Shown here: positions 1-64,000 of the stretch, in pieces
Numbering within the stretch: position 1 is the first letter of the stretch
How the letters are laid out: the number at the start of each line of letters is the position of its first letter
DNA from: Liolophura sinensis
Taxonomy: Eukaryota > Mollusca > Polyplacophora > Chitonida > Chitonidae
Assembly: GCF_032854445.1 (NCBI RefSeq)
Contig: NC_088298.1
Location: 18,123,976-18,187,975, forward strand
Direction of reading: 5' to 3'
DNA length: 64,000 nt
Position numbers and translations under genes: made by a program
Notes under the pieces: model-generated
Told to the model about the DNA's origin: nothing
Seen by the model: only the letters and a program-made list of their open reading frames with translations
The model's database searches: none

Positions 1-427
1 AAGCTCGTCCGAGCGCATGTCACGCAGCGCAGAGGCAATCAAAGTTCATTTTTATCCTACGTTGACCTGTATGTTCTTGCTGTTAAGTGCAGAACTCCGC
101 ATTCCGTTACAGAATTTGGCAACGAACGCCTTCGCTGCAACGTGATACATTACGAGAGTTTACGGGACTACTACATGGCTAAAGTACTATTACTTTGTGC
201 GTATTCCTTTTTCGTTGAACACTGAGACTTTTATTTCAAATAGAACTTGATACCAAAGAATAAAAGGACGGAATTGTGGCTCATGCATCATAGAAACGCA
301 GCGATTCAATAATATAAATGCAATTCCTCTAATCCAAACCTACCTGTCGCTCTCACTCCTTGTGAGGCCTTGATGACACTAAATGACCGGTGGTGTTCGT
401 GCGACTGTGTGCTGTGTAACGGTCGTT

Positions 428-545
428 TAGAAACACTTTTTTCTTGAGTTCCACCAATATGGTGGGCATATCTGTTCGCTACATGTAGGAAAGTTGCCAA
501 AAACGTGTCAGAGGTGTAAGATTTACCCGGACAGTTTGATTTCCT
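428..545 (+). repeat. SINE family B, partial copy
   Basis: A segment reading 'ccaccaatatggtgggcata' followed by 'gtaggaaagttgcc' recurs in diverged form near 11.77 kb and 34.03 kb, always in the same internal order. Only the central part is recognisable here and no tRNA-like head is visible. The minus-strand open frame across it is a by-product of the repeat. Confidence 0.45.
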
Positions 546-1740
546 ACAATAATAATACTGAATTTTAAATATAATTGGAAAATTCTTCCGCAAAATTTAA
601 TAAAATTCACAACGTCTTTGTCCTTTTACGCAATAAAGAGTTTTACATTGGTTTAATGTAAGTTAATATTAAATGTTATGATGACACAGCATTTTGTTAG
701 ACACAGCACTTCTAATATCATCACTGCAATTCTTGTTACATAATTCTTCTTAAGCCACGGTGCTCGAGGGGGTGGGTGGGGGTGCGGTGGGGTTTCATTG
801 TCACTTTTTAACCATATTATACGTGAATAGTTAAAATAAAACCCTTACTACCAGTTTCTCGATTGACTAGTAAGATCATTTGCCAACTATGGTTTTACTG
901 GCTCTGACGTATCTTTTATATTACATTTATTGCCTTCCTATGTCAAAAATCTCCATTTCCACAATCCCAGCATTGCTTTCATCAAGTGTTTGTAAACTGG
1001 AATAAAAAAAGACAGCACGCTCTCGTTTAGAAAAATACGCTGTTCTCATTATTTTCCAAAGCTGACTGACCAGTTTCAAAAAAATAACATAACTCATTAT
1101 TTTAACCACATCATCTTACTGCATATTAACAGTGATAAATTAATTTAGAAATATTACAAAACACACATTTACGGCATTTTGTAAAAATGGCATCTGTCGA
1201 ATATTTATCAATACATGTTTTTTTTTTCCACTCAACAGATTCCACATCTGCACTACACTTGCAAGGGCATCTGACTAGGACAAGAAAACGATATATGCGA
1301 CATATCGTGATGGTTAGCATCGTGGGTAGGGGATAACTTTTAAAACAGCAGATTTGAAAAAAAGTAATAAAAGGAAAACATTATAGTGCCTGACTTAGGA
1401 ACATGGTATTTACACAGCGATCTCGGGTAAATGATATTTTAACGACCTACTGAATTAGGCCACTCAGCACGTATTTGCCTAAGATGCCAGGAAATAATTA
1501 TCTAAATTTTTTTTTAAAAATCAGAATTGATATTTTTTTTTACACTGCCTCATTTTGTGTCCAGATGTTAAAAACTGGCCAAATTCTTTACATGCTTATG
1601 TTCATGAACTGTGCCGTAGATTGTTGGAAATATAAAAGTTTGGAAATAAAATTTCATGATAAAACATCTTGTTAAAATAATAAAAAAAAATCAGCCAATT
1701 AACAATGATTTTTGAACTGCCTATCGTTAAAGTGCTCTGA

Positions 1741-1881
1741 ATGTTGCTTTTAACTTGTGGAACATATGGAATGTGGAGTACAAACGGCTACAGGATGAGA
1801 TGCAAGAATATCGCACAGAGAGTAAAACCAGAGCAGTTACGACAGTGTGAAAGCACTGGTAAATGGTCACAGGTATTACAG
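1741..1881 (+). CDS. Candidate exon, cysteine-containing, unknown
   Basis: A 47-codon open stretch begins at an ATG and runs to a good splice donor (CAG|GTGAAG, exon ending in phase 0). The peptide contains three cysteines and the pieces 'CGTYGMW', 'NGYRMRCKN' and 'QCESTGKW'. The C-x3-G-x-W ending is loosely reminiscent of a CCP/sushi module, but the spacing does not fit a whole domain. No partner exon was found. It may be chance. Confidence 0.2.
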
Positions 1882-2049
1882 GTGAAGTCCAGCCACTTGT
1901 CAATATACATGCTAAGGTTATGTTATAACTGGTTCTAATATGTTTTAATGGTAGCAACGCACACATACCCCTAGTCACTTTAGTAAAATTCTAGACAGAA
2001 TTGAGTCACTTTTTTTGTGCTGCACTGGTGCGTTACACAAACGATTTAT

Positions 2050-2290
2050 TTGTTTGATTGGTCTTTTACGCAATACTGAAGAATGTTTTACTTATTATGA
2101 GGGCGGCGAGCAATATACCGTGGGATGAAACCGGGTAGGGCTTATGACCATCCACAGGTTGCTGCCAAAACTTCCCATGTGCACCCGGAGAGGAAGCCCG
2201 CTTTAGCCGAACTTGAACTCACAGCGATCGCCTTGGTGAGAGGCATCTGAGCCATTGTGCTATGCTAGCATACTAACCACTAGGGCACTG
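2050..2290 (-). repeat. SINE family A, diverged, full length
   Basis: Reverse-orientation copy of the commonest SINE in the window: tail (gattggtcttttacgcaata), body (aaaccgggtag, catccacaggttgctg) and tRNA-like head with a degraded B box (cttgaactcac). Many substitutions mark it as old. Confidence 0.75.
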
Positions 2291-2849
2291 GAGTTAAAAC
2301 AGCTGCAGTAGCACCGACCTGTTTCATGGATTCACCGGGGTCATATGATCCTATACTAATACTGAAAATTTCAGCGTCGCGTAAGAAAACAAACAGGGAA
2401 AGTTTATTACGTCCTAACAACTAGGTTGGCTGGGAAGGAGAATACATTTGCCATTTTATTATACTTTTGTGTAAAGCATAGTTACAAGGCCATTTCTTAA
2501 CATCTTGACCAGCTGCCTTAAATTTTTAATGCCGTCACCTAACAGATAGTATGTCGTGACAAAATTCCGCAGAGCGTTATAAACACCACGATGCAGACCA
2601 TAAACCTATTTGATGAACGGATATAACGAATTTCACAATCTTTCCATACATATGCCTTGTGTCCAGACTCAATTTTCAGATCATCGAGAAGTTTCAGTTT
2701 TTATTGGATTTCAAGCGGTGGTAATAAATTACTTATCAAAGAATGAAATCACAATAGAAATATACAAGGTGTCAATCAAAAATCCATAATCTGCCAACTT
2801 GCTGTAAAGCAGTAGATATTTGTGTTGCTTATCTGGTATAAGTTTCAAA

Positions 2850-2957
2850 TTTATTTATTTGTCTATGTTTTTCATTGGTGTTTTACTCCATGCTCAAGAA
2901 TAGTTTAGTTATACAAGAGCTGACAGCATTTTGGTGGGAGGAACCGCGCCATCTTAT
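2850..2957 (-). repeat. SINE family A, 3' fragment
   Basis: Only the tail and the first part of the body are present (attggtgttttactccatgc, then a diverged 'cattttggtgggaggaa'). The head is missing, as in 5'-truncated retroposition. Confidence 0.6.
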
Positions 2958-3702
2958 GCGTTTTAGGAGTAGTGAGCAAAGCCCAACAAAAAAATGCAGA
3001 AATTATCTTGTTGGACATATAAAAATTACACAAGTATGAGGTTTATGTCAGTGGTGCAACTTCTACAAAACACAAATTTCTCGTCGCTTCTTTTTTGTTA
3101 AAGACGTTGTCTAGGTTACAGGGCCACAAGGCGACGATATTTTGTGCACTTGTGAATCCCAGTGTTTGGTAGTGTCTGGGACATTGGCATATACCAGTGC
3201 TTTGATGGGATGGATTTACTCCACAACCGTATGTGTACTAAAATTCTAATTATTATATAAGGATATTCTGTAAAAAAATTTCTGAAAATCTCCCTCTAAA
3301 AATAACTCAGCAAAATACCTGGAGTATTCTAGTTTTGTTCTGTCGTGGATCAAGGAGTTGTAATGTATTTAGCATTAAATGGGACTGCGCGCTGTTGCAG
3401 CTGAAATCGGTACTATCTGAATATATTACACCGTGGTAAAAATCCATCCAAAGGTTCTTCCACTTGGCAATGCACACATTGTCGATCCCCAGTGTTCTCA
3501 TGTCATCAGGTATAGTTGTTGTTACGTTGCCTGGAAAATAGTTTTTGGAAAATAGTTTCTGGCTCACTGAAAAAAAAAACCGATGTTCTCATTTACACCA
3601 ACCTGTTGAAGAACATAAAGGTAGCAAGATAGAATCCCGTTATTGATGGGTTCTACTGTGGCTTTAGGTCAAGAAGTTTGTCGGGTACCTTCTTAAGAAC
3701 GA

Positions 3703-3962
3703 GGGCCTCCGTGGCTCAGTTGGTTAGCGCGCTAGCGCAGCGTAATGACTCAGGAGTCTCTCACCAATGCGGTCGCTGTGAGTTCAATTCCAGCTCATGC
3801 TGGCTTCCTCTCCGGCCGTATGTGGGAAGGTCTCTCAGCAACCTGCGGATGGTCGTGGGTTTCCCCCGGCTGTGCCCGGTTTCCGCCCACCATAATGCTG
3901 GCCGCCGTCGTATAAGTGAATATTCTTGAGTACGGCGTAAAACACCAATCAAAAAAAAAAAA
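3703..3962 (+). repeat. SINE family A, full length, with 12-bp target site duplication
   Basis: Near-consensus copy with tRNA-derived head (A box tggctcagttgg, B box gagttcaattcc), conserved body ending in 'ccataatgctggccgccgtc' and tail 'gtaaaacaccaatc' plus an A run. It is flanked by the 12-bp direct repeat tcttaagaacga (3691-3702 and 3963-3974). That supports retroposition and a fairly young age. Confidence 0.9.
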
Positions 3963-3974
3963 TCTTAAGAACGA

Positions 3975-5932
3975 TGTATTACTCTTGGTACTTTGAACCC
4001 TCTAGCCCTCATTCAGCTTATGGTAGTCGTTTAAGTGAAAACAGATATTAGGTGATTTAGAAGATGGATTTCTATTGGGTCAGATAATAATTAAGCTTAA
4101 ACTACGTCGCAAGATTTGAACTTAAAGAACAATGCTTTCTACTGTAAACTACAAGAAGCCGGGACATGCGTTTGATTTGTTAGGTCCAATTATCGCTTAT
4201 CACAGGAGAGCCAGGTTGTCAGATAATCATTTACATTGCGTGAAAGAAAACTAAAACTAACGTACTGTTATTGGCGTTAATTAATTACATCGCTAACTAA
4301 TATTTCTGGATTTCCGCTTCATAAATCGTATTGCGACCATTACTTCGTCCTTCAAAGTCATTGACAACATCGAGTCTGTCAGCGAACACTTCTCAGCTAG
4401 TCAAATTTACGAGACTTTTGGAAACGTAGCAAGCCAAACGCTTAACCAAAGAGAAACAAGACTGGTAGGCTGAATAAACTACTTCTGGAAATAAACTGAA
4501 ACTATTCGCGAATTCATGTAGCTTATATAATTAGGTTAACAAGTTTCAAAATGTTTAAGTACATAGGTCTTGGTCACAGGGAAGACCAGTGCGGTAAACA
4601 TAATGACATGGGCGGCCGTCTGCAAGCTGGAATTGACAATACTAAAAAGCCCTGTAAGTTACCACCGAACATTTTTCTTGTTGCTCGACACAAGAACAAC
4701 ACACTTTTGTGGAACGTGGATTTGTAAAATGACATATAAATAGGGGAGAAAATGCTGAAAGCAGCACGGCCATTTGACTCTATTTATTAGAATTTATGTA
4801 GTTTATTTACACATATAGTTGGGAATAAATTCTGCCATATTTGAACATAACCATTTGTAACAATGTTACTTTCCCAACCTTCTGAATCAGAGTAGATTCG
4901 TGCACAGAGGTCCATCGTTAGGAACTTCAATATACTCTGTTACTCTTTTTACAATTCACATCCACCAAACTAACCGGAAAAAATGTGATTTGGTATATGC
5001 TGAATAACGGTGAAAAATACAGTGAATGTTTGAGCATTCTACACTGTCTGGATGTTAATAAATCGAACAAACAATACTGTGACATTAGATTGAAATCTTC
5101 TTTATTAACACAGTCAACTACAGGCATTACCGAGACTTCTTTTTGTTACCGGAATTGACAATGTCGCCTTCTCTTCAAAGTACCATTATATATAGGGTGT
5201 TTCCTATTTTAGGTTGGAACAAGACCTATCCAGAAGATGGATGTGAGACAGCTAACTGTGGAAATAATCCCGTGGCCATCTAATACCGTGACTTGCTTAT
5301 CTTGGATCACTTCCACTATTTATTCGCCTGTCGATGAAACTAAAAGAACCTGTTTGCACCGATGTTTTCTGTTTACATTTTTGCAAATTAGGAACGTTTT
5401 GCGTCACTACAGCGAGCCTGTTCCGTGTACCAAAATAACAAGTTAGTTTAAAACGCCCACCTACATGTAGACAGGGGATGCAGTTTTCACCAGTCTTACG
5501 AAATAAACAGCAAGGATCTTTGAATTCTTATGAAAGAACAAAAACTGAGTCTGCGGCGAGTAACGGTTTGGAGAAACGCAAGGCATTCGATGACGAAAAC
5601 AGGCAACGTTAAAAAATTGTTTTCAAGTTTAATAGAAAAGGTAAAAAGTTGTTTGTCAATGAGTCAGGTCAGGTGATTTCATGCAAACACTCCATCCACG
5701 GAGAGTTCACTGCTGTTAATGGAATGAATTTGCCCAGAGGATTGCTGTTATGGGCAAATGACTTTTAATCGTGTAAGGGCGAACGAACTGAAATCTACTA
5801 CTGGTTCTCTGGTTAAGGTACTGTTTTGTTTAGCCTAGTGGTGTATAGTATTTGCGGTACTAGCACGTGAAGTTGTGCTGGCGTACTTTCAATCTTAGGA
5901 GGGAAAAAGAAATGATAGCTCTCTGTAAATTT
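3975..5932. other. Intergenic
   Basis: About 2 kb in which I recognise no gene, RNA or repeat. Open frames are short and without coding signature. Confidence 0.5.
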
Positions 5933-6178
5933 TTCTTTTTTTGATTGGTGTTTTACGCCGCACTCAAAAATATTTCACTTATACGACGGCGGCCAGCATT
6001 ATGGTGGGTGGAAACCGGGTAGAGCCCAGTGGAAACCCACGACCATCCTCAGGTTGCCGCCAGACCTTCCCACGTACGGCCGGAGAGGAAGCCAGCATGA
6101 GCTGGTCTTGAGCTCACAGCGACCGCATTGGTGAGAGGCTTCTGGGTCACTACGCACCGACTTAGCCACGGAGGCCCC
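5933..6178 (-). repeat. SINE family A, full length, with 12-bp target site duplication
   Basis: Complete reverse copy from the tail (ttgattggtgttttacgccg) to the head (cttagccacggaggcccc). The 12-bp direct repeat ctctgtaaattt flanks it at 5921-5932 and 6179-6190. Confidence 0.9.
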
Positions 6179-6259
6179 CTCTGTAAATTTAAAGGGTATA
6201 TAAATATAACGAAACAACTGTTAAGGTCTGCTTTGTTTACCTGTGAAAATCTGTTTTAT

Positions 6260-6307
6260 AACAGATAACACTTAAAGTGTTTCGTATCACTTGAAGTGTT
6301 ATCTGTT
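6260..6307. repeat. Inverted repeat, 20-bp arms
   Basis: Arms 6260-6279 and 6288-6307 are complementary at 19 of 20 positions around an 8-nt loop (tttcgtat). Each arm itself carries the near-palindrome cacttaaagtg, and related 'aagtgtttta' pieces follow to about 6332. Confidence 0.8.
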
Positions 6308-6914
6308 AAAACACATAAAGTGTTTTATAACACTATATTATTACAAATATTACCTCTGAGATTAACGTGTCCTATAACGCAACAAGATGTACGGTGTTAG
6401 ATCTTTCGATAATATTGAACCTTTTACGTGAGTAAATCACTAATGTCGTAGAGGTTTGAACTCTCCAAAATCAAGGTGTTGAGTGTGACTGTGTGATTAA
6501 CACGGTGATGTATATTTACATGTAACATTGGAACAAGTTTCTTACCACTTAAGAATACATTGATGTGAATTACCCCTAATCTGTATAAAAAAAAAACACG
6601 AAAAGACAAACTCAAAAGACAAAAAAGCAATAATTGACGCAGAATGGTCAACATGCCAAGGAGGCTCCTGATGGGTCATATGCGCATGATAGGTTCTCTG
6701 AGAAGGGAGTGCAGGCGTTTTGTGACAGTTTTTGTGAAAGTACAAGCAAATGAAACTTTACATCCTAGATGGCTTTCGTAGCAGGGCGATCCCTTGGGAC
6801 AGCCTTTCCAGCTGTGTCAAGGGACCCTTGTGGAGCGATTTTGGTGACAACAGTATAGTAAAAGTGATTGTTGCAGCATTCAGCCGATAAAATTTCCCAT
6901 AGTTTGCTCTTTTA

Positions 6915-7045
6915 CTTATTTATTTTTCTATTTATTTATTTTGATCACTGCTTTATACTCTACTTAAGAATTAATATTTCACTTGCCCGAAGGAGACAAG
7001 GACAGAGGCCGGGTGAAAAACGGCCATCTGCAGATTGCTGGAATT
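6915..7045 (-). repeat. SINE family A, degenerate fragment
   Basis: Weak but ordered resemblance to the tail and body (atactctacttaagaatta, atatttcactt, gaggccgggtgaaaaa, catctgcagattgctgg). Confidence 0.4.
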
Positions 7046-7329
7046 CTCTCGTACATACGATATTCAGACAAAAACTGGGAGTTGATTACATTGTTGCAGA
7101 AATCTGAACTTACCTCTGTCGCCAGTTATACATATTAAACAAGCCAAGAGATCGTCGTGTCTTCCAAATGTTTATCCCTGAACAGCACAAGAAATCACTG
7201 AGTGTTACATTGTTACAAAAAAACTTACTCAAGTGTGTCTATCATAAGAATAACCTAAACTATTTTAATAGGATTATTCTGCTTCGTATCAGCATTAGAA
7301 GATAAATAAGACTTATTTGATTTGTATAC

Positions 7330-7388
7330 CATTTATTTACTTATCTGATTGGTTTTTTTACGCTATACTCAAGAGTGTATCACTTACA
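7330..7388 (-). repeat. SINE family A, tail fragment
   Basis: Only the 3' end survives: 'tgattggtttttttacgcta' and 'tactcaagagtgtatcactta'. Confidence 0.5.
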
Positions 7389-8067
7389 GGCTCGTATGTC
7401 AGCCCAATTATCTGTCCCGCGTCATTACTAAACTAGTTGCTCCCCACTGTGTTAAGCTTAATGTGTTAAAATCGGACTCGCCATATCTTGTTGCCATCTG
7501 TTGTTACACGACCAATGTTACCAGGTCAACAATCGGACAAGGAAAGCACTGATCATAACGTGCATATAACTACCGTTTTTCATCGCTAACATACACTTTA
7601 CCTGTTGAGAAAGGAAGTTCGATACTATTCAAAATTTATAATCTTTGTTACTATACCTATGCGGTACGAGCTCCATCCTGGTAGGGTACCAGGAATTGCC
7701 GATTCACTCAGCTTCGAGTGTTCGTATTGATAACAATAAGCAACTGACGCACTCGTGTAGTCTGTCGGTATACACAATCACTTGTCTTCAGCCAACTGCT
7801 AACCAGAAAATTTCGTCATTATTTTGATGATTTATTTCCGGCTAACCTCAAGTTTCTACCACCTATACAAAATAGACCCCCAATAAACATCGTAACAATT
7901 TTTGAATATGACGTTAACTAGCAATCAAATAAACAAATAGATACCGTTTATGTTAAAAGGGGACAGTGTGTATAACTGCTTAATCCACAAATCTTGAACT
8001 ACTCCACTAAAAAGTAGTAATTGCACACTGCATAGCTGAAAAACGTCAAGGAATAAAACGCACTAAC

Positions 8068-8127
8068 GTCGTGCTCAACAATACTTCACTTATACGTCGG
8101 CGGCCAGCATTATGGTGGGAGGAAGTC
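8068..8127 (-). repeat. SINE family A, internal fragment
   Basis: Contains 'cttatacgtcggcggccagc' and 'attatggtgggaggaa', the junction of tail and body, without either end. Confidence 0.6.
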
Positions 8128-10532
8128 TAAAACGCACTAATACAGTGTGAGTTTTCTTTGTCTAGCTCTAGTACAGATATTGCTCTTGAGTTCTCAGAAA
8201 AAAATTCTGCTCTTGATTGGTTTTCGGCAAATTGTCAGGCGTGTGAAAGAACAAATCATAAATCATGGTTAATACTACCCCCATGTTCGCATGGTATGTA
8301 AATAAATTAAAACCATCCCAGTATCAAAGATTCGCCCACAAAGTGACTCATAATGTGAGGGTGTATGTATTCAGTTCCATTGAATTTTTATACACATTTC
8401 CCTTTTGTTTCATATTTTATGCAATCTTTTCATTCGATAAACGGATATATAAGTCTGCGTTATGATTGATTTTAGAAAATCGGTTTGAATAATCTTTACT
8501 GGTGGCACTTTAATAACAATTTTCCCCAGAAGTGGTTTAAAATGAAACAAACCTGTTGTTTGAAATGGAAGTAACAGGCTGTTTCGTTTATGGGTGTCAA
8601 CGCCCCCGCAATCGGGTTGAATAATCCTGCAGCTGCTGAACATATATTTAGTGGATGAAAAACTTAAGGAAACTGTTTTTTGAATATGGGGATTCAGAAA
8701 AGGGAAACATTTTTTAATGCAACAACCTCCACATACACATCATCATCAAAAATCAAGAGCTTCCCTCAAGTGTGTTGTGATATCGCAAACGGAAGTGGAA
8801 TTAAAGAGAGCTTTTTTATTCACAAAGGGAGAGAATCCTGAGCTCACTGGAAAGAAAATATGTTTCTCATAAATTGCTGACTCCAGGCGGCAGAACGCTT
8901 CTGTTGATATATGGAATCTGTCATAGCACGAGGCCACGCTGCGTAAACTTTGCCTTCATTCTTCTGCATGGAAAACTGACTTTTTAACTGCGTGTGAATG
9001 AGAAGTGTTGCCGTCATATCGTGCTGTATATAAGATTTTCAACTTTCCTGTAATTTGAGATATGATTTTTTTTTTCGTTCATACGTATACCCGTCAAGAT
9101 GTTGATTACACAACATATTTTGTGATATGTAGGCTAAGTATACGTCTGCAGAAGGAGACACATGGGGTATATAGGAACGAGTAAAGGGTATAGATGATGG
9201 ATTTTGCCTAAACCTAAATACTCTCAATTTAACGGCACTTATATTAATTAATGAAGTCATATAACAGTACATACCCTTTACACCATACTAATGAGCCATC
9301 ATACTAGAGCCGGTTAATTAGGGCTAATCTAACATAAAAGCTTCAAAATTTGAAAAATTTTGGTACTTCCTGTCGTGATTTGGCCCAAAAGTGGACAAAC
9401 TATATTAGGACTGGTTGACCCGGCGTCAGTATAGCCTGACATGTGTGGAGTGTCATGTCTGGTGTCATCGACATAACATTCTGACCTTCCTTAAGTAGAC
9501 ATTGTCATGATGTGACCGAAACAATCTTCAAAACTGCCACAAAAATCGCATCCAGTCAAACTCGTGCTCAGTTTTTTTTTTTTAATTTTTTTTTAATCGA
9601 GTAAAATGTGTTAAGTGTTAAAAGGTGAGATTCTACAGTGGTCTGTTGTGACCCAAGACGGTATCAGTTGCGCCACATCTATACTCTTTGCCTGAAATAA
9701 TTCGTTCAAAGCTCAAATCTTCGATCCATAGAATGTAGAATGATGATGTGAAGCAATCTACTGTGTTACGTTGCAAAACCTTATGTGACGTCACATGTAG
9801 AAATGTGGTTAAACAAATTGCAAACAAAAATCCAATTATTTTCCTGAACAATTTTTAATGCTCTTTCATCTGATACATACCTCAGCTTAGTGTTTCTTTG
9901 CCTTTAAGACGGACAGTAAGCCCTATATTTGAAGAGGAGCCTAAGTAAAAGATGACATGAAACACTAAGCTATCGATTTTATGGGAACAAGTAGGCTCTC
10001 CTGCAAATTTAAATGACGCTAAATGTTCCTTTCCCAGCTCACCATGATGACGTCACATTAAAGACAGTACATCGTTAAGATAGAAACTGATACATTGTAA
10101 AAGTGTAGATGTGACGCTACAATTCATTCTTGACGCATCAATGGCTGAAGGTCCTGCTTAACACTAACGCCATCTCATGCATGCGATTAAAAAATATGCC
10201 TTCTCCCCATTTGGATATTTGATGTTTGTTGTCGCTGCCATTTTGCCCAACAAAGTCACCCAAACTTCCTTTAAAGGGGAAATATTTGGTGGGTGTGGTT
10301 ACTACTGATGTGGTGATCTGTCTAATTTGGCTAAACCAAAGATAGCATCTTCCCGTTTTGTCGATATTTTGACAGACGCTTTGCGCAATATTTGAACCTT
10401 CCTTAAGATGTTAAGAAACACAACTTAGAAAATCAAACAGTGCAGTTTTTTTATACTTTACACTCGACCAAAACATTGTGTCCAAACCCCAATATACATG
10501 GCCTATATGAATTACGTATTTTGCCAACGTTA
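8128..10532. other. Intergenic
   Basis: Nothing supportable except a fragment of SINE family C at 9405-9490. Several short T runs and AT-rich stretches are present. Confidence 0.5.
9405..9490 (+). repeat. SINE family C, fragment
   Basis: The segment 'gacccggcgtcagtatagc' followed by 'gtgtcatgtctggtgtcatc' matches the middle of the full family C copy at 39621-39970. Confidence 0.5.
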
Positions 10533-10553
10533 TCTCTTTTGTCGTTCCATATC

Positions 10554-10818
10554 TTTTCTCTTTTGTTTGTTTATTTATTTGACTGATGTTTTACGCCGTA
10601 CTCAAGAATATTTCACCTATACGACGGCGGCCAGCATTGTGGTGGGAGGAAACCGGGCAGAGATCGGGGAAAACCCACGACCATCCGCACTTCCCACTTA
10701 CGGCTGGAGAGGAAGCCAGCATGAGCTGGTCTTGAACTCACAGCGACCGATTTGGTGAGAGGCTCCTGGGTCATTACGCTGCGCTTGCGCGCTAACCAAC
10801 TGAGCCACGGAGGCCCCT
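10554..10818 (-). repeat. SINE family A, full length, with 21-bp target site duplication
   Basis: Complete copy, tail to tRNA-like head, lacking a short piece of the body near 'catccgcacttcccac'. A perfect 21-bp direct repeat flanks it (10533-10553 and 10819-10839). It is one of the youngest-looking insertions in the window. Confidence 0.92.
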
Positions 10819-10839
10819 TCTCTTTTGTCGTTCCATATC

Positions 10840-11595
10840 TAGGAAACCTGGGTGAATCGCAATGCAGCTGACTATTCAGGACAAACCAATTTTAAGAGTG
10901 TGTGCTTATTGAATGTGTATGGCAAAGTCTTCAATCGGCTACTAAACTGTATTTTTAAAATGCAAGAAAGCAAATTAATACTTCAAAGAATTTTGTTCTC
11001 TCATTTTGAATAATGTTGATATCTGCCTACTTTTTAATGTTCTAAGCACGATTAACTATTCTACCAATATGTAATTATGAAATATATGCAGTTATGGAGA
11101 TACCAAGATGGTCGATTTTGTTTTTAAAAGATCTTCACTCCACCTCACCCCACGCGACATTTGACACTTTAGGATATACGGTATAGTAAATGCAGATGTG
11201 TTTTCTCTGTGTGTGTCTGGTGGAAGGGTGAGGGTGGGGGTGGGGGGAGGCTACCTTTTATAGTTTAGCAGCACACATACATGTACATGCATGTACCTTC
11301 CTCTCATAAATCAAATAAAGAAAAGCGCTAAGATGACGTATTGACAGATTTACTAGCGTTGTGTAATATCTTGTGTGTTTTTGCAGGCAAAAGTTTACTA
11401 CCCTTTCTCAGAATGCTAACGAATTTATCGGCAGCCGATAAATGCCTTCTGTCATCACGATCCACGGTGAATAACAACCAGTGTCACTTGCATACACCGG
11501 ATTACTTGATTTAATGTTAAGAGAAAAGACAGGCGGGCGATGCGGTCACGGAAGTAGGTGCGCGCTTCAAACAACGCAATAGTAAAAATACGTAG
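10840..11595. other. Intergenic with a G-rich run
   Basis: No gene seen. At 11222-11257 there are several clustered runs of three or more G (agggtgagggtgggggtggg), a possible G-quadruplex. Confidence 0.5.
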
Positions 11596-11930
11596 CTGCA
11601 TGAGGCGCTTGTCTTTCAATCGCTAGGACTGGGTTCAAATCCACCTTTGCAATGGAGATTTATGGAAACCTGTACTTGCATGGTGTTGCCTTGGAAGACA
11701 ATGAGCGGTCGACTACGCTTGTGTCTCTGTTGACGCAGACTAACTTTTCTGCAAGATCACTTGTCTTTCCATCAGTATGGTGTACATGTCTGTATATTAC
11801 ACATTAGAAAGTTGGCCAGTAACTCTCCAAAGGTCGATGGTTTAACCGGGGCACTCCAGTTTCCTTCATGCACGCATAAAACTGGTCACCATTATATATG
11901 TGGTACATTCTCGAGTATAGCTTGCCAATA
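11596..11930 (+). repeat. SINE family B, most complete copy
   Basis: Begins with a tRNA-like segment whose B box reads gggttcaaatccacc, continues through 'ttgtctttccatcagtatgg', and ends near 'taaaactggtcaccattata'. The central part is shared with 428-545 and 33960-34180. I did not find clean target site duplications. Confidence 0.55.
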
Positions 11931-12202
11931 CGGTCAAACTAGGGTTGTTGGCCGTTTGTTGCCAACAATGCCGCACAGGCAGATCGTGACATGAACAACT
12001 TCCCTCACAAGGTTCGGCTTTGAACGCTCGAGCCGTGTATCGAAACGCCTCTTCTCACAATACCACGATCCGCTCCTTACGTCCGTTGAACACCAGTTGT
12101 GTTCTACCGACGTGTCCGCCACGTCGGTAGAAAGTCTCAAATGTTTTTATGTATGTATGTATGCTTGGGGTTCAATTTCGCACTTGGGGTTTAAATTTTC
12201 AG

Positions 12203-12430
12203 TCATACGACGACGAGAAGTCATTAGGTGTGTGTACATATATTGTGCGCTGTTGTAACATAGCGAGTTCATGCCGCCAAAGTGTTGCATCCACTGAAGT
12301 GTCATGCCGAAGACACCAGACGTCTCACCTCATCCAGTCATATTATACTGACAACGGGCCAACCGGCCAAGTTTTCTTGCTCTAACCTCTCAGTGCTGAG
12401 TGTCATTCGAGGCAGCAACAAGTACCATTT
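12203..12430 (-). repeat. SINE family C, diverged copy
   Basis: In reverse orientation the same blocks occur in the same order as in the 39621-39970 copy: the 'tacttgttgctg' block, 'cagcactgagaggttag', the 'gtctggtgtctt' block, 'cacttcagtgg' and the end around 'catacgacgacgag'. The tRNA-like start is poorly preserved. Confidence 0.6.
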
Positions 12431-13130
12431 TTAAAGTCTTTGGTATGACCTTACACGGGTTTGATCAAGGGTTCTCTCGACATCTGAATTCTTAAATGTT
12501 GCGTGTAACAAAAATGATATAAATGAATTCAGTTCCAGCACCCAATCTCAACGACCTTGGAGAATGAGCATTATCCGAAGAGTGTATGGAATAGAATGAA
12601 CAGAAAAAATGGGGAATTCATAGCCCATCCCAGTTTAACGATGCCTTCTGCTTCAGCGACTGCATAACTGCCAATGCGTAATACTATAAGAACCGCGGTG
12701 GTTTGAGGCCGAAAATTCTGTGGGTGTGATGCCTTATAGATAACAAATTACCACAGCTGCTTTGCGGTCAAAGGCATTACTAACTACTTAATACGTAATA
12801 ATTCTTTCATACCTAGGCACCGCTGGCAAACTCAACACTCAAAGAGTCAAGCCGTTCGACAAGAAACTGCTGTTGCTTGAGGAATTCTTTTTACGCAACG
12901 TCTTTGGAGATCGCAACTGTCTGTGGCGAGGAAGTGGTAGTAAAACGGGCAAATTAGGGAGCGAGAGAAATGAACGAGGTGTAAGAGGGGTGAAAATGAG
13001 GGTTCGAGGTTAGCGAACACCTGTTCTACGTCTTGGCTGGAAAGTCGGCAATGTACGAGATCCTTATCATATCCACAGGTGTGCGGGAATTCGCTGGTTA
13101 ACCGGCGCGACGTGATACATGTGCTAAGGG

Positions 13131-13204
13131 TATAAAGTCCCGTCCCTACATATAAACCCGCTGTTTATGAGCTTAGCAAACATCAAACAAACTCTAGACA
13201 CGAG
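13131..13204 (+). promoter_or_regulatory. Candidate TATA promoter with short leader exon
   Basis: TATAAAG at 13131, preceded by GGG and an E-box-like CAGGTG about 55 bp upstream. A plausible start site lies about 30 bp downstream, followed by a purine-rich leader and a donor CGAG|GTATGT (intron from 13205). A second TATAAA lies at 13151. The sequence upstream (12.9-13.13 kb) is less AT-rich than its surroundings. I could not identify a downstream coding exon, so the gene it might serve is unknown. Confidence 0.3.
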
Positions 13205-14840
13205 GTATGTGCATCTGTAACAATTTGACACTCATCATAATTAGAACATGAAGTCAAAAATCAAACTTATAAAATCTGAAGCTGGGTATCTTTTTTGTTT
13301 TAACGTCACGTGGTTAGACTCCATAAGCATTCCAGGCCTGTCTTTATTTCCATGGTTTTGGTTATTATTGAAATCTGAAAGAGACTGTACCGGAGATTTT
13401 ATTAAAAAAATTCATGGTTGCTAATGAAATCATATTTTTTATATTTACTAAAAATAGATCAAATAATTGGCTTTCTGTAAATATTGGACACATGGCTGTG
13501 CTATTTATTGTGTTAAAGGGATTGTAAAATTTGAAAAAGTTATAATGATTTACACATATAAACTGTAGGAGCTTTGTTACCCATTTTGAACGGTAACACG
13601 AAGATGGTCTTTTGAGAAAGGTAATTATTTGGGTTATGCCAAAAGAATAGCAAAATTTTCCGGTATAGCCTCTATAACGTTAATCATAAATCAAATAATT
13701 TAATAAGTTGAATTCAAACTTCGTATAAGACCACACCATCTATCCGGCATTACAACCAAGACAGGCATACCTCAACCCTCTGCATTCAAAAAAATAAGCT
13801 GTTTATTTTGATAGAAAGTCTGTGGTCTGACAGATGCTAGAATGTATTCTGCTATTGTAACATTCCGTTAAATATAACACATATATTCTATTAATTCAAC
13901 AGAAAGATATTATAAAACTAACGGACATCATGTTGAATACAACACAGTATTATATTATAACAACAGAATAAAATCTAGCTTCACTCAGACAACAGACTAT
14001 TGAAATTAACGGAATAATAACAGTGTGCATGGCCCCTTTTTTAGCAATTTATAACATTACTCTTCACTAGCGAACCATTTTAAAATATTGTGAGACGTAA
14101 ACAAATTCAGGCTGGCCTACAAAAACTGTACATGCTCGGAACCAAGGTTTCAAGAGAATGCAAACGGAACTTCATTATCAGCGCAAATATAATTTGCCAA
14201 CATAAAGTTGTCCGTCATTAAATTATATAATTTTCTCAAGTAGAGGCTTTTTCGAAAGATCACAGGCATACCTTTTCTACACATTGCATTTTAACCTGAG
14301 CCAGTATTTGCAAAAGCATTTCTTTAGAATATTGAAATGCATGCCATATTTAATGGTTGAGTGACATAATCTGCCTGCTCATCTCCAAAGTACTTGAATC
14401 CCAGTAGCAACTTTGCCGATGTAATTACTTTATATGCCATTGCGGTAGCCCACAGCACGGAGATCATGGCTATTTGGATCCCGATATCTTATCTGTTAGA
14501 CTATATTTACTGGATATCAGCCAACACACAAACTGCACATCAGCTCTCTCATCGGCCACCTGGTGCGAATCTACGGGTTTATGAACCCTTTAGCAATAGG
14601 GTTTGCAGTCTTGTCTAAATCTGGTTGGATCAAACACTCTGAGTTTGAAACTTACCAATCCATTAATACATGTATAATGTTGTAGGGAGGTTGTCTTAGG
14701 AATCAATCTGATTTTATTCTAATTGCACTTCACCCATGTCTGGGTAATTTAATAAGTTAATAATGTGTGTATTATTGTAAGTAAAAGGGCTATCGTTTTT
14801 TTCATTACGTGTGCCTTCCTCTAGTTTTACAACACTTCTA
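13205..14840. other. Intergenic or intronic, AT-rich
   Basis: If the 13131 promoter is real, this is the start of its first intron. I see no exon with supporting splice sites and no known repeat. Confidence 0.45.
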
Positions 14841-14985
14841 CGCTGCCGTACGTGGGAAGATCTGGCAACGTGCTGATCGTCTTTGGTTTTCTTTGGGCTC
14901 TGTCCGGTTTTTTTCCATTATAATGCTAGCCGCCGTCGTATAAGTGAAATATTCCTGAGTACGGCGTAAAACACCAATCAAAATT
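14841..14985 (+). repeat. SINE family A, 5'-truncated
   Basis: Starts in the body (gccgtacgtgggaagatctg) and runs to the tail (acggcgtaaaacaccaatca). The tRNA-like head is absent. Confidence 0.85.
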
Positions 14986-15239
14986 TACCTGGGTAAGTTG
15001 AAAAAATAACGTATTTTGCGTCAGGTACATGAAAAGGCGATTTCTGGCTGCATTCCATTTAACAAGAACTGCATTCAAACACAAGGCAATAGCAATCTGA
15101 ATTTACATGCGGTCAGTCCTGAGCTCTGTATCTAGAACCAGTCCAACATCCAAACTTATTACTGCCCTACACTATGCGTGGCTTATGCGAGGTTACCACG
15201 CATCTATGGACTTCATACATTTGTTTACTCAGCGCGCTC

Positions 15240-15417
15240 TTTTCCTTTACCATTCATCCGTATTAACTTTTTTCCACGACATACTCTTGTCATCTGGCAC
15301 AGAACGCCATCTTGTCGACAAGTTTACTATTTTCATTTACTATTCATCCTTATTAACTTTTTTCCACGACAGACACTCATCTTTTGGCACAGAACGCGAT
15401 CTTGTCGACAAGTTTTA
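15240..15417. repeat. 90-bp tandem duplication
   Basis: Two adjacent copies with a 90-bp period share 'tattaactttttccacgac'-type sequence and end in the 12-bp palindrome cttgtcgacaag. The period is a multiple of three, so the reading frames stay open through both copies, but the two alternative frames are equally open. I do not regard it as coding. Confidence 0.7.
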
Positions 15418-16420
15418 GTAACGAGCGTGGTAGTGTCTTTCAGCAAAGCCACTTCACCTGGTGGTATTCTGCTCGTTCAAAGGTGCTGAATGTTGGCGTG
15501 ACATGACATGCCTGGTCTGATGAAAAAACGGGACTAGAGGAATCCGCGTTGTTTTGGAAGTTTTTGAGTAATTACTTGAACAGGTTTTCATTCGAAGTAT
15601 ATATTGTCTGTTCACACAACCACACACGTTGAATCCAAATGCTCGAGGTAAACCGTATGGGCAATTGCGATTGGAGTCCAAGACGGATTGATCACTTTTC
15701 ATTTGCACTAGAGCTTTCGTTCTTTCCTTCTTTGACATTTGTTTCGTTCCACCCACATGTCATCGTTCTAAAGAAAGAAATAATGAACAATGGACTCATC
15801 AATGTTGACCTAAAATTGTGATGATACAAGTACATGTATTTTATTCACGAAACTGGTCTTCGACAATTGGACTTTGAATATTGTTTTATTGGTTGACGAT
15901 CTGAACTGTGACAACGACCCGCGGCTCCCTGAACAGCTTATTACTTAAGGCTGAATAGGTTTCTCATTGCTTCCCACTATTAAGTTTCTATGAAGTGTAT
16001 TCTACATTATGGAGTGGTATAGTATCATTCCATGTTCAGCTGGAGCTCCTTGTTGGAGACGTAATAACATGTTCATTATATTTCAACCAGTCCCAGGATT
16101 TTCACCTCCCATACAAATAAAGGAAGAAGAGGTAGTTTTCCGATCCCCCTGTTCAGCGCTTGAATATTCCTAAGTCACCATAACATTTTGCGGAATTTGG
16201 AAATGGGCAAATAAAGAAATTTCTTCCTTCGCCAACATTTTCTCACCGATGTTTATGGACACTCGGAGAGCAAACACCGTCTCATTCTCAAGTTAATTTT
16301 ACCATATAAAACTACCTCCCTTTGCTACCGTACAATGTGGCAAAAATGAGGCTTTGTGGGAACCAGTATCGCTTCAAGCACCGGGCGGTTACGTGGTATG
16401 ATCCAAATGATTTTATTTAC
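15418..16420. other. Intergenic
   Basis: No recognisable gene or repeat. Confidence 0.45.
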
Positions 16421-16736
16421 CCGTGGGCTCCATGACTTCATGGTTAAAGTGCTAGTGCAGCACAGTGACTCACTAATACGGTAGCTGTGATTTCCAGTCC
16501 AACTCATTTGCTGGCTTCCTCTCACGTAATATGTGGGAACGTCTGTCAACAACCTGCGGTCGTGAACTTCCACCGAAGAGCATAGAGTCTTCCCACAATC
16601 TTACTGGTCGTCGTCTTATAAGTGAAATTTTATTGAGTATTTTTTAAGAGCATAGAGTCTTCCCACAATCCTACTGGTCGTCGTCTTATAAGTGAAATTT
16701 TACTGAGTACGGCGTAAAACATCAATTAAATAAATA
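16421..16736 (+). repeat. SINE family A with internal tail duplication
   Basis: Diverged full-length copy (head 'catggttaaagtgctagtgc', tail 'acggcgtaaaacatcaatt'). The segment 'agcatagagtcttcccacaa' through 'gtgaaattttattgagta' occurs twice (about 16576-16640 and 16647-16712) with only two or three mismatches. Confidence 0.8.
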
Positions 16737-17889
16737 AGTCAGTAGACTACATTTATAGCTATATAATAATCATTTTTATCATTTCCACATAGGTCTCATT
16801 CTCATCACCATCAGAAAAGTTAACATTGTAGAGGCGTGATCGAGGATTACCGAAACCACCAACAGCTCCCTGTAGGAAATTGGCAAATCTGCAGACTTGG
16901 CGGAACTTGCCTTTGAGCAGACGGTTGGGTAACAGCTAACGTTTTAGATATGGCCAAACATGACTGCTCGCGTGCCCATGACCCACACAATGGAACTGAT
17001 ATATTCCGACGGGCTACACTGAGGTTTCTAAATAACTGTAAACGTCGCTTAAAAGTGGAAGGCTACAGTGCTTGTGTAATACGTAAGCGTTTTATGCCCA
17101 CATGTTACACCAAATTAAAGTCATCAGTATATTATGTCTAAGTTGTAATGGGAGGAGTTTCAACAGTAGACTACATATTCAAAGCCATTTGTACTCCTGT
17201 TTACTCCTTTTTGCTTCCTGCACTATAATACATGTATACACCAGAAAAAGTTAACGGGAGCAGCACCGGCAGTGTGATGGTTGGCAATGGCCACATGTAA
17301 CTGGTGAAATACGTCCTGTTGTTGGTTTGTCTCAGTTAGAATTTTATTCTAATTATTCATGTAAATGATTATAAGCAGTAAATTACCCACCCTCTATAGG
17401 CCTACCCCAGATTTTTCAGTGTACTACCAGCATCACAATTTACATAACATGTTCACGAGTTCAATTTGGCATACGTTACACACATATTCTCCCACTGATA
17501 TTGCTCAAGGGACTACCATTCAGAGCGACATTTTGCCTTCTATAGCCTTGGTTACACAATATTTGCGATAGAATATTCGTCTAACAATTTCTAAAAGCAC
17601 CATCTGATAAAGAAACTTCTGACATCCCGTTATTTTTTGTTCATACAAAAAGGAAAACAAAATGCCAAAGTGTATGGCTAAATAGGACTTTGGAATTTCT
17701 GATACTGTCTCAGTTCTTCAAGGTTTTAACTGATGTGTATGAGACAAACTAAATAATCAGTAAATATAAAATATTTTGATTTCGGTAAAATAAATTGATA
17801 CAATACTTTCCATATAAAAATGACCGGGGTTATGTCAGGAATTTATTTCGCAAATTCACCAACAAATCGCTATCCGTTTGTTAAATAAT
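16737..17889. other. Intergenic with a dispersed repeat
   Basis: About 17320-17400 resembles 57235-57300 (tctcagttagaattttattc against tctcagtcagagctttactc, then taaatgatta). Nothing else is recognised. Confidence 0.4.
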
Positions 17890-18112
17890 CATTATTTATT
17901 TATTTGTTTAGTTTGTTTATTTTTATCTTTTTGGGAGCTTTACTACGGGTACTAAAGATTTCATACCACGAAGGTTAGAGCTGTGGTGGGAGGAAACCGG
18001 GCAGAGCCCACGGGAAACACAAGACCGTCTGCAGGTTGATGGAAGATCTTCCCACGGACCACCAGAGAGGCAACCAACATGAGGTGGACTTGAACCCACA
18101 GTGAGAGGCACT
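17890..18112 (-). repeat. SINE family A, diverged
   Basis: Body well preserved (ggtgggaggaaaccgggcag, gtctgcaggttgatgg, cttgaacccacag). Tail strongly diverged and head largely lost. Confidence 0.7.
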
Positions 18113-19636
18113 TGCGACATAGTACATAGTTATTAGAAATATGATATATGTCTATTTAATTGCATCGTACATAATTTCAGGCGGCTGTTCTTCTGTAGAA
18201 TGTATAAAATAATCGTGAAAAAATTGTCTTGCAACAAGAAATATACGGAGCTATCACGTGCATAGAGCATGTAATACTGTGTAAGTAATGGCAGATGAAA
18301 AAAGCGTTATGTCATGCTGAGCCCTCATTGGCTGGAATTAAGGTCAGCTTTTGGCTGTCGTAACAATCCCAGAAAGCCGTGCGTGAGCAGCTAACAATGT
18401 CAAGTGTGATACATTGGCTGCGGACAGCATGAGTGAAACATTCAACGGTGAAATTATTATCCAAAGGAACAGAAAAAAACAGTTGAAAGGATCAGAAAAC
18501 ACCCAGGTGGCCCATTTGCTTGATAAATCCAGACGCAGAAACTTAAAATATTTCGGTTAATAAAAGCCACATGAGAGCAATCATTTCTCGCAATGTGTGC
18601 ATTTTTGAAACTATATCGTCTGGAATGTGGAGAATCGACTACTTTCAGTACTCTCGCAGCATTCGTTTCGTAACGATGGGATAAAAACGTCGTTTTTAAG
18701 ACATGATTTTATCTCGATTTTGTACAATATCATCTATAATAAAAGTCCCGGGAGCAGATTTTCAGCTTTATCCAGCCTCTTACATAACTGATTTTTTTGA
18801 TGATGTCGGTAAATTACTTCCATGGAGGGTTGCATACTAAACAGCACGGTTAGATAAGAGTTTTTGTTACCTTGCGTCTTGTTCCATTAGTATTCCATTT
18901 TTTAGGGTACCAAGAAAAAGCTTCTTATACCCCGGAATTTTTTATATTCTTTTATGGCCTACAATTTTGGCTGTTAATTTAATCGCAAACAACGTATTCA
19001 GGAATGTACAGAAGTGAATACCTGTTATGAGTAAAACAGTTCCTAACAACCATCCAGATATTACGTAATAAGGTGACCAGGCCCCATCTACCTCAGATAT
19101 TACCTAATAAGGTGACCAGATTCCTATCTAGAAATTACCATAACCGGCGAATAATCAATATTAATAACTCTTATCAACTGATCAACATCTTATGCTAATA
19201 CCTTGTCCAGTTAGCTATACAGTACCGACAGGATTCCTGTGAATTCAGTTAGATTATGTCCTTCTTCTATACGCAATCAATATAATTTATTCCCTGTTTG
19301 ATGTTCATTTCCTACAGTTTATAACATGTTTGAATGCCATGTAAGGTACGTTATTCTTGAATAAACATCGGTTGGAAGCTTGAAAAAAACCACATAAATA
19401 AAAATGCATTATGGACATACTAAAACTATATAACCTTGTCCAACTAATAAACATTTTTTACAGTTGAAGTGAGAATAAGATATGTTTGAGATAAAGTGAT
19501 AATCCGGTAATGGCAACAGTTAACCGATTACCAAATATACACTTCAGTATTATAGCCAGTTGATTCTCGAAATACATACATGTACTAATCTATCCGCAGA
19601 AATAAACCATTACACAAACTACAGTCACTAAAAAGA
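18113..19636. other. Intergenic
   Basis: No gene or known repeat seen. A local near-duplicate of about 30 bp (atattac(g/c)taataaggtgac) occurs at about 19060 and 19098. Confidence 0.45.
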
Positions 19637-19795
19637 TCTATTTATTTTATTTAATTGATTGGTGTTTTACGCCGGACTCCAGAACATTTCATTTATGCGA
19701 CGACGGCCAGCATTGTAATGATAGGAAACCGGGCAGAGCCCTGGGGAAACCCACGACCATCCGCAGGTTGATGGCAAACCTTCCTACTTAAGGCT
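19637..19795 (-). repeat. SINE family A, head missing
   Basis: Tail and body (attggtgttttacgccggac, gaaaccgggcagagccctgg, catccgcaggttgatggc), stopping in the body before the tRNA-like part. Confidence 0.85.
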
Positions 19796-21242
19796 CACTA
19801 ACAAATATACCAACCTTTCATGTCCTGAGAGCTCAATCTACAACCAACAAGCGTAGACAGCGAAATCCGAAAATACAAATTAACCCACCTGTTTGTACAA
19901 TATTTTACATATGAGCTTACAAAGAAATGGCCATAAACAACCAACAATACAAAATATCGATCTTCGTACTCTATCAGTGCTGTGAAACAAACTTAACGTT
20001 CTATCTGTGGCGGTATATTTACATTCTATACTCATCAAACCGGCTTTACATTTTTATCGCTACAGTGTGTGCCGTTTTCATGAACAATTACAATTATGTC
20101 TGCTTGTGATAATGTTACCCTGCAAAAAACTTACTAAAAAGTTTCGTTGTTCCACATCTATTTAACACATTGTCCATTCTACAGATCGTGAAGTACACAA
20201 CCGAGTTCGTAAATATTGTTTACTGACATTGGCGTCGTTAACACTGAAGAAATTATTAGCGCTACCCCAAGTAACAGCATAGTAGGCATGGGTTGCATCA
20301 CATTTTTTTTGTCCAAACTTATCCCAGATTTACGCCGACTTTATAAGACTTTTTTATTCGTTCCAGCAGACACATGCGTATAGAACTGGTCAAGTCAACT
20401 AAAAAAACTGCAAAAATTAGTTTCCATACAACGTTGCTATTATCCTCCTTATCCCACCGTATCCTCTTGTTTTAGCCACATTCGAGCGCGTATATTCCTT
20501 CTCTTCTCATCTACAGCCTCATTTCTCCCTTGTTTGACCATTGTCAACAATATTTTGACGAAAACATTCAGTTGATACCTCTTCTCTGTTTACGCTTTCA
20601 CTCTTGCCGGGATGGTCGCCAACGTGTACGCACGAAATGCTTACGTCACACGGGTCGTGGGCATTGCCCCGAGAACATCCGGACAAACACGAGCCCCCGG
20701 TTTATCTTTCTTGGAGTTGTTGGTGGTGATTTGTTACGCTTAAGTAGTCTGTCTCTGTACATCAGCAGCAGAACACGTACATGTGTACATCATACGTACA
20801 CATTGGCGATCACATAGTTCCACCCATGTAAAACAGGAAAATAACAACCGGCCACACATATATTGCTGTCATTTTTGCTGTTATATTTCTGTCAGTCTGT
20901 ACCTCACAACTGTCTTACATATACTCTTGTCTTTTGTGCCTTGTAAATTCTACGATAACATGTTCCCTGGAGCACATCTTATTAGTATATATTACACACC
21001 TGTTATTTTATAATCCACAAATGTTCATTATACTTTAAATCCCGCAAATGCTCTGGCTAATTTAAAGGAATAGTGTCCCAATTTAGCTACTGGTCATAAT
21101 TATAAAGATTATGACCTGTTAAAACAGTATGCTACCGGGACAAAATGACTTTCAATCCACCAAAACAATAGATTTACCGATCTCCAGATGGCAGCCCGGT
21201 ACACCTCATGATGGCCAGCCCAAGTCTAGATGGCCGAAGTAA
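19796..21242. other. Intergenic
   Basis: No supportable gene. Several open frames of 60-95 codons exist, but none has a recognisable motif or splice framework. Confidence 0.45.
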
Positions 21243-21386
21243 CCTGAGAATTCGTATCAAAACCATCTCATTTTCAAGAAATCTCATGGAAATGTACTGC
21301 CGTATCAATATGAACCCACAATGGACAACGTTGAAGTTCCAGTTTATGACACTGACATGTTTGGCCGGACTTCAGATTCCGGACTG
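21243..21386 (+). CDS. Candidate internal exon, unknown acidic protein
   Basis: The frame is open for 48 codons from the stop at 21240 to a strong donor (GGACTG|GTAAGC, phase 0). The peptide looks coding: 'SYQNHLIFKKSHGNV', 'PYQYEPTMDNVEVPVYD' and 'FGRTSDSGL'. A possible acceptor is the 'ctcattttcaag' ending at about 21280. Its composition resembles a cytoplasmic tail or linker. I do not recognise the family. Confidence 0.3.
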
Positions 21387-21985
21387 GTAAGCTATAGATT
21401 TATTCTGTGTGACACTGTACATTTCGTGTGTTTATCTTAAGGATTGATATTTATGTACTGTTTTGTCCGTCTGTCCGCTTTTAAATATCGTTCGATTTCT
21501 TGAGGGATTTCAAATGTGCGATGACAACAACCAGGGCATGTTATTGTCGGCACCCCCAATAGTCCATGCCTATAGTGGCTTATAGTCGTGTACAATATAC
21601 AATAGAGTACGACGTGGACGTCGACGTTAGTGTACAGAGATCTACTGTCTATCGGTTTTCCGTTCATTTAATAGTGTCTTATGACAGTATGCAGGTGCCG
21701 TTGTGGAAACTCTATAGCTGCATTCCTTTCGTTTTTCGACGACTTGTTTTCACAACCGTAGACAGAGCAGCAAACCAGTGCGTGGAAAATCCGATATGCT
21801 TGCTGTCACTCTTGTTGCTTTAAATGGCGAAGCTCTGACAGCTCGTAAAGGTTGGATTTGTATGACGTAATTCGTCATAGACTACCGAGTGCTGGTGGGT
21901 AGAAATGGTGGGGAAAATACGTTCAAGAATTAAATCGTTCCAGAAAATTACATCGTTTGCAAAAACGCTTTGTTTAGGCTAGAAG
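21387..21985. other. Possible intron between candidate exons
   Basis: Starts with GTAAGC and ends in 'tttaggctag' followed by aag-ATG. Whether the flanking candidates belong to one gene is a guess from matching phase 0. Confidence 0.2.
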
Positions 21986-22159
21986 ATGTTTTACACGTTC
22001 CCCATGGATAAAAATCCCAAGATCAGCGTCGCAACGTGTGCCGAGTGCGGCATGATACGACACTGCTACGAGTGTGACCGCAAAGAGTTCGCTCCCCTAC
22101 TTGGTCATTCTTTAGTGCTGTCAGAGCATTTTATTCTTGTGATTTTTAACCTGACTTAA
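21986..22159 (+). CDS. Small ORF with a C-x2-C ... C-x2-C motif
   Basis: A 57-codon ORF (ATG 21986, TAA 22157-22159). Its middle reads 'VATCAECGMIRHCYECDRKE': two CxxC pairs separated by six residues, as in small zinc-binding knuckles. A potential acceptor lies just upstream (ggctag|aag), so it could be a terminal exon rather than a free ORF. The hydrophobic C-terminus (FILVIFNL) is not typical of zinc fingers. No family assigned. Confidence 0.25.
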   Translation: MFYTFPMDKNPKISVATCAECGMIRHCYECDRKEFAPLLGHSLVLSEHFILVIFNLT

Positions 22160-25018
22160 TCGTTGAATCACTCCCTCTGGAAATAAACCTAAACCTGGGT
22201 TGTTTTCATATGGACATTTCACATGTCCCTTTTGATAAACTGTATCTCGTGCTTTCGCAGGTGAAAACTAAGGTTTTTCTGTTAACAACACTTTGAAAAA
22301 AAAACACAGGCAAAATGAAAGTTAAGTCTGGTAAACCAGCCATTTCCACCCTGCTTATGGTCATGCGCACGAAGGCTGTAACGTTTATCAGTGGATGAAA
22401 TCGGTCAACAAATAGGGAAATCCAGTCAGATCAAAATCACGTGGCATTTTTTTTTTGAATTTTTGATTTACATACACAAATTAGTGTATTTGGCGACTCC
22501 GTTTCATGGAATTAATTGCGATAAGATGTGTGTCAGAGATTTAGGCTATTCTTATCAACAATGATCAGTCCATAGACAACTGTTGCCACAATAATATGGC
22601 CTGAAATTTGTGAAATTATTGATTTCTTTATTTATCCATTCGTTTTATTGTTGTTTATCGCGACACTGGAGGTATTTTTCCCGATACTATGGTCTTCTGT
22701 TAATGATTGAGAGAAACACAATTCCCAAGGTATTTAATAAAGCCACCGACCGTTGGCAAGGTATTGATGTATTTTCTCTCGAGCGATGTACATATCTGCA
22801 TCTTATATTGGTGGAAGATCCTTGACCTTAAACAAACTCTTGACGGCACAAAAAAAAATCATGCAAGCGAACAGCGAAATCGAGGAATTCCACAAATCCC
22901 CTGTCGATGACCGGGATAGAACTCACAGCTCGTGCGTGTGTCATAAAAATTGAAAGGTAAACATATCTGCTAACTGACCACGGCCAGCTTCTTAGAGGAT
23001 GTTTTATTCGAACCTTCCGCTTTAGTGATGAAGGGCTTGGGTTATGGGCTAACAGCCTATACCAGAAAAGAATACACGGATGCATACAACTGCATGGGGA
23101 AGAGCGTTTCGCTTAGGCATGGGTGTGCCTAACAAGTTTATAAGTAGATATGTAAAGTATGTAGATAAGTGAACGCCAACAAAGAACAAATTAGCATGGT
23201 TCATCAATCATCTCTGACGTCTTTAATTGCTTTTATTCCTCACACGCACAAAAAAAATGCGGGGAAGAGGAAAAGAGGTAAGTGATACAAAGAATTGGCA
23301 AAAACTATTTTACACATTAGACTTTATCATTTACTTATCGCTCCAAACAGCTTAGGTTTAGATTAGTAAAGTCACGTGGTGAAACCCATCCGGCATTATC
23401 GAGCATGCGTATGGCTTCACTGGAGATCTCAAAACGGCACATCCGATTAGGCTGCTCGTACAAATCTCATCTTAGAATATGCTATCCTGGAATACGCACA
23501 AAGAGAGAAAACATTTGGGTCAAATGACTCTAAACTCTGAGTTATACAACAAAGTTAATTCAAGTAAGTGAACACCAAGTGACATGACCTGATAAGCTGA
23601 GTCATGAAAGACTCATGTAAACTTTAGGAAAAACCAAGTGGGTCAACACTATAACCTGATGAATTTCATGACTGTGAGTAAAAACAAACCTAGCCTACAC
23701 GTGTGTGGCCTGGCTTGCCTTACCACAATTGTAACGGTCTTATCGGAAAAGAAGGATGGCATCTCAGTAAACCTTACCCTGCGAGGGAATTTGACAGAAA
23801 TCTCAATTTTGGCATATATACAACAAATTAAAGAACGAAATTATGATGCTAAAGACTCTCAATCTCATGTGCATGCATTGAGAGAGTTAATAACAACAAC
23901 AACAAAACTTTACTTACATTGTAAAGTACAGTTTTTCAAATTCAGTATTTCCCGACAAACCCGGCCTAATAGTTTGTTATTGCCACATGCATGTGAGCTA
24001 ATGATCTTAATGCAATGCGACTTAATCTAGGCTTGATGATGATTCTGAAGAGATCAGAGTCATTAACACTCTGCTTCATAATTGACACACTACTTCATGT
24101 AGCTATAACTTATGATGTTGATTGAAATCAAATGCTACAGTGCGAAAAATGTACACGCCATATGCAGGAATCTTCCGTATATTGTTATCCAAGTTTAAGG
24201 AAAACTTACAGTGTAAAAATTGAAACTATCCCCTGTTGGTATCGGAGGCATGACAGGGGGCTGCCGAGGATTTTATTACATTACAAGCCCACGTAGAATA
24301 TTTCTTTTAAATTGAGTGGAACAGGATAAATATCTTTAATTTCTCCACCGGCTTTGCCGTGTATCAAACCTTGAATTGAACCTTGCTTTGTATTATAGCT
24401 GTCTTTTACTTTGATAAGAACGTAAATACGACGGTACAGCCTCTTGACCCCGCAAGATCAGTTTACCGCCCTCTTCCTGAACAACAAACGTTGTATTATT
24501 TCTTGCCTTTTTCTTTTAATCAAAGCCAAGAGTCTTAATTTTATTAAACTTTCAAGATACTAAATGGTCAATTGCTTTTTATATCGTTTCTTATTTAAAG
24601 CAGTATGCTCGGGAATTTATTTGTTAGACGATAGTGATCGGTTTCACGAAAGGAATAAACCACCGATCTCTTGTTGCTTAACTTTCTGTTCGCTGGGCGA
24701 CGTACAGACTACCCTTCAAAACGATCTTGAACGAAATACACACTGCTCAAATGGCGCCACACAAGCCGTCAAACACCTATAGTCATCGATGTTCAATTAA
24801 AAATGTGAGGGAAGAAAAGTAGAAATTCCCCGTATAATGTCGGGCTTTAGTCTGTTCTTCATATGTTTTAGCGCTTTAAAGTCGAAGGCCACGCGCAGAG
24901 CCTACATCTGCATCCCCGCTGTCCAATTATCCGGTTTAACAGTGTCAAAAGTATGTGCATCAGACACTTACAACATAACGGGTAAAGAATTCATTTACCG
25001 GTACTCTACTTTGATATT
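22160..25018. other. Intergenic, downstream of the inverted innexin
   Basis: No supportable gene. A 130-codon open frame at 23638-24030 lacks an ATG at its start and has no recognisable motif. About 24950-25018 is homologous to the 3' flank of the intact innexins, so the duplicated segment extends past the stop codon. Confidence 0.45.
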
Positions 25019-26205
25019 TTAACAATCAGTAAATGTCGCGTTTAGGTTCACACAAAGAGGTGTCTTGTCCACAAAATATGGCGGCGGTTTCCCTTCAATC
25101 CCTTTGGTTTTGTACGCTGCCCAGAGTCTGGAGAGAATTTGACAGACGACGGTCTCGGAGGAGTTCTGGCCGATCAGCCAGAGCAGGTACATCCCGCCTG
25201 CCCTCAGGTAATGCTCTAAGAAGTTTTGATACTCCTCGTTCTCGTGACAAGTATCTTGGTCATGGAGTAAGCTCATATGTCTCTTTACGTACATACAGGT
25301 TCTCGGCTCAAACAGACGAGTGACGAGACAACAGATGATGTCACTGCTGCTGATAGACGATACGACGAGAGACAAGAAACCAACAAGAAGACTGATTCTC
25401 TCGAACATGTCATTGGCCGGCATATGACACTGTAATGTAAAGTGGTTTACAACTCCAAGGCGGGGAACTGAGAAACTGCAGAGTATTTTGTCTGGAAAGA
25501 AGGTTTCGTTGCTAGGCAGTTTGTTGTTCATGATTTGGTCATAAAAGTTGAAATTTACACCGAGGCATTTGTAGAGCAAGTAGACTGGCACAATAGATCC
25601 GATGAGGAAGCAAAGTTTTCCGGCAAACCGCTCAAGCCAGACATAGAGCCGGAGTGACGGCGATATTTTCATCATACATCGCCGAAAGCCTTGACTTCCT
25701 TTCATTTTCGTCCAGTCTGTACTGGAGGTCAGTTGTAAGGTACTTGATGGCTGCAAGCCTTGTCTCGTAAGATGCCGTGACACATTGGTCAGAAAGCTCG
25801 AGAATATTGCGAATGTTGACACGGAACATTTTGCAAGCCATGTTCTTAACCAATTCCGGAATGATATAGAGGACAGACAGAAAGAGAAGTCCAAATGGTG
25901 TCCATTTGTAATAGTTGGTGCGTGGCGCCGTAGGAATAGGCTCTGGAATGGGCAAGTCATCTATCGGGACATAGTACTGATTTGCAAAATAATACACCGA
26001 ATCTGAGAAATCCATCATGGATCGTGTAAAGTGCGGAGACCAACACTTTGCTGGTTCAGCAAAGTATTGTAGGTATCCAGTCACAGCGGCGAGGGAGGCC
26101 AGAAAAATGGCGAAAATGACGTGTACACGAGAAGTTGTCATTCCCATACCTGCGTGTCTTGATTCAGGGGAAGCAACTCTCTTCGGCGGTACAATTTCCC
26201 GAAAC
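25019..26205 (-). pseudogene. Innexin pseudogene 1 (8-nt deletion), inverted paralogue
   Basis: Matches the main exon of the intact innexins along its whole length: TM1 (IFLASLAAVTGYLQYF), the YYKWTPFGLLFLSVLY motif entering TM2, TM3, EL2 with both cysteines, TM4, and the C-terminal 'YLLWLIGQNSSETVV'. Compared with the intact copies 8 nt are missing near 25700 in the cytoplasmic loop (after codons for RKS). The frame breaks there and the two halves lie in different frames. The second EL1 cysteine is also a tyrosine (SVYYFANQYY). The acceptor (cttccag|GTTTCGG, phase 2) is conserved, and the first coding exon was not found. Everything else is open, so the loss looks recent, or it is an assembly error. 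Confidence 0.85.
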
Positions 26206-26885
26206 CTGGAAGAGAAGAAATATGTCATGTAGTATTTATTTTTTGAAAGGATTATTTTACGCAAATATCAATCTAGATATGTCGCATGGCGTATTGTAAA
26301 CAATTTGGAATTGTTTTCAATTTGGAGTGTTCAATTGCATAATGGCTTGAGAAGAAATTAAGCAGAAGAAATGCAGTGATGTTTGTTGCAATTTATTGAA
26401 TTCGTGTCGAAGTACTCAAAATGCTGTGCTTTCGTGACATTTGACATAGAGAAAATATGAAAATAAAGCAAGGAATCAGGGATTGGGGATGCTTAGTCCA
26501 CCAGCAGATTGCCTTTTAACGAAGAAATACCGTTTAAGAAAGACTACAGCATGGCGAGTAAACTAGCACAGCGTTTTACGTGAATGCTTACATAGTACCA
26601 AATTACGCACTCCCTAGTATAATGGCCTGCTTAGAATAAGATAAAAAATACAGTGATGCTAAATGCAATTTATTAAACGTCATTAGTAACTAACGAAGTT
26701 CGTACTGATTTACGCACACATATAGACACTTGTTGTCAGGTTTGATTTCGGAAATCACGTGCATGGAGACTGTACGTTACTTCATTTTGCATACATATAT
26801 ATTTAACAATGCCTGTATTGTCGTTGTCCTTTGTATTCTTTTTTCAAGTCTAGTATGTAGCTATAGTAAAACATGTCAACTAGAT
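26206..26885. other. Upstream flank of pseudogene 1 with a dispersed repeat
   Basis: The first bases are intron of the pseudogene. Two stretches (about 26330-26450 and 26575-26700) resemble each other and 57235-57410 (for example 'ctccctagtataatggc' and 'gcagtgatg' followed by 'tgcaatttatt'). Confidence 0.4.
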
Positions 26886-27134
26886 TTTATTTATTTATTT
26901 ATTTATTTATTTGATTGGTGTTTTACGCCGTACTCAAGAATATTTCACTTATACGACGGCGGCAACATTATGGTGGGTGGAACCGGGCAGAAACTCACCG
27001 GGGGAAACCACGACCATCCGCAGGTACGACCGGAGAGGAAGCCAGCATGAGCTAGACTTGAACTCACGGCGACCACATTGGTGAGAGACTCCAGGGTCAT
27101 TACGCTGCGCTAGCGCGCTAACCAACTGAGCCAC
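26886..27134 (-). repeat. SINE family A, full length, with 11-bp target site duplication
   Basis: Tail of TTTA repeats and 'gattggtgttttacgccgta' through to the head 'gcgctaaccaactgagccac'. Flanked by gtcaactagat at 26875-26885 and 27135-27145. Confidence 0.9.
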
Positions 27135-27269
27135 GTCAACTAGATAGATGCATAATATTTTTAGAACACTGTAAAATTGCAGCCATTGTTTTATTGTCTA
27201 GTTTTCAACAGCCTTCAGAAAGTCTTCCTCAGTAATGATGCTCACGTCCATATAGGCTATTAACGTTGA

Positions 27270-27359
27270 ATTTATTTATTTATTTGACTGGTGTTTTACG
27301 CTGTATTCAAGAATGTTTCACTTCTACGACGGCGGTCAGTATTATGATGGGAAGAAACC
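27270..27359 (-). repeat. SINE family A, 5'-truncated
   Basis: Tail and first body block only ('gactggtgttttacgctgta', 'attatgatgggaagaaacc'). Confidence 0.75.
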
Positions 27360-27658
27360 TCGTTGATTTTATTATTTGTTACAATGTGCTATTTTCTTGA
27401 CATAGGAAACAGGTCGACGAAGACTCATGTGGTGTAGAGCATATTTGTGGTAAAGACCATATTTGAACAATTGGACGTCATCACGGCTCTCATGGTTGCG
27501 GAAAACTGGTTTAGATGATTTCGTTGATCTTTTGCAATTTGCCAAAAAAACCCCAATTATAAACAGCTAAAGAAGGGTGAACTACGTACACGGAATATTG
27601 GAGTTCTGTCCTGACACTGGGTTGGAAGCGGGTAATCTTGCCAAGAGGAGGTAAAGCG

Positions 27659-27720
27659 TATATAAACCAGAGGGAAACTTGCGCATTACTCTTGGTTTTC
27701 GTGTTTCTTTTGGCTGGAAG
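27659..27720 (+). promoter_or_regulatory. Weak candidate TATA promoter and leader
   Basis: TATATAAA at 27659, a pyrimidine-rich presumed start about 30 bp later, and a donor-like GGAAG|GTAAAT at 27721. No downstream exon recognised; could be chance. Confidence 0.15.
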
Positions 27721-28175
27721 GTAAATTCTTCTACAGCGAGCCCGACTTAGTCTGGTGAGATTTGAGCACTGTCGTGGTTGTCCCTTCACACACAGTTCCG
27801 TGACAAGATGTGGCATACAGGAATTATTTCAAGGGGTACTGCATGAGTATTTGACGATTTCACAGACTTGTCCAAAACCTGCGTAAATTACATTCACTGG
27901 AGCTTAAAACAGGCTTCAAGTTAATCCTTCGTGTAGCTGTGTGGAAAGTGAGGTCAGAGGTCACACAGTTAAAAAGGCGGGCCTGGAGACTAGTGTCCGC
28001 CATAGTAGCTTGTCAAACTTAAAAGTTTCTAATAATGACGTTCATCAATATGTAACGACTATATTTGATGGAGAATTCGAGAGTTTTAAACAACTGTGAC
28101 AAATAGTTTTGGTTTCGAACATGTAAAAGGCACATTTAATAGAAGGAATTCAATCTGTTGTTCATTTGGAAATAT

Positions 28176-28253
28176 ACTCACATCCTTGAACTTTGCTCGA
28201 CGGAAAGTTTCCCGGCAGTTCTTGATGCGGACTCCAGTGAAGACAGTCTCCTT
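28176..28253 (-). CDS. Candidate internal exon upstream of innexin pseudogene 1
   Basis: On the minus strand an open stretch (pieces 'NHCGQKETVFTGVRIKNC' and 'RETFRRAKFKD') ends in phase 0 at a strong donor (AAGGAT|GTGAGT). The last 13 exon bases and first 11 intron bases match, at 23 of 24 positions, the end of a stretch upstream of the intact innexins (around 35475), which has the same orientation relative to the innexin. The two upstream sequences do not otherwise align well. It could be an upstream exon of the innexin transcript or of a neighbour. Function unknown. Confidence 0.3.
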
Positions 28254-28349
28254 CTGGCCGCAGTGATTTAAAGACTGGTGTTAAGTAGGACATGCACACA
28301 GCACAGAAGTATTTGTGAGTGGTGGTGCGGATGTTTGTACAGAAAGGGC

Positions 28350-28386
28350 TTGGGGGGAGGGGGCTGGGGCGGAGGGGGGGGGGGGA
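28350..28386 (+). other. Poly-G tract
   Basis: Runs of G up to about a dozen long in a 36-bp stretch. On the other strand this yields a meaningless polyproline reading frame. It can form G-quadruplexes and is prone to sequencing error. Confidence 0.7.
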
Positions 28387-28572
28387 AGTGCGGAAGGGTT
28401 ATAAGAAGGATATTTAAGTTGTGCCAGCAGCGACTTTCCGTTCTGTTATAACGATCGTGGTGTGGTATCCCTGAACATCCAGACTTGCATTCTTTAGACA
28501 GTCCATGGAGTATAAAAAGAAAATCAACTGGAAAGTCTGAATTTTTCAATGGCTTTGCAATATTACAGTGAA

Positions 28573-28832
28573 GTCTCCATGGCGCAGTTGGTTAGCCACT
28601 GTTATGGCACATGAGCCTCTCACCAATACGGTCCGTGTGAGTTCAAGCCCAGCTCATGCTGGCTTCCTCTCCGGCCATACCTGGGATGGTCTGACAGCAA
28701 CCTGCGGATGGGCGTGGTTTTCCCCCCGGGCTCTGCCCGGATTTCTCCCACCATAATGCTGGCCGCCATCGTGTAAATGAAATATTCTTGAGTACGGCGT
28801 AAAGCACCAGTCAAAATAAAATAATAAATAAA
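28573..28832 (+). repeat. SINE family A, full length
   Basis: Head 'atggcgcagttggttagcca', B box gagttcaagccc, the usual body, and tail 'acggcgtaaagcaccagtc' plus AATA repeats. A 7-bp loss is visible in the head. Confidence 0.88.
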
Positions 28833-29595
28833 ATGTTATAATTTACTTTAGACTCTTTAAAGTCTAACCAAAGTGTGAACTGATTTTTAACACAACATTA
28901 ACTTTGACTGATAACGCCTATATATAGCTGGTCATCCGGACGGAATCTATCAGGAGGGTAAATTAATGAGATTGAATGGGAAGTCAATGCCAAACAAGAT
29001 AATATACATGTACTTCCCATCTGAATGAGCTAGCATTTGCATGCGGATAACAATATGTGGCGATCCCACCAATTGCCACCCCGCATCGTCACAAAGCCGA
29101 CAGAGCAAGCTTACACAGCTTGACCCCACCCTAACCGTTAGGAATATTTTAAAGTTAAGACATTAAACGCAGGGGCAAATGATAGAGAAAAAATGAGTTA
29201 ACCTGGTTCTGGGCAACGGTCGTTTTGTGATGTAATCGTGTCCGTGTAGGAGCATTGACAACCGTGTCCTAAACTGTTCATTCTTGTTTTAACCCCGTGT
29301 CCAATTGTAGTTTCCCAGCTGTTCTTGTTTAAAGAAAAAGTACGGCTGTTTCATGCATTATTTTATACACAGGAAATATTTACTTTTGATGAATATATAA
29401 ATTACCCATGACTAATACACAGGATACTCCGATATTTTGTGTTCAGTGGAAAAGTTGTGTAACCCCTAAACACGTAGACCATGCACATTGTAATGCGATG
29501 TATCCCGATGGTTGTAAAAAATACAACCATTTTAAGTCTTGGTATCGATTGAAACAACTTCCAGACTTGAAATACTAGTAACCATGATACCGGGC
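28833..29595. other. Intergenic
   Basis: Nothing recognised. Confidence 0.45.
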
Positions 29596-29690
29596 TCAGT
29601 TAGTTTTCAGCGAGCCTTAATGCTGGCCGCAGTGGTAAAAGTGAAATAAACTTGAGCATTGTGTAAACATCAATCAAATAAATTAATGGC
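29596..29690 (+). repeat. SINE family A, short 3' fragment
   Basis: 'cttaatgctggccgcagtgg' to 'aaacatcaatcaaataaatt'. Confidence 0.6.
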
Positions 29691-29952
29691 TATATATATA
29701 AACCTTGAATGTTGTCAGTCACATATACTGTGATGTTGGTGTTTAAAACAATCACGGGTCCATACTGATGTATGGATTTAACATTTTCATCGATTTTATT
29801 TTATTTTATCTATTTTACATTTGCCATCCGTTTTACATTTTAGGCTAAATATGTCAATAAGCACTGGGTTACGATGCCGGGAACGGTGGGAGGGTGGGGG
29901 CTACTTCTATAATACACCTGCACCAAATATGGTTTTCGTCACATCCATACGT

Positions 29953-30151
29953 ATTTGATTGATTTCACGGCGTGCGGTGGTCAGCATTGTATTGGCGGGA
30001 GGGAAAATGGTGGGAACTCACGGCCATCCGCATGTTGCTGACAGACCTTCTCAAGTTCGACAGGAGAGGAAGCAAACATAAGCTGGACTTGAACTCAGAG
30101 CGACCGCATTTGTGAGATGTTCCTATGTCACTGTGCCCCGCTAGAACGCTA
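29953..30151 (-). repeat. SINE family A, diverged
   Basis: Body and head recognisable ('catccgcatgttgctgacag', 'cttgaactcagagcgaccgc'); most of the tail is deleted. Confidence 0.75.
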
Positions 30152-31199
30152 TCATCATATATACAAATATGGGAAAAGTGCACTTTTTCCCACTTCGATC
30201 GGAATTTTTCCACAAAAGTGTGCATCGCGGGAAGCAGTAAGGCCAGATTCGTGAGCAGAACGTGAATTTCTCTCACGTAACGTGTTTAGAAATCAATTCA
30301 AAATTTGTTTAACTTGACATCATAATTAATTTGCCCACGTATTGCATTGTTTTTATGTTGTAACGTGCGCTAAATTTGATGTGTGCTCAATCGGCCACCA
30401 GATTCCCCAGAAAATGACTCTCAAGACAAGCCACGTGACTGAGAACACCCAAATTCCACCTTGTTTCACTTAAGTTTCACATTTTTATGTTGACCATGTT
30501 CCCAGCTTAGCTTTTACATTAACACCCTTGAATCGTTATATTCACTAGCATGCAACTCGTTGTTAACGCCTGCGCTGACCGCCAAGTGTCAATGTCAGAT
30601 GAAGTTTCCGGTAATTTTGCAATAACTGTGGATTCACATCACTTCATTATGCGTGAATAATGAAGACCACAGCGATGCACGTAACACAAAAAAGCAGCCG
30701 ACATCACCAAAAGTCCGCAATATTTAGCCAATTTCGAATCCCGTCCCTAAATTAAATTAAATTAATTTTTTATTGGCAGCTGTTGTTTTTATTTCTTTTT
30801 TAACATGATTAAATCACAAATTAAAGTTAAGACTCCCAAAAGTTGCACTGTTCATGCTTTTTAAAACGTTCCAAGAATGTACCTTTTCTGGAAAGATGCC
30901 GAGTGCGTCCAACTGTAATTGAAAGAGGCGGTTACTAAACCTTTGGCATGCTGTCGAAGCACAAGGTATATTTGTGTTAGCCGTGGCCTTATGGTCTTTA
31001 TTAGCCACGGATATCTACACGATATGCAGTCAGAAATAATGTAGGATTACAGCAAACATGTTTTTTGTATTATACATCTTTGGCATTTTCAAGGCATTTG
31101 ATGCTCAGTGATAGTGAATGGAACAGTACAGATCTGTGTTTCTGGGGAAAATGAATCCGTTCTCATATGTTAGCTATATCCGCTTTGAAACAATACAGC
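30152..31199. other. Intergenic
   Basis: No gene or repeat recognised. Confidence 0.45.
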
Positions 31200-31204
31200 A
31201 GTGC

Positions 31205-31508
31205 GAAGAGAGCCAATACATATATAGGCGTGAACAAAGCAAGCATCTGTATTAGGTGTGATCAAAGCAAATATCTATACAAGTGTTGACAAAGCAAACG
31301 GATATAGAGATATGCACAAAGCAAAAAACCGATATGGGTGTGAACAAAGCGAACACCTATATATGTGTTGACAAAGCAAACCCCTACATAGGTGTGAACA
31401 AAGTAAACACCCATATAGGTTTGGACAAAGCAAGCATCTATATAGGTATGATCGAAACAAACACCGATGCGGGTGTGAACAAAGCAAACACCTATATGTG
31501 TGATGTTT
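31205..31508. repeat. Minisatellite, ~30-bp unit
   Basis: About ten imperfect units of the form 'gtgtgaacaaagcaaacacc' plus 'tatatag'. Because the unit is about 30 bp, frames on both strands stay open and give spurious repetitive peptides (KANTYIGV-like on plus, CLLCSHLYR-like on minus). Confidence 0.85.
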
Positions 31509-31827
31509 GATTAAGTATACTCCAATGTACAGGCTACATCGGCGCGTTGATTGGCCATACCGTTACGCTGGGCACGCCGGTTTACCCCATCTGTAAAAAT
31601 GACCACCATGGAATCAGTGGAAAATTCTGAAGTGTGGAGTTAAGCCACGATCAGATGTATGAGTGACCTATAAGAGGGAACACTTCCGAAGAAACATCGC
31701 GAGAGACAAGGAAGGGACTGGGCAATTAGGGTTCAAAGATTACTGTCGCGTTTATCTGGATCGATGAAGTGATAAATAAGAAATAAATAATATAACATAA
31801 TGTGTTAGTATATATAGTGTGATGGTT

Positions 31828-31968
31828 ATTTATTTTATTTATTTATTTGATTGTGTTTTACGCCGTACTCAAGAATATTTCACTTATACGACGGCGGCCA
31901 GAATTATGGTGGGTGGAAACCGGGCACAGCCCGGGGGGAAACCCCCGACCTTCCCACTTACGGCCGCA
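31828..31968 (-). repeat. SINE family A, head missing
   Basis: Near-consensus tail and body ('acgccgtactcaagaatatt', 'aaaccgggcacagcccgggg') ending at 'cttacggccgc'. Confidence 0.88.
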
Positions 31969-32267
31969 AGTGTGATGGTGATTCAGCATGTTGAGTGATT
32001 ACATACCATTAACTTGCAATAAATTGCAATAAAAATCACTGCATATTATTGTCACCTGGCGTGTAATTTCTACTATCTAAGTATTTGCATAAAATTTAGA
32101 ATGAAACTTAGATCTAAAAAGAGCAAGTTCATCGCTTACTGATCAGCATTAAGCGTATATTAAAACGACTGGGTGACCTATATCAATATAATGACTCGGG
32201 TGGGGCAGCTTATTTGCCTTCAGTACGTCGTCTCAGTGAAGCAGCACTAGATATAAGAGTAGTAAAA

Positions 32268-32372
32268 ATCCGTCCTGCAACAAGGAGGCACATTACAAGT
32301 ACATGTACTCTAAGGACACCTTCGTCATTATACGACTGAAAAATTGCTAAGTACGATGTTAAGCCCTAAGCA
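32268..32372 (+). repeat. SINE family C, 3' fragment
   Basis: Ends with 'tcgtcattatacgactgaaa' and 'agtacgatgttaagccc', corresponding to the end of the 39621-39970 copy. Confidence 0.55.
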
Positions 32373-33959
32373 CTCACCCACTCTATAGATTACAGGGTTT
32401 AGATTAAAATTAATAGCAGTTTAAGTATCTGGTGTCACCTTCACACAAAACATATTGAAATCCGCCCAGTATCCAGCTTGCCACTATTTTTTTTAAGTAA
32501 TTATGACGTCACCCGAGGAAATGAGTTCCTGATGTCGAAAGCAAACTTGTGTAGTTTAACATCATGAATTAGAAAAAAAACGTTATCACAATCTCCTAAC
32601 GTGTGAAAGAATATGAAATTCCAACACATGCATGTGTAGATCTTGTGTTGTGACGTGCCACTGATTAAAGGCAGTTTTGGTCGCCAGTATGACGAGTTTT
32701 ACACACATATGAATATAGGCGACTGACTAACAGAAATAGACAATAAGTTATTCAGAATGACACCAGCACAGTTATATAGAACACTGAGAGGTTTCCGAGG
32801 GTATATGAAGTTACAGGACGCTAGCAGACGCCACAGGATGGATTTTAGGCACACCCATTACGGACTGTGTTAAATTTCCCTGTTTTACGCCTCCCTTGAA
32901 GATATAACTGAAATAGCCAGGGCTGCAGACAACACAATGTGGGGGGCCGTATATTTGCTTTAAACTTTTAAATACTAGAAAGCTTGCCCTTTGGTAACCT
33001 ATGGTATAAATAAAATGCTACTAGGCTAAGCAGGATGATACTAAATGACTTTAAGGAAAATAGTTAGATGAAGCTGTGTAAAAGATTCAGAGGTTAGGGC
33101 TGGTATTTATCAATCAGTTTAAGCGATTAAGTCATAAGTTGCAAGTACTTAAAAAGAGACACTCAGAAAAGAAAGAACTCAAATTGTGGTAAAGAATTAG
33201 AGTACAAATTTTAAAATTCCTACAGCGAAACATCTTAATTGAAGCTGTGTTTGAATTTTGATTTAAGTCTTTAGACTTTGAAAAAAATGTGGCCAGAAGT
33301 TTAAGGAAGGTACACGTGAGGTTTGAGCTGTGAGGATAAGAGTAGCCCTGTGGGCGGTGTGTGTGTATGTGGAGGGGGGGGGAGGAAGGGGGTAAGTAAC
33401 TGTAAAGAGGACAAAGGGTAGTTTATCAGCAATTAACACACTTGAACTTCCGCTTTCCAGTGAGCGCAGTGACTTTCCGCTCTGGTATAAAAGTCTTATT
33501 TTGGTGACCCTTAATATTCTGACCCGCTTCCTTAAGGCAGCATAAGTACCCCTGTATGGCTGAAAAAAAAAAAACAGAACAGGGTCCCTGGGCATTTATT
33601 CCCTGTAATCTGGATATTAGCGTGTGATAGTTTCAAGTCCCTAGGAAGTATCAGGTTTTGCTTTTGCTGTCTTTAAAATGTAACCAAAATCTAAACATTG
33701 ACAATTTAAAGTTGGTGCGGAGGGCATGTAGTGAGAATGTATCTAACTAGCTTTGTCCTTAAACCGCACTTGTTGCACACACCATGTAGATAACACGCAA
33801 ATATGGCGCCTCCGCACCTAGGATATGGGTTAGGACTATTTGTAACCCTTTGCCAGCATTTCAGCACAGAGGGCCTCCAGAAGAGTCGCAACGAAATGAC
33901 TTCAGGGCGTGCATATACTTGGCTATGCGCCGGGCTGTACTGACAGGGGACACGGAGTC
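32373..33959. other. Intergenic with a diverged repeat
   Basis: About 33340-33540 resembles 28320-28510 (G-rich run, then 'gcagtgactttccgctctgg' against 'gcagcgactttccgttctgt'), an unclassified dispersed repeat. Otherwise nothing. Confidence 0.4.
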
Positions 33960-34180
33960 AGTTCAGTTTGATCAGTGTAAATGTTTCTCTACGGGCTTAT
34001 GTTCTTAGAAGATCGCTTGTTTTCCATCAATAATGGTGTTTATATCTGTACACCATCAATAAATGGTGTTTATATCTGTACACGTGAGAAAGCCAGCTCG
34101 TCAGTAACTTGGATAAGGCTGGAATATCCCTCCTGTGCATCTATTCCGTAAGGTCCAGTCATTACATCTGTGATAAAGGT
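33960..34180 (+). repeat. SINE family B, partial, with internal duplication
   Basis: Shares the central block with 11770-11880. The phrase 'aatggtgtttatatctgtac' appears twice in a row at 34030-34081. Confidence 0.5.
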
Positions 34181-34490
34181 GTGGGTGTCTGTATTTTGGT
34201 GTGGGGGTGGGAATTGTGTAGGGGAGCGGCTGCTAGTTACACGCCGTATGGCAATATGTAATCCGCACACACATGTCACACTATCCTAATAGAAAATATA
34301 TTTCTCATCTTTGAAAAAAAAAAGCACTTTATTTTCAGAAAGTTGATTTGATGTGATGATTTATCCATCTTCCAAATCCCCTTTTTCCCCTTAATTTGTT
34401 TGTCTGGCTCCTCAAGGTTATTTGTGATATCCTAAATATAGTATGGTTTAGTTACATTCTCAAAACTAAACATACAAGATGCCACATGAT

Positions 34491-35045
34491 TTAAAGGAGA
34501 AGAAAACACAAAAATGATGCCAAAATCAGATGAAAGAGGGTCAGAACTTATTTGCAAATTTGGTCTTCAATATTTTTTCCATCTTTTATTCCAGGAAATA
34601 AGGGTATTTAAAAATATTTTTGTGTGGTGGGTATTAGGGACCACCTTTTCTTTTTTTATCGTCTTTGCATTATATTGTTCTAAATAAGGATGTTGCATGT
34701 GTAATAAATATATTCGAATGTGAATTTGTTGTTTGTATCCAAACATATGCATTTAATCTGAATTATGATAATATTTATAAACAAAATAAAAATATAAATA
34801 TGATCCAAATCGAGGTTTAACACGTTTTTTAGCTGAGAAGACCACATTCTAGTGCAAATTTATCCATTAAACATGTGTTAAATCACCATTGTTAACATTA
34901 TTACACAAATACTATATGTATATTTTCAAGTGCCTTTTTCTTTTTAAAGAAAAATCGAACCAAATATTGAAGACCATATTTACAACTAACTTTTCGGACT
35001 CTTCATCTGAACTTTATGTCGTTTTTACGTTTTCTCCACTTTTCA
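34491..35045. mobile_element. MITE, ~555 bp, terminal inverted repeats of ~85 bp
   Basis: The left end (34491-34575) and the reverse complement of the right end (about 34960-35045) align over about 85 bp with small gaps. Shared blocks are 'agatgaa-gag', 'ttgtaaat' or 'ttgcaaat', and 'tggtcttcaatattt'. The interior is AT-rich and has no coding capacity. The same element occurs in inverted orientation in both copies of the 7-kb duplication. It is a non-autonomous DNA transposon by structure; superfamily unknown because I could not fix the target site duplication. Confidence 0.7.
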
Positions 35046-35170
35046 GTTTTAATGCCGTAATGTGGAAACTTTGTAGATGTTTTCATCAGTAGCTAGACTG
35101 AGCATGCAGTAAGTGCTGGTATACCCTATGTTTTCAGCAGATAAGCCTAAACTGTTGGATACAGGAAAAC

Positions 35171-35475
35171 ATGGCCTCTGGTGAAGGGCAGAAGGTCAGT
35201 GCAACCAATTCAGCGTCACTGCAGAAGTGTTGATACACTATCCCTCAACCACTCCCAGTTACCCCAGAATCCTCCCCAACCCTCACCCCACCAACGACCC
35301 AGTCTCCTCTGTTCACACATCAGTCCTCTCACACGGACCCCTGTGCGGTGTGCTTGCACTACTTACCACCCGCCACTTCGATCACACAAAGGCCGTCTTT
35401 GCAGAAGTTAACACCAAGAGCAGCTACACACTGGCAAGCAGATCAACGTCCCCCTGCACAAAAGTTCAAGGATGT
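35171..35475 (+). other. Possible upstream exon of the innexin unit
   Basis: Starts with an ATG in a good context (aaaacATGG) that opens only 20 codons (MASGEGQKVSATNS...). A long C-rich stretch follows, open in two frames, up to a strong donor (AAGGAT|GTAAGT). The 20-codon frame ends in TGA in both duplicates. The stretch may be a 5' untranslated exon with a short upstream ORF. The final bases before and after the donor match the minus-strand donor at 28176. Confidence 0.3.
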
Positions 35476-35798
35476 AAGTATATTATTAATAAATTTTTGG
35501 TCTGCTCCTTTAAGTTGTTACCAAGCACAACTCTGCGTCGCAATTCCTTAACACTCTCAAGATCCACGTTACAAGGTTTCTTTCACTATAGTCACAAACT
35601 TCCATGTTAGTGAATCTACTACGGCAAACACCATACCCGATGTGGACCTCTCCGTTTGTCATCAGGGTCTAATTAAACATGCATGGTGATAAAATATCTC
35701 TATCTTAAGTCTGTCTTTTGTTGAAGTAATTTGCGCATAATCAAAATAAGCTTTGCTTATTCTCACAATATACTATGCTACAACACATAATGTTAGGT

Positions 35799-35964
35799 TT
35801 GATTTATTTCACTGATGTTTTACGCCATACTCAAGAATATTTCATTTATACGACGGCGGCCAGCTTTATGGTGGGAAGAAACCGGGCAGAGCCCGGGGAA
35901 AACCCACGGCCATCCGCAAACCTTCGGATTGCTGGGTTGCTGGCAAACCTTCCCAATTACGGCA
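35799..35964 (-). repeat. SINE family A (copy A1), head missing
   Basis: 'actgatgttttacgccatac' to 'cttcccaattacggc', with a 12-bp insertion in the body (aaaccttcggat). Its TTTA tail is 8 bp shorter than in the duplicate at 42765-42937. Confidence 0.85.
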
Positions 35965-36634
35965 ATGTTACGTTTTAAAAGTCGGCATTAACTTAACTAG
36001 TCATGCATTAGTTACCAAGCACCTACAGGAGTAATAAACTTTGGTTGTGGATCATATACGCACTTGCCTCGGTTACCAAATGCTGGCCCTTTCTAAAATC
36101 AAATTTGCTGAATTTAAAACAATCTTAAAAGTTGTTTCATTCATGTCATTATGTTATTACCACAGAAGGTTAATGTTATGGACGATAAAATGTTACGCCA
36201 GCAAAAAAATTCTGTCGGAACAAAAAAGTCATAACAAGTTCATTACATACACATGTTGCCATACACAGACATCTTGACACGGTTTAGACACTTTATTAGA
36301 ACATAACGTTATGTGTTGTGTGAGTGGGGATAGAGTAGATTGTGGGATTACAACAAAAAGGTTATGTCATCCAAGCGAGATTTCAGCGGAGGTTAAATAC
36401 TTCTAATTATCCGTCATATACGGCAGGCATGTCAGTCCGAGACGTATACAGATGTATATATTGTCCACGCTGTAATCTGGTACCAAGCCGGATGTAGCAA
36501 AGAGTTCTGTTTAACCCAGCTAGAAATAACACAGCAGAAAGTCGAGTAAACCCCAGATGGCCCTGTGGCTTGTGCCTGCTTTATTAGAGCCACGTGTTTA
36601 CAAGGTCAACTGGATTACCAAGCAGAGAAAATAA

Positions 36635-36669
36635 ATGAGGCTATTTTCGCCTTGCAAAATCAAAGAAAC
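36635..36669 (+). CDS. Predicted first coding exon of innexin A1
   Basis: ATG in a fair context (aataaATGA) followed by 11 codons plus 2 nt, ending at a consensus donor AAAC|GTGAGT. The phase (2) is exactly what the conserved acceptor at 37675/37676 needs. The 1006-nt intron is GT-AG. The joined CDS is 1233 nt (411 codons with stop). It supplies the pre-TM1 segment (MRLFSPCKIKE...) that innexins need and that the main exon alone lacks. Inferred, not proven; a possible acceptor at 36587 would make this exon 36588-36669. Confidence 0.5.
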
Positions 36670-37675
36670 GTGAGTGTCACTATAGAATTCTTAAACTCTA
36701 ATCCTGTTTATGTGAATACACAATGGAGCTTTTTAAAAGAAATAAACGTAGACGACTAAACATTGAACTACATGGCTTAATATTTAGAAACACAAACTGC
36801 GATTTATTCTAGATCAACTCAAATTCTAGTGCTCAAAACAGATGGACTTCAGGCTTTTGCATTCTTTCCATTCCAAAAGAGTGCCGATGTGAATCCGTAA
36901 CAAGAAACACGATTTCTGTACTTGATAGACACGATCAAATTTATCAGTTTCATCGTACTGTTTACCACAAGAATCCACATCTGCGGGACGCTGGTCAGTT
37001 TTACCGATAGAGGCAACAGCAGTGCCTGAGATAAACACCGGCCCTTTGGCAAGTTCTTGATTATTATTCCACATGTGACACACAGATATGCACATGATAT
37101 TGTTAAACGTAGAGTGATATTGAACAAACCGTATGACAGTGCAAGGGAGGGTCGCTCACTGCTTATTGTCAGCAATTGACGTCAAAATTGCGATGCCATA
37201 GGCATTGCTGAAATAATTTTTAAAACATAGCAGAATAAACATAGCCTATAAAGTTTTGCAAGGAATCTACCTTTTCAGTCACTGCGACTTAAAAAGAAGT
37301 TATTTTATCTAGGCCACGTATTCATCATGCAGAATGATTTTGTCTTGAAGAAATTGATCATTTGAAAATGTTCCTTCTCCCCAAATCTGAATTGTCCTGA
37401 GATCGTCTGCCTCGATTATTGAATGCGTATGTTAGGAAAAGAATTGTACTGTAAAACTGCTGACTGCCACTGTTTGCAAGAATCCGTTTTAATTTCATAC
37501 TTTATATTAGTTTCTTGATGATTCGACTCATTCCACTCTCTGTGTCAAATTTCCACATTCCCAATGAATATCAGCTAGAAAGAACAAGATTCTGGTCGCC
37601 TTTCTAACAGGCTAACATATTACAGGATCTTTAAAAAAAACTCTTTATAAAAGCAAGATTTCTTTCTTTTTACAG

Positions 37676-38873
37676 GTTTCGGAAAATCTTACCAGCGAAG
37701 AGAGCTGCTTACCTTGAATCAGGACAAGGAAGTGACGAGATGACAACTTCTCGTGCACACGTCATTTTCGCCATTCTCCTCGCCGCTCTAGCGGTTGTCA
37801 CTGGATATCTGCAGTACTTTGCTAAACCGGCTCAGTGTTGGTCACCTCCAGAATTTACACAATCTATGGTGGATTACTCAAATTCGGTATGCTATTTTTC
37901 AAATCAGTACTATGTCCCGATAGATGACTTGCCTATCCCAGAGCCCATTCCTACGGCGCCACACACCAACTATTACAAATGGACACCGTTTGGACTTCTC
38001 TTTCTGTCTGTCCTCTATGTCATTCCGGAATTGGTTAAGAACATGGCTTCTAAGGTGTTCCAACTAAATCTTGGCAATATTCTCGAGCTTTCTCACCAAA
38101 GTGTCACGGGATCTGACGAGATAAGACTTGCAGCCATCAAGCAGCTTACAGCTGACCTTCAGTACAGATTGGACGGAAACAAATGGAAGTCAAAGAAGAC
38201 AGGCTTTCTGCGATGTATTGCGAAAATATCACCGTCACTCACTCACTACATCTGGCTTGAGCAGTTTGCCGGAAAACTTTGCGTCCTCATCGGGTCTATT
38301 GTGCCAATCTACTTCCTATACAAATACCTGGGTCTAGATGTCAACTTTTATGACCAAGTCGTGAACAACAAGATGCCTAGTAACGAAACCTATTTTCCAG
38401 ACCAAATACTCTGCGATCTTGCGATTCGTCGGTTTGGAAATATCGTCCGGTTCACACTACAGTGTCATGTGCCGGCCAATGACATGTTCAAGAGAATCAG
38501 TCTTCTTGTTGGTTTCTTGGCTCTTGTTGTGTCGTCTGTCAGCAGCAGTGACGTCATCTGTTCTCTTGTCGCTCGTCTCTTTGAGCCGAGAATCTGTACA
38601 TACATCAAGAGACATATGAGCTTACTTACTGAGCAGGATACTAACCACGAAAACGAGGAGTGCCAAAACTTCACACAGCGTCACCTGGGGGCAGACGGTA
38701 AATACCTGCTCTGGCTGATCGGCCAGAGCTCCTCCGAGACCGTCGTCTGTCAAATTCTCTCCAGACTCTGGGCAACGTACAAAATCAAACGGAATGAGGA
38801 GAAACCGCCGCCATATTTTGCGGACAAGACACCTCTGTGTGGTAACCTAAACGCTGCATTTACTGACTGGTAA
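37676..38873 (+). CDS. Innexin A1 (gap-junction/hemichannel protein), main exon
   Basis: Innexins form gap junctions and non-junctional channels in the invertebrate plasma membrane. Numbering from the ATG at 37740 (377 residues to TGG-TAA): TM1 about 8-27; EL1 with C33 and C51 and a diverged 'CWSPPEFTQSM' version of the family's CW-P block; YYKW motif 78-81 (usual form YYQW); TM2 about 84-104; cytoplasmic loop to about 177; TM3 178-197; EL2 with C225 (ILCDLAIRRFGN) and C242 (FTLQCHVP); TM4 about 251-278; C-tail with 'YLLWLIGQSSSETVV'. Two cysteines per extracellular loop and four TM segments are diagnostic. A sequon N215-E-T lies in EL2. The exon opens at a pyrimidine-rich acceptor (ctttttacag|G); the 21 upstream in-frame codons plus exon 1 give 410 residues, the usual innexin size. 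No frame lesions. Confidence 0.92.
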
Positions 38874-39620
38874 AATATCAAAGTAGATTGGCGGTACATG
38901 AATTTTTTGCTCGTTATGTTGTAAAAATACGCTAACAATACCATTTAAACTCCAACAATTGGCTCATAAGACACTATATAGGCCTATTACCCTCTTATAC
39001 TTTTAATGACAGAATCATCGAGCACATCTTGGTGCTATTACTGCTCATAGTTCTCAACAGACTCAGTTGACTGCCAGATTGTCAGTACCGTTTAGGGAGA
39101 ATAACTATGGAGTCATCCTTTAGAGATATTTGCAAGCAGTCATTACATGGCATTCTAAGTATTATTTGTCATCGTCATTACATTTTATAGACTTCTATTC
39201 TGCTAGTGTAATTATTATTAGTTTTTACGGGCTTTTTTCTCTCTCTATAACAAGAGTACATGTCAGTTCTATGACCGTTAACCTCAGTGTCAGACTCAGT
39301 TCCATTTATTTTTATGTGTTTGGGACCAAAATCACGACCAAGCAACCTGACCAACTGGGTCCACTAAAGAGGCAAAAAGACTAGGTTGGGAACTACTCAC
39401 TTAATCCCAAATTTAGGATGTCGATGACAGTTAATGTCAGAAAAAAATAAAACAATCTATCGCAAATGTTAACTACATGCACTCTTCTGAATTAGTTCTA
39501 CAGCGTTATTATCACGATACACAGTTATCCATGTAAGTGATAAATACCCCGATCACTTTCAATACACAGAAACAAGATATAAAATGACACCATGATGATT
39601 CGATTTTCTGAGGACTTTAG
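38874..39620. other. 3' flank of innexin A1
   Basis: Conserved with the flank of copy A2 and, for about the first 70 bp, with pseudogene 1, so it probably includes 3' UTR. A possible polyadenylation signal AATAAA is at about 39448. No other gene. Confidence 0.5.
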
Positions 39621-39970
39621 GGACCGCTTGAGTGGTGCGCTAATGGTTAGTGCCTCTATCTCGATGTCGGGAGACCGGGGATCAAACTCGAGTCGGGTAA
39701 TACCAAAGACTTTAAAAATGATACTTGTTGCTGACTGGTTTGCCTCTCAGCACTAAGAGGTTAGGGAACATGCTCCCCTGGCCCGGTGTTAGTATAATGT
39801 GACAGAGTGGGGTGTCATGTCTGGTGTCTTTGGCATAATACTTCAGTGGCGGCAGCACTTTGACTCCATTGATTCGCCCTGTCAGAAGGAGACACAGCAT
39901 TTGTACACACACCTACTGACTCCTGGTCGTCATACGACCGAAAAATGGTTAGTCCGACGTAAAATCCCAG
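39621..39970 (+). repeat. SINE family C, full length (copy A1)
   Basis: tRNA-like head (ccgcttgagtggtgcgctaa; B-box-like ggggatcaaactc), a body with 'cagcactaagaggttaggga' and 'acttcagtggcggcagcact', and a 3' end 'gtcatacgaccgaaaaatgg' plus 'gacgtaaaatccca'. The head is distinct from family A. Other copies: 12203-12430 and 62175-62400 (reversed), fragments at 9405, 32268 and 55470. Confidence 0.7.
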
Positions 39971-40019
39971 GCATGCATCGATTCATTCTTAGCACTTTAT
40001 CGGATATATGTGTACGAGA

Positions 40020-40532
40020 TGGAGAAGGCATAAAAATTACAGTGAAAGAGCGCAAAAGGTTGTAAATATAATCTTCAATATTTTTTTTCGAATTTCTCCT
40101 TAAAGAGAAAAAGGCAGTTGAAAATATGTTTTGTATGGCTGGTATTTTGGACCAGCTCTTGGTATATATTATCTCTTTGTCATAATCTTATACATAAAGA
40201 TGCAACACATGTTTTATAAATGTATTTGCCCAAGGGTTTGATATTTTCAGCTAACAAATGTGTTGAAAATCGATTTTGATCACATTTATATTTTTGATAT
40301 ATTCATATCAATATAACAATTCAGATTAAACGCATGCGTGTGTAGATATAAAGAACAAACGTATATCCAAAGAAGTTTATTAGACAAGCATCACATTCTT
40401 GGAACACTATTATGCAAAGACGATATATATGAAGAGGTGGTCCCAAAAATGTTTTTGAAAAAAATAAAAAAAATATATTAAAGATCTGATTTACAATTAA
40501 GTTTTCAGGCTCTTTCATCTAATTTTTTTTAA
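40020..40532. mobile_element. MITE (copy A1)
   Basis: Same family as 34491-35045, in the opposite orientation. Ends are inverted repeats of each other: 'gtgaaagagcgcaaaagg' then 'ttgtaaatataatcttcaat' on the left, and the complement of 'tttacaattaagttttcagg' then 'ctctttcatcta' on the right. Interior AT-rich, non-coding. Confidence 0.65.
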
Positions 40533-41073
40533 GTATACATGAGAGGTTGATCAGTCTCCCTGATGTGACGTTAGTAAATGCTCGCCATATTGGTAAAAAG
40601 AATATATCTGCAACAAATGGAAAGTTTCACAGAACGACAACGAGTGAGTCGTCCATCGATTATTTTCAAATATCACCCGATAACAAAGCCGTGGAACATG
40701 AAAAATACTCAGGGTTGAATCCACACCACGCGTGCCATGTGCCTGGGGGTCATATCTACATTACCTGATCTGCCTTGGCAGTTAAATGCCAGTGAAATGT
40801 AAAGTAAATATGGCAAAGACACAGTGAGTGACAAATTCGGACAGAAAATATGACTAGTCAAAGGTACCAGGTTCCTTGTGAAAGCACCACAGAGCCAGAA
40901 TATATTCCACGTGTTGCCGCTGGTGACATTGTCCTGCGTGGTGCTATGTTTTCTATCCCGGCATAAAGGTCTCGCTCTATACACACCGACTCAAGACTCA
41001 CATTTGTAAAGACGTGAGATACCTTATGCCAACCTAACAACCTCTCTCTACACACACACACGCCAGACTCTCT

Positions 41074-41290
41074 GAGATATCACTGCCCGACGTACCGGCC
41101 TCTCTCTATGTGCACGGGCTCCATACCCTCAGTTCTCAAGACCAGAGATATCACTGCCCGACGTACCGGCCTCTTTCTATGAACACAGACTCCATACCCT
41201 AAATAGTCAAAGCCGGAGATATCACTGCCCAACGCAATGGCCTACCTCCATGAACACAGACGCTAGACTGTCATTAGTTAAAGCTTAAGA
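41074..41290. repeat. Minisatellite, 71-bp unit, 3 copies (copy A1)
   Basis: Units begin 'gagatatcactgcccgacgt' and contain 'actccataccct'. Three units here against six in the duplicate, which accounts for about 214 bp of the length difference between the two 7-kb units. Confidence 0.9.
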
Positions 41291-41429
41291 TAACATGTCC
41301 CGACCTCATGACCTTCACAGTCCTCTCTCTACACACCTGCTTACCTTCATTATCCTTAAAGAGTTTGTATGAGAAACACTTATGGGATGTTAACAGAAAG
41401 ATTTGTCTCTTGCACTGATCACTTCTAAT

Positions 41430-41570
41430 TTGTTTATTTACTCATTTGATTGGTGTTTTACGCCGCACTCAAGAATATTTAACTTATACGACGGCGGCCA
41501 GCATTATGGTGGGAGGAAACCGGGCAAAGCCCGGGCGAATTACACGATCATCCGCAGGTTGGTGGCAGTT
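41430..41570 (-). repeat. SINE family A (copy A1), head missing
   Basis: 'gattggtgttttacgccgca' to 'atcatccgcaggttggtggc', truncated in the body. Followed by a small inverted repeat (agttgtacta / tagtacaatt). Confidence 0.88.
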
Positions 41571-42135
41571 GTACAGTTGTACTATATACAGTTAGTACAA
41601 TTGCACTATAATAAACATCTACGTGTTTGTGGAATATTTTCACTCAATATCAACACAAAGTCATGTTTACTGGGCTATGCGTTTGTAATATGCACAGGAT
41701 TACGATATTAACATTTCATACAATTACTAAAACAGGCACATTTCTTTTTTATGAATGAAAACTGTAACAGAATTGTGTTTCGGTGTGTAAACGAATTAGG
41801 CCAACGTCCTTCAGCACTTTTGGACTAACTTGATCGCCTGGGTTGGTGTAATTCCCTCTTGTTTCTCCATTGACACGATTACATCACAAAACATCATGGT
41901 ACACAAGCCTATACACATTTTACCTCTCTACCCTCTACCTGTGTACATAATGGTTTAACTTACATTCTCACAGATATCACCCAGATAGAAAATAAATTCC
42001 CTTTTTTGACAATGCCTTTGTTTAGAGCGTTTAATTACTAGGAACCTGACTGGATGCGACGGATTATGCAGACTAGGTGCGGAGGCCGGTTTGTACAGGC
42101 TATAAGCATAGCCTGTATACAGGATACAGGAAAAC

Positions 42136-42440
42136 ATGGCCTCTGGTATAGGGCAGAATGTCAGTGCAGCCGGTTCAGCGTCACTGCACAAGTGCTGATA
42201 CACTATCCCTCAACCACTCCCAGTTACCCCAGAATCCTCCCCAACCCTCACCCCACCAACGACCCAGTCTCCTCTGTTCACACATCAGTCCTCTCACACG
42301 GACCCCTGTGCGGTGTGCTTGCACTACTTACCACCCGTCACTTCGATCACACAAAGGCCGTCTTTGCAGAAGTTGACACCAAGAGCAGCTACACACTGGC
42401 AAGCAGATCAACGTCCCCCTGCACAAAAGTTCAAGGATGT
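42136..42440 (+). other. Possible upstream exon of the innexin unit (copy A2)
   Basis: Counterpart of 35171-35475. Same short ATG-initiated frame ending in TGA (five amino-acid differences in 20 codons) and the same donor (GGAT|GTAAGT). Rapid change in the short frame argues against a conserved peptide. Confidence 0.3.
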
Positions 42441-42764
42441 AAGTATATTATTAATAAATTTTTGGTCTGCTCCTTTAAGTTGTTACCAAGCACAACTCTG
42501 CGTCGCAATTCCTTAACACTCTCAAGATCCACGTTATAAGGTTTCTTTCACTATAGTCACAAACTTCCATGTTAATGAATCTACTACGGCAAACACCATA
42601 CCCGATGTGGACCTCTCCGTTTGTCATCAGGGTCTAATTAAACATGCATGGTGATAACAAAATCTCTATCTTAAGTCTGTCTTTTGTTGAAGTAATTTGC
42701 ACATAATCAAAATAAGCTTTGCTTATTCTCACAATATACTATGCTACAACACATAATGTTAGGT

Positions 42765-42937
42765 TTGATTTATTTATTTATTTCACTGATGTTTTACGCC
42801 ATACTCAAGAATATTTCATTTATACGACGGCGGCCAGCTTTATGGTGGGAAGAAACCGGGCAGAGCCCGGGGAAAACCCAAGGCCATCCGCAAACCTTCG
42901 GATTGCTGGGTTGCTGGCAAACCTTCCCAATTACGGC
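42765..42937 (-). repeat. SINE family A (copy A2), head missing
   Basis: Duplicate of 35799-35964, with two additional TTTA units in the tail. Confidence 0.85.
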
Positions 42938-43608
42938 AATGTTACGTTTTAAAAGTCGGCATTAACTTAACTAGTCATGCATTAGTTACCAAGCACCTAC
43001 AGGAGTAATAAACTTTGGTTGTGGATCATATACGCACTTGCCTCAGTTACCAAATGCTGTCCCTTTCTAAAATCAAATTTGCTGAATTTAAAACAATCTT
43101 AAAAGTTGTTTAATTCATGTCATTATGTTATTACCACAGAAGGTTAATGTTATGGACGATAAAATGTTACGCCAGCAAAGAAAATCTGTCAGAACAAAAA
43201 AGTAATAACAAGTTCATTACATACACATGTTGCCATACACAGACATCTTGACACGGTTTAGATACTTTTTTTGAACATAACGTTATGTGTTGTGTGAGTG
43301 GGGATAGAGTAGATTGTGGGATTACAACAAAAAGGTTATGTCATCCGCGCGAGATTTCAGCGGAGGTTAAATACTTCTAATTATCCGTCATATACGGCAG
43401 GCAGGTCAGTCCGAGACGTATACAGATGTATATGTTGTCCACGCTGTAATCTGGTACCAAGCCGGATGTAGCAAAGAGTTCTGTTTAACCCAGCTAGAAA
43501 TAACACAGCAGAAAGTCGAGTAAACCCCAGATGGCCCTGTGGCTTGTGCCTGCTTTATTAGAGCCACGTGTTTACAAGGTCAACTGGATTACCAAGCAGA
43601 GAAAATAA

Positions 43609-43643
43609 ATGAGGCTATTTTCGCCTTGCAAAATCAAAGAAAC
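43609..43643 (+). CDS. Predicted first coding exon of innexin A2
   Basis: Identical to 36635-36669, including the phase-2 donor AAAC|GTGAGT. The intron 43644-44649 is also identical to its counterpart as far as I can compare. Prediction rests on phase and length fit, with no transcript evidence. Confidence 0.5.
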
Positions 43644-44649
43644 GTGAGTGTCACTATAGAATTCTTAAACTCTAATCCTGTTTATGTGAATACACAATGG
43701 AGCTTTTTAAAAGAAATAAACGTAGACGACTAAACATTGAACTACATGGCTTAATATTTAGAAACACAAACTGCGATTTATTCTAGATCAACTCAAATTC
43801 TAGTGCTCAAAACAGATGGACTTCAGGCTTTTGCATTCTTTCCATTCCAAAAGAGTGCCGATGTGAATCCGTAACAAGAAACACGATTTCTGTACTTGAT
43901 AGACACGATCAAATTTATCAGTTTCATCGTACTGTTTACCACAAGAATCCACATCTGCGGGACGCTGGTCAGTTTTACCGATAGAGGCAACAGCAGTGCC
44001 TGAGATAAACACCGGCCCTTTGGCAAGTTCTTGATTATTATTCCACATGTGACACACAGATATGCACATGATATTGTTAAACGTAGAGTGATATTGAACA
44101 AACCGTATGACAGTGCAAGGGAGGGTCGCTCACTGCTTATTGTCAGCAATTGACGTCAAAATTGCGATGCCATAGGCATTGCTGAAATAATTTTTAAAAC
44201 ATAGCAGAATAAACATAGCCTATAAAGTTTTGCAAGGAATCTACCTTTTCAGTCACTGCGACTTAAAAAGAAGTTATTTTATCTAGGCCACGTATTCATC
44301 ATGCAGAATGATTTTGTCTTGAAGAAATTGATCATTTGAAAATGTTCCTTCTCCCCAAATCTGAATTGTCCTGAGATCGTCTGCCTCGATTATTGAATGC
44401 GTATGTTAGGAAAAGAATTGTACTGTAAAACTGCTGACTGCCACTGTTTGCAAGAATCCGTTTTAATTTCATACTTTATATTAGTTTCTTGATGATTCGA
44501 CTCATTCCACTCTCTGTGTCAAATTTCCACATTCCCAATGAATATCAGCTAGAAAGAACAAGATTCTGGTCGCCTTTCTAACAGGCTAACATATTACAGG
44601 ATCTTTAAAAAAAACTCTTTATAAAAGCAAGATTTCTTTCTTTTTACAG

Positions 44650-45847
44650 GTTTCGGAAAATCTTACCAGCGAAGAGAGCTGCTTACCTTGAATCAGGACA
44701 AGGAAGTGACGAGATGACAACTTCTCGTGCACACGTCATTTTCGCCATTCTCCTCGCCGCTCTAGCGGTTGTCACTGGATATCTGCAGTACTTTGCTAAA
44801 CCGGCTCAGTGTTGGTCACCTCCAGAATTTACACAATCTATGGTGGATTACTCAAATTCGGTATGCTATTTTTCAAATCAGTACTATGTCCCGATAGATG
44901 ACTTGCCTATCCCAGAGCCCATTCCTACGGCGCCACACACCAACTATTACAAATGGACACCGTTTGGACTTCTCTTTCTGTCTGTCCTCTATGTCATTCC
45001 GGAATTGGTTAAGAACATGGCTTCTAAGGTGTTCCAACTAAATCTTGGCAATATTCTCGAGCTTTCTCACCAAAGTGTCACGGGATCTGACGAGATAAGA
45101 CTTGCAGCCATCAAGCAGCTTACAGCTGACCTTCAGTACAGATTGGACGGAAACAAATGGAAGTCAAAGAAGACAGGCTTTCTGCGATGTATTGCGAAAA
45201 TATCACCGTCACTCACTCACTACATCTGGCTTGAGCAGTTTGCCGGAAAACTTTGCGTCCTCATCGGGTCTATTGTGCCAATCTACTTCCTATACAAATA
45301 CCTGGGTCTAGATGTCAACTTTTATGACCAAGTCGTGAACAACAAGATGCCTAGCAACGAAACCTATTTTCCAGACCAAATACTCTGCGATTTTGCGATT
45401 CGTCGGTTTGGAAATATCATCCGGTTCACAGTACAGTGTCATGTGCCGGCCAATGATATGTTCAAGAGAATCAGTCTTCTTATTGGTTTCTTGGCTCTTG
45501 TTGTGTCGTCTGTCAGCAGCAGTGACGTCATCTGTTCTCTTGTCGCTCGTCTCTTTGAGCCGAGAACCTGTACATACATCAAGAGACATATGAGCTTACT
45601 TACTGAGCAGGATACTAACCACGAAAACGAGGAGTGCCAAAACTTCACAGAGCGTCACCTGGGGGCAGACGGTAAATACCTGCTCTGGCTGATCGGCCAG
45701 AGCTCCTCCGAGACCGTCGTCTGTCAAATTCTCTCCAGACTCTGGGCAGCGTACAAAACCAAATCGATTGAGGATAATCCGCCGCCATATTTTGCGGACA
45801 AGACACCTCTGTGTGGTAACCTAAACGCTGCATTTACTGACTGGTAA
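44650..45847 (+). CDS. Innexin A2 (gap-junction/hemichannel protein), main exon
   Basis: Second intact innexin (ATG 44714; 377 residues from it, 410 with the predicted first exon). Residues 1-226 are identical to A1. After that 12 residues differ: L227F, V236I, L240V, V257I, I285T, Q313E, T346A, I349T, R351S, N352I, E354D, K355N. None touches the four loop cysteines (C33, C51, C225, C242), the YYKW motif or the EL2 sequon N215-E-T. At 285, 346 and 349 A2 agrees with both pseudogenes, so A1 carries the derived residue. Same acceptor and 3' flank as A1; AATAAA at about 46424. Confidence 0.92.
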
Positions 45848-46598
45848 AATATCAAAGTAGATTGGCGGTACATGAATTTTTTGCTCGTTATGTTGTAAAA
45901 ATACGCTAACAATACCATTTAAACTCCAACAATTGGCTCATAAGACACTATATAGGCCTATTGCCCTCTTATACTTTTAATGACAGAATCATCGAGCACA
46001 TCTTGGTGCTATTACTGCTCATAGTTCTCAACAGACTCAGTTGACTGCCAGATTGTCAGTACCGTTTAGGGAGAATAACTATGGAGTCATCCTTTAGAGA
46101 TATTTGCATGCAGCCAGTGCAAACATGGCATTCTAAGTATTATTTGTCATCGTCATTATATTTTATAGACTTCTATTCTGCTAATGTAATTATTATTAGT
46201 TTTTACGGGCTTTTTTCTCTCTCTATAACAAGAATATATGTCAGTTCTATGACCGGGAACCTCAGTGTCAGGCTCAGTTCCATTTATTTTTATGTGTTTG
46301 TGACCAAAATCACGACCAAGCAACCTGACCAACTGGATCCACTAAAGAGGCAAAAAGACTAGGTTGGGAACTACTCATTGAATCCCAAATTTCGGACGTC
46401 GATGACAGCTAATGTCAGAAAAAAATAAAACAATCTATCGCAAATGTTAACTACATGCACTCTTCTGAATTAGTTCTACAGCGTTCTTATCACGATACAC
46501 AGTTATCCATGTAAGTGATAACTACCCCGATCACTTTCAATACACAGCAACAAGATATAAAACGACACCATGATGATTCGATTTTCTAAGGACTTTAG

Positions 46599-46949
46599 GG
46601 ACCGCTTGAGTGGTGCACTAATGATTAGTGCCTCTACCACGATGTCGGGAGACCGGGGATCAAACTCGAGTCGGGTAATACCAAAGACTTTAAAAATGAT
46701 ACTTGTTGCTGACTGGTTTGCCTCTCAGCACTAAGAGGTTAGGGAACATGCTCCGCTGGCTCGGTGTTAGGATAATGTGACAGAGTAGGGTGTCATGTCC
46801 GGTGTCTTTGGCATAATACTTCAGTGGCGGCAGCACTTTGACTCCATTGATTCGCCCTGTCAGAAGGAGACACAGCATTTGTACACACACCTACTGACTC
46901 CTGGTCGTCATACGACCGAAAAATGGTTAGTCCGACGTAAAATCCCAGG
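46599..46949 (+). repeat. SINE family C, full length (copy A2)
   Basis: Duplicate of 39621-39970 with scattered substitutions; it arrived before the segment was duplicated. Confidence 0.7.
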
Positions 46950-46998
46950 CATGCATCGATTCATTCTAAGCACTTTATCGGATATATGTGTACGAGAT

Positions 46999-47500
46999 GG
47001 AGAAATTATACTGAAATAGCGCAAAAGGTTGTAAATATGATCTTCAATATTTTTTTTCGAATTTCTCCTTAAAGAGAAAAAGGCAGTTGAAAATATGTTT
47101 TGTATGGCGTTTATTTTGGACCAGCTATTGCTATATATTATCTCTATGTCATAATCTTATACATAAAGATGCAACACATGTTTAATAAATGTATTTGCCC
47201 AAGGGTTTGATATTTTCAGCTAACAAATGTGTGGAAAATCGATTTTGATCACATTTATATTTTTGATATATTCATAAATATTATAATAATTCAGATTAAA
47301 GCATGCGTGTGTAGATATAAAGAACAAACGTATATCCAAAGAAGTTTATTAGACACGCATCACATTCTTGGAACACTATTATGCAAAGACGATATATATG
47401 AACGGGTGGTCCCAAAAATGTTTTTGAAAAAATAAAAAAAAATTATTAAAGATCTGATTTACAATTAAGTTTTCAGGCTCTTTCATCTAATTTTTTTTAA
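46999..47500. mobile_element. MITE (copy A2)
   Basis: Duplicate of 40020-40532. The left terminal repeat is slightly eroded (ctgaaatagcgcaaaaggtt). Confidence 0.65.
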
Positions 47501-48041
47501 GTATACATGAGAGGTTGATCAGTCTCCTTGACGTGACGTTAGTAAATGCTTGCCATATTGGTAAAAAGAATATATCTGCAACAAATGGAAAGTTTCACAG
47601 AACGACAACGAGTGAGTTGTCCATCGATTATTTTCAAAAATCACCCGATAACAAAGCCGTGGAACATGAAAAATACTCAGGGTTGAATCCACACCACGCG
47701 TGCCATGTGCCTGGGGGTCATATCTACATTACCTGATCTGCCTTGGCAGTTAAATGCCAGTGAAATGTAAAGTAAATATGGCAAAGACACAGTGAGTGAC
47801 AAATTCGGACAGAAAATATGACTAGTCAAAGGTACCAGGTTCCTTGTGAAAGCACCACAGAGCCAGAATATATTCCACGTGTTGCCGCTGGTGACATTGT
47901 CCTGCGTGGTGCTATGTTTTCTATCCCGGCATAAAGGTCTCGCTCTATACACACCGACTCAAGACTCACATTTGTGAAGACGTGAGATACCTTATGCCAA
48001 CCTAACAACCTCTCTCTACACACACACACGCCAGACTCTCT

Positions 48042-48465
48042 GAGATATCACTGCCCGACCTACCGGCCTCTCTCTATGCGCACGGACTCCATACCCTCAG
48101 TTCTCAAGACCAGAGATATCACTGCCCGGCGTACCGGCCTCTTTCTATGAACACAGACTCCATACCCTAAATAGTCAAAGCCGGAGATATCACTGCCCGA
48201 CACAACGGCCTCTCTCTATGCGCACGGACTCCATACCCTCAGTTCTCAAGACCAGAGATATCACTGCCCGACGTACAGGCCTCTCTCTATGAACACAGAC
48301 TCCATACCCTCACTACTCAAGACCAGAGATATCACTGCCCGACGTACCGGCCTCTCTCTATAAACACAGACTCCATACCCTAAATAAGCCGGAGATATCA
48401 CTGCCCAACTCAACGGCCTACCTCCATGAACACAGACGCTAGACTGTCATTAGTTAAAGCGTAAG
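48042..48465. repeat. Minisatellite, 71-bp unit, 6 copies (copy A2)
   Basis: Six units beginning 'gagatatcactgcccgac'. The fifth is shortened by about 5 bp. Units one, two and the last correspond to the three units of copy A1; the middle three are extra. Confidence 0.9.
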
Positions 48466-48611
48466 ATAACATGTCCCGACCTCATGACCTTCACTGTTCT
48501 CTCTCTACACACCTGCCTGCCTTTTTCATTATTCTTAAAGAGTTTGTATCAGAAACACTAAAGGGATGTCAACAGAAAGATCTGTCTCTTGCACTGATCA
48601 CTTCTAATTTG

Positions 48612-48750
48612 TTTATTTACTCATTTGATTGGTGTTTTACGCCGCACTCAAGAATATTTAACTTATACGACGGCGGCCAGCATTATGGTGGGAGGAAACC
48701 GGGCAAAGCCCGGGCGAATTACACGATCATCCGCAGGTTGGTGACAGTTG
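48612..48750 (-). repeat. SINE family A (copy A2), head missing
   Basis: Duplicate of 41430-41570. Confidence 0.88.
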
Positions 48751-49223
48751 TACAGTTGTACTATATACAGTTAGTACAATGGCACTATAATAAACATCTA
48801 CGTGTTTGTGGAATATTTTCACTTAATATCAACACAAAGTCATGTTTACTGGGCTATGCGTTTGTAATATGCACAGGATTACGATATTAACATTTCACAC
48901 AATTACTAAAACAGGCACATTGCTTTTTTATGAATGAAAAGTGTAACAGAAATGTGTTTCGGTGTGTAAACGAGTTAGGCCAACGTCCGTCAGCATTTTT
49001 GGACTAACTTGATCGCCTGGGTTGGTGTAATTCCCTCTTGTTTCTCCATTGACACGATTACAAAACATCATGGTACACAAACAGATACACATTTTACCTC
49101 TCTACCCTCTACCTGTGTACATAATGGTTTAACTTACATTCTCACATATATCACCCAGATAGAAAATAAATTCCCTTTTTTGACAATGCCTTTGTTTAGA
49201 GCGTTTAATTACTAGGAACCTGA

Positions 49224-50070
49224 CTGGATGCGGCGGATTATGCAGACTAGGTGCGGAGGCCGGTTTATAAAGGCTATGTGCAGCGGTGGGTTTATACTGA
49301 CGAAATGCATCGGCCGATTTATGCAGATTAGGCACGGCGGTTTGTATAGAGCTGCACCGGCGTATTGATAGAGACTAGGTGCATAGACTGTTTTATGCAG
49401 ATTAGGCACTTTGTCTTACGCAAACTAGGTGCTGCTTCCGGTTTATGTAGGTTAGATGCTGCGGCCGGTTTACACAGGATAGGTGGCCGGTTTATACAGA
49501 TTACGCACCGTGGTTTATTTAAACTAAGTTCAGCGGCCGGTTTATTCAGATTAGCCACTATGTTTTATGCAAACTAGGTGATGCGCTTGGTTTATGATAG
49601 CTATGTGCAAAAGTAGGTTAAAGCAGACTAGGGTTAGCGACCTGTTTATGCAAACTAAGTGTGGCGGCCGTTTTATACAGGTTAGGTTAGGTTAGGTTTA
49701 TGCAGAATGGGCACAGACTGTGCAGCAATTGGTTTATGCAGACTATAAGCAGAATGTGCAGCGACTGGTTTATGCAGACTAGGAGCACCGGCCGGTTTAT
49801 GCACTCTAGCTGCACCAGCGGGCTTATACAGGTTAGGTGAAGCGAGCGGTTTATGCAGACCAGATGCTTTTTCCGGATTATGCAGACTACATGCATCGGT
49901 TGCTTTATGCTGATTAAGTGCGGCGGCCGGTGTACGCGCATTAGGCATTGTGGTTTATGCAGACTATGAGCGGCAACCGGTTTATACAGACTATTTGCGT
50001 CGGCCGGTTTATGCGGATTAGGCACTTTGGTTTATGCAGACTATGTGCGGCGACCAGTTTATGCAGACTA
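49224..50070. repeat. Minisatellite, ~28-bp unit, ~30 copies
   Basis: Degenerate units around 'ccggtttatgcagactaggt' plus 'gcggcg'. It begins inside the right end of duplication copy A2, and two units also sit at the A1/A2 junction. Frames through it yield repetitive peptides (SLHKPAAAP-like on minus) that I do not consider genes. The 'ttaggttaggttagg' at 49682 is a local variation, not telomere. Confidence 0.9.
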
Positions 50071-50857
50071 TTTGTGTCTGTAAATAGGGCGCCTTTTAAA
50101 TGTTAAACGACATAACCCGTTACCACACTTCTTTCAGTCCTCAAATCCCGCCTCAAATATTTGTTGACTCAAACCTTATAAGGTATACGCTATATCCGTG
50201 TTAGAAACATTGGAAGCTGTATACTATGCCGAGTGCCAGTCTGTACGTGGGCCTCTATGCCTGTGTACCTGTGATCTCACGTTTCATAGAGCTGCAATGC
50301 AAACATAAAGGATTTACTTGAACCTTGTGTTCAGATCAAGTAAAAGTGGATCCACACAAGTCTGGGAACGTATCAAATACTCATGCAGTGTCCGTTAAAA
50401 TAATTCTTATATGTCACATGATGTAACTCGAATTGTCCCAGTATTCCACAGTTGGTTATAGGGCCCGTCGGCTGAGGTTGTCATATCCGTTTAAAACGAA
50501 AACAGACAAAGGCCTGGATTACTCCAGGCAATAAGTGACAAGTCATTACAGAGAGCAGCTGTTAAGTTACACATGCGCAGTTTTTCCAGGCTTTGCCTGA
50601 AAAAAAAAGAGGGAAAGAGCACTGAGTGGATATTGCCACATAGCTTGTTCAACTTTCAATGCCTGTACTGCCATTTTGTACATAGTTACAATATATGAGA
50701 AGTTTATGTGATTTTGGTAGGACTGAAAGTTTAGCCCTCTGTTGCTGTTGCTACAGTCCCGCCCCTCCCTCCTGGAGACTACCAAACTAACAAAATGCTG
50801 TGACTTCATTTTCAGTCACCACAACTCAAAATCCTTGAGTGTGTTGGGGGTGGGGGG
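50071..50857. other. Intergenic
   Basis: No recognisable gene or repeat. Confidence 0.45.
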
Positions 50858-51040
50858 GTGGCTCCGTGGCTCAGTGGGTTAGCACTCTAGCACAGAGTGA
50901 TGACCCAGTAGCCTCTCACCAACGCGGTCACTGTGAGTTCAAGTCAAGCTCATGCTGGCTTCCTCTCCGGGCGTAAGTGGGAAGGTCTGAAGCAACCTGC
51001 GGATGGCCTAAAACACCAATCAAATAAATATATATATATA
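50858..51040 (+). repeat. SINE family A with internal deletion
   Basis: Good head (ctccgtggctcagtgggtta; B box gagttcaagtcaag) and body to 'caacctgcggatggcc', then directly 'taaaacaccaatcaaata'. About 90 bp between the two is missing. It lies in what would be the intron of pseudogene 4. Confidence 0.85.
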
Positions 51041-51306
51041 AACGTTGGTCATTCAAGGTTGAAGCGAAAAGTGCAAGCTGCATGTCGTAGTATGACATGG
51101 TACCCAAGGAACCAAGGCAATTAAGGGAACTTTTCAAATTACTAAACATTAACAAGGACTTGATTGTGTTATTTTCGAAATGTTTGATTCTCCGTATCAA
51201 ATTTCCACTTTCCCAATGAAAGTCCGTCGAAGAGAATAAGATTCCCCGCAATATTATAAGAGATTCCAAAAACTCTATATAAACGCAAGATTTCTTCTCT
51301 CTATAG

Positions 51307-52382
51307 GTTTCGGGAAATTTTACCAGCGAAGAGAGTTATCTCCCGTGAATCAGGACACCGAAGTGACGAAATGGTAACTTCTCGCGTACATTTTCACTAT
51401 TTTGCTCGCCGTCCCAGCAGTTATCACTGGATATCTGCAGTACTTTGCTAAACCGGTTCAGTGTTGGTCACCTCCAGAATTTACACAATCCATGGTGGAT
51501 ATCTCTAATTAGGTGTGCTTTCAGATCAGTACTATATTATCCCCATAAATAACATACCTATCCCAGGACCCATTCCTACGGCGCCACACACCAACTAATA
51601 GACACCGTTTGAACTTCTCTTTCTGTCTGTCCTCTATGTCATTCCGGAATTGGTTAAGAAAATGGCTTCTAAAATGTTCAGTGTCAACCTTCCCAATATT
51701 TTGGAGCGTTCTGACCAATGTGTCACGTCATCTTACGAGACAAGCAGCTTACCGCTGACCTTCAGTACAGACTGGACGAAAACGAAAGGATATCAACGGA
51801 GACAGGCTTTCGGCGATGTATGATGAAAATATCGCCATCACTCCCACTCTATGTCTGGCTTGAGCGGTTTGCCGGAAAACTTTGCTTCCTCGTCGGATCT
51901 TGTGTGGCAGTCTACTTGCTCTACAAATACCTGGGTCTAGATTTCAACTTTTATGACCAAATCTTGAACAACGAGCTGACATGTTCGAGAGAATCAGTCT
52001 TCTTGTTGGTTTCTTGGCTTTCGTCGTATCGTCTGTCAGCAGCAGTGACTTCATCTGTTGTCTCGTCGCTCGTCTGTTTGAGCCGAGAACCTGTACGTAC
52101 GTCAAGAAACATATGAGTTTTGTCAATGACCAAGATACTAACCTCGACGACGAGGAGTACCAAAACTTCACAGAGCGTTACCTAAGGGCAGATGGGATGT
52201 ACCTGCTCTGGCTGATCGGCCAGAACTCCTCCGACACCGTCGTCTGTCAGGTTCTCCTCAGACTCTGGGCAGCGTACAAAACCAAACGGATTGAGGAGAA
52301 ACCCGCACTAAAACCGCCGCCATATTTTGTTGACGATACACCTCTCTGTGGAAAAATGAATGATGGTTTTACCGACTGTTGA
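51307..52382 (+). pseudogene. Innexin pseudogene 4, multiply damaged
   Basis: Retains the phase-2 acceptor (ctctatag|GTTTCGG) and the innexin order. It carries a 5-nt deletion just after the ATG at 51371, in-frame stops in EL1, a small deletion at the YYKW motif (about 51597), a 16-nt deletion near 51746, and a ~106-nt deletion near 51977 that removes both EL2 cysteines and the sequon. The last 134 codons (from TM4, ISLLVGFLAFVVSSVSSSD, to FTDC-stop) are again open, with four extra codons before PPPYF. Intron sequence from about 51180 also matches the intact copies. It cannot encode a channel. Confidence 0.9.
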
Positions 52383-54300
52383 GATACCAGGAAATGGATT
52401 TTGCAAAATAATAAATCTGCAGCAAGAAGTTAACGAAAGGCTTTAAATTCATCCTGTAAAATAGAATGATATCTGTTCTTCTCAACTCATCTGGGTGACA
52501 AACTTTTCCCGGGAAATTAACATCACACTTAAGACTAATTGGGTCCACACAGTTTGTGAAATCTTTAATCTTTAATGTTGTTCGTCTGTATTTCTGTATT
52601 CTCTTAAGGCACTCAGCAAACTCACAATCACATTGACGTGTCGTCCGAGAATGGTGAGGTTTAACACAGTGTGGAATCAGCGTTCTTGTTTGCGAAATGT
52701 TCCCAATTCATTTAGTTATTGTAGAATGAAATTTACTTCAACAATGAAGTGGATTGTTTTTGTTGTGTGTCTTGTTAACTGATAACATCAATGTTAGCAT
52801 GAAATTTGTTCTTAACAATCGCTCATTCTGGACAAAAATGTGATTCATACCAGGTATATATTTAATTAAATGTTTTGGTAGCTGTAACTTCCTTGGATGG
52901 TGGTAGCGGGAGTGCCTTGTGTAAAACTACCGGCATTTAGCATGCTACTAACGACATTTCCCGCGTGTGACGTATCGATATGGACCCTGCACCCTATGTG
53001 ACGTAGGGATTGAAAGACGAGCGTCTTAAGCCTTTGGCTATGATTCTCTTTCTATCAGACACATACTTTTGGTCTTCCTGTCCCTAAGGACACAAGCTTT
53101 TAGGGATTGTCAAAAAGCTTAAAGGATACATGAAAAGCTTGACTTGGCTTGGCTTGAGTTTAGAATGTGGTGTAACATTTAAAAGGTACAAGAATGCTTC
53201 TTAGCTTTCTTCTTAAAGTGTAAAAATAGCTTAAAACTTCAGTATTTCTAAGGGTCCCATCGTTCAACAAGGAAATTAAGTAGCCTGCTGTGGTGAAACC
53301 AACTTTTGTAACTGTCAAAATAACTTTATTGGATGGAGAGCCCAATCTGGGGCCGCCAAGCTATTTCCTTGTTCTCAGTATGTTTATCGATGACGTCATT
53401 TCCAAATATTCCCGACCCATTTCTGGGATTTATGCATAAAGTATAAAATATACCTCAAAAACGAAAAAATGTTTTCCTTTTTTATGTACACGTCTTTAAA
53501 GGCGATCGTACGGTAAAGCGGAGAATTTGCCCCAGAAAGGAACAGTAAGAAAGTGTAAATTTCAAAATTTCAGCTCATTTCTGTAAATTTCTAAATCAGA
53601 AATATAAACCTTAGTCGAAGCGCCCTAAAAACCTGTTGCACCTGGAGAAAGGGCTCGAATCTTGGTGCTTCTTCCTTTTCTGTACTTTTCCTTTCTTTCT
53701 TTGGAAACACACTTTTGTATGTGTAAAGATATGGCCGTCTTGCATTAAATAATTATTATCATAAATTAGAATGGATAAGTTATGTTATTGCCTATAACGT
53801 TTGAGAACTATATGGCCTAGCTATCATTAAGATTAACATGTTACCGTTATGCGTATCGGAAGTATAAGGCTGAAAGTTACAATTGTTATATATTTATTTA
53901 GCCGACCGCTGCATACCCACGTGCTCAAGAATTGTTCAGAAAGTATCATATGCGGTTTAGTGATTTTTCCCCGCTCTATAGTGTGTAACGCAAAAAAAAA
54001 AACAACAAAACGATATTTCTGTGTGACAGGATCTTTCGGCCCATTTTCGCACCATTGCATTTTTGAGCTGTATGAGTCGCTAAATTGCCAAATAATAGAA
54101 AAAAAAAAGATTAAACAGAGCTGAACAAAAATGTAGCCTTTCGGGAGTGTGTCAGTAACGTCTCTCACAGCTATAGTCAGTTTTGTTGCTTGAGGGGCAG
54201 AGTGTTTTGCACTGGGGCCGACTGTCCGCCTTAACGTATCCGGTCCGTTGACTTAAATCCATAAAGGTGGTTTTGTAGTAGCCTTTCATGTAACCATTAG
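52383..54300. other. Intergenic, 3' of the innexin cluster
   Basis: No gene recognised. Minus- and plus-strand open frames of about 60-110 codons near 53.2 and 53.8-54.2 kb have no motif and overlap each other. Confidence 0.45.
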
Positions 54301-54307
54301 AAGTTCA

Positions 54308-54378
54308 GCCGGGTGTGGCTGTTTGGAGAGGCCGTCGACTGCAAACTGCTGGCGTACACATAGCAGGCCACACCCGGC
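54308..54378. repeat. Inverted repeat, perfect 12-bp arms
   Basis: gccgggtgtggc (54308-54319) and its exact complement gccacacccggc (54367-54378) around a 47-nt spacer. Confidence 0.7.
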
Positions 54379-54379
54379 G

Positions 54380-55470
54380 TTTGACTTTGAATTTCTAGAT
54401 TTCCCCACTCTCATTTTCCCAGCTACCCCGATGATTGTAAGCGGTTGATGGCGCTTGTGGGTAGTTTTAAGCAGCATACCTTCCGATCACGACAAATTGT
54501 TTTGTGCCACTGTGACTAGCCAGTGTAGAGGTCGTCTGTGGGCATGAAAACTACCACAGAAAAATCCTGGTGATTTTAATCCACTCGTAAATCCCACCTC
54601 CAACGTCTATCGGATACATTTTTGATTTCATTTTGATTAGTTTATTCTCCAATGTTGTACAAAAGAAAAAAAATCAAAGCCAACTTTATAGGCACTAACA
54701 AAGTATAACCATAAATACTGTATACACGAAGAAGTTACATGTAGTACACTGGCTGGATTAAAGCTTGTTCAATCCCGATTGAGGAGATATGAAATCATGC
54801 GATGGCCCATTTTTAGTAAGACTTTTAGTAAGGCAGTGATCAGAACATCATAAAACATATTTATGTGAATATGTATGTTATAAGTATTTAGTATTTATAT
54901 GAAAATCAATATTTATATGAAAATCAATATTAATCAATATTAAAATCAAGAAAATCAATATTAATTCCGTATGAATGCATAGGTTAGCTTTATGAGAAAG
55001 TACAAATATATCATTCATTTATATACAATCATTCATTTTATAATTGTAAATGGGGAGGGATAATGAAACATATTAAATAATGTTCCCTTTAATAGTATGT
55101 AAGTGTACAACTATCGGAGAGTAAAGATGAGAAACGACTGACTTTTTTAACTCTCATATGAGCGATAGGCCTTACACAAGATCAAACAAAGAAACACGAA
55201 GGCGCTTGAATAAGTTAAATGCATATACTCTAACAAAATATACAAATAAAACAAATGACAATAATATACTAAACAATACAAATAATTGCAAAAATATATG
55301 GACTCTTACTGATGAGAGCGTCTAAATCCGGATGGAATATTACAGCTTTCAAAGGTGAGTCAGTCCACAGAGAAAAAAAATGTAGGCCAGACACTGACAA
55401 ATAAAAAAACCAAAAATACAATATAGTGTTTAAAGATGCGGGTTGTTAAAGGTATAACAAGTATCACTGA
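54380..55470. other. Intergenic, AT-rich
   Basis: Low-complexity A/T sequence, including direct repeats of 'atatgaaaatcaatatt' (54897-54950). No gene. Confidence 0.45.
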
Positions 55471-55530
55471 CTATTGAGTGTGTGTACATATACTGTGTCT
55501 TTTTATGGCGGGCGAGTCCATACTGCCAAA
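55470..55530 (-). repeat. SINE family C, fragment
   Basis: 'gtgtgtacatatactgtgtc' and 'ggcgggcgagtccatactgc' correspond to a block of the reversed copy at 62175-62400. Confidence 0.45.
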
Positions 55531-55562
55531 AAGGTGTCATGCCGATTACTTCAAACATGACA

Positions 55563-55770
55563 GGGGCCTCCGTGGCTCAGTCGGTTAGCGCGCTAGCGCA
55601 GCGTAATGACCCAGAAGCCTCTCACCAATGCGGTCGCTGTGAGTTCAAGTCCAGCTCATGCTGGCTTACTCTCCGGCCGTAAGTGGGAAGGTCTGCAGCA
55701 ACCTGCTGATGGTTGTGGATTTCCCCTTGGATCTGTCCGGTTTCGTCCCACCATAATGGCAGCCGTCTTA
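55563..55770 (+). repeat. SINE family A, 3'-truncated
   Basis: Near-consensus head (ggcctccgtggctcagtcgg; B box gagttcaagtcc) and body, breaking off at 'ggcagccgtc' without tail. Confidence 0.88.
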
Positions 55771-56534
55771 ATATCGTTAAAAATTTCGATTAAAGGTTCC
55801 GTTTTCTATCTCTGCTGAAAGAGCAGATAGTCATACACACAGATAATTAACAAAATCCAGAGTGAATGACAAATGGAAAGCACCTGGGAGATATTGTTGT
55901 TGTAATCTTACTGTGACTGACCGAATCGGGGATGTCAGATAGAAATCCTGTTATTAAGTATGGAGACTAGCTTGCAGACGATCGTGACACCACGTTTTGG
56001 TGAGACAATGTTTTTTTTTCTATTTTTTCGTGGGAAATTCTAGATTCTAGATTCTAGAAGCGGTAAGGTCTTTGAAGACACACCAACATTTCGACTAAAA
56101 TTTGAAAACTTGAAGTCGTTTGCCAAGATAGTTTGCTCACGAGGACTGTTCATTTGTCTCATATGGATTACGTCTTATCTCAGTTATATCAGAAAAGCCT
56201 GTGGTCTTCCCACAAAGCATATAATCCATATAGAACTCATGTAGTCTGTCATGCAGAAATTATCATACAGATTTGTTCTGAAGCAGACGCTAAAATCGAT
56301 GTAAAAAGAAGGCATATATACACATTGTATAGCAGCGTTCAGTTCTAGTCTATTTACTTATTTATTTATTCATTCATTTATTTTTTAAACTTATTTATTT
56401 GTTGAAATAATTTTTATCGGCAGGTCGAATAGCTTATATTGGTCTACATGGGGTTACCAACCGCTGTTCTCAAGAATTTTCACTTCTGTAAGGTCCGTGT
56501 ATGACGGCGACTATATTTTAATCATTTTACTGAT
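55771..56534. other. Intergenic
   Basis: No gene. Three adjacent 'ttctaga' repeats at about 56038-56059 and TTTA-rich sequence at 56350-56400. Confidence 0.45.
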
Positions 56535-56767
56535 TGATATATTTGTTTAATTGGTATTTTACTCCATACTCAAGAATATTTCACTTATACGACAGCATTA
56601 TAATGGAGAGAAACCGGACAGAACCCGGGGAAAACCCACGACCATTTGGTGGTTGCTGACAGGCCTTCCCTCGTACGCCCTGAGAGGCAGCTAGCATGAG
56701 CTAGACTTGAACTCATAGCCACCACATTGGTGAAAGGTACACTAACCACAAGGTCACGGAAGCCTCC
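56535..56767 (-). repeat. SINE family A, full length, diverged
   Basis: 'attggtattttactccatac' to 'caaggtcacggaagcctccc'; about 15 bp lost in the tail/body junction. Confidence 0.8.
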
Positions 56768-57734
56768 CAAACAGAATGCAGAGCCCGGCACAAGTCGCCG
56801 CCCTTGCTAGTTATCTGACAAATTTCCTGACTTACATTTGCAGCCAAGCCACCAGTAGGCAGCTGGTCTCGAGCAGAAGGAGCAACTGAGGCTTTGCAAA
56901 TATTTATGCGTCTATGGAGGACTTTTCACAGATACGTATTACTACAGGTTGTATTTATCTTTCGTGATTGTACTAAACTTGGGCTAATTTCAGAGTGTAA
57001 AACTAGGACAGATGCGTCAGATCACGAAATTTCCAGTCACGTGTTAAAGGTTTGCCGAGTTATGGTTGCAACCGGTGAGGTTCTCGAAGATGGTGCGACT
57101 AAATTCACGTTTGCGCGAATTTGTCTGACATACAATGGAAGACTCCCAGCACGTAGAGTAAAGTCAGAGCACGGACGACTGTGCGGTAATTTTTAAATGT
57201 TTACACATAACCGGTAAAATACGATCTCTTGTCAATTTATCTCAGTCAGAGCTTTACTCTAATTGTTCCCGTAAATGATTAAACAGTAGGAAATTATATG
57301 CTCCCTAGCACCATGGCTTAAGGAGAATTGGGTGAAAAATGTATTAGACGTCACCAGTATAGAATTACTCAAACTGTTGTGTTATCACATTTAACATACA
57401 ATAATATTAAAACAGTGCAAAGGGATCAAACCTCAGTCATGACTAGTCTACCAGCAGAATTCTGGTTTATGCAGAATACATTATAATAAGACTTACAGTA
57501 TAGAGAGTGTAAAAAGAAGCAAATCATACGCTCTCTAGCACCAAGGTGCAAGCAGAACTAGGTAACAAAATAGAAGTGACAATGATTGCTTCACGTATCG
57601 TGTTCCGGTATTTCAATGAAACCAGGAAGATGTAAAACTAGCTCGCTGTGGCATAGCTTGTTATGTTATTTTGTCTACAAATAGTAGTGACGGTCTTAAA
57701 GCACACCATATCTGAGGCGGCAAAGGCACCCACA
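56768..57734. other. Intergenic with a dispersed repeat
   Basis: A 100-codon open frame at 56894-57196 has no recognisable motif. 57235-57410 is related to sequences at 17.3 and 26.3-26.7 kb. Confidence 0.4.
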
Positions 57735-57798
57735 ATGACGGTTTCGAGGCACATTTCCAGACATATTGTCTTTGTGGTTACCATTCTGCTAGTTATTG
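57735..57798 (+). CDS. Candidate signal-peptide exon
   Basis: ATG (context cccacaATGA) followed by 21 codons whose product, MTVSRHISRHIVFVVTILLV plus I, has a basic N-terminus and a hydrophobic core like a signal peptide or anchor. A near-perfect donor TTG|GTGAGT follows in phase 1, the phase most common for extracellular exons. No downstream exon was identified, and two SINEs lie within the next 500 bp. Confidence 0.3.
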
Positions 57799-57867
57799 GT
57801 GAGTATGCGTATAAGTTTTTAGTCTCCAATCAAAGTTTTGATTCAAGAGAAATTATTTTATCTCAGT

Positions 57868-58110
57868 GGAGACCTTCGTGGCCGAAGTGAAAAGCGTACC
57901 AGCGCGGCGAAATCGTCGTTGTCAGTTGAATCTCAAACTTTTTTTTAGTTTTTTTTTGTGGGCCGTGCTTTGGAAGGTTTAGTAGCAACCTGCGGATGGT
58001 TGAGGGTTTCTCTCGGGCTTTGCCCGGTTTCCTCCCACATAATGCTGGACGCCGTCATGTAAGTGAAATGTTCTTTAGTAAGGCGTAAAACATCAATCAA
58101 ATAAGAAATA
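57868..58110 (+). repeat. SINE family A, full length, diverged, with T-run
   Basis: Head 'ccttcgtggccgaagtgaaa' strongly changed, an internal T run replacing part of the body, then 'caacctgcggatggttgagg' to 'aacatcaatcaaataag'. Confidence 0.7.
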
Positions 58111-58197
58111 AATATTCTGTATGTATATTTTTCTCTGTTGATAAAAAATATTACAGAAACCTTTTTTTCACATATGTAATCATAAAAGTAGTTTCCT

Positions 58198-58323
58198 ATC
58201 CGGCCGTACGTGGGAAGGTCTGTCAGCAACCTGCGGATGGTGGTGGGTTTCTTTCGGGCTCTACCCGGTTTCCTGCCACCAAATAAGGAGTAGAACACCA
58301 ATCAAATAAATAAATAAATAAAA
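58198..58323 (+). repeat. SINE family A, 5'-truncated with deletion
   Basis: 'ggccgtacgtgggaaggtct' to 'acaccaatcaaataaataaa', missing about 45 bp before the tail. Confidence 0.85.
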
Positions 58324-58532
58324 TTTGTATTCCCATCTCCAAATTGCTTATGTTACAAACAAGCAGACTTCAGGAAGCACACAAATTGGAGCACACAAAG
58401 GTAGACGTAGCAGAATAAATGCGCGTAATGCGCGTTGGATATTAGCACGAGATCGATGTCCACTGTGTCGTGAACCTAAAGTATCGCTTTGCTCCAGAGC
58501 GTGATCGTTGTGCATTGTACAGAAAGTGGATA

Positions 58533-58624
58533 CTGTGGGATGGGATATGAGGAACTGTCAGCTCGAAAGAAAGGATATATGATCCTTGTCAAGAGCTGGC
58601 AGTTCCTCACATCCCATACCACAG
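58533..58624. ncRNA. 92-nt hairpin, pre-miRNA-like or palindromic element
   Basis: Arms 58533-58564 and 58593-58624 pair at 29 of 32 positions (one of the three exceptions is a possible G-U pair). The 28-nt loop itself contains an inner stem (aaggat / atcctt). Size and near-continuous pairing fit an animal miRNA precursor, but a small fold-back transposon is equally possible. No known mature sequence recognised. Confidence 0.35.
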
Positions 58625-58949
58625 CATGCAACGTAAGTTTTATTATACCGAAAAAAATGTAACTTTTCGGGTTATGTTTAAGTCGCCGGATTTGTACGTC
58701 GATAACGGAGCTTTAACTGTAAACCATTGTTTACTTTGCGACTAAGCAGACGTCGGAGAGTTAACAAAAGTAGATAACAGCCGTGGACTCATGGTATGTG
58801 TTCGTTGGATATTGCCTTGTGGACGTGGGATACTACTTTGCAAGCGTGACGTTACATTCCTTGGGCGCGTGATAGTTGGGAAACGGAGAATAGCCAAATG
58901 AGGTATAATAACATGCTTTGCTGAATGTCATGTGACCGTATATTGGACA

Positions 58950-58951
<2 letters not shown>

Positions 58952-59001
<50 letters not shown>
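58952..59001. repeat. TA microsatellite
   Basis: About 24 uninterrupted TA dinucleotides. Confidence 0.95.
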
Positions 59002-59007
<6 letters not shown>

Positions 59008-59460
59008 CTTGTTGTTGGTTGCCTGGTAAATGTAAATATAGAATTAAGTTTACAGGGATTTGGGTCTGTATTGCAACAGACCTTAACTAAAGAAAGCAAA
59101 CAATAATATAGTAATACCCTCACAGTAAAAGTTCCGCCTTGAATATCTGAATGAAGTGCTGTTTCATATGAAAACGTTTTGCATTATCCTCAGGAAATGA
59201 TTTTAAAAAAGGGTAATAGTGGGGATTTAGTCATAATATTTTGGGTACATACCCTAATGTGTTTACTGATTTTTAGAAATATTTTTCCCATAAATGTACT
59301 ACAAAGTCGTTCATTGGACTGTAAGCGAGTTTGGCTAATTTAAATGTCAGCATATCCTTTGTCATTGTTGGGGTTAATTGTAAATATAAAGTTTATAGGA
59401 TGAGAGGCATGTACAAGGGCTAAGGGTCCCCGTAAAAGTGTAATTCAATTGAGCATGCCT

Positions 59461-60830
59461 ACTCCTGATGGATACCATACTTTTCTACTGATAATGGATG
59501 CCCCACTCCATTACTCCAAATGGAAATCCCACTTTTCTACTCCTAATGGAAAATCCCACTGCCCTACTCCTAATGGAAATCCCACTTCCCTACTGCTAAC
59601 GGAAAATCTATTGCCCTACTCTTAAAGGAAATGCCACTCCTCTACTCCTGATGGAAAATCCCTCTCCCCTACTCCTAACGGAAATCCCACTCCTCTACTC
59701 CTAATGGAAAATCCTACTTCCCTACTCTTAATGTAAATTCCACTCCTCTACTACAAATGGAAAATCCTACTCCCCTACTCCTAATGGAAATATTACTCCT
59801 CTACTACAAATGGAAAATCCTACACCCCTACTCCTAATGGAAATCCCACTCCCCTACTCCTAATGGAAATCCCACTCCTCTACTACAAATGGAAAATCCT
59901 ACTCCCCTACTCCTAATGGAAACATCACTCCCCTACTCCTAATGGAAATACCACTCCCCTACTCCTAATGGAACTCCCACTCCTCTACTCATAATGGAAA
60001 ATCCCACTCCCCTACTCATAATGGAAATCCCACTCCCTACTCCTAATGGAAACACCACTCCCCTACTCATAGTGGAAACACCACTCCAATAATCCTAATG
60101 GAAAATCCCACTCCCCTACTCCTAATGGAAAATCCCACTCCCCTACTCACAATGGAAATCCCACTCCCTACTCCTAATGGAAACACCACAGCCCTACTCC
60201 TAATGGAAACACCACTCCAATAATCCTAATGGAAAATCCCACTTCCCTACTCCTAATGGAAACCCCACTCCCCTACTCATAATGGAAAATCCCACTTTCC
60301 TACTCCTATTGGAATCCCCACTCCCCTACTACAAATGGAAAATCCTACTCCCCCATTCATAATGGAAACCCTACTCCCTTACTCCTATCAGAAACACTAC
60401 TTCCTGACTCCTAATGGAAAATCCCACTTCCCTACTCCTAACGGAAACCCCACTCCTCTACTCCTAATGGAAAATCCCACTCCCCTACTCCTAATGTAAA
60501 TCCCACTCCTCTACTACAAATGGAAAATCCTACTCACCTACTCCTAATAGAAATTCCACACCCCTACTCCTAATGTAAACACCACTCCCCTACTCATAAT
60601 GAAAAATCCCACTTCCCTACTCCTAATGGAAGCCCCACTCCCCTACAACAAATGGAAAATCCTACTCGTCACCTCTTAAAGGAAACCGCACTCCCTACTC
60701 CTAATGGAAAATCCCACTCCCCTACTCCTAATAGAAACCCCACTCCCCTACTCCTAATGGAAACCCCACTGTCCTACTCCTAAGGGAAAATCCCACCTTC
60801 CTATTTCTTATGGAAATTTTACTGAGCTGA
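59461..60830. repeat. Minisatellite, ~25-bp unit, >50 copies
   Basis: Array of units around 'tactcctaatggaaatccca' plus 'ctccc', with lengths varying between about 23 and 27 bp, so no frame is kept. Common variants are 'ctactacaaatgg', 'ctcataatgg' and 'aaaatcctac'. It ends directly at the reverse-transcriptase fragment. Confidence 0.95.
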
Positions 60831-60834
60831 AGAG

Positions 60835-61240
60835 TGCTATTTCTAATTTCACAAAGAAACTGCATCTACACGAATATTTTATGATATTAAAAATGATGAC
60901 ATTTCAGTGGTAAAAAAAAGAAGGGTATTTTCACCCAAAATTCAGAACCCATGACTCAAGCATATTTATAGTCTTCACAAATCATATTCCTTACAAGGTA
61001 CTAAGAAAAGGAAACAGGTAAAAAGCAATCTTAATAACAATCAAAGGGGTGCTCTGAAACATTTACAAGACAGAACGAACATAATGACAGAGAAACCTGA
61101 CAAAGGTTCTACTGTAGTTTTAATGGATAAAGACTACTATGAAAGCAAAATTTTAAACATGTACCAAATATATACTATGAAACAATATCCTGATGTCATA
61201 AAGCATATTTTGAGTGTATGTATACTTACTTCAAAACATA
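60835..61240 (+). pseudogene. Decayed Penelope-like reverse-transcriptase fragment
   Basis: Read in two frames, this gives the order typical of the start of Penelope-like element RTs: 'SNFTKKLHLHEYF', then 'VVKKRRVFSPKIQNP', then 'NNNQRGALKHLQ' and 'KPDKGSTVVLMDKDYYES'. The D-K-G-x-x-V-V-x-M-D-K-x-x-Y block is the family's N-terminal RT hallmark. A frameshift at about 60885 and a stop at about 60955 break it, and the catalytic part of the RT is absent. A remnant only. Confidence 0.6.
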
Positions 61241-61395
61241 TTTTGAAAGATATTACTTTCATTTATGGCTGAATTTCACTTACATCATTACGTCTTATAA
61301 CTGGAAAACTATTTTTTGTTATTCGCATTGAAAGTTGTATAAAGCAGTAAAATTATTAATTAAACTTTTCATCTAATTTTAAAGCTTTACCTTTT

Positions 61396-61417
61396 ATATC
61401 GTGTATATACACGATAT
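61396..61417. repeat. Perfect 22-bp palindrome
   Basis: atatcgtgtat followed at once by its complement. It could form a hairpin or bind a dimeric protein; no context decides. Confidence 0.6.
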
Positions 61418-61591
61418 CGTGTAAGCATTCAAACCTGTCAGGCCCTTCATGAACATGTTTTGTTGCTGAAGTTTTCGATTTTTGTTCAATTTGCACTACA
61501 TACCACGTCTTGTGGCAGCAAAATAGTAATAAAATAACGTTTCTAGTGAAAGAGCTATCCAATGTAATCAAAATAAATACCTTTATAAATG

Positions 61592-61806
61592 TTTGATTTA
61601 TTTATTTATTTATTTTATTGATGTTTTGCGCCTTACTCAAGGATATTTCACTTATACGACGGCGGTCAGCATTATGGTGGGTGGAAACCGGGCAGAGCCC
61701 GGGGGAAACCCACGACCATTCGCAGGTTGCTGGAAGACCTTCCCACTTACGGCCGCAGAGGAAGCCAGCATGAGCTGGACTGGACTTAAACTCACAGCGA
61801 TCGCAT
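61592..61806 (-). repeat. SINE family A, most of head missing
   Basis: TTTA tail, 'attgatgttttgcgccttac', conserved body, stopping at the B-box region (cttaaactcacagcgatcgc). A 5-bp duplication (ggact) occurs in 'ctggactggactt'. Confidence 0.88.
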
Positions 61807-62174
61807 AAATGTTTGACTCTGACATTTTACATAAAATTAATATATTGTTATTTTCGCTTTAGCGCTAAGAACTACAAATATTAAAATGACTGTACAGAGA
61901 AAACATACCTAGTGTTACATTAATTTTTTGACACAGTCTTGACAAGCCAAACAAGCTTAAGGTATTGCTCTAAAGGGGTCATGTACAAAAACGTTTCTGG
62001 AGAACCCGGAAGAAACTAGAGATCTCCGTAACTTAATATCCGTCAAGAGTATAAATACAGATTTGCCACTGTGCATACATACACCTTAAATATGTCACAG
62101 AGCCACTGACATAAAACACATCATATCTACGTATGTATAAATCTCTGCGTTGATTTTTACATCGCACGTTGAGA
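61807..62174. other. Intergenic
   Basis: Nothing recognised. Confidence 0.45.
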
Positions 62175-62400
62175 GTATGTCATATAACGACGAGGAGTTA
62201 TTAGGTGTGTGTGCATATGCTGGGTCTTTTGTGGCAGGGCGAGTTCATGCCACCACAAAGTTCTGCCGCCACTGAAGTGTCATTCACCACACATGACATT
62301 AAAGCCAGTCACATTATACATAATATCATATTAAGTATTTGGTATGTCACGACTAGATCTCCCGATTTCGCGTCGGACGCTCTAACCAAAGAACCATCCT
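62175..62400 (-). repeat. SINE family C, full length
   Basis: Reverse orientation. A tRNA-like head at the right end (complement reads ggttagagcgtccgacgcga) and the family blocks 'cacttcagtggcggcag', 'cgccctgccac' and 'cacacacctaataactcc' on the minus strand. Confidence 0.65.
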
Positions 62401-62710
62401 GACTATGTGCACATATAGCCGACATACCAGAAGAGATGGAGGATGGCAAACTGTGAAAACTCTTTGAAGCACTATCCTGGGGTCTAAGTCCATACATGTG
62501 AATGTAATAAATGTGCATATGTATAACATGCATGTACGTTCTCAGTCCAGCCATATACGCTTACAACTTGTGGCATCAGGAGTTGCATGTATGAGGACCA
62601 TGTCAACAGGAACAACACGGTATAACTTCTGTTCCCTCAAAGGGTGGTAAAATTTACATTTCGTACCAGAAATACCTAAGGAAGACTCTCCAAAGCAAAA
62701 CAGTTAATAC

Positions 62711-62996
62711 GTTTATTTATTTATTTATTTATTTATTTATTTGATTGGTGTTTTACGCCGTTCTCAAGAATAATCTCACTTATACGACGCCAGCCATCAT
62801 TGTGGTGGGAGAAAAACGGACAGAGCCCAGGAGAAACCCGCGACCATCCGCAGGTTGCTGGAAGACCTTCCCACGTACGGCCAGAGAGGTAAGCCAGCAT
62901 GAGCTGAACTTAAAGTCACAGACACCACATTTGGGAGAGGCTCCTGGGTCATTACGCTGCTATAGCGTGCTAACCAACTGAGCCACGGATGCCTCT
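62711..62996 (-). repeat. SINE family A, full length
   Basis: Long TTTA tail (about seven units), 'gattggtgttttacgccgtt' and complete body to the head 'gctaaccaactgagccacgg'. Confidence 0.9.
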
Positions 62997-64000
62997 CAAG
63001 TAATACATGTGGAAGCACGAAAATCTGGCCTGAAGATCACTTATTTTTACTTATGCGCGGAGACCGCTGCCGTCATAACCTCGGACGACTTGTGCATCCG
63101 GTTAACACATTGTATCTCTATTTACGTAGCTTTATTTATCTCAGCAAAAGCCACTTCGCAGTAAGAGACATTTGCGCACGTTTTGAAAAAAAATTGGCAC
63201 TGACCTTTATAGGATAATTTTCTTCACAGAATCTTAGTCGAACTAAAATCTTTTTTCTGCTACTGGCCACGTCACGCCATCTTTAACCAGTTGACTTGGT
63301 GACATCATCTAAATATATGTCACAATCTTATAACTGAGTATTCCAAAGTATAGAACAACTCAACTCGCAAAGGTCCACAACATTGTTTTAAAAGATTATT
63401 GGATAGTCAAGTACAAGCATGAAGTACCGAATGTTTTTAAAATGATCATGTATTGACGCCTTGATAGCGGGTTCATGTGCCGTCACACGGAATATCAGTC
63501 ATGCGCGGGTGCGCCTGTGGAGCGCGCGATCAATTGCATCACCTGAAATGTATTACTGTCTTGACAATTGTAAGCAGTCCACAAAAGCGCGATATGATGG
63601 GCTTAGCCTCGTATATGACACGGGGTGAGATAAAAAAAAAAGGTCTAGAAGGCCGCAAAGCCGTCGGCGAGTGTAAATTTACCGGACTTTTGAAAATTAC
63701 ACGTACATTTTGGCAGACATTTTCGATGAGCCGTTTTGCTCATCTTAAGGCTCTGTTATCATACACGAATTTTGATGTTGACGTGGTCTCCGATGTGAGC
63801 TAGACGTTACACAGTATCAAAAGTTCACGGCCGATTTCTCTCTAATACACGTATATTCCGCCGGTTATAAATTTTATCGGATAATGTTCTTTCGGTATTT
63901 TGTAAAAGCCGTGTTTGGGTGGCAATTTAAATGTGTATGGATATAAACCGACTTTTTATGCTATCCTGAAGTTACCTGTTCCCTAGAGCTTCTAGTCTTT
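62997..64000. other. Intergenic to window end
   Basis: No recognisable gene. The 108-codon open frame at 63477-63803 does not begin with a convincing ATG and has no motif; it could be an exon of a gene continuing beyond the window, but I cannot support that. Confidence 0.4.

Follow-up and report, generated by a model that had tools for sequence, protein, structure and literature searches.

The two tandemly arranged innexin units of the polyplacophoran mollusc Liolophura sinensis share a stretch of 1,920 bp without a single difference, set between flanks that have diverged by 2 to 3%. We consider it probable, at roughly 80%, that a true head-to-tail duplication of 7 kb, now about 3% diverged, was followed by recent interlocus gene conversion across this tract. 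The window in which both units lie is a 64,000-nucleotide stretch of contig NC_088298.1 with no N anywhere, and all positions given here are those of the window. The units, delimited by self-BLAST and global alignment, abut and are about 7 kb each, and the tract was delimited by exact string identity, for the unit 1 copy together with the best segmentation by the Bayesian information criterion (BIC):

35157 to 42104, plus strand: tandem unit 1 (u1), span of clear homology
42122 to 49278, plus strand: tandem unit 2 (u2)
36461 to 38380, no strand assigned: identical tract, unit 1 copy
43435 to 45354, no strand assigned: identical tract, unit 2 copy

Direct string comparison of 36461-38380 with 43435-45354, at an offset of 6,974, returned 1,920 matches in 1,920 bases with no substitution and no indel, exactly as the initial annotation had claimed. 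That annotation had proposed an alignment of 35145-42104 with 42105-49280 as a check. This global alignment contains 148 substitutions and 12 gap runs; all of them lie outside the tract, whose flanks are 2-3% diverged. The largest gap between the units (208 bp) falls within a 71-bp tandem repeat present in about 2.6 copies in unit 1 and about 5.6 in unit 2. The differences closest to the tract are A/G at 36460 and T/C at 38381, the same positions and letters at which an abrupt change had been noted. The older divergence that interlocus conversion leaves on both sides of a converted stretch is kept in both flanks here: at clearly homologous positions, 29 of 1,304 sites differ on the left (2.2%; 35157-36460) and 110 of 3,706 on the right (3.0%; 38381-42102), two values that do not differ significantly (p = 0.17). 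Counted from 35145, the left flank has 37 differences in 1,316 sites, with the surplus at the poorly aligned edge of the unit. The coding sequence to the right of the tract (38381-38873) differs at 15 of 493 positions. These counts bear out the earlier estimates of about 30 differences in the left-hand 1.3 kb and about 16 in the 493 bp of coding sequence.

Divergence across the unit is not uniform, a point on which the original observation also held up. When models of one to eight segments were compared by likelihood, using substitutions only, the best BIC was that of three segments with breaks at 36460/36461 and 38380/38381 (1312.8, against 1315.7 for four segments and 1370.8 for one). With all 160 events placed at random, each gap run counting as one event, the longest clean run had a mean of 241 and a maximum of 666, and none of 20,000 permutations reached 1,920; a Fisher test of the tract against the rest gave p = 2e-20. 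By both tests, which assume evenly spread mutations, the run of identity lies beyond chance given the divergence of the flanks, as is characteristic of interlocus conversion. Conversion itself may have stopped a few tens of bases short of the limits of the difference-free span. The next longest identical run that the units share covers 336 bp at 40672-41007 (p = 0.003 by permutation inside the right flank). It may be a further, small conversion tract, but an extra segment for it is not called for by BIC.

The same pattern could in principle arise without any transfer between loci. If the duplication were very young, or if two haplotypes had been wrongly laid in tandem, the 3% would be old heterozygosity and the tract a segment in which the two haplotypes share a recent common ancestor. 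We simulated this situation with a simple pairwise coalescent with recombination (theta 0.02-0.03; 4,000 trials for each of eight parameter sets) and counted windows of equal size with 110-170 differences. From 5 of 3,350 (0.15%) to 27 of 321 (8.4%) of the simulated windows had an internal run that reached or exceeded 1,920 bp, so that under this model the frequency would be small but not negligible. Precedent exists as well: in the part of PMC9516828 consulted, false duplications in older vertebrate assemblies are described as arising mostly from divergent haplotypes, some of them joined free of gaps, and as being most often, though not always, flanked by an assembly gap between the copies. 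The flanks here are nevertheless near-uniform rather than patchy, a pattern that a mosaic of alleles would not be expected to favor. The join between the units is also not a plain one, as it is spanned by a perfect inverted repeat:

42094 to 42117, no strand assigned: inverted repeat across the u1/u2 junction, with perfectly matching 10-bp arms and a 4-nt loop

The left arm of this repeat makes up the final clear part of unit 1. Before unit 2 clearly begins there are 17 more bases (42105-42121), and the right arm lies among them. At the far edges of the units, the corresponding letters are one base off the left arm and several off the right arm. Outside one AT microsatellite, the window holds two such hairpins, one of them at the junction, and 10 first-order Markov sequences of 64 kb gave an expected mean of 0.3. 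Divergence is also raised over the 74 clear bases with which the units begin (8 of 74 differ; uncorrected p = 0.001), with no separate segment called for by BIC. We read the inverted repeat and the raised divergence at the edge, both noticed after the fact, as a trace of template switching or error-prone repair, either at the duplication or later. As in available accounts of template-switch mutation at quasipalindromes, a perfect short inverted repeat is involved, placed here at the junction; the far unit edges do not match both arms and, unlike in those accounts, we have a single instance, noted in retrospect, for which the mechanism is proposed. The inverted repeat suggests that the tandem duplication is real and that the join is present in the DNA, not produced by assembler overlap. 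On this evidence we regard an allelic origin of the pattern as unlikely.

Less likely again is an artefact of assembly or polishing, in which one consensus would have been written for both gene cores and the real differences lost. Assemblers are known to collapse paralogues, and our analysis rests on one assembled sequence. Such a loss would have to stop precisely where 2-3% divergence persists on both sides, and long reads of usual length would exceed the tract and be expected to anchor in either flank. The allelic and the artefactual readings are both disfavored, and we prefer conversion between two real loci.

The right ends of both units match a 27-bp minisatellite whose consensus was taken from the array after unit 2 (none of 1,000 random stretches scored as well in either case), and the end of unit 1 resembles the array that runs on after unit 2. 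The idea that both ends of a unit lie in this minisatellite fails on the left, where 123 of 1,000 random stretches score equally. A separate 26-bp minisatellite of about 50 copies occupies 59502-60817, where GC skew is strong (-0.33 in 60001-62000). Elsewhere in the window a dispersed repeat, short interspersed or MITE-like, occurs in both orientations. It is about 200-270 bp long, and its copies are about 76-90% identical; the following copies are accompanied by others:

3701 to 3963: dispersed element
10562 to 10816: dispersed element
28601 to 28833: dispersed element
55564 to 55758: dispersed element
61597 to 61806: dispersed element
62724 to 62997: dispersed element

An Rfam search gave no match at gathering thresholds, and a scan of viral contigs returned no relatives.

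The position of the tract relative to the innexin genes follows from a gene model:

36635 to 36669, plus strand: predicted coding exon 1 of innexin u1, with an ATG, a GT donor at 36670 and matching phase
36670 to 37675, plus strand: predicted intron of innexin u1, entirely within the tract, with donor GTGAGT and acceptor TTTTTACAG
37676 to 38873, plus strand: main coding exon of innexin u1, from hydropathy and Pfam PF00876 (1.1e-36 for ORF 37740-38873)
44650 to 45847, plus strand: main coding exon of innexin u2, from Pfam PF00876 (2.5e-38 for ORF 44714-45847)

The 377-amino-acid ORFs of both units match PF00876 (Innexin) across residues 11-347, and the sole solved relative at E up to 0.001 is Innexin-6, which we take to be a C. 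elegans protein (1.9e-11 over residues 8-99). The reading frame is open in the 5' direction to the acceptor ending at 37675 and joins the 35-nt candidate exon in phase, giving a predicted protein of 410 amino acids. By hydropathy there are four membrane segments, near residues 39-57, 114-135, 209-231 and 279-313. On this model the tract comprises 174 bp of 5' flank, the predicted 35-bp exon 1, the intron (1,006 bp) and the first 705 bp of the main exon, and its 3' limit falls inside codon 247, at the start of extracellular loop 2. The model thereby arrives at the placement first proposed for the tract (exon 1, intron and the main exon to the start of loop 2), with exon 1 standing as a prediction.

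Each extracellular loop of the predicted protein has two cysteines (C66 and C84; C258 and C275). The motif P-X-X-X-W is missing at the second membrane segment, where u1 has PELVK at residues 129-133; the only P-X-X-X-W is at residue 63 in loop 1, and YYKW occurs at 111. We read u1 as a divergent innexin, P-X-X-X-W being typical of described members and lying outside the Pfam definition. The innexins of Limax valentianus, as presented in the consulted sections of PMC8049302, likewise have four hydrophobic segments and two cysteines per extracellular loop. The cysteine spacing is similar, with 66/84 and 258/275 here and 56/74 and 262/279 in Limax innexin 1, whereas the Limax innexins carry P-X-X-X-W around the second membrane segment in place of PELVK. 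A NET sequon at residue 248, in extracellular loop 2, is a possible N-glycosylation site.

The tract covers most of the innexin coding region, and one might suppose that selective constraint or a low mutation rate has simply held it identical. Two further innexin copies in the window serve as outgroups that bear on this explanation:

24968 to 26221, minus strand: innexin copy R, 84% identical to u1 and u2, frame broken by an 8-bp deletion; outgroup
51268 to 52376, plus strand: innexin copy psi, degenerate, in which several indels break the frame and about 104 bp are deleted; second outgroup

Compared with R, the coding part of the tract differs at 104 of 694 positions (15.0%), and the coding sequence after the tract differs at 78 of 493 in u1 (15.8%) and 75 of 493 in u2 (15.2%). 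Against psi, the coding part of the tract differs at 96 of 667 positions (14.4%), like the coding part after it. The outgroup comparisons show that the coding part of the tract evolves at a normal rate, and its identity between u1 and u2 therefore needs a recent cause. Moreover, none of the 116 fourfold sites in the predicted coding sequence of the tract has changed between the units, nor has any site of the predicted 1-kb intron. In the sequence preceding the main exon, psi aligns with two pieces, one of 57 bp (82% identity) and one of 25 bp (92%), both close to the 3' end of the intron. The same upstream region gave no aligned piece with R at E up to 0.01, and the self-BLAST match to R starts 18 bp before the main exon. 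The distance from R, the fourfold sites and the predicted intron together indicate that the identity does not come from purifying selection, as interlocus conversion requires. We reject constraint on the outgroup comparison and hold it to be extremely improbable.

The deletion in psi begins near the match to 38376, within about 6 bp of the 3' limit of the tract at 38380/38381. This nearness is probably a coincidence and possibly reflects a common fragile point.

From codon 247 on, 14 codons differ between u1 and u2, 12 of them with a changed amino acid, and 13 of the 15 substitutions sit in amino-acid-changing codons. The corresponding dN and dS are 0.035 and 0.019, values drawn from only 15 substitutions. 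Polarized with R and psi, 8 of the 15 differences fall on u1, 6 on u2 and 1 is unclear; three of the u1 changes are polarized on R alone and one of the u2 changes on psi alone. Six of the 15 lie within 20 bp of the C-terminal tail (38785-38804), 2 of them derived in u1 and 4 in u2. That split leaves conversion from R or psi unsupported as the source of this cluster.

The sharp breaks, the similar flanks, the lack of any sign of constraint and the structure of the junction all support recent gene conversion, the explanation originally put forward for the tract. We propose that a head-to-tail duplication would have made two 7-kb units, which afterwards diverged by about 3%. One unit would then have suffered a break within or close to its innexin gene, probably repaired by copying about 1.9 kb from the neighboring unit, in either direction, which erased the differences that had accumulated. 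Synthesis-dependent strand annealing or a non-crossover double Holliday junction could be the pathway. We infer a single non-reciprocal transfer, this kind of repair and its recency from the pattern of differences; several overlapping events would give the same appearance. The 95% upper limit on divergence in the tract is 0.16% (0 of 1,920), against 2.8% outside, and the conversion is accordingly at most about 6% as old as the divergence of the flanks, if rates are equal.

Work on other gene pairs allows the length of the tract to be judged. Among 7,829 duplicate pairs of C. elegans, the portion of the review PMC3966223 examined gives conversion tracts of 12-2,958 bp, with surviving tracts aggregating towards 50-200 nucleotides, and states that tracts can include introns and that long ones are possibly several short ones, fixed one after another. 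A mean tract length of the order of 10 to 100 bp is given in another review, PMC3924818. At 1,920 bp, the tract is inside the C. elegans range and above the usual 50-200 nucleotides, a length that counts against our explanation. The pairs col-12/col-13 and fog-2/ftr-1 of C. elegans, as described in PMC3966223, likewise show partial raised identity in neighboring direct repeats beside diverged sequence, with introns included in some; unlike those cases, ours is one perfect tract of 1.92 kb known from one sequence. For conversion between innexins, we found no paper in the open PMC library, judged by titles and the beginnings of abstracts.

It is conceivable, if quite unlikely, that repeated conversion homogenizes the two innexins along their upstream side and over their first 60%, from the N-terminus to the start of loop 2, and that the rest of loop 2, the fourth membrane segment and the tail diversify. 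The pair would then have common expression and most of the pore in common, and differ in docking or regulation. Gene conversion is a known and common process in gene clusters, and this tract is long yet ordinary in kind. Our findings leave general ideas unchanged; what they offer is a clean example in which a long conversion tract is sharply bounded and has two degenerate relatives nearby. For the history of the family, they mean that an age estimate based on the first 60% of the gene makes this innexin pair look too young.
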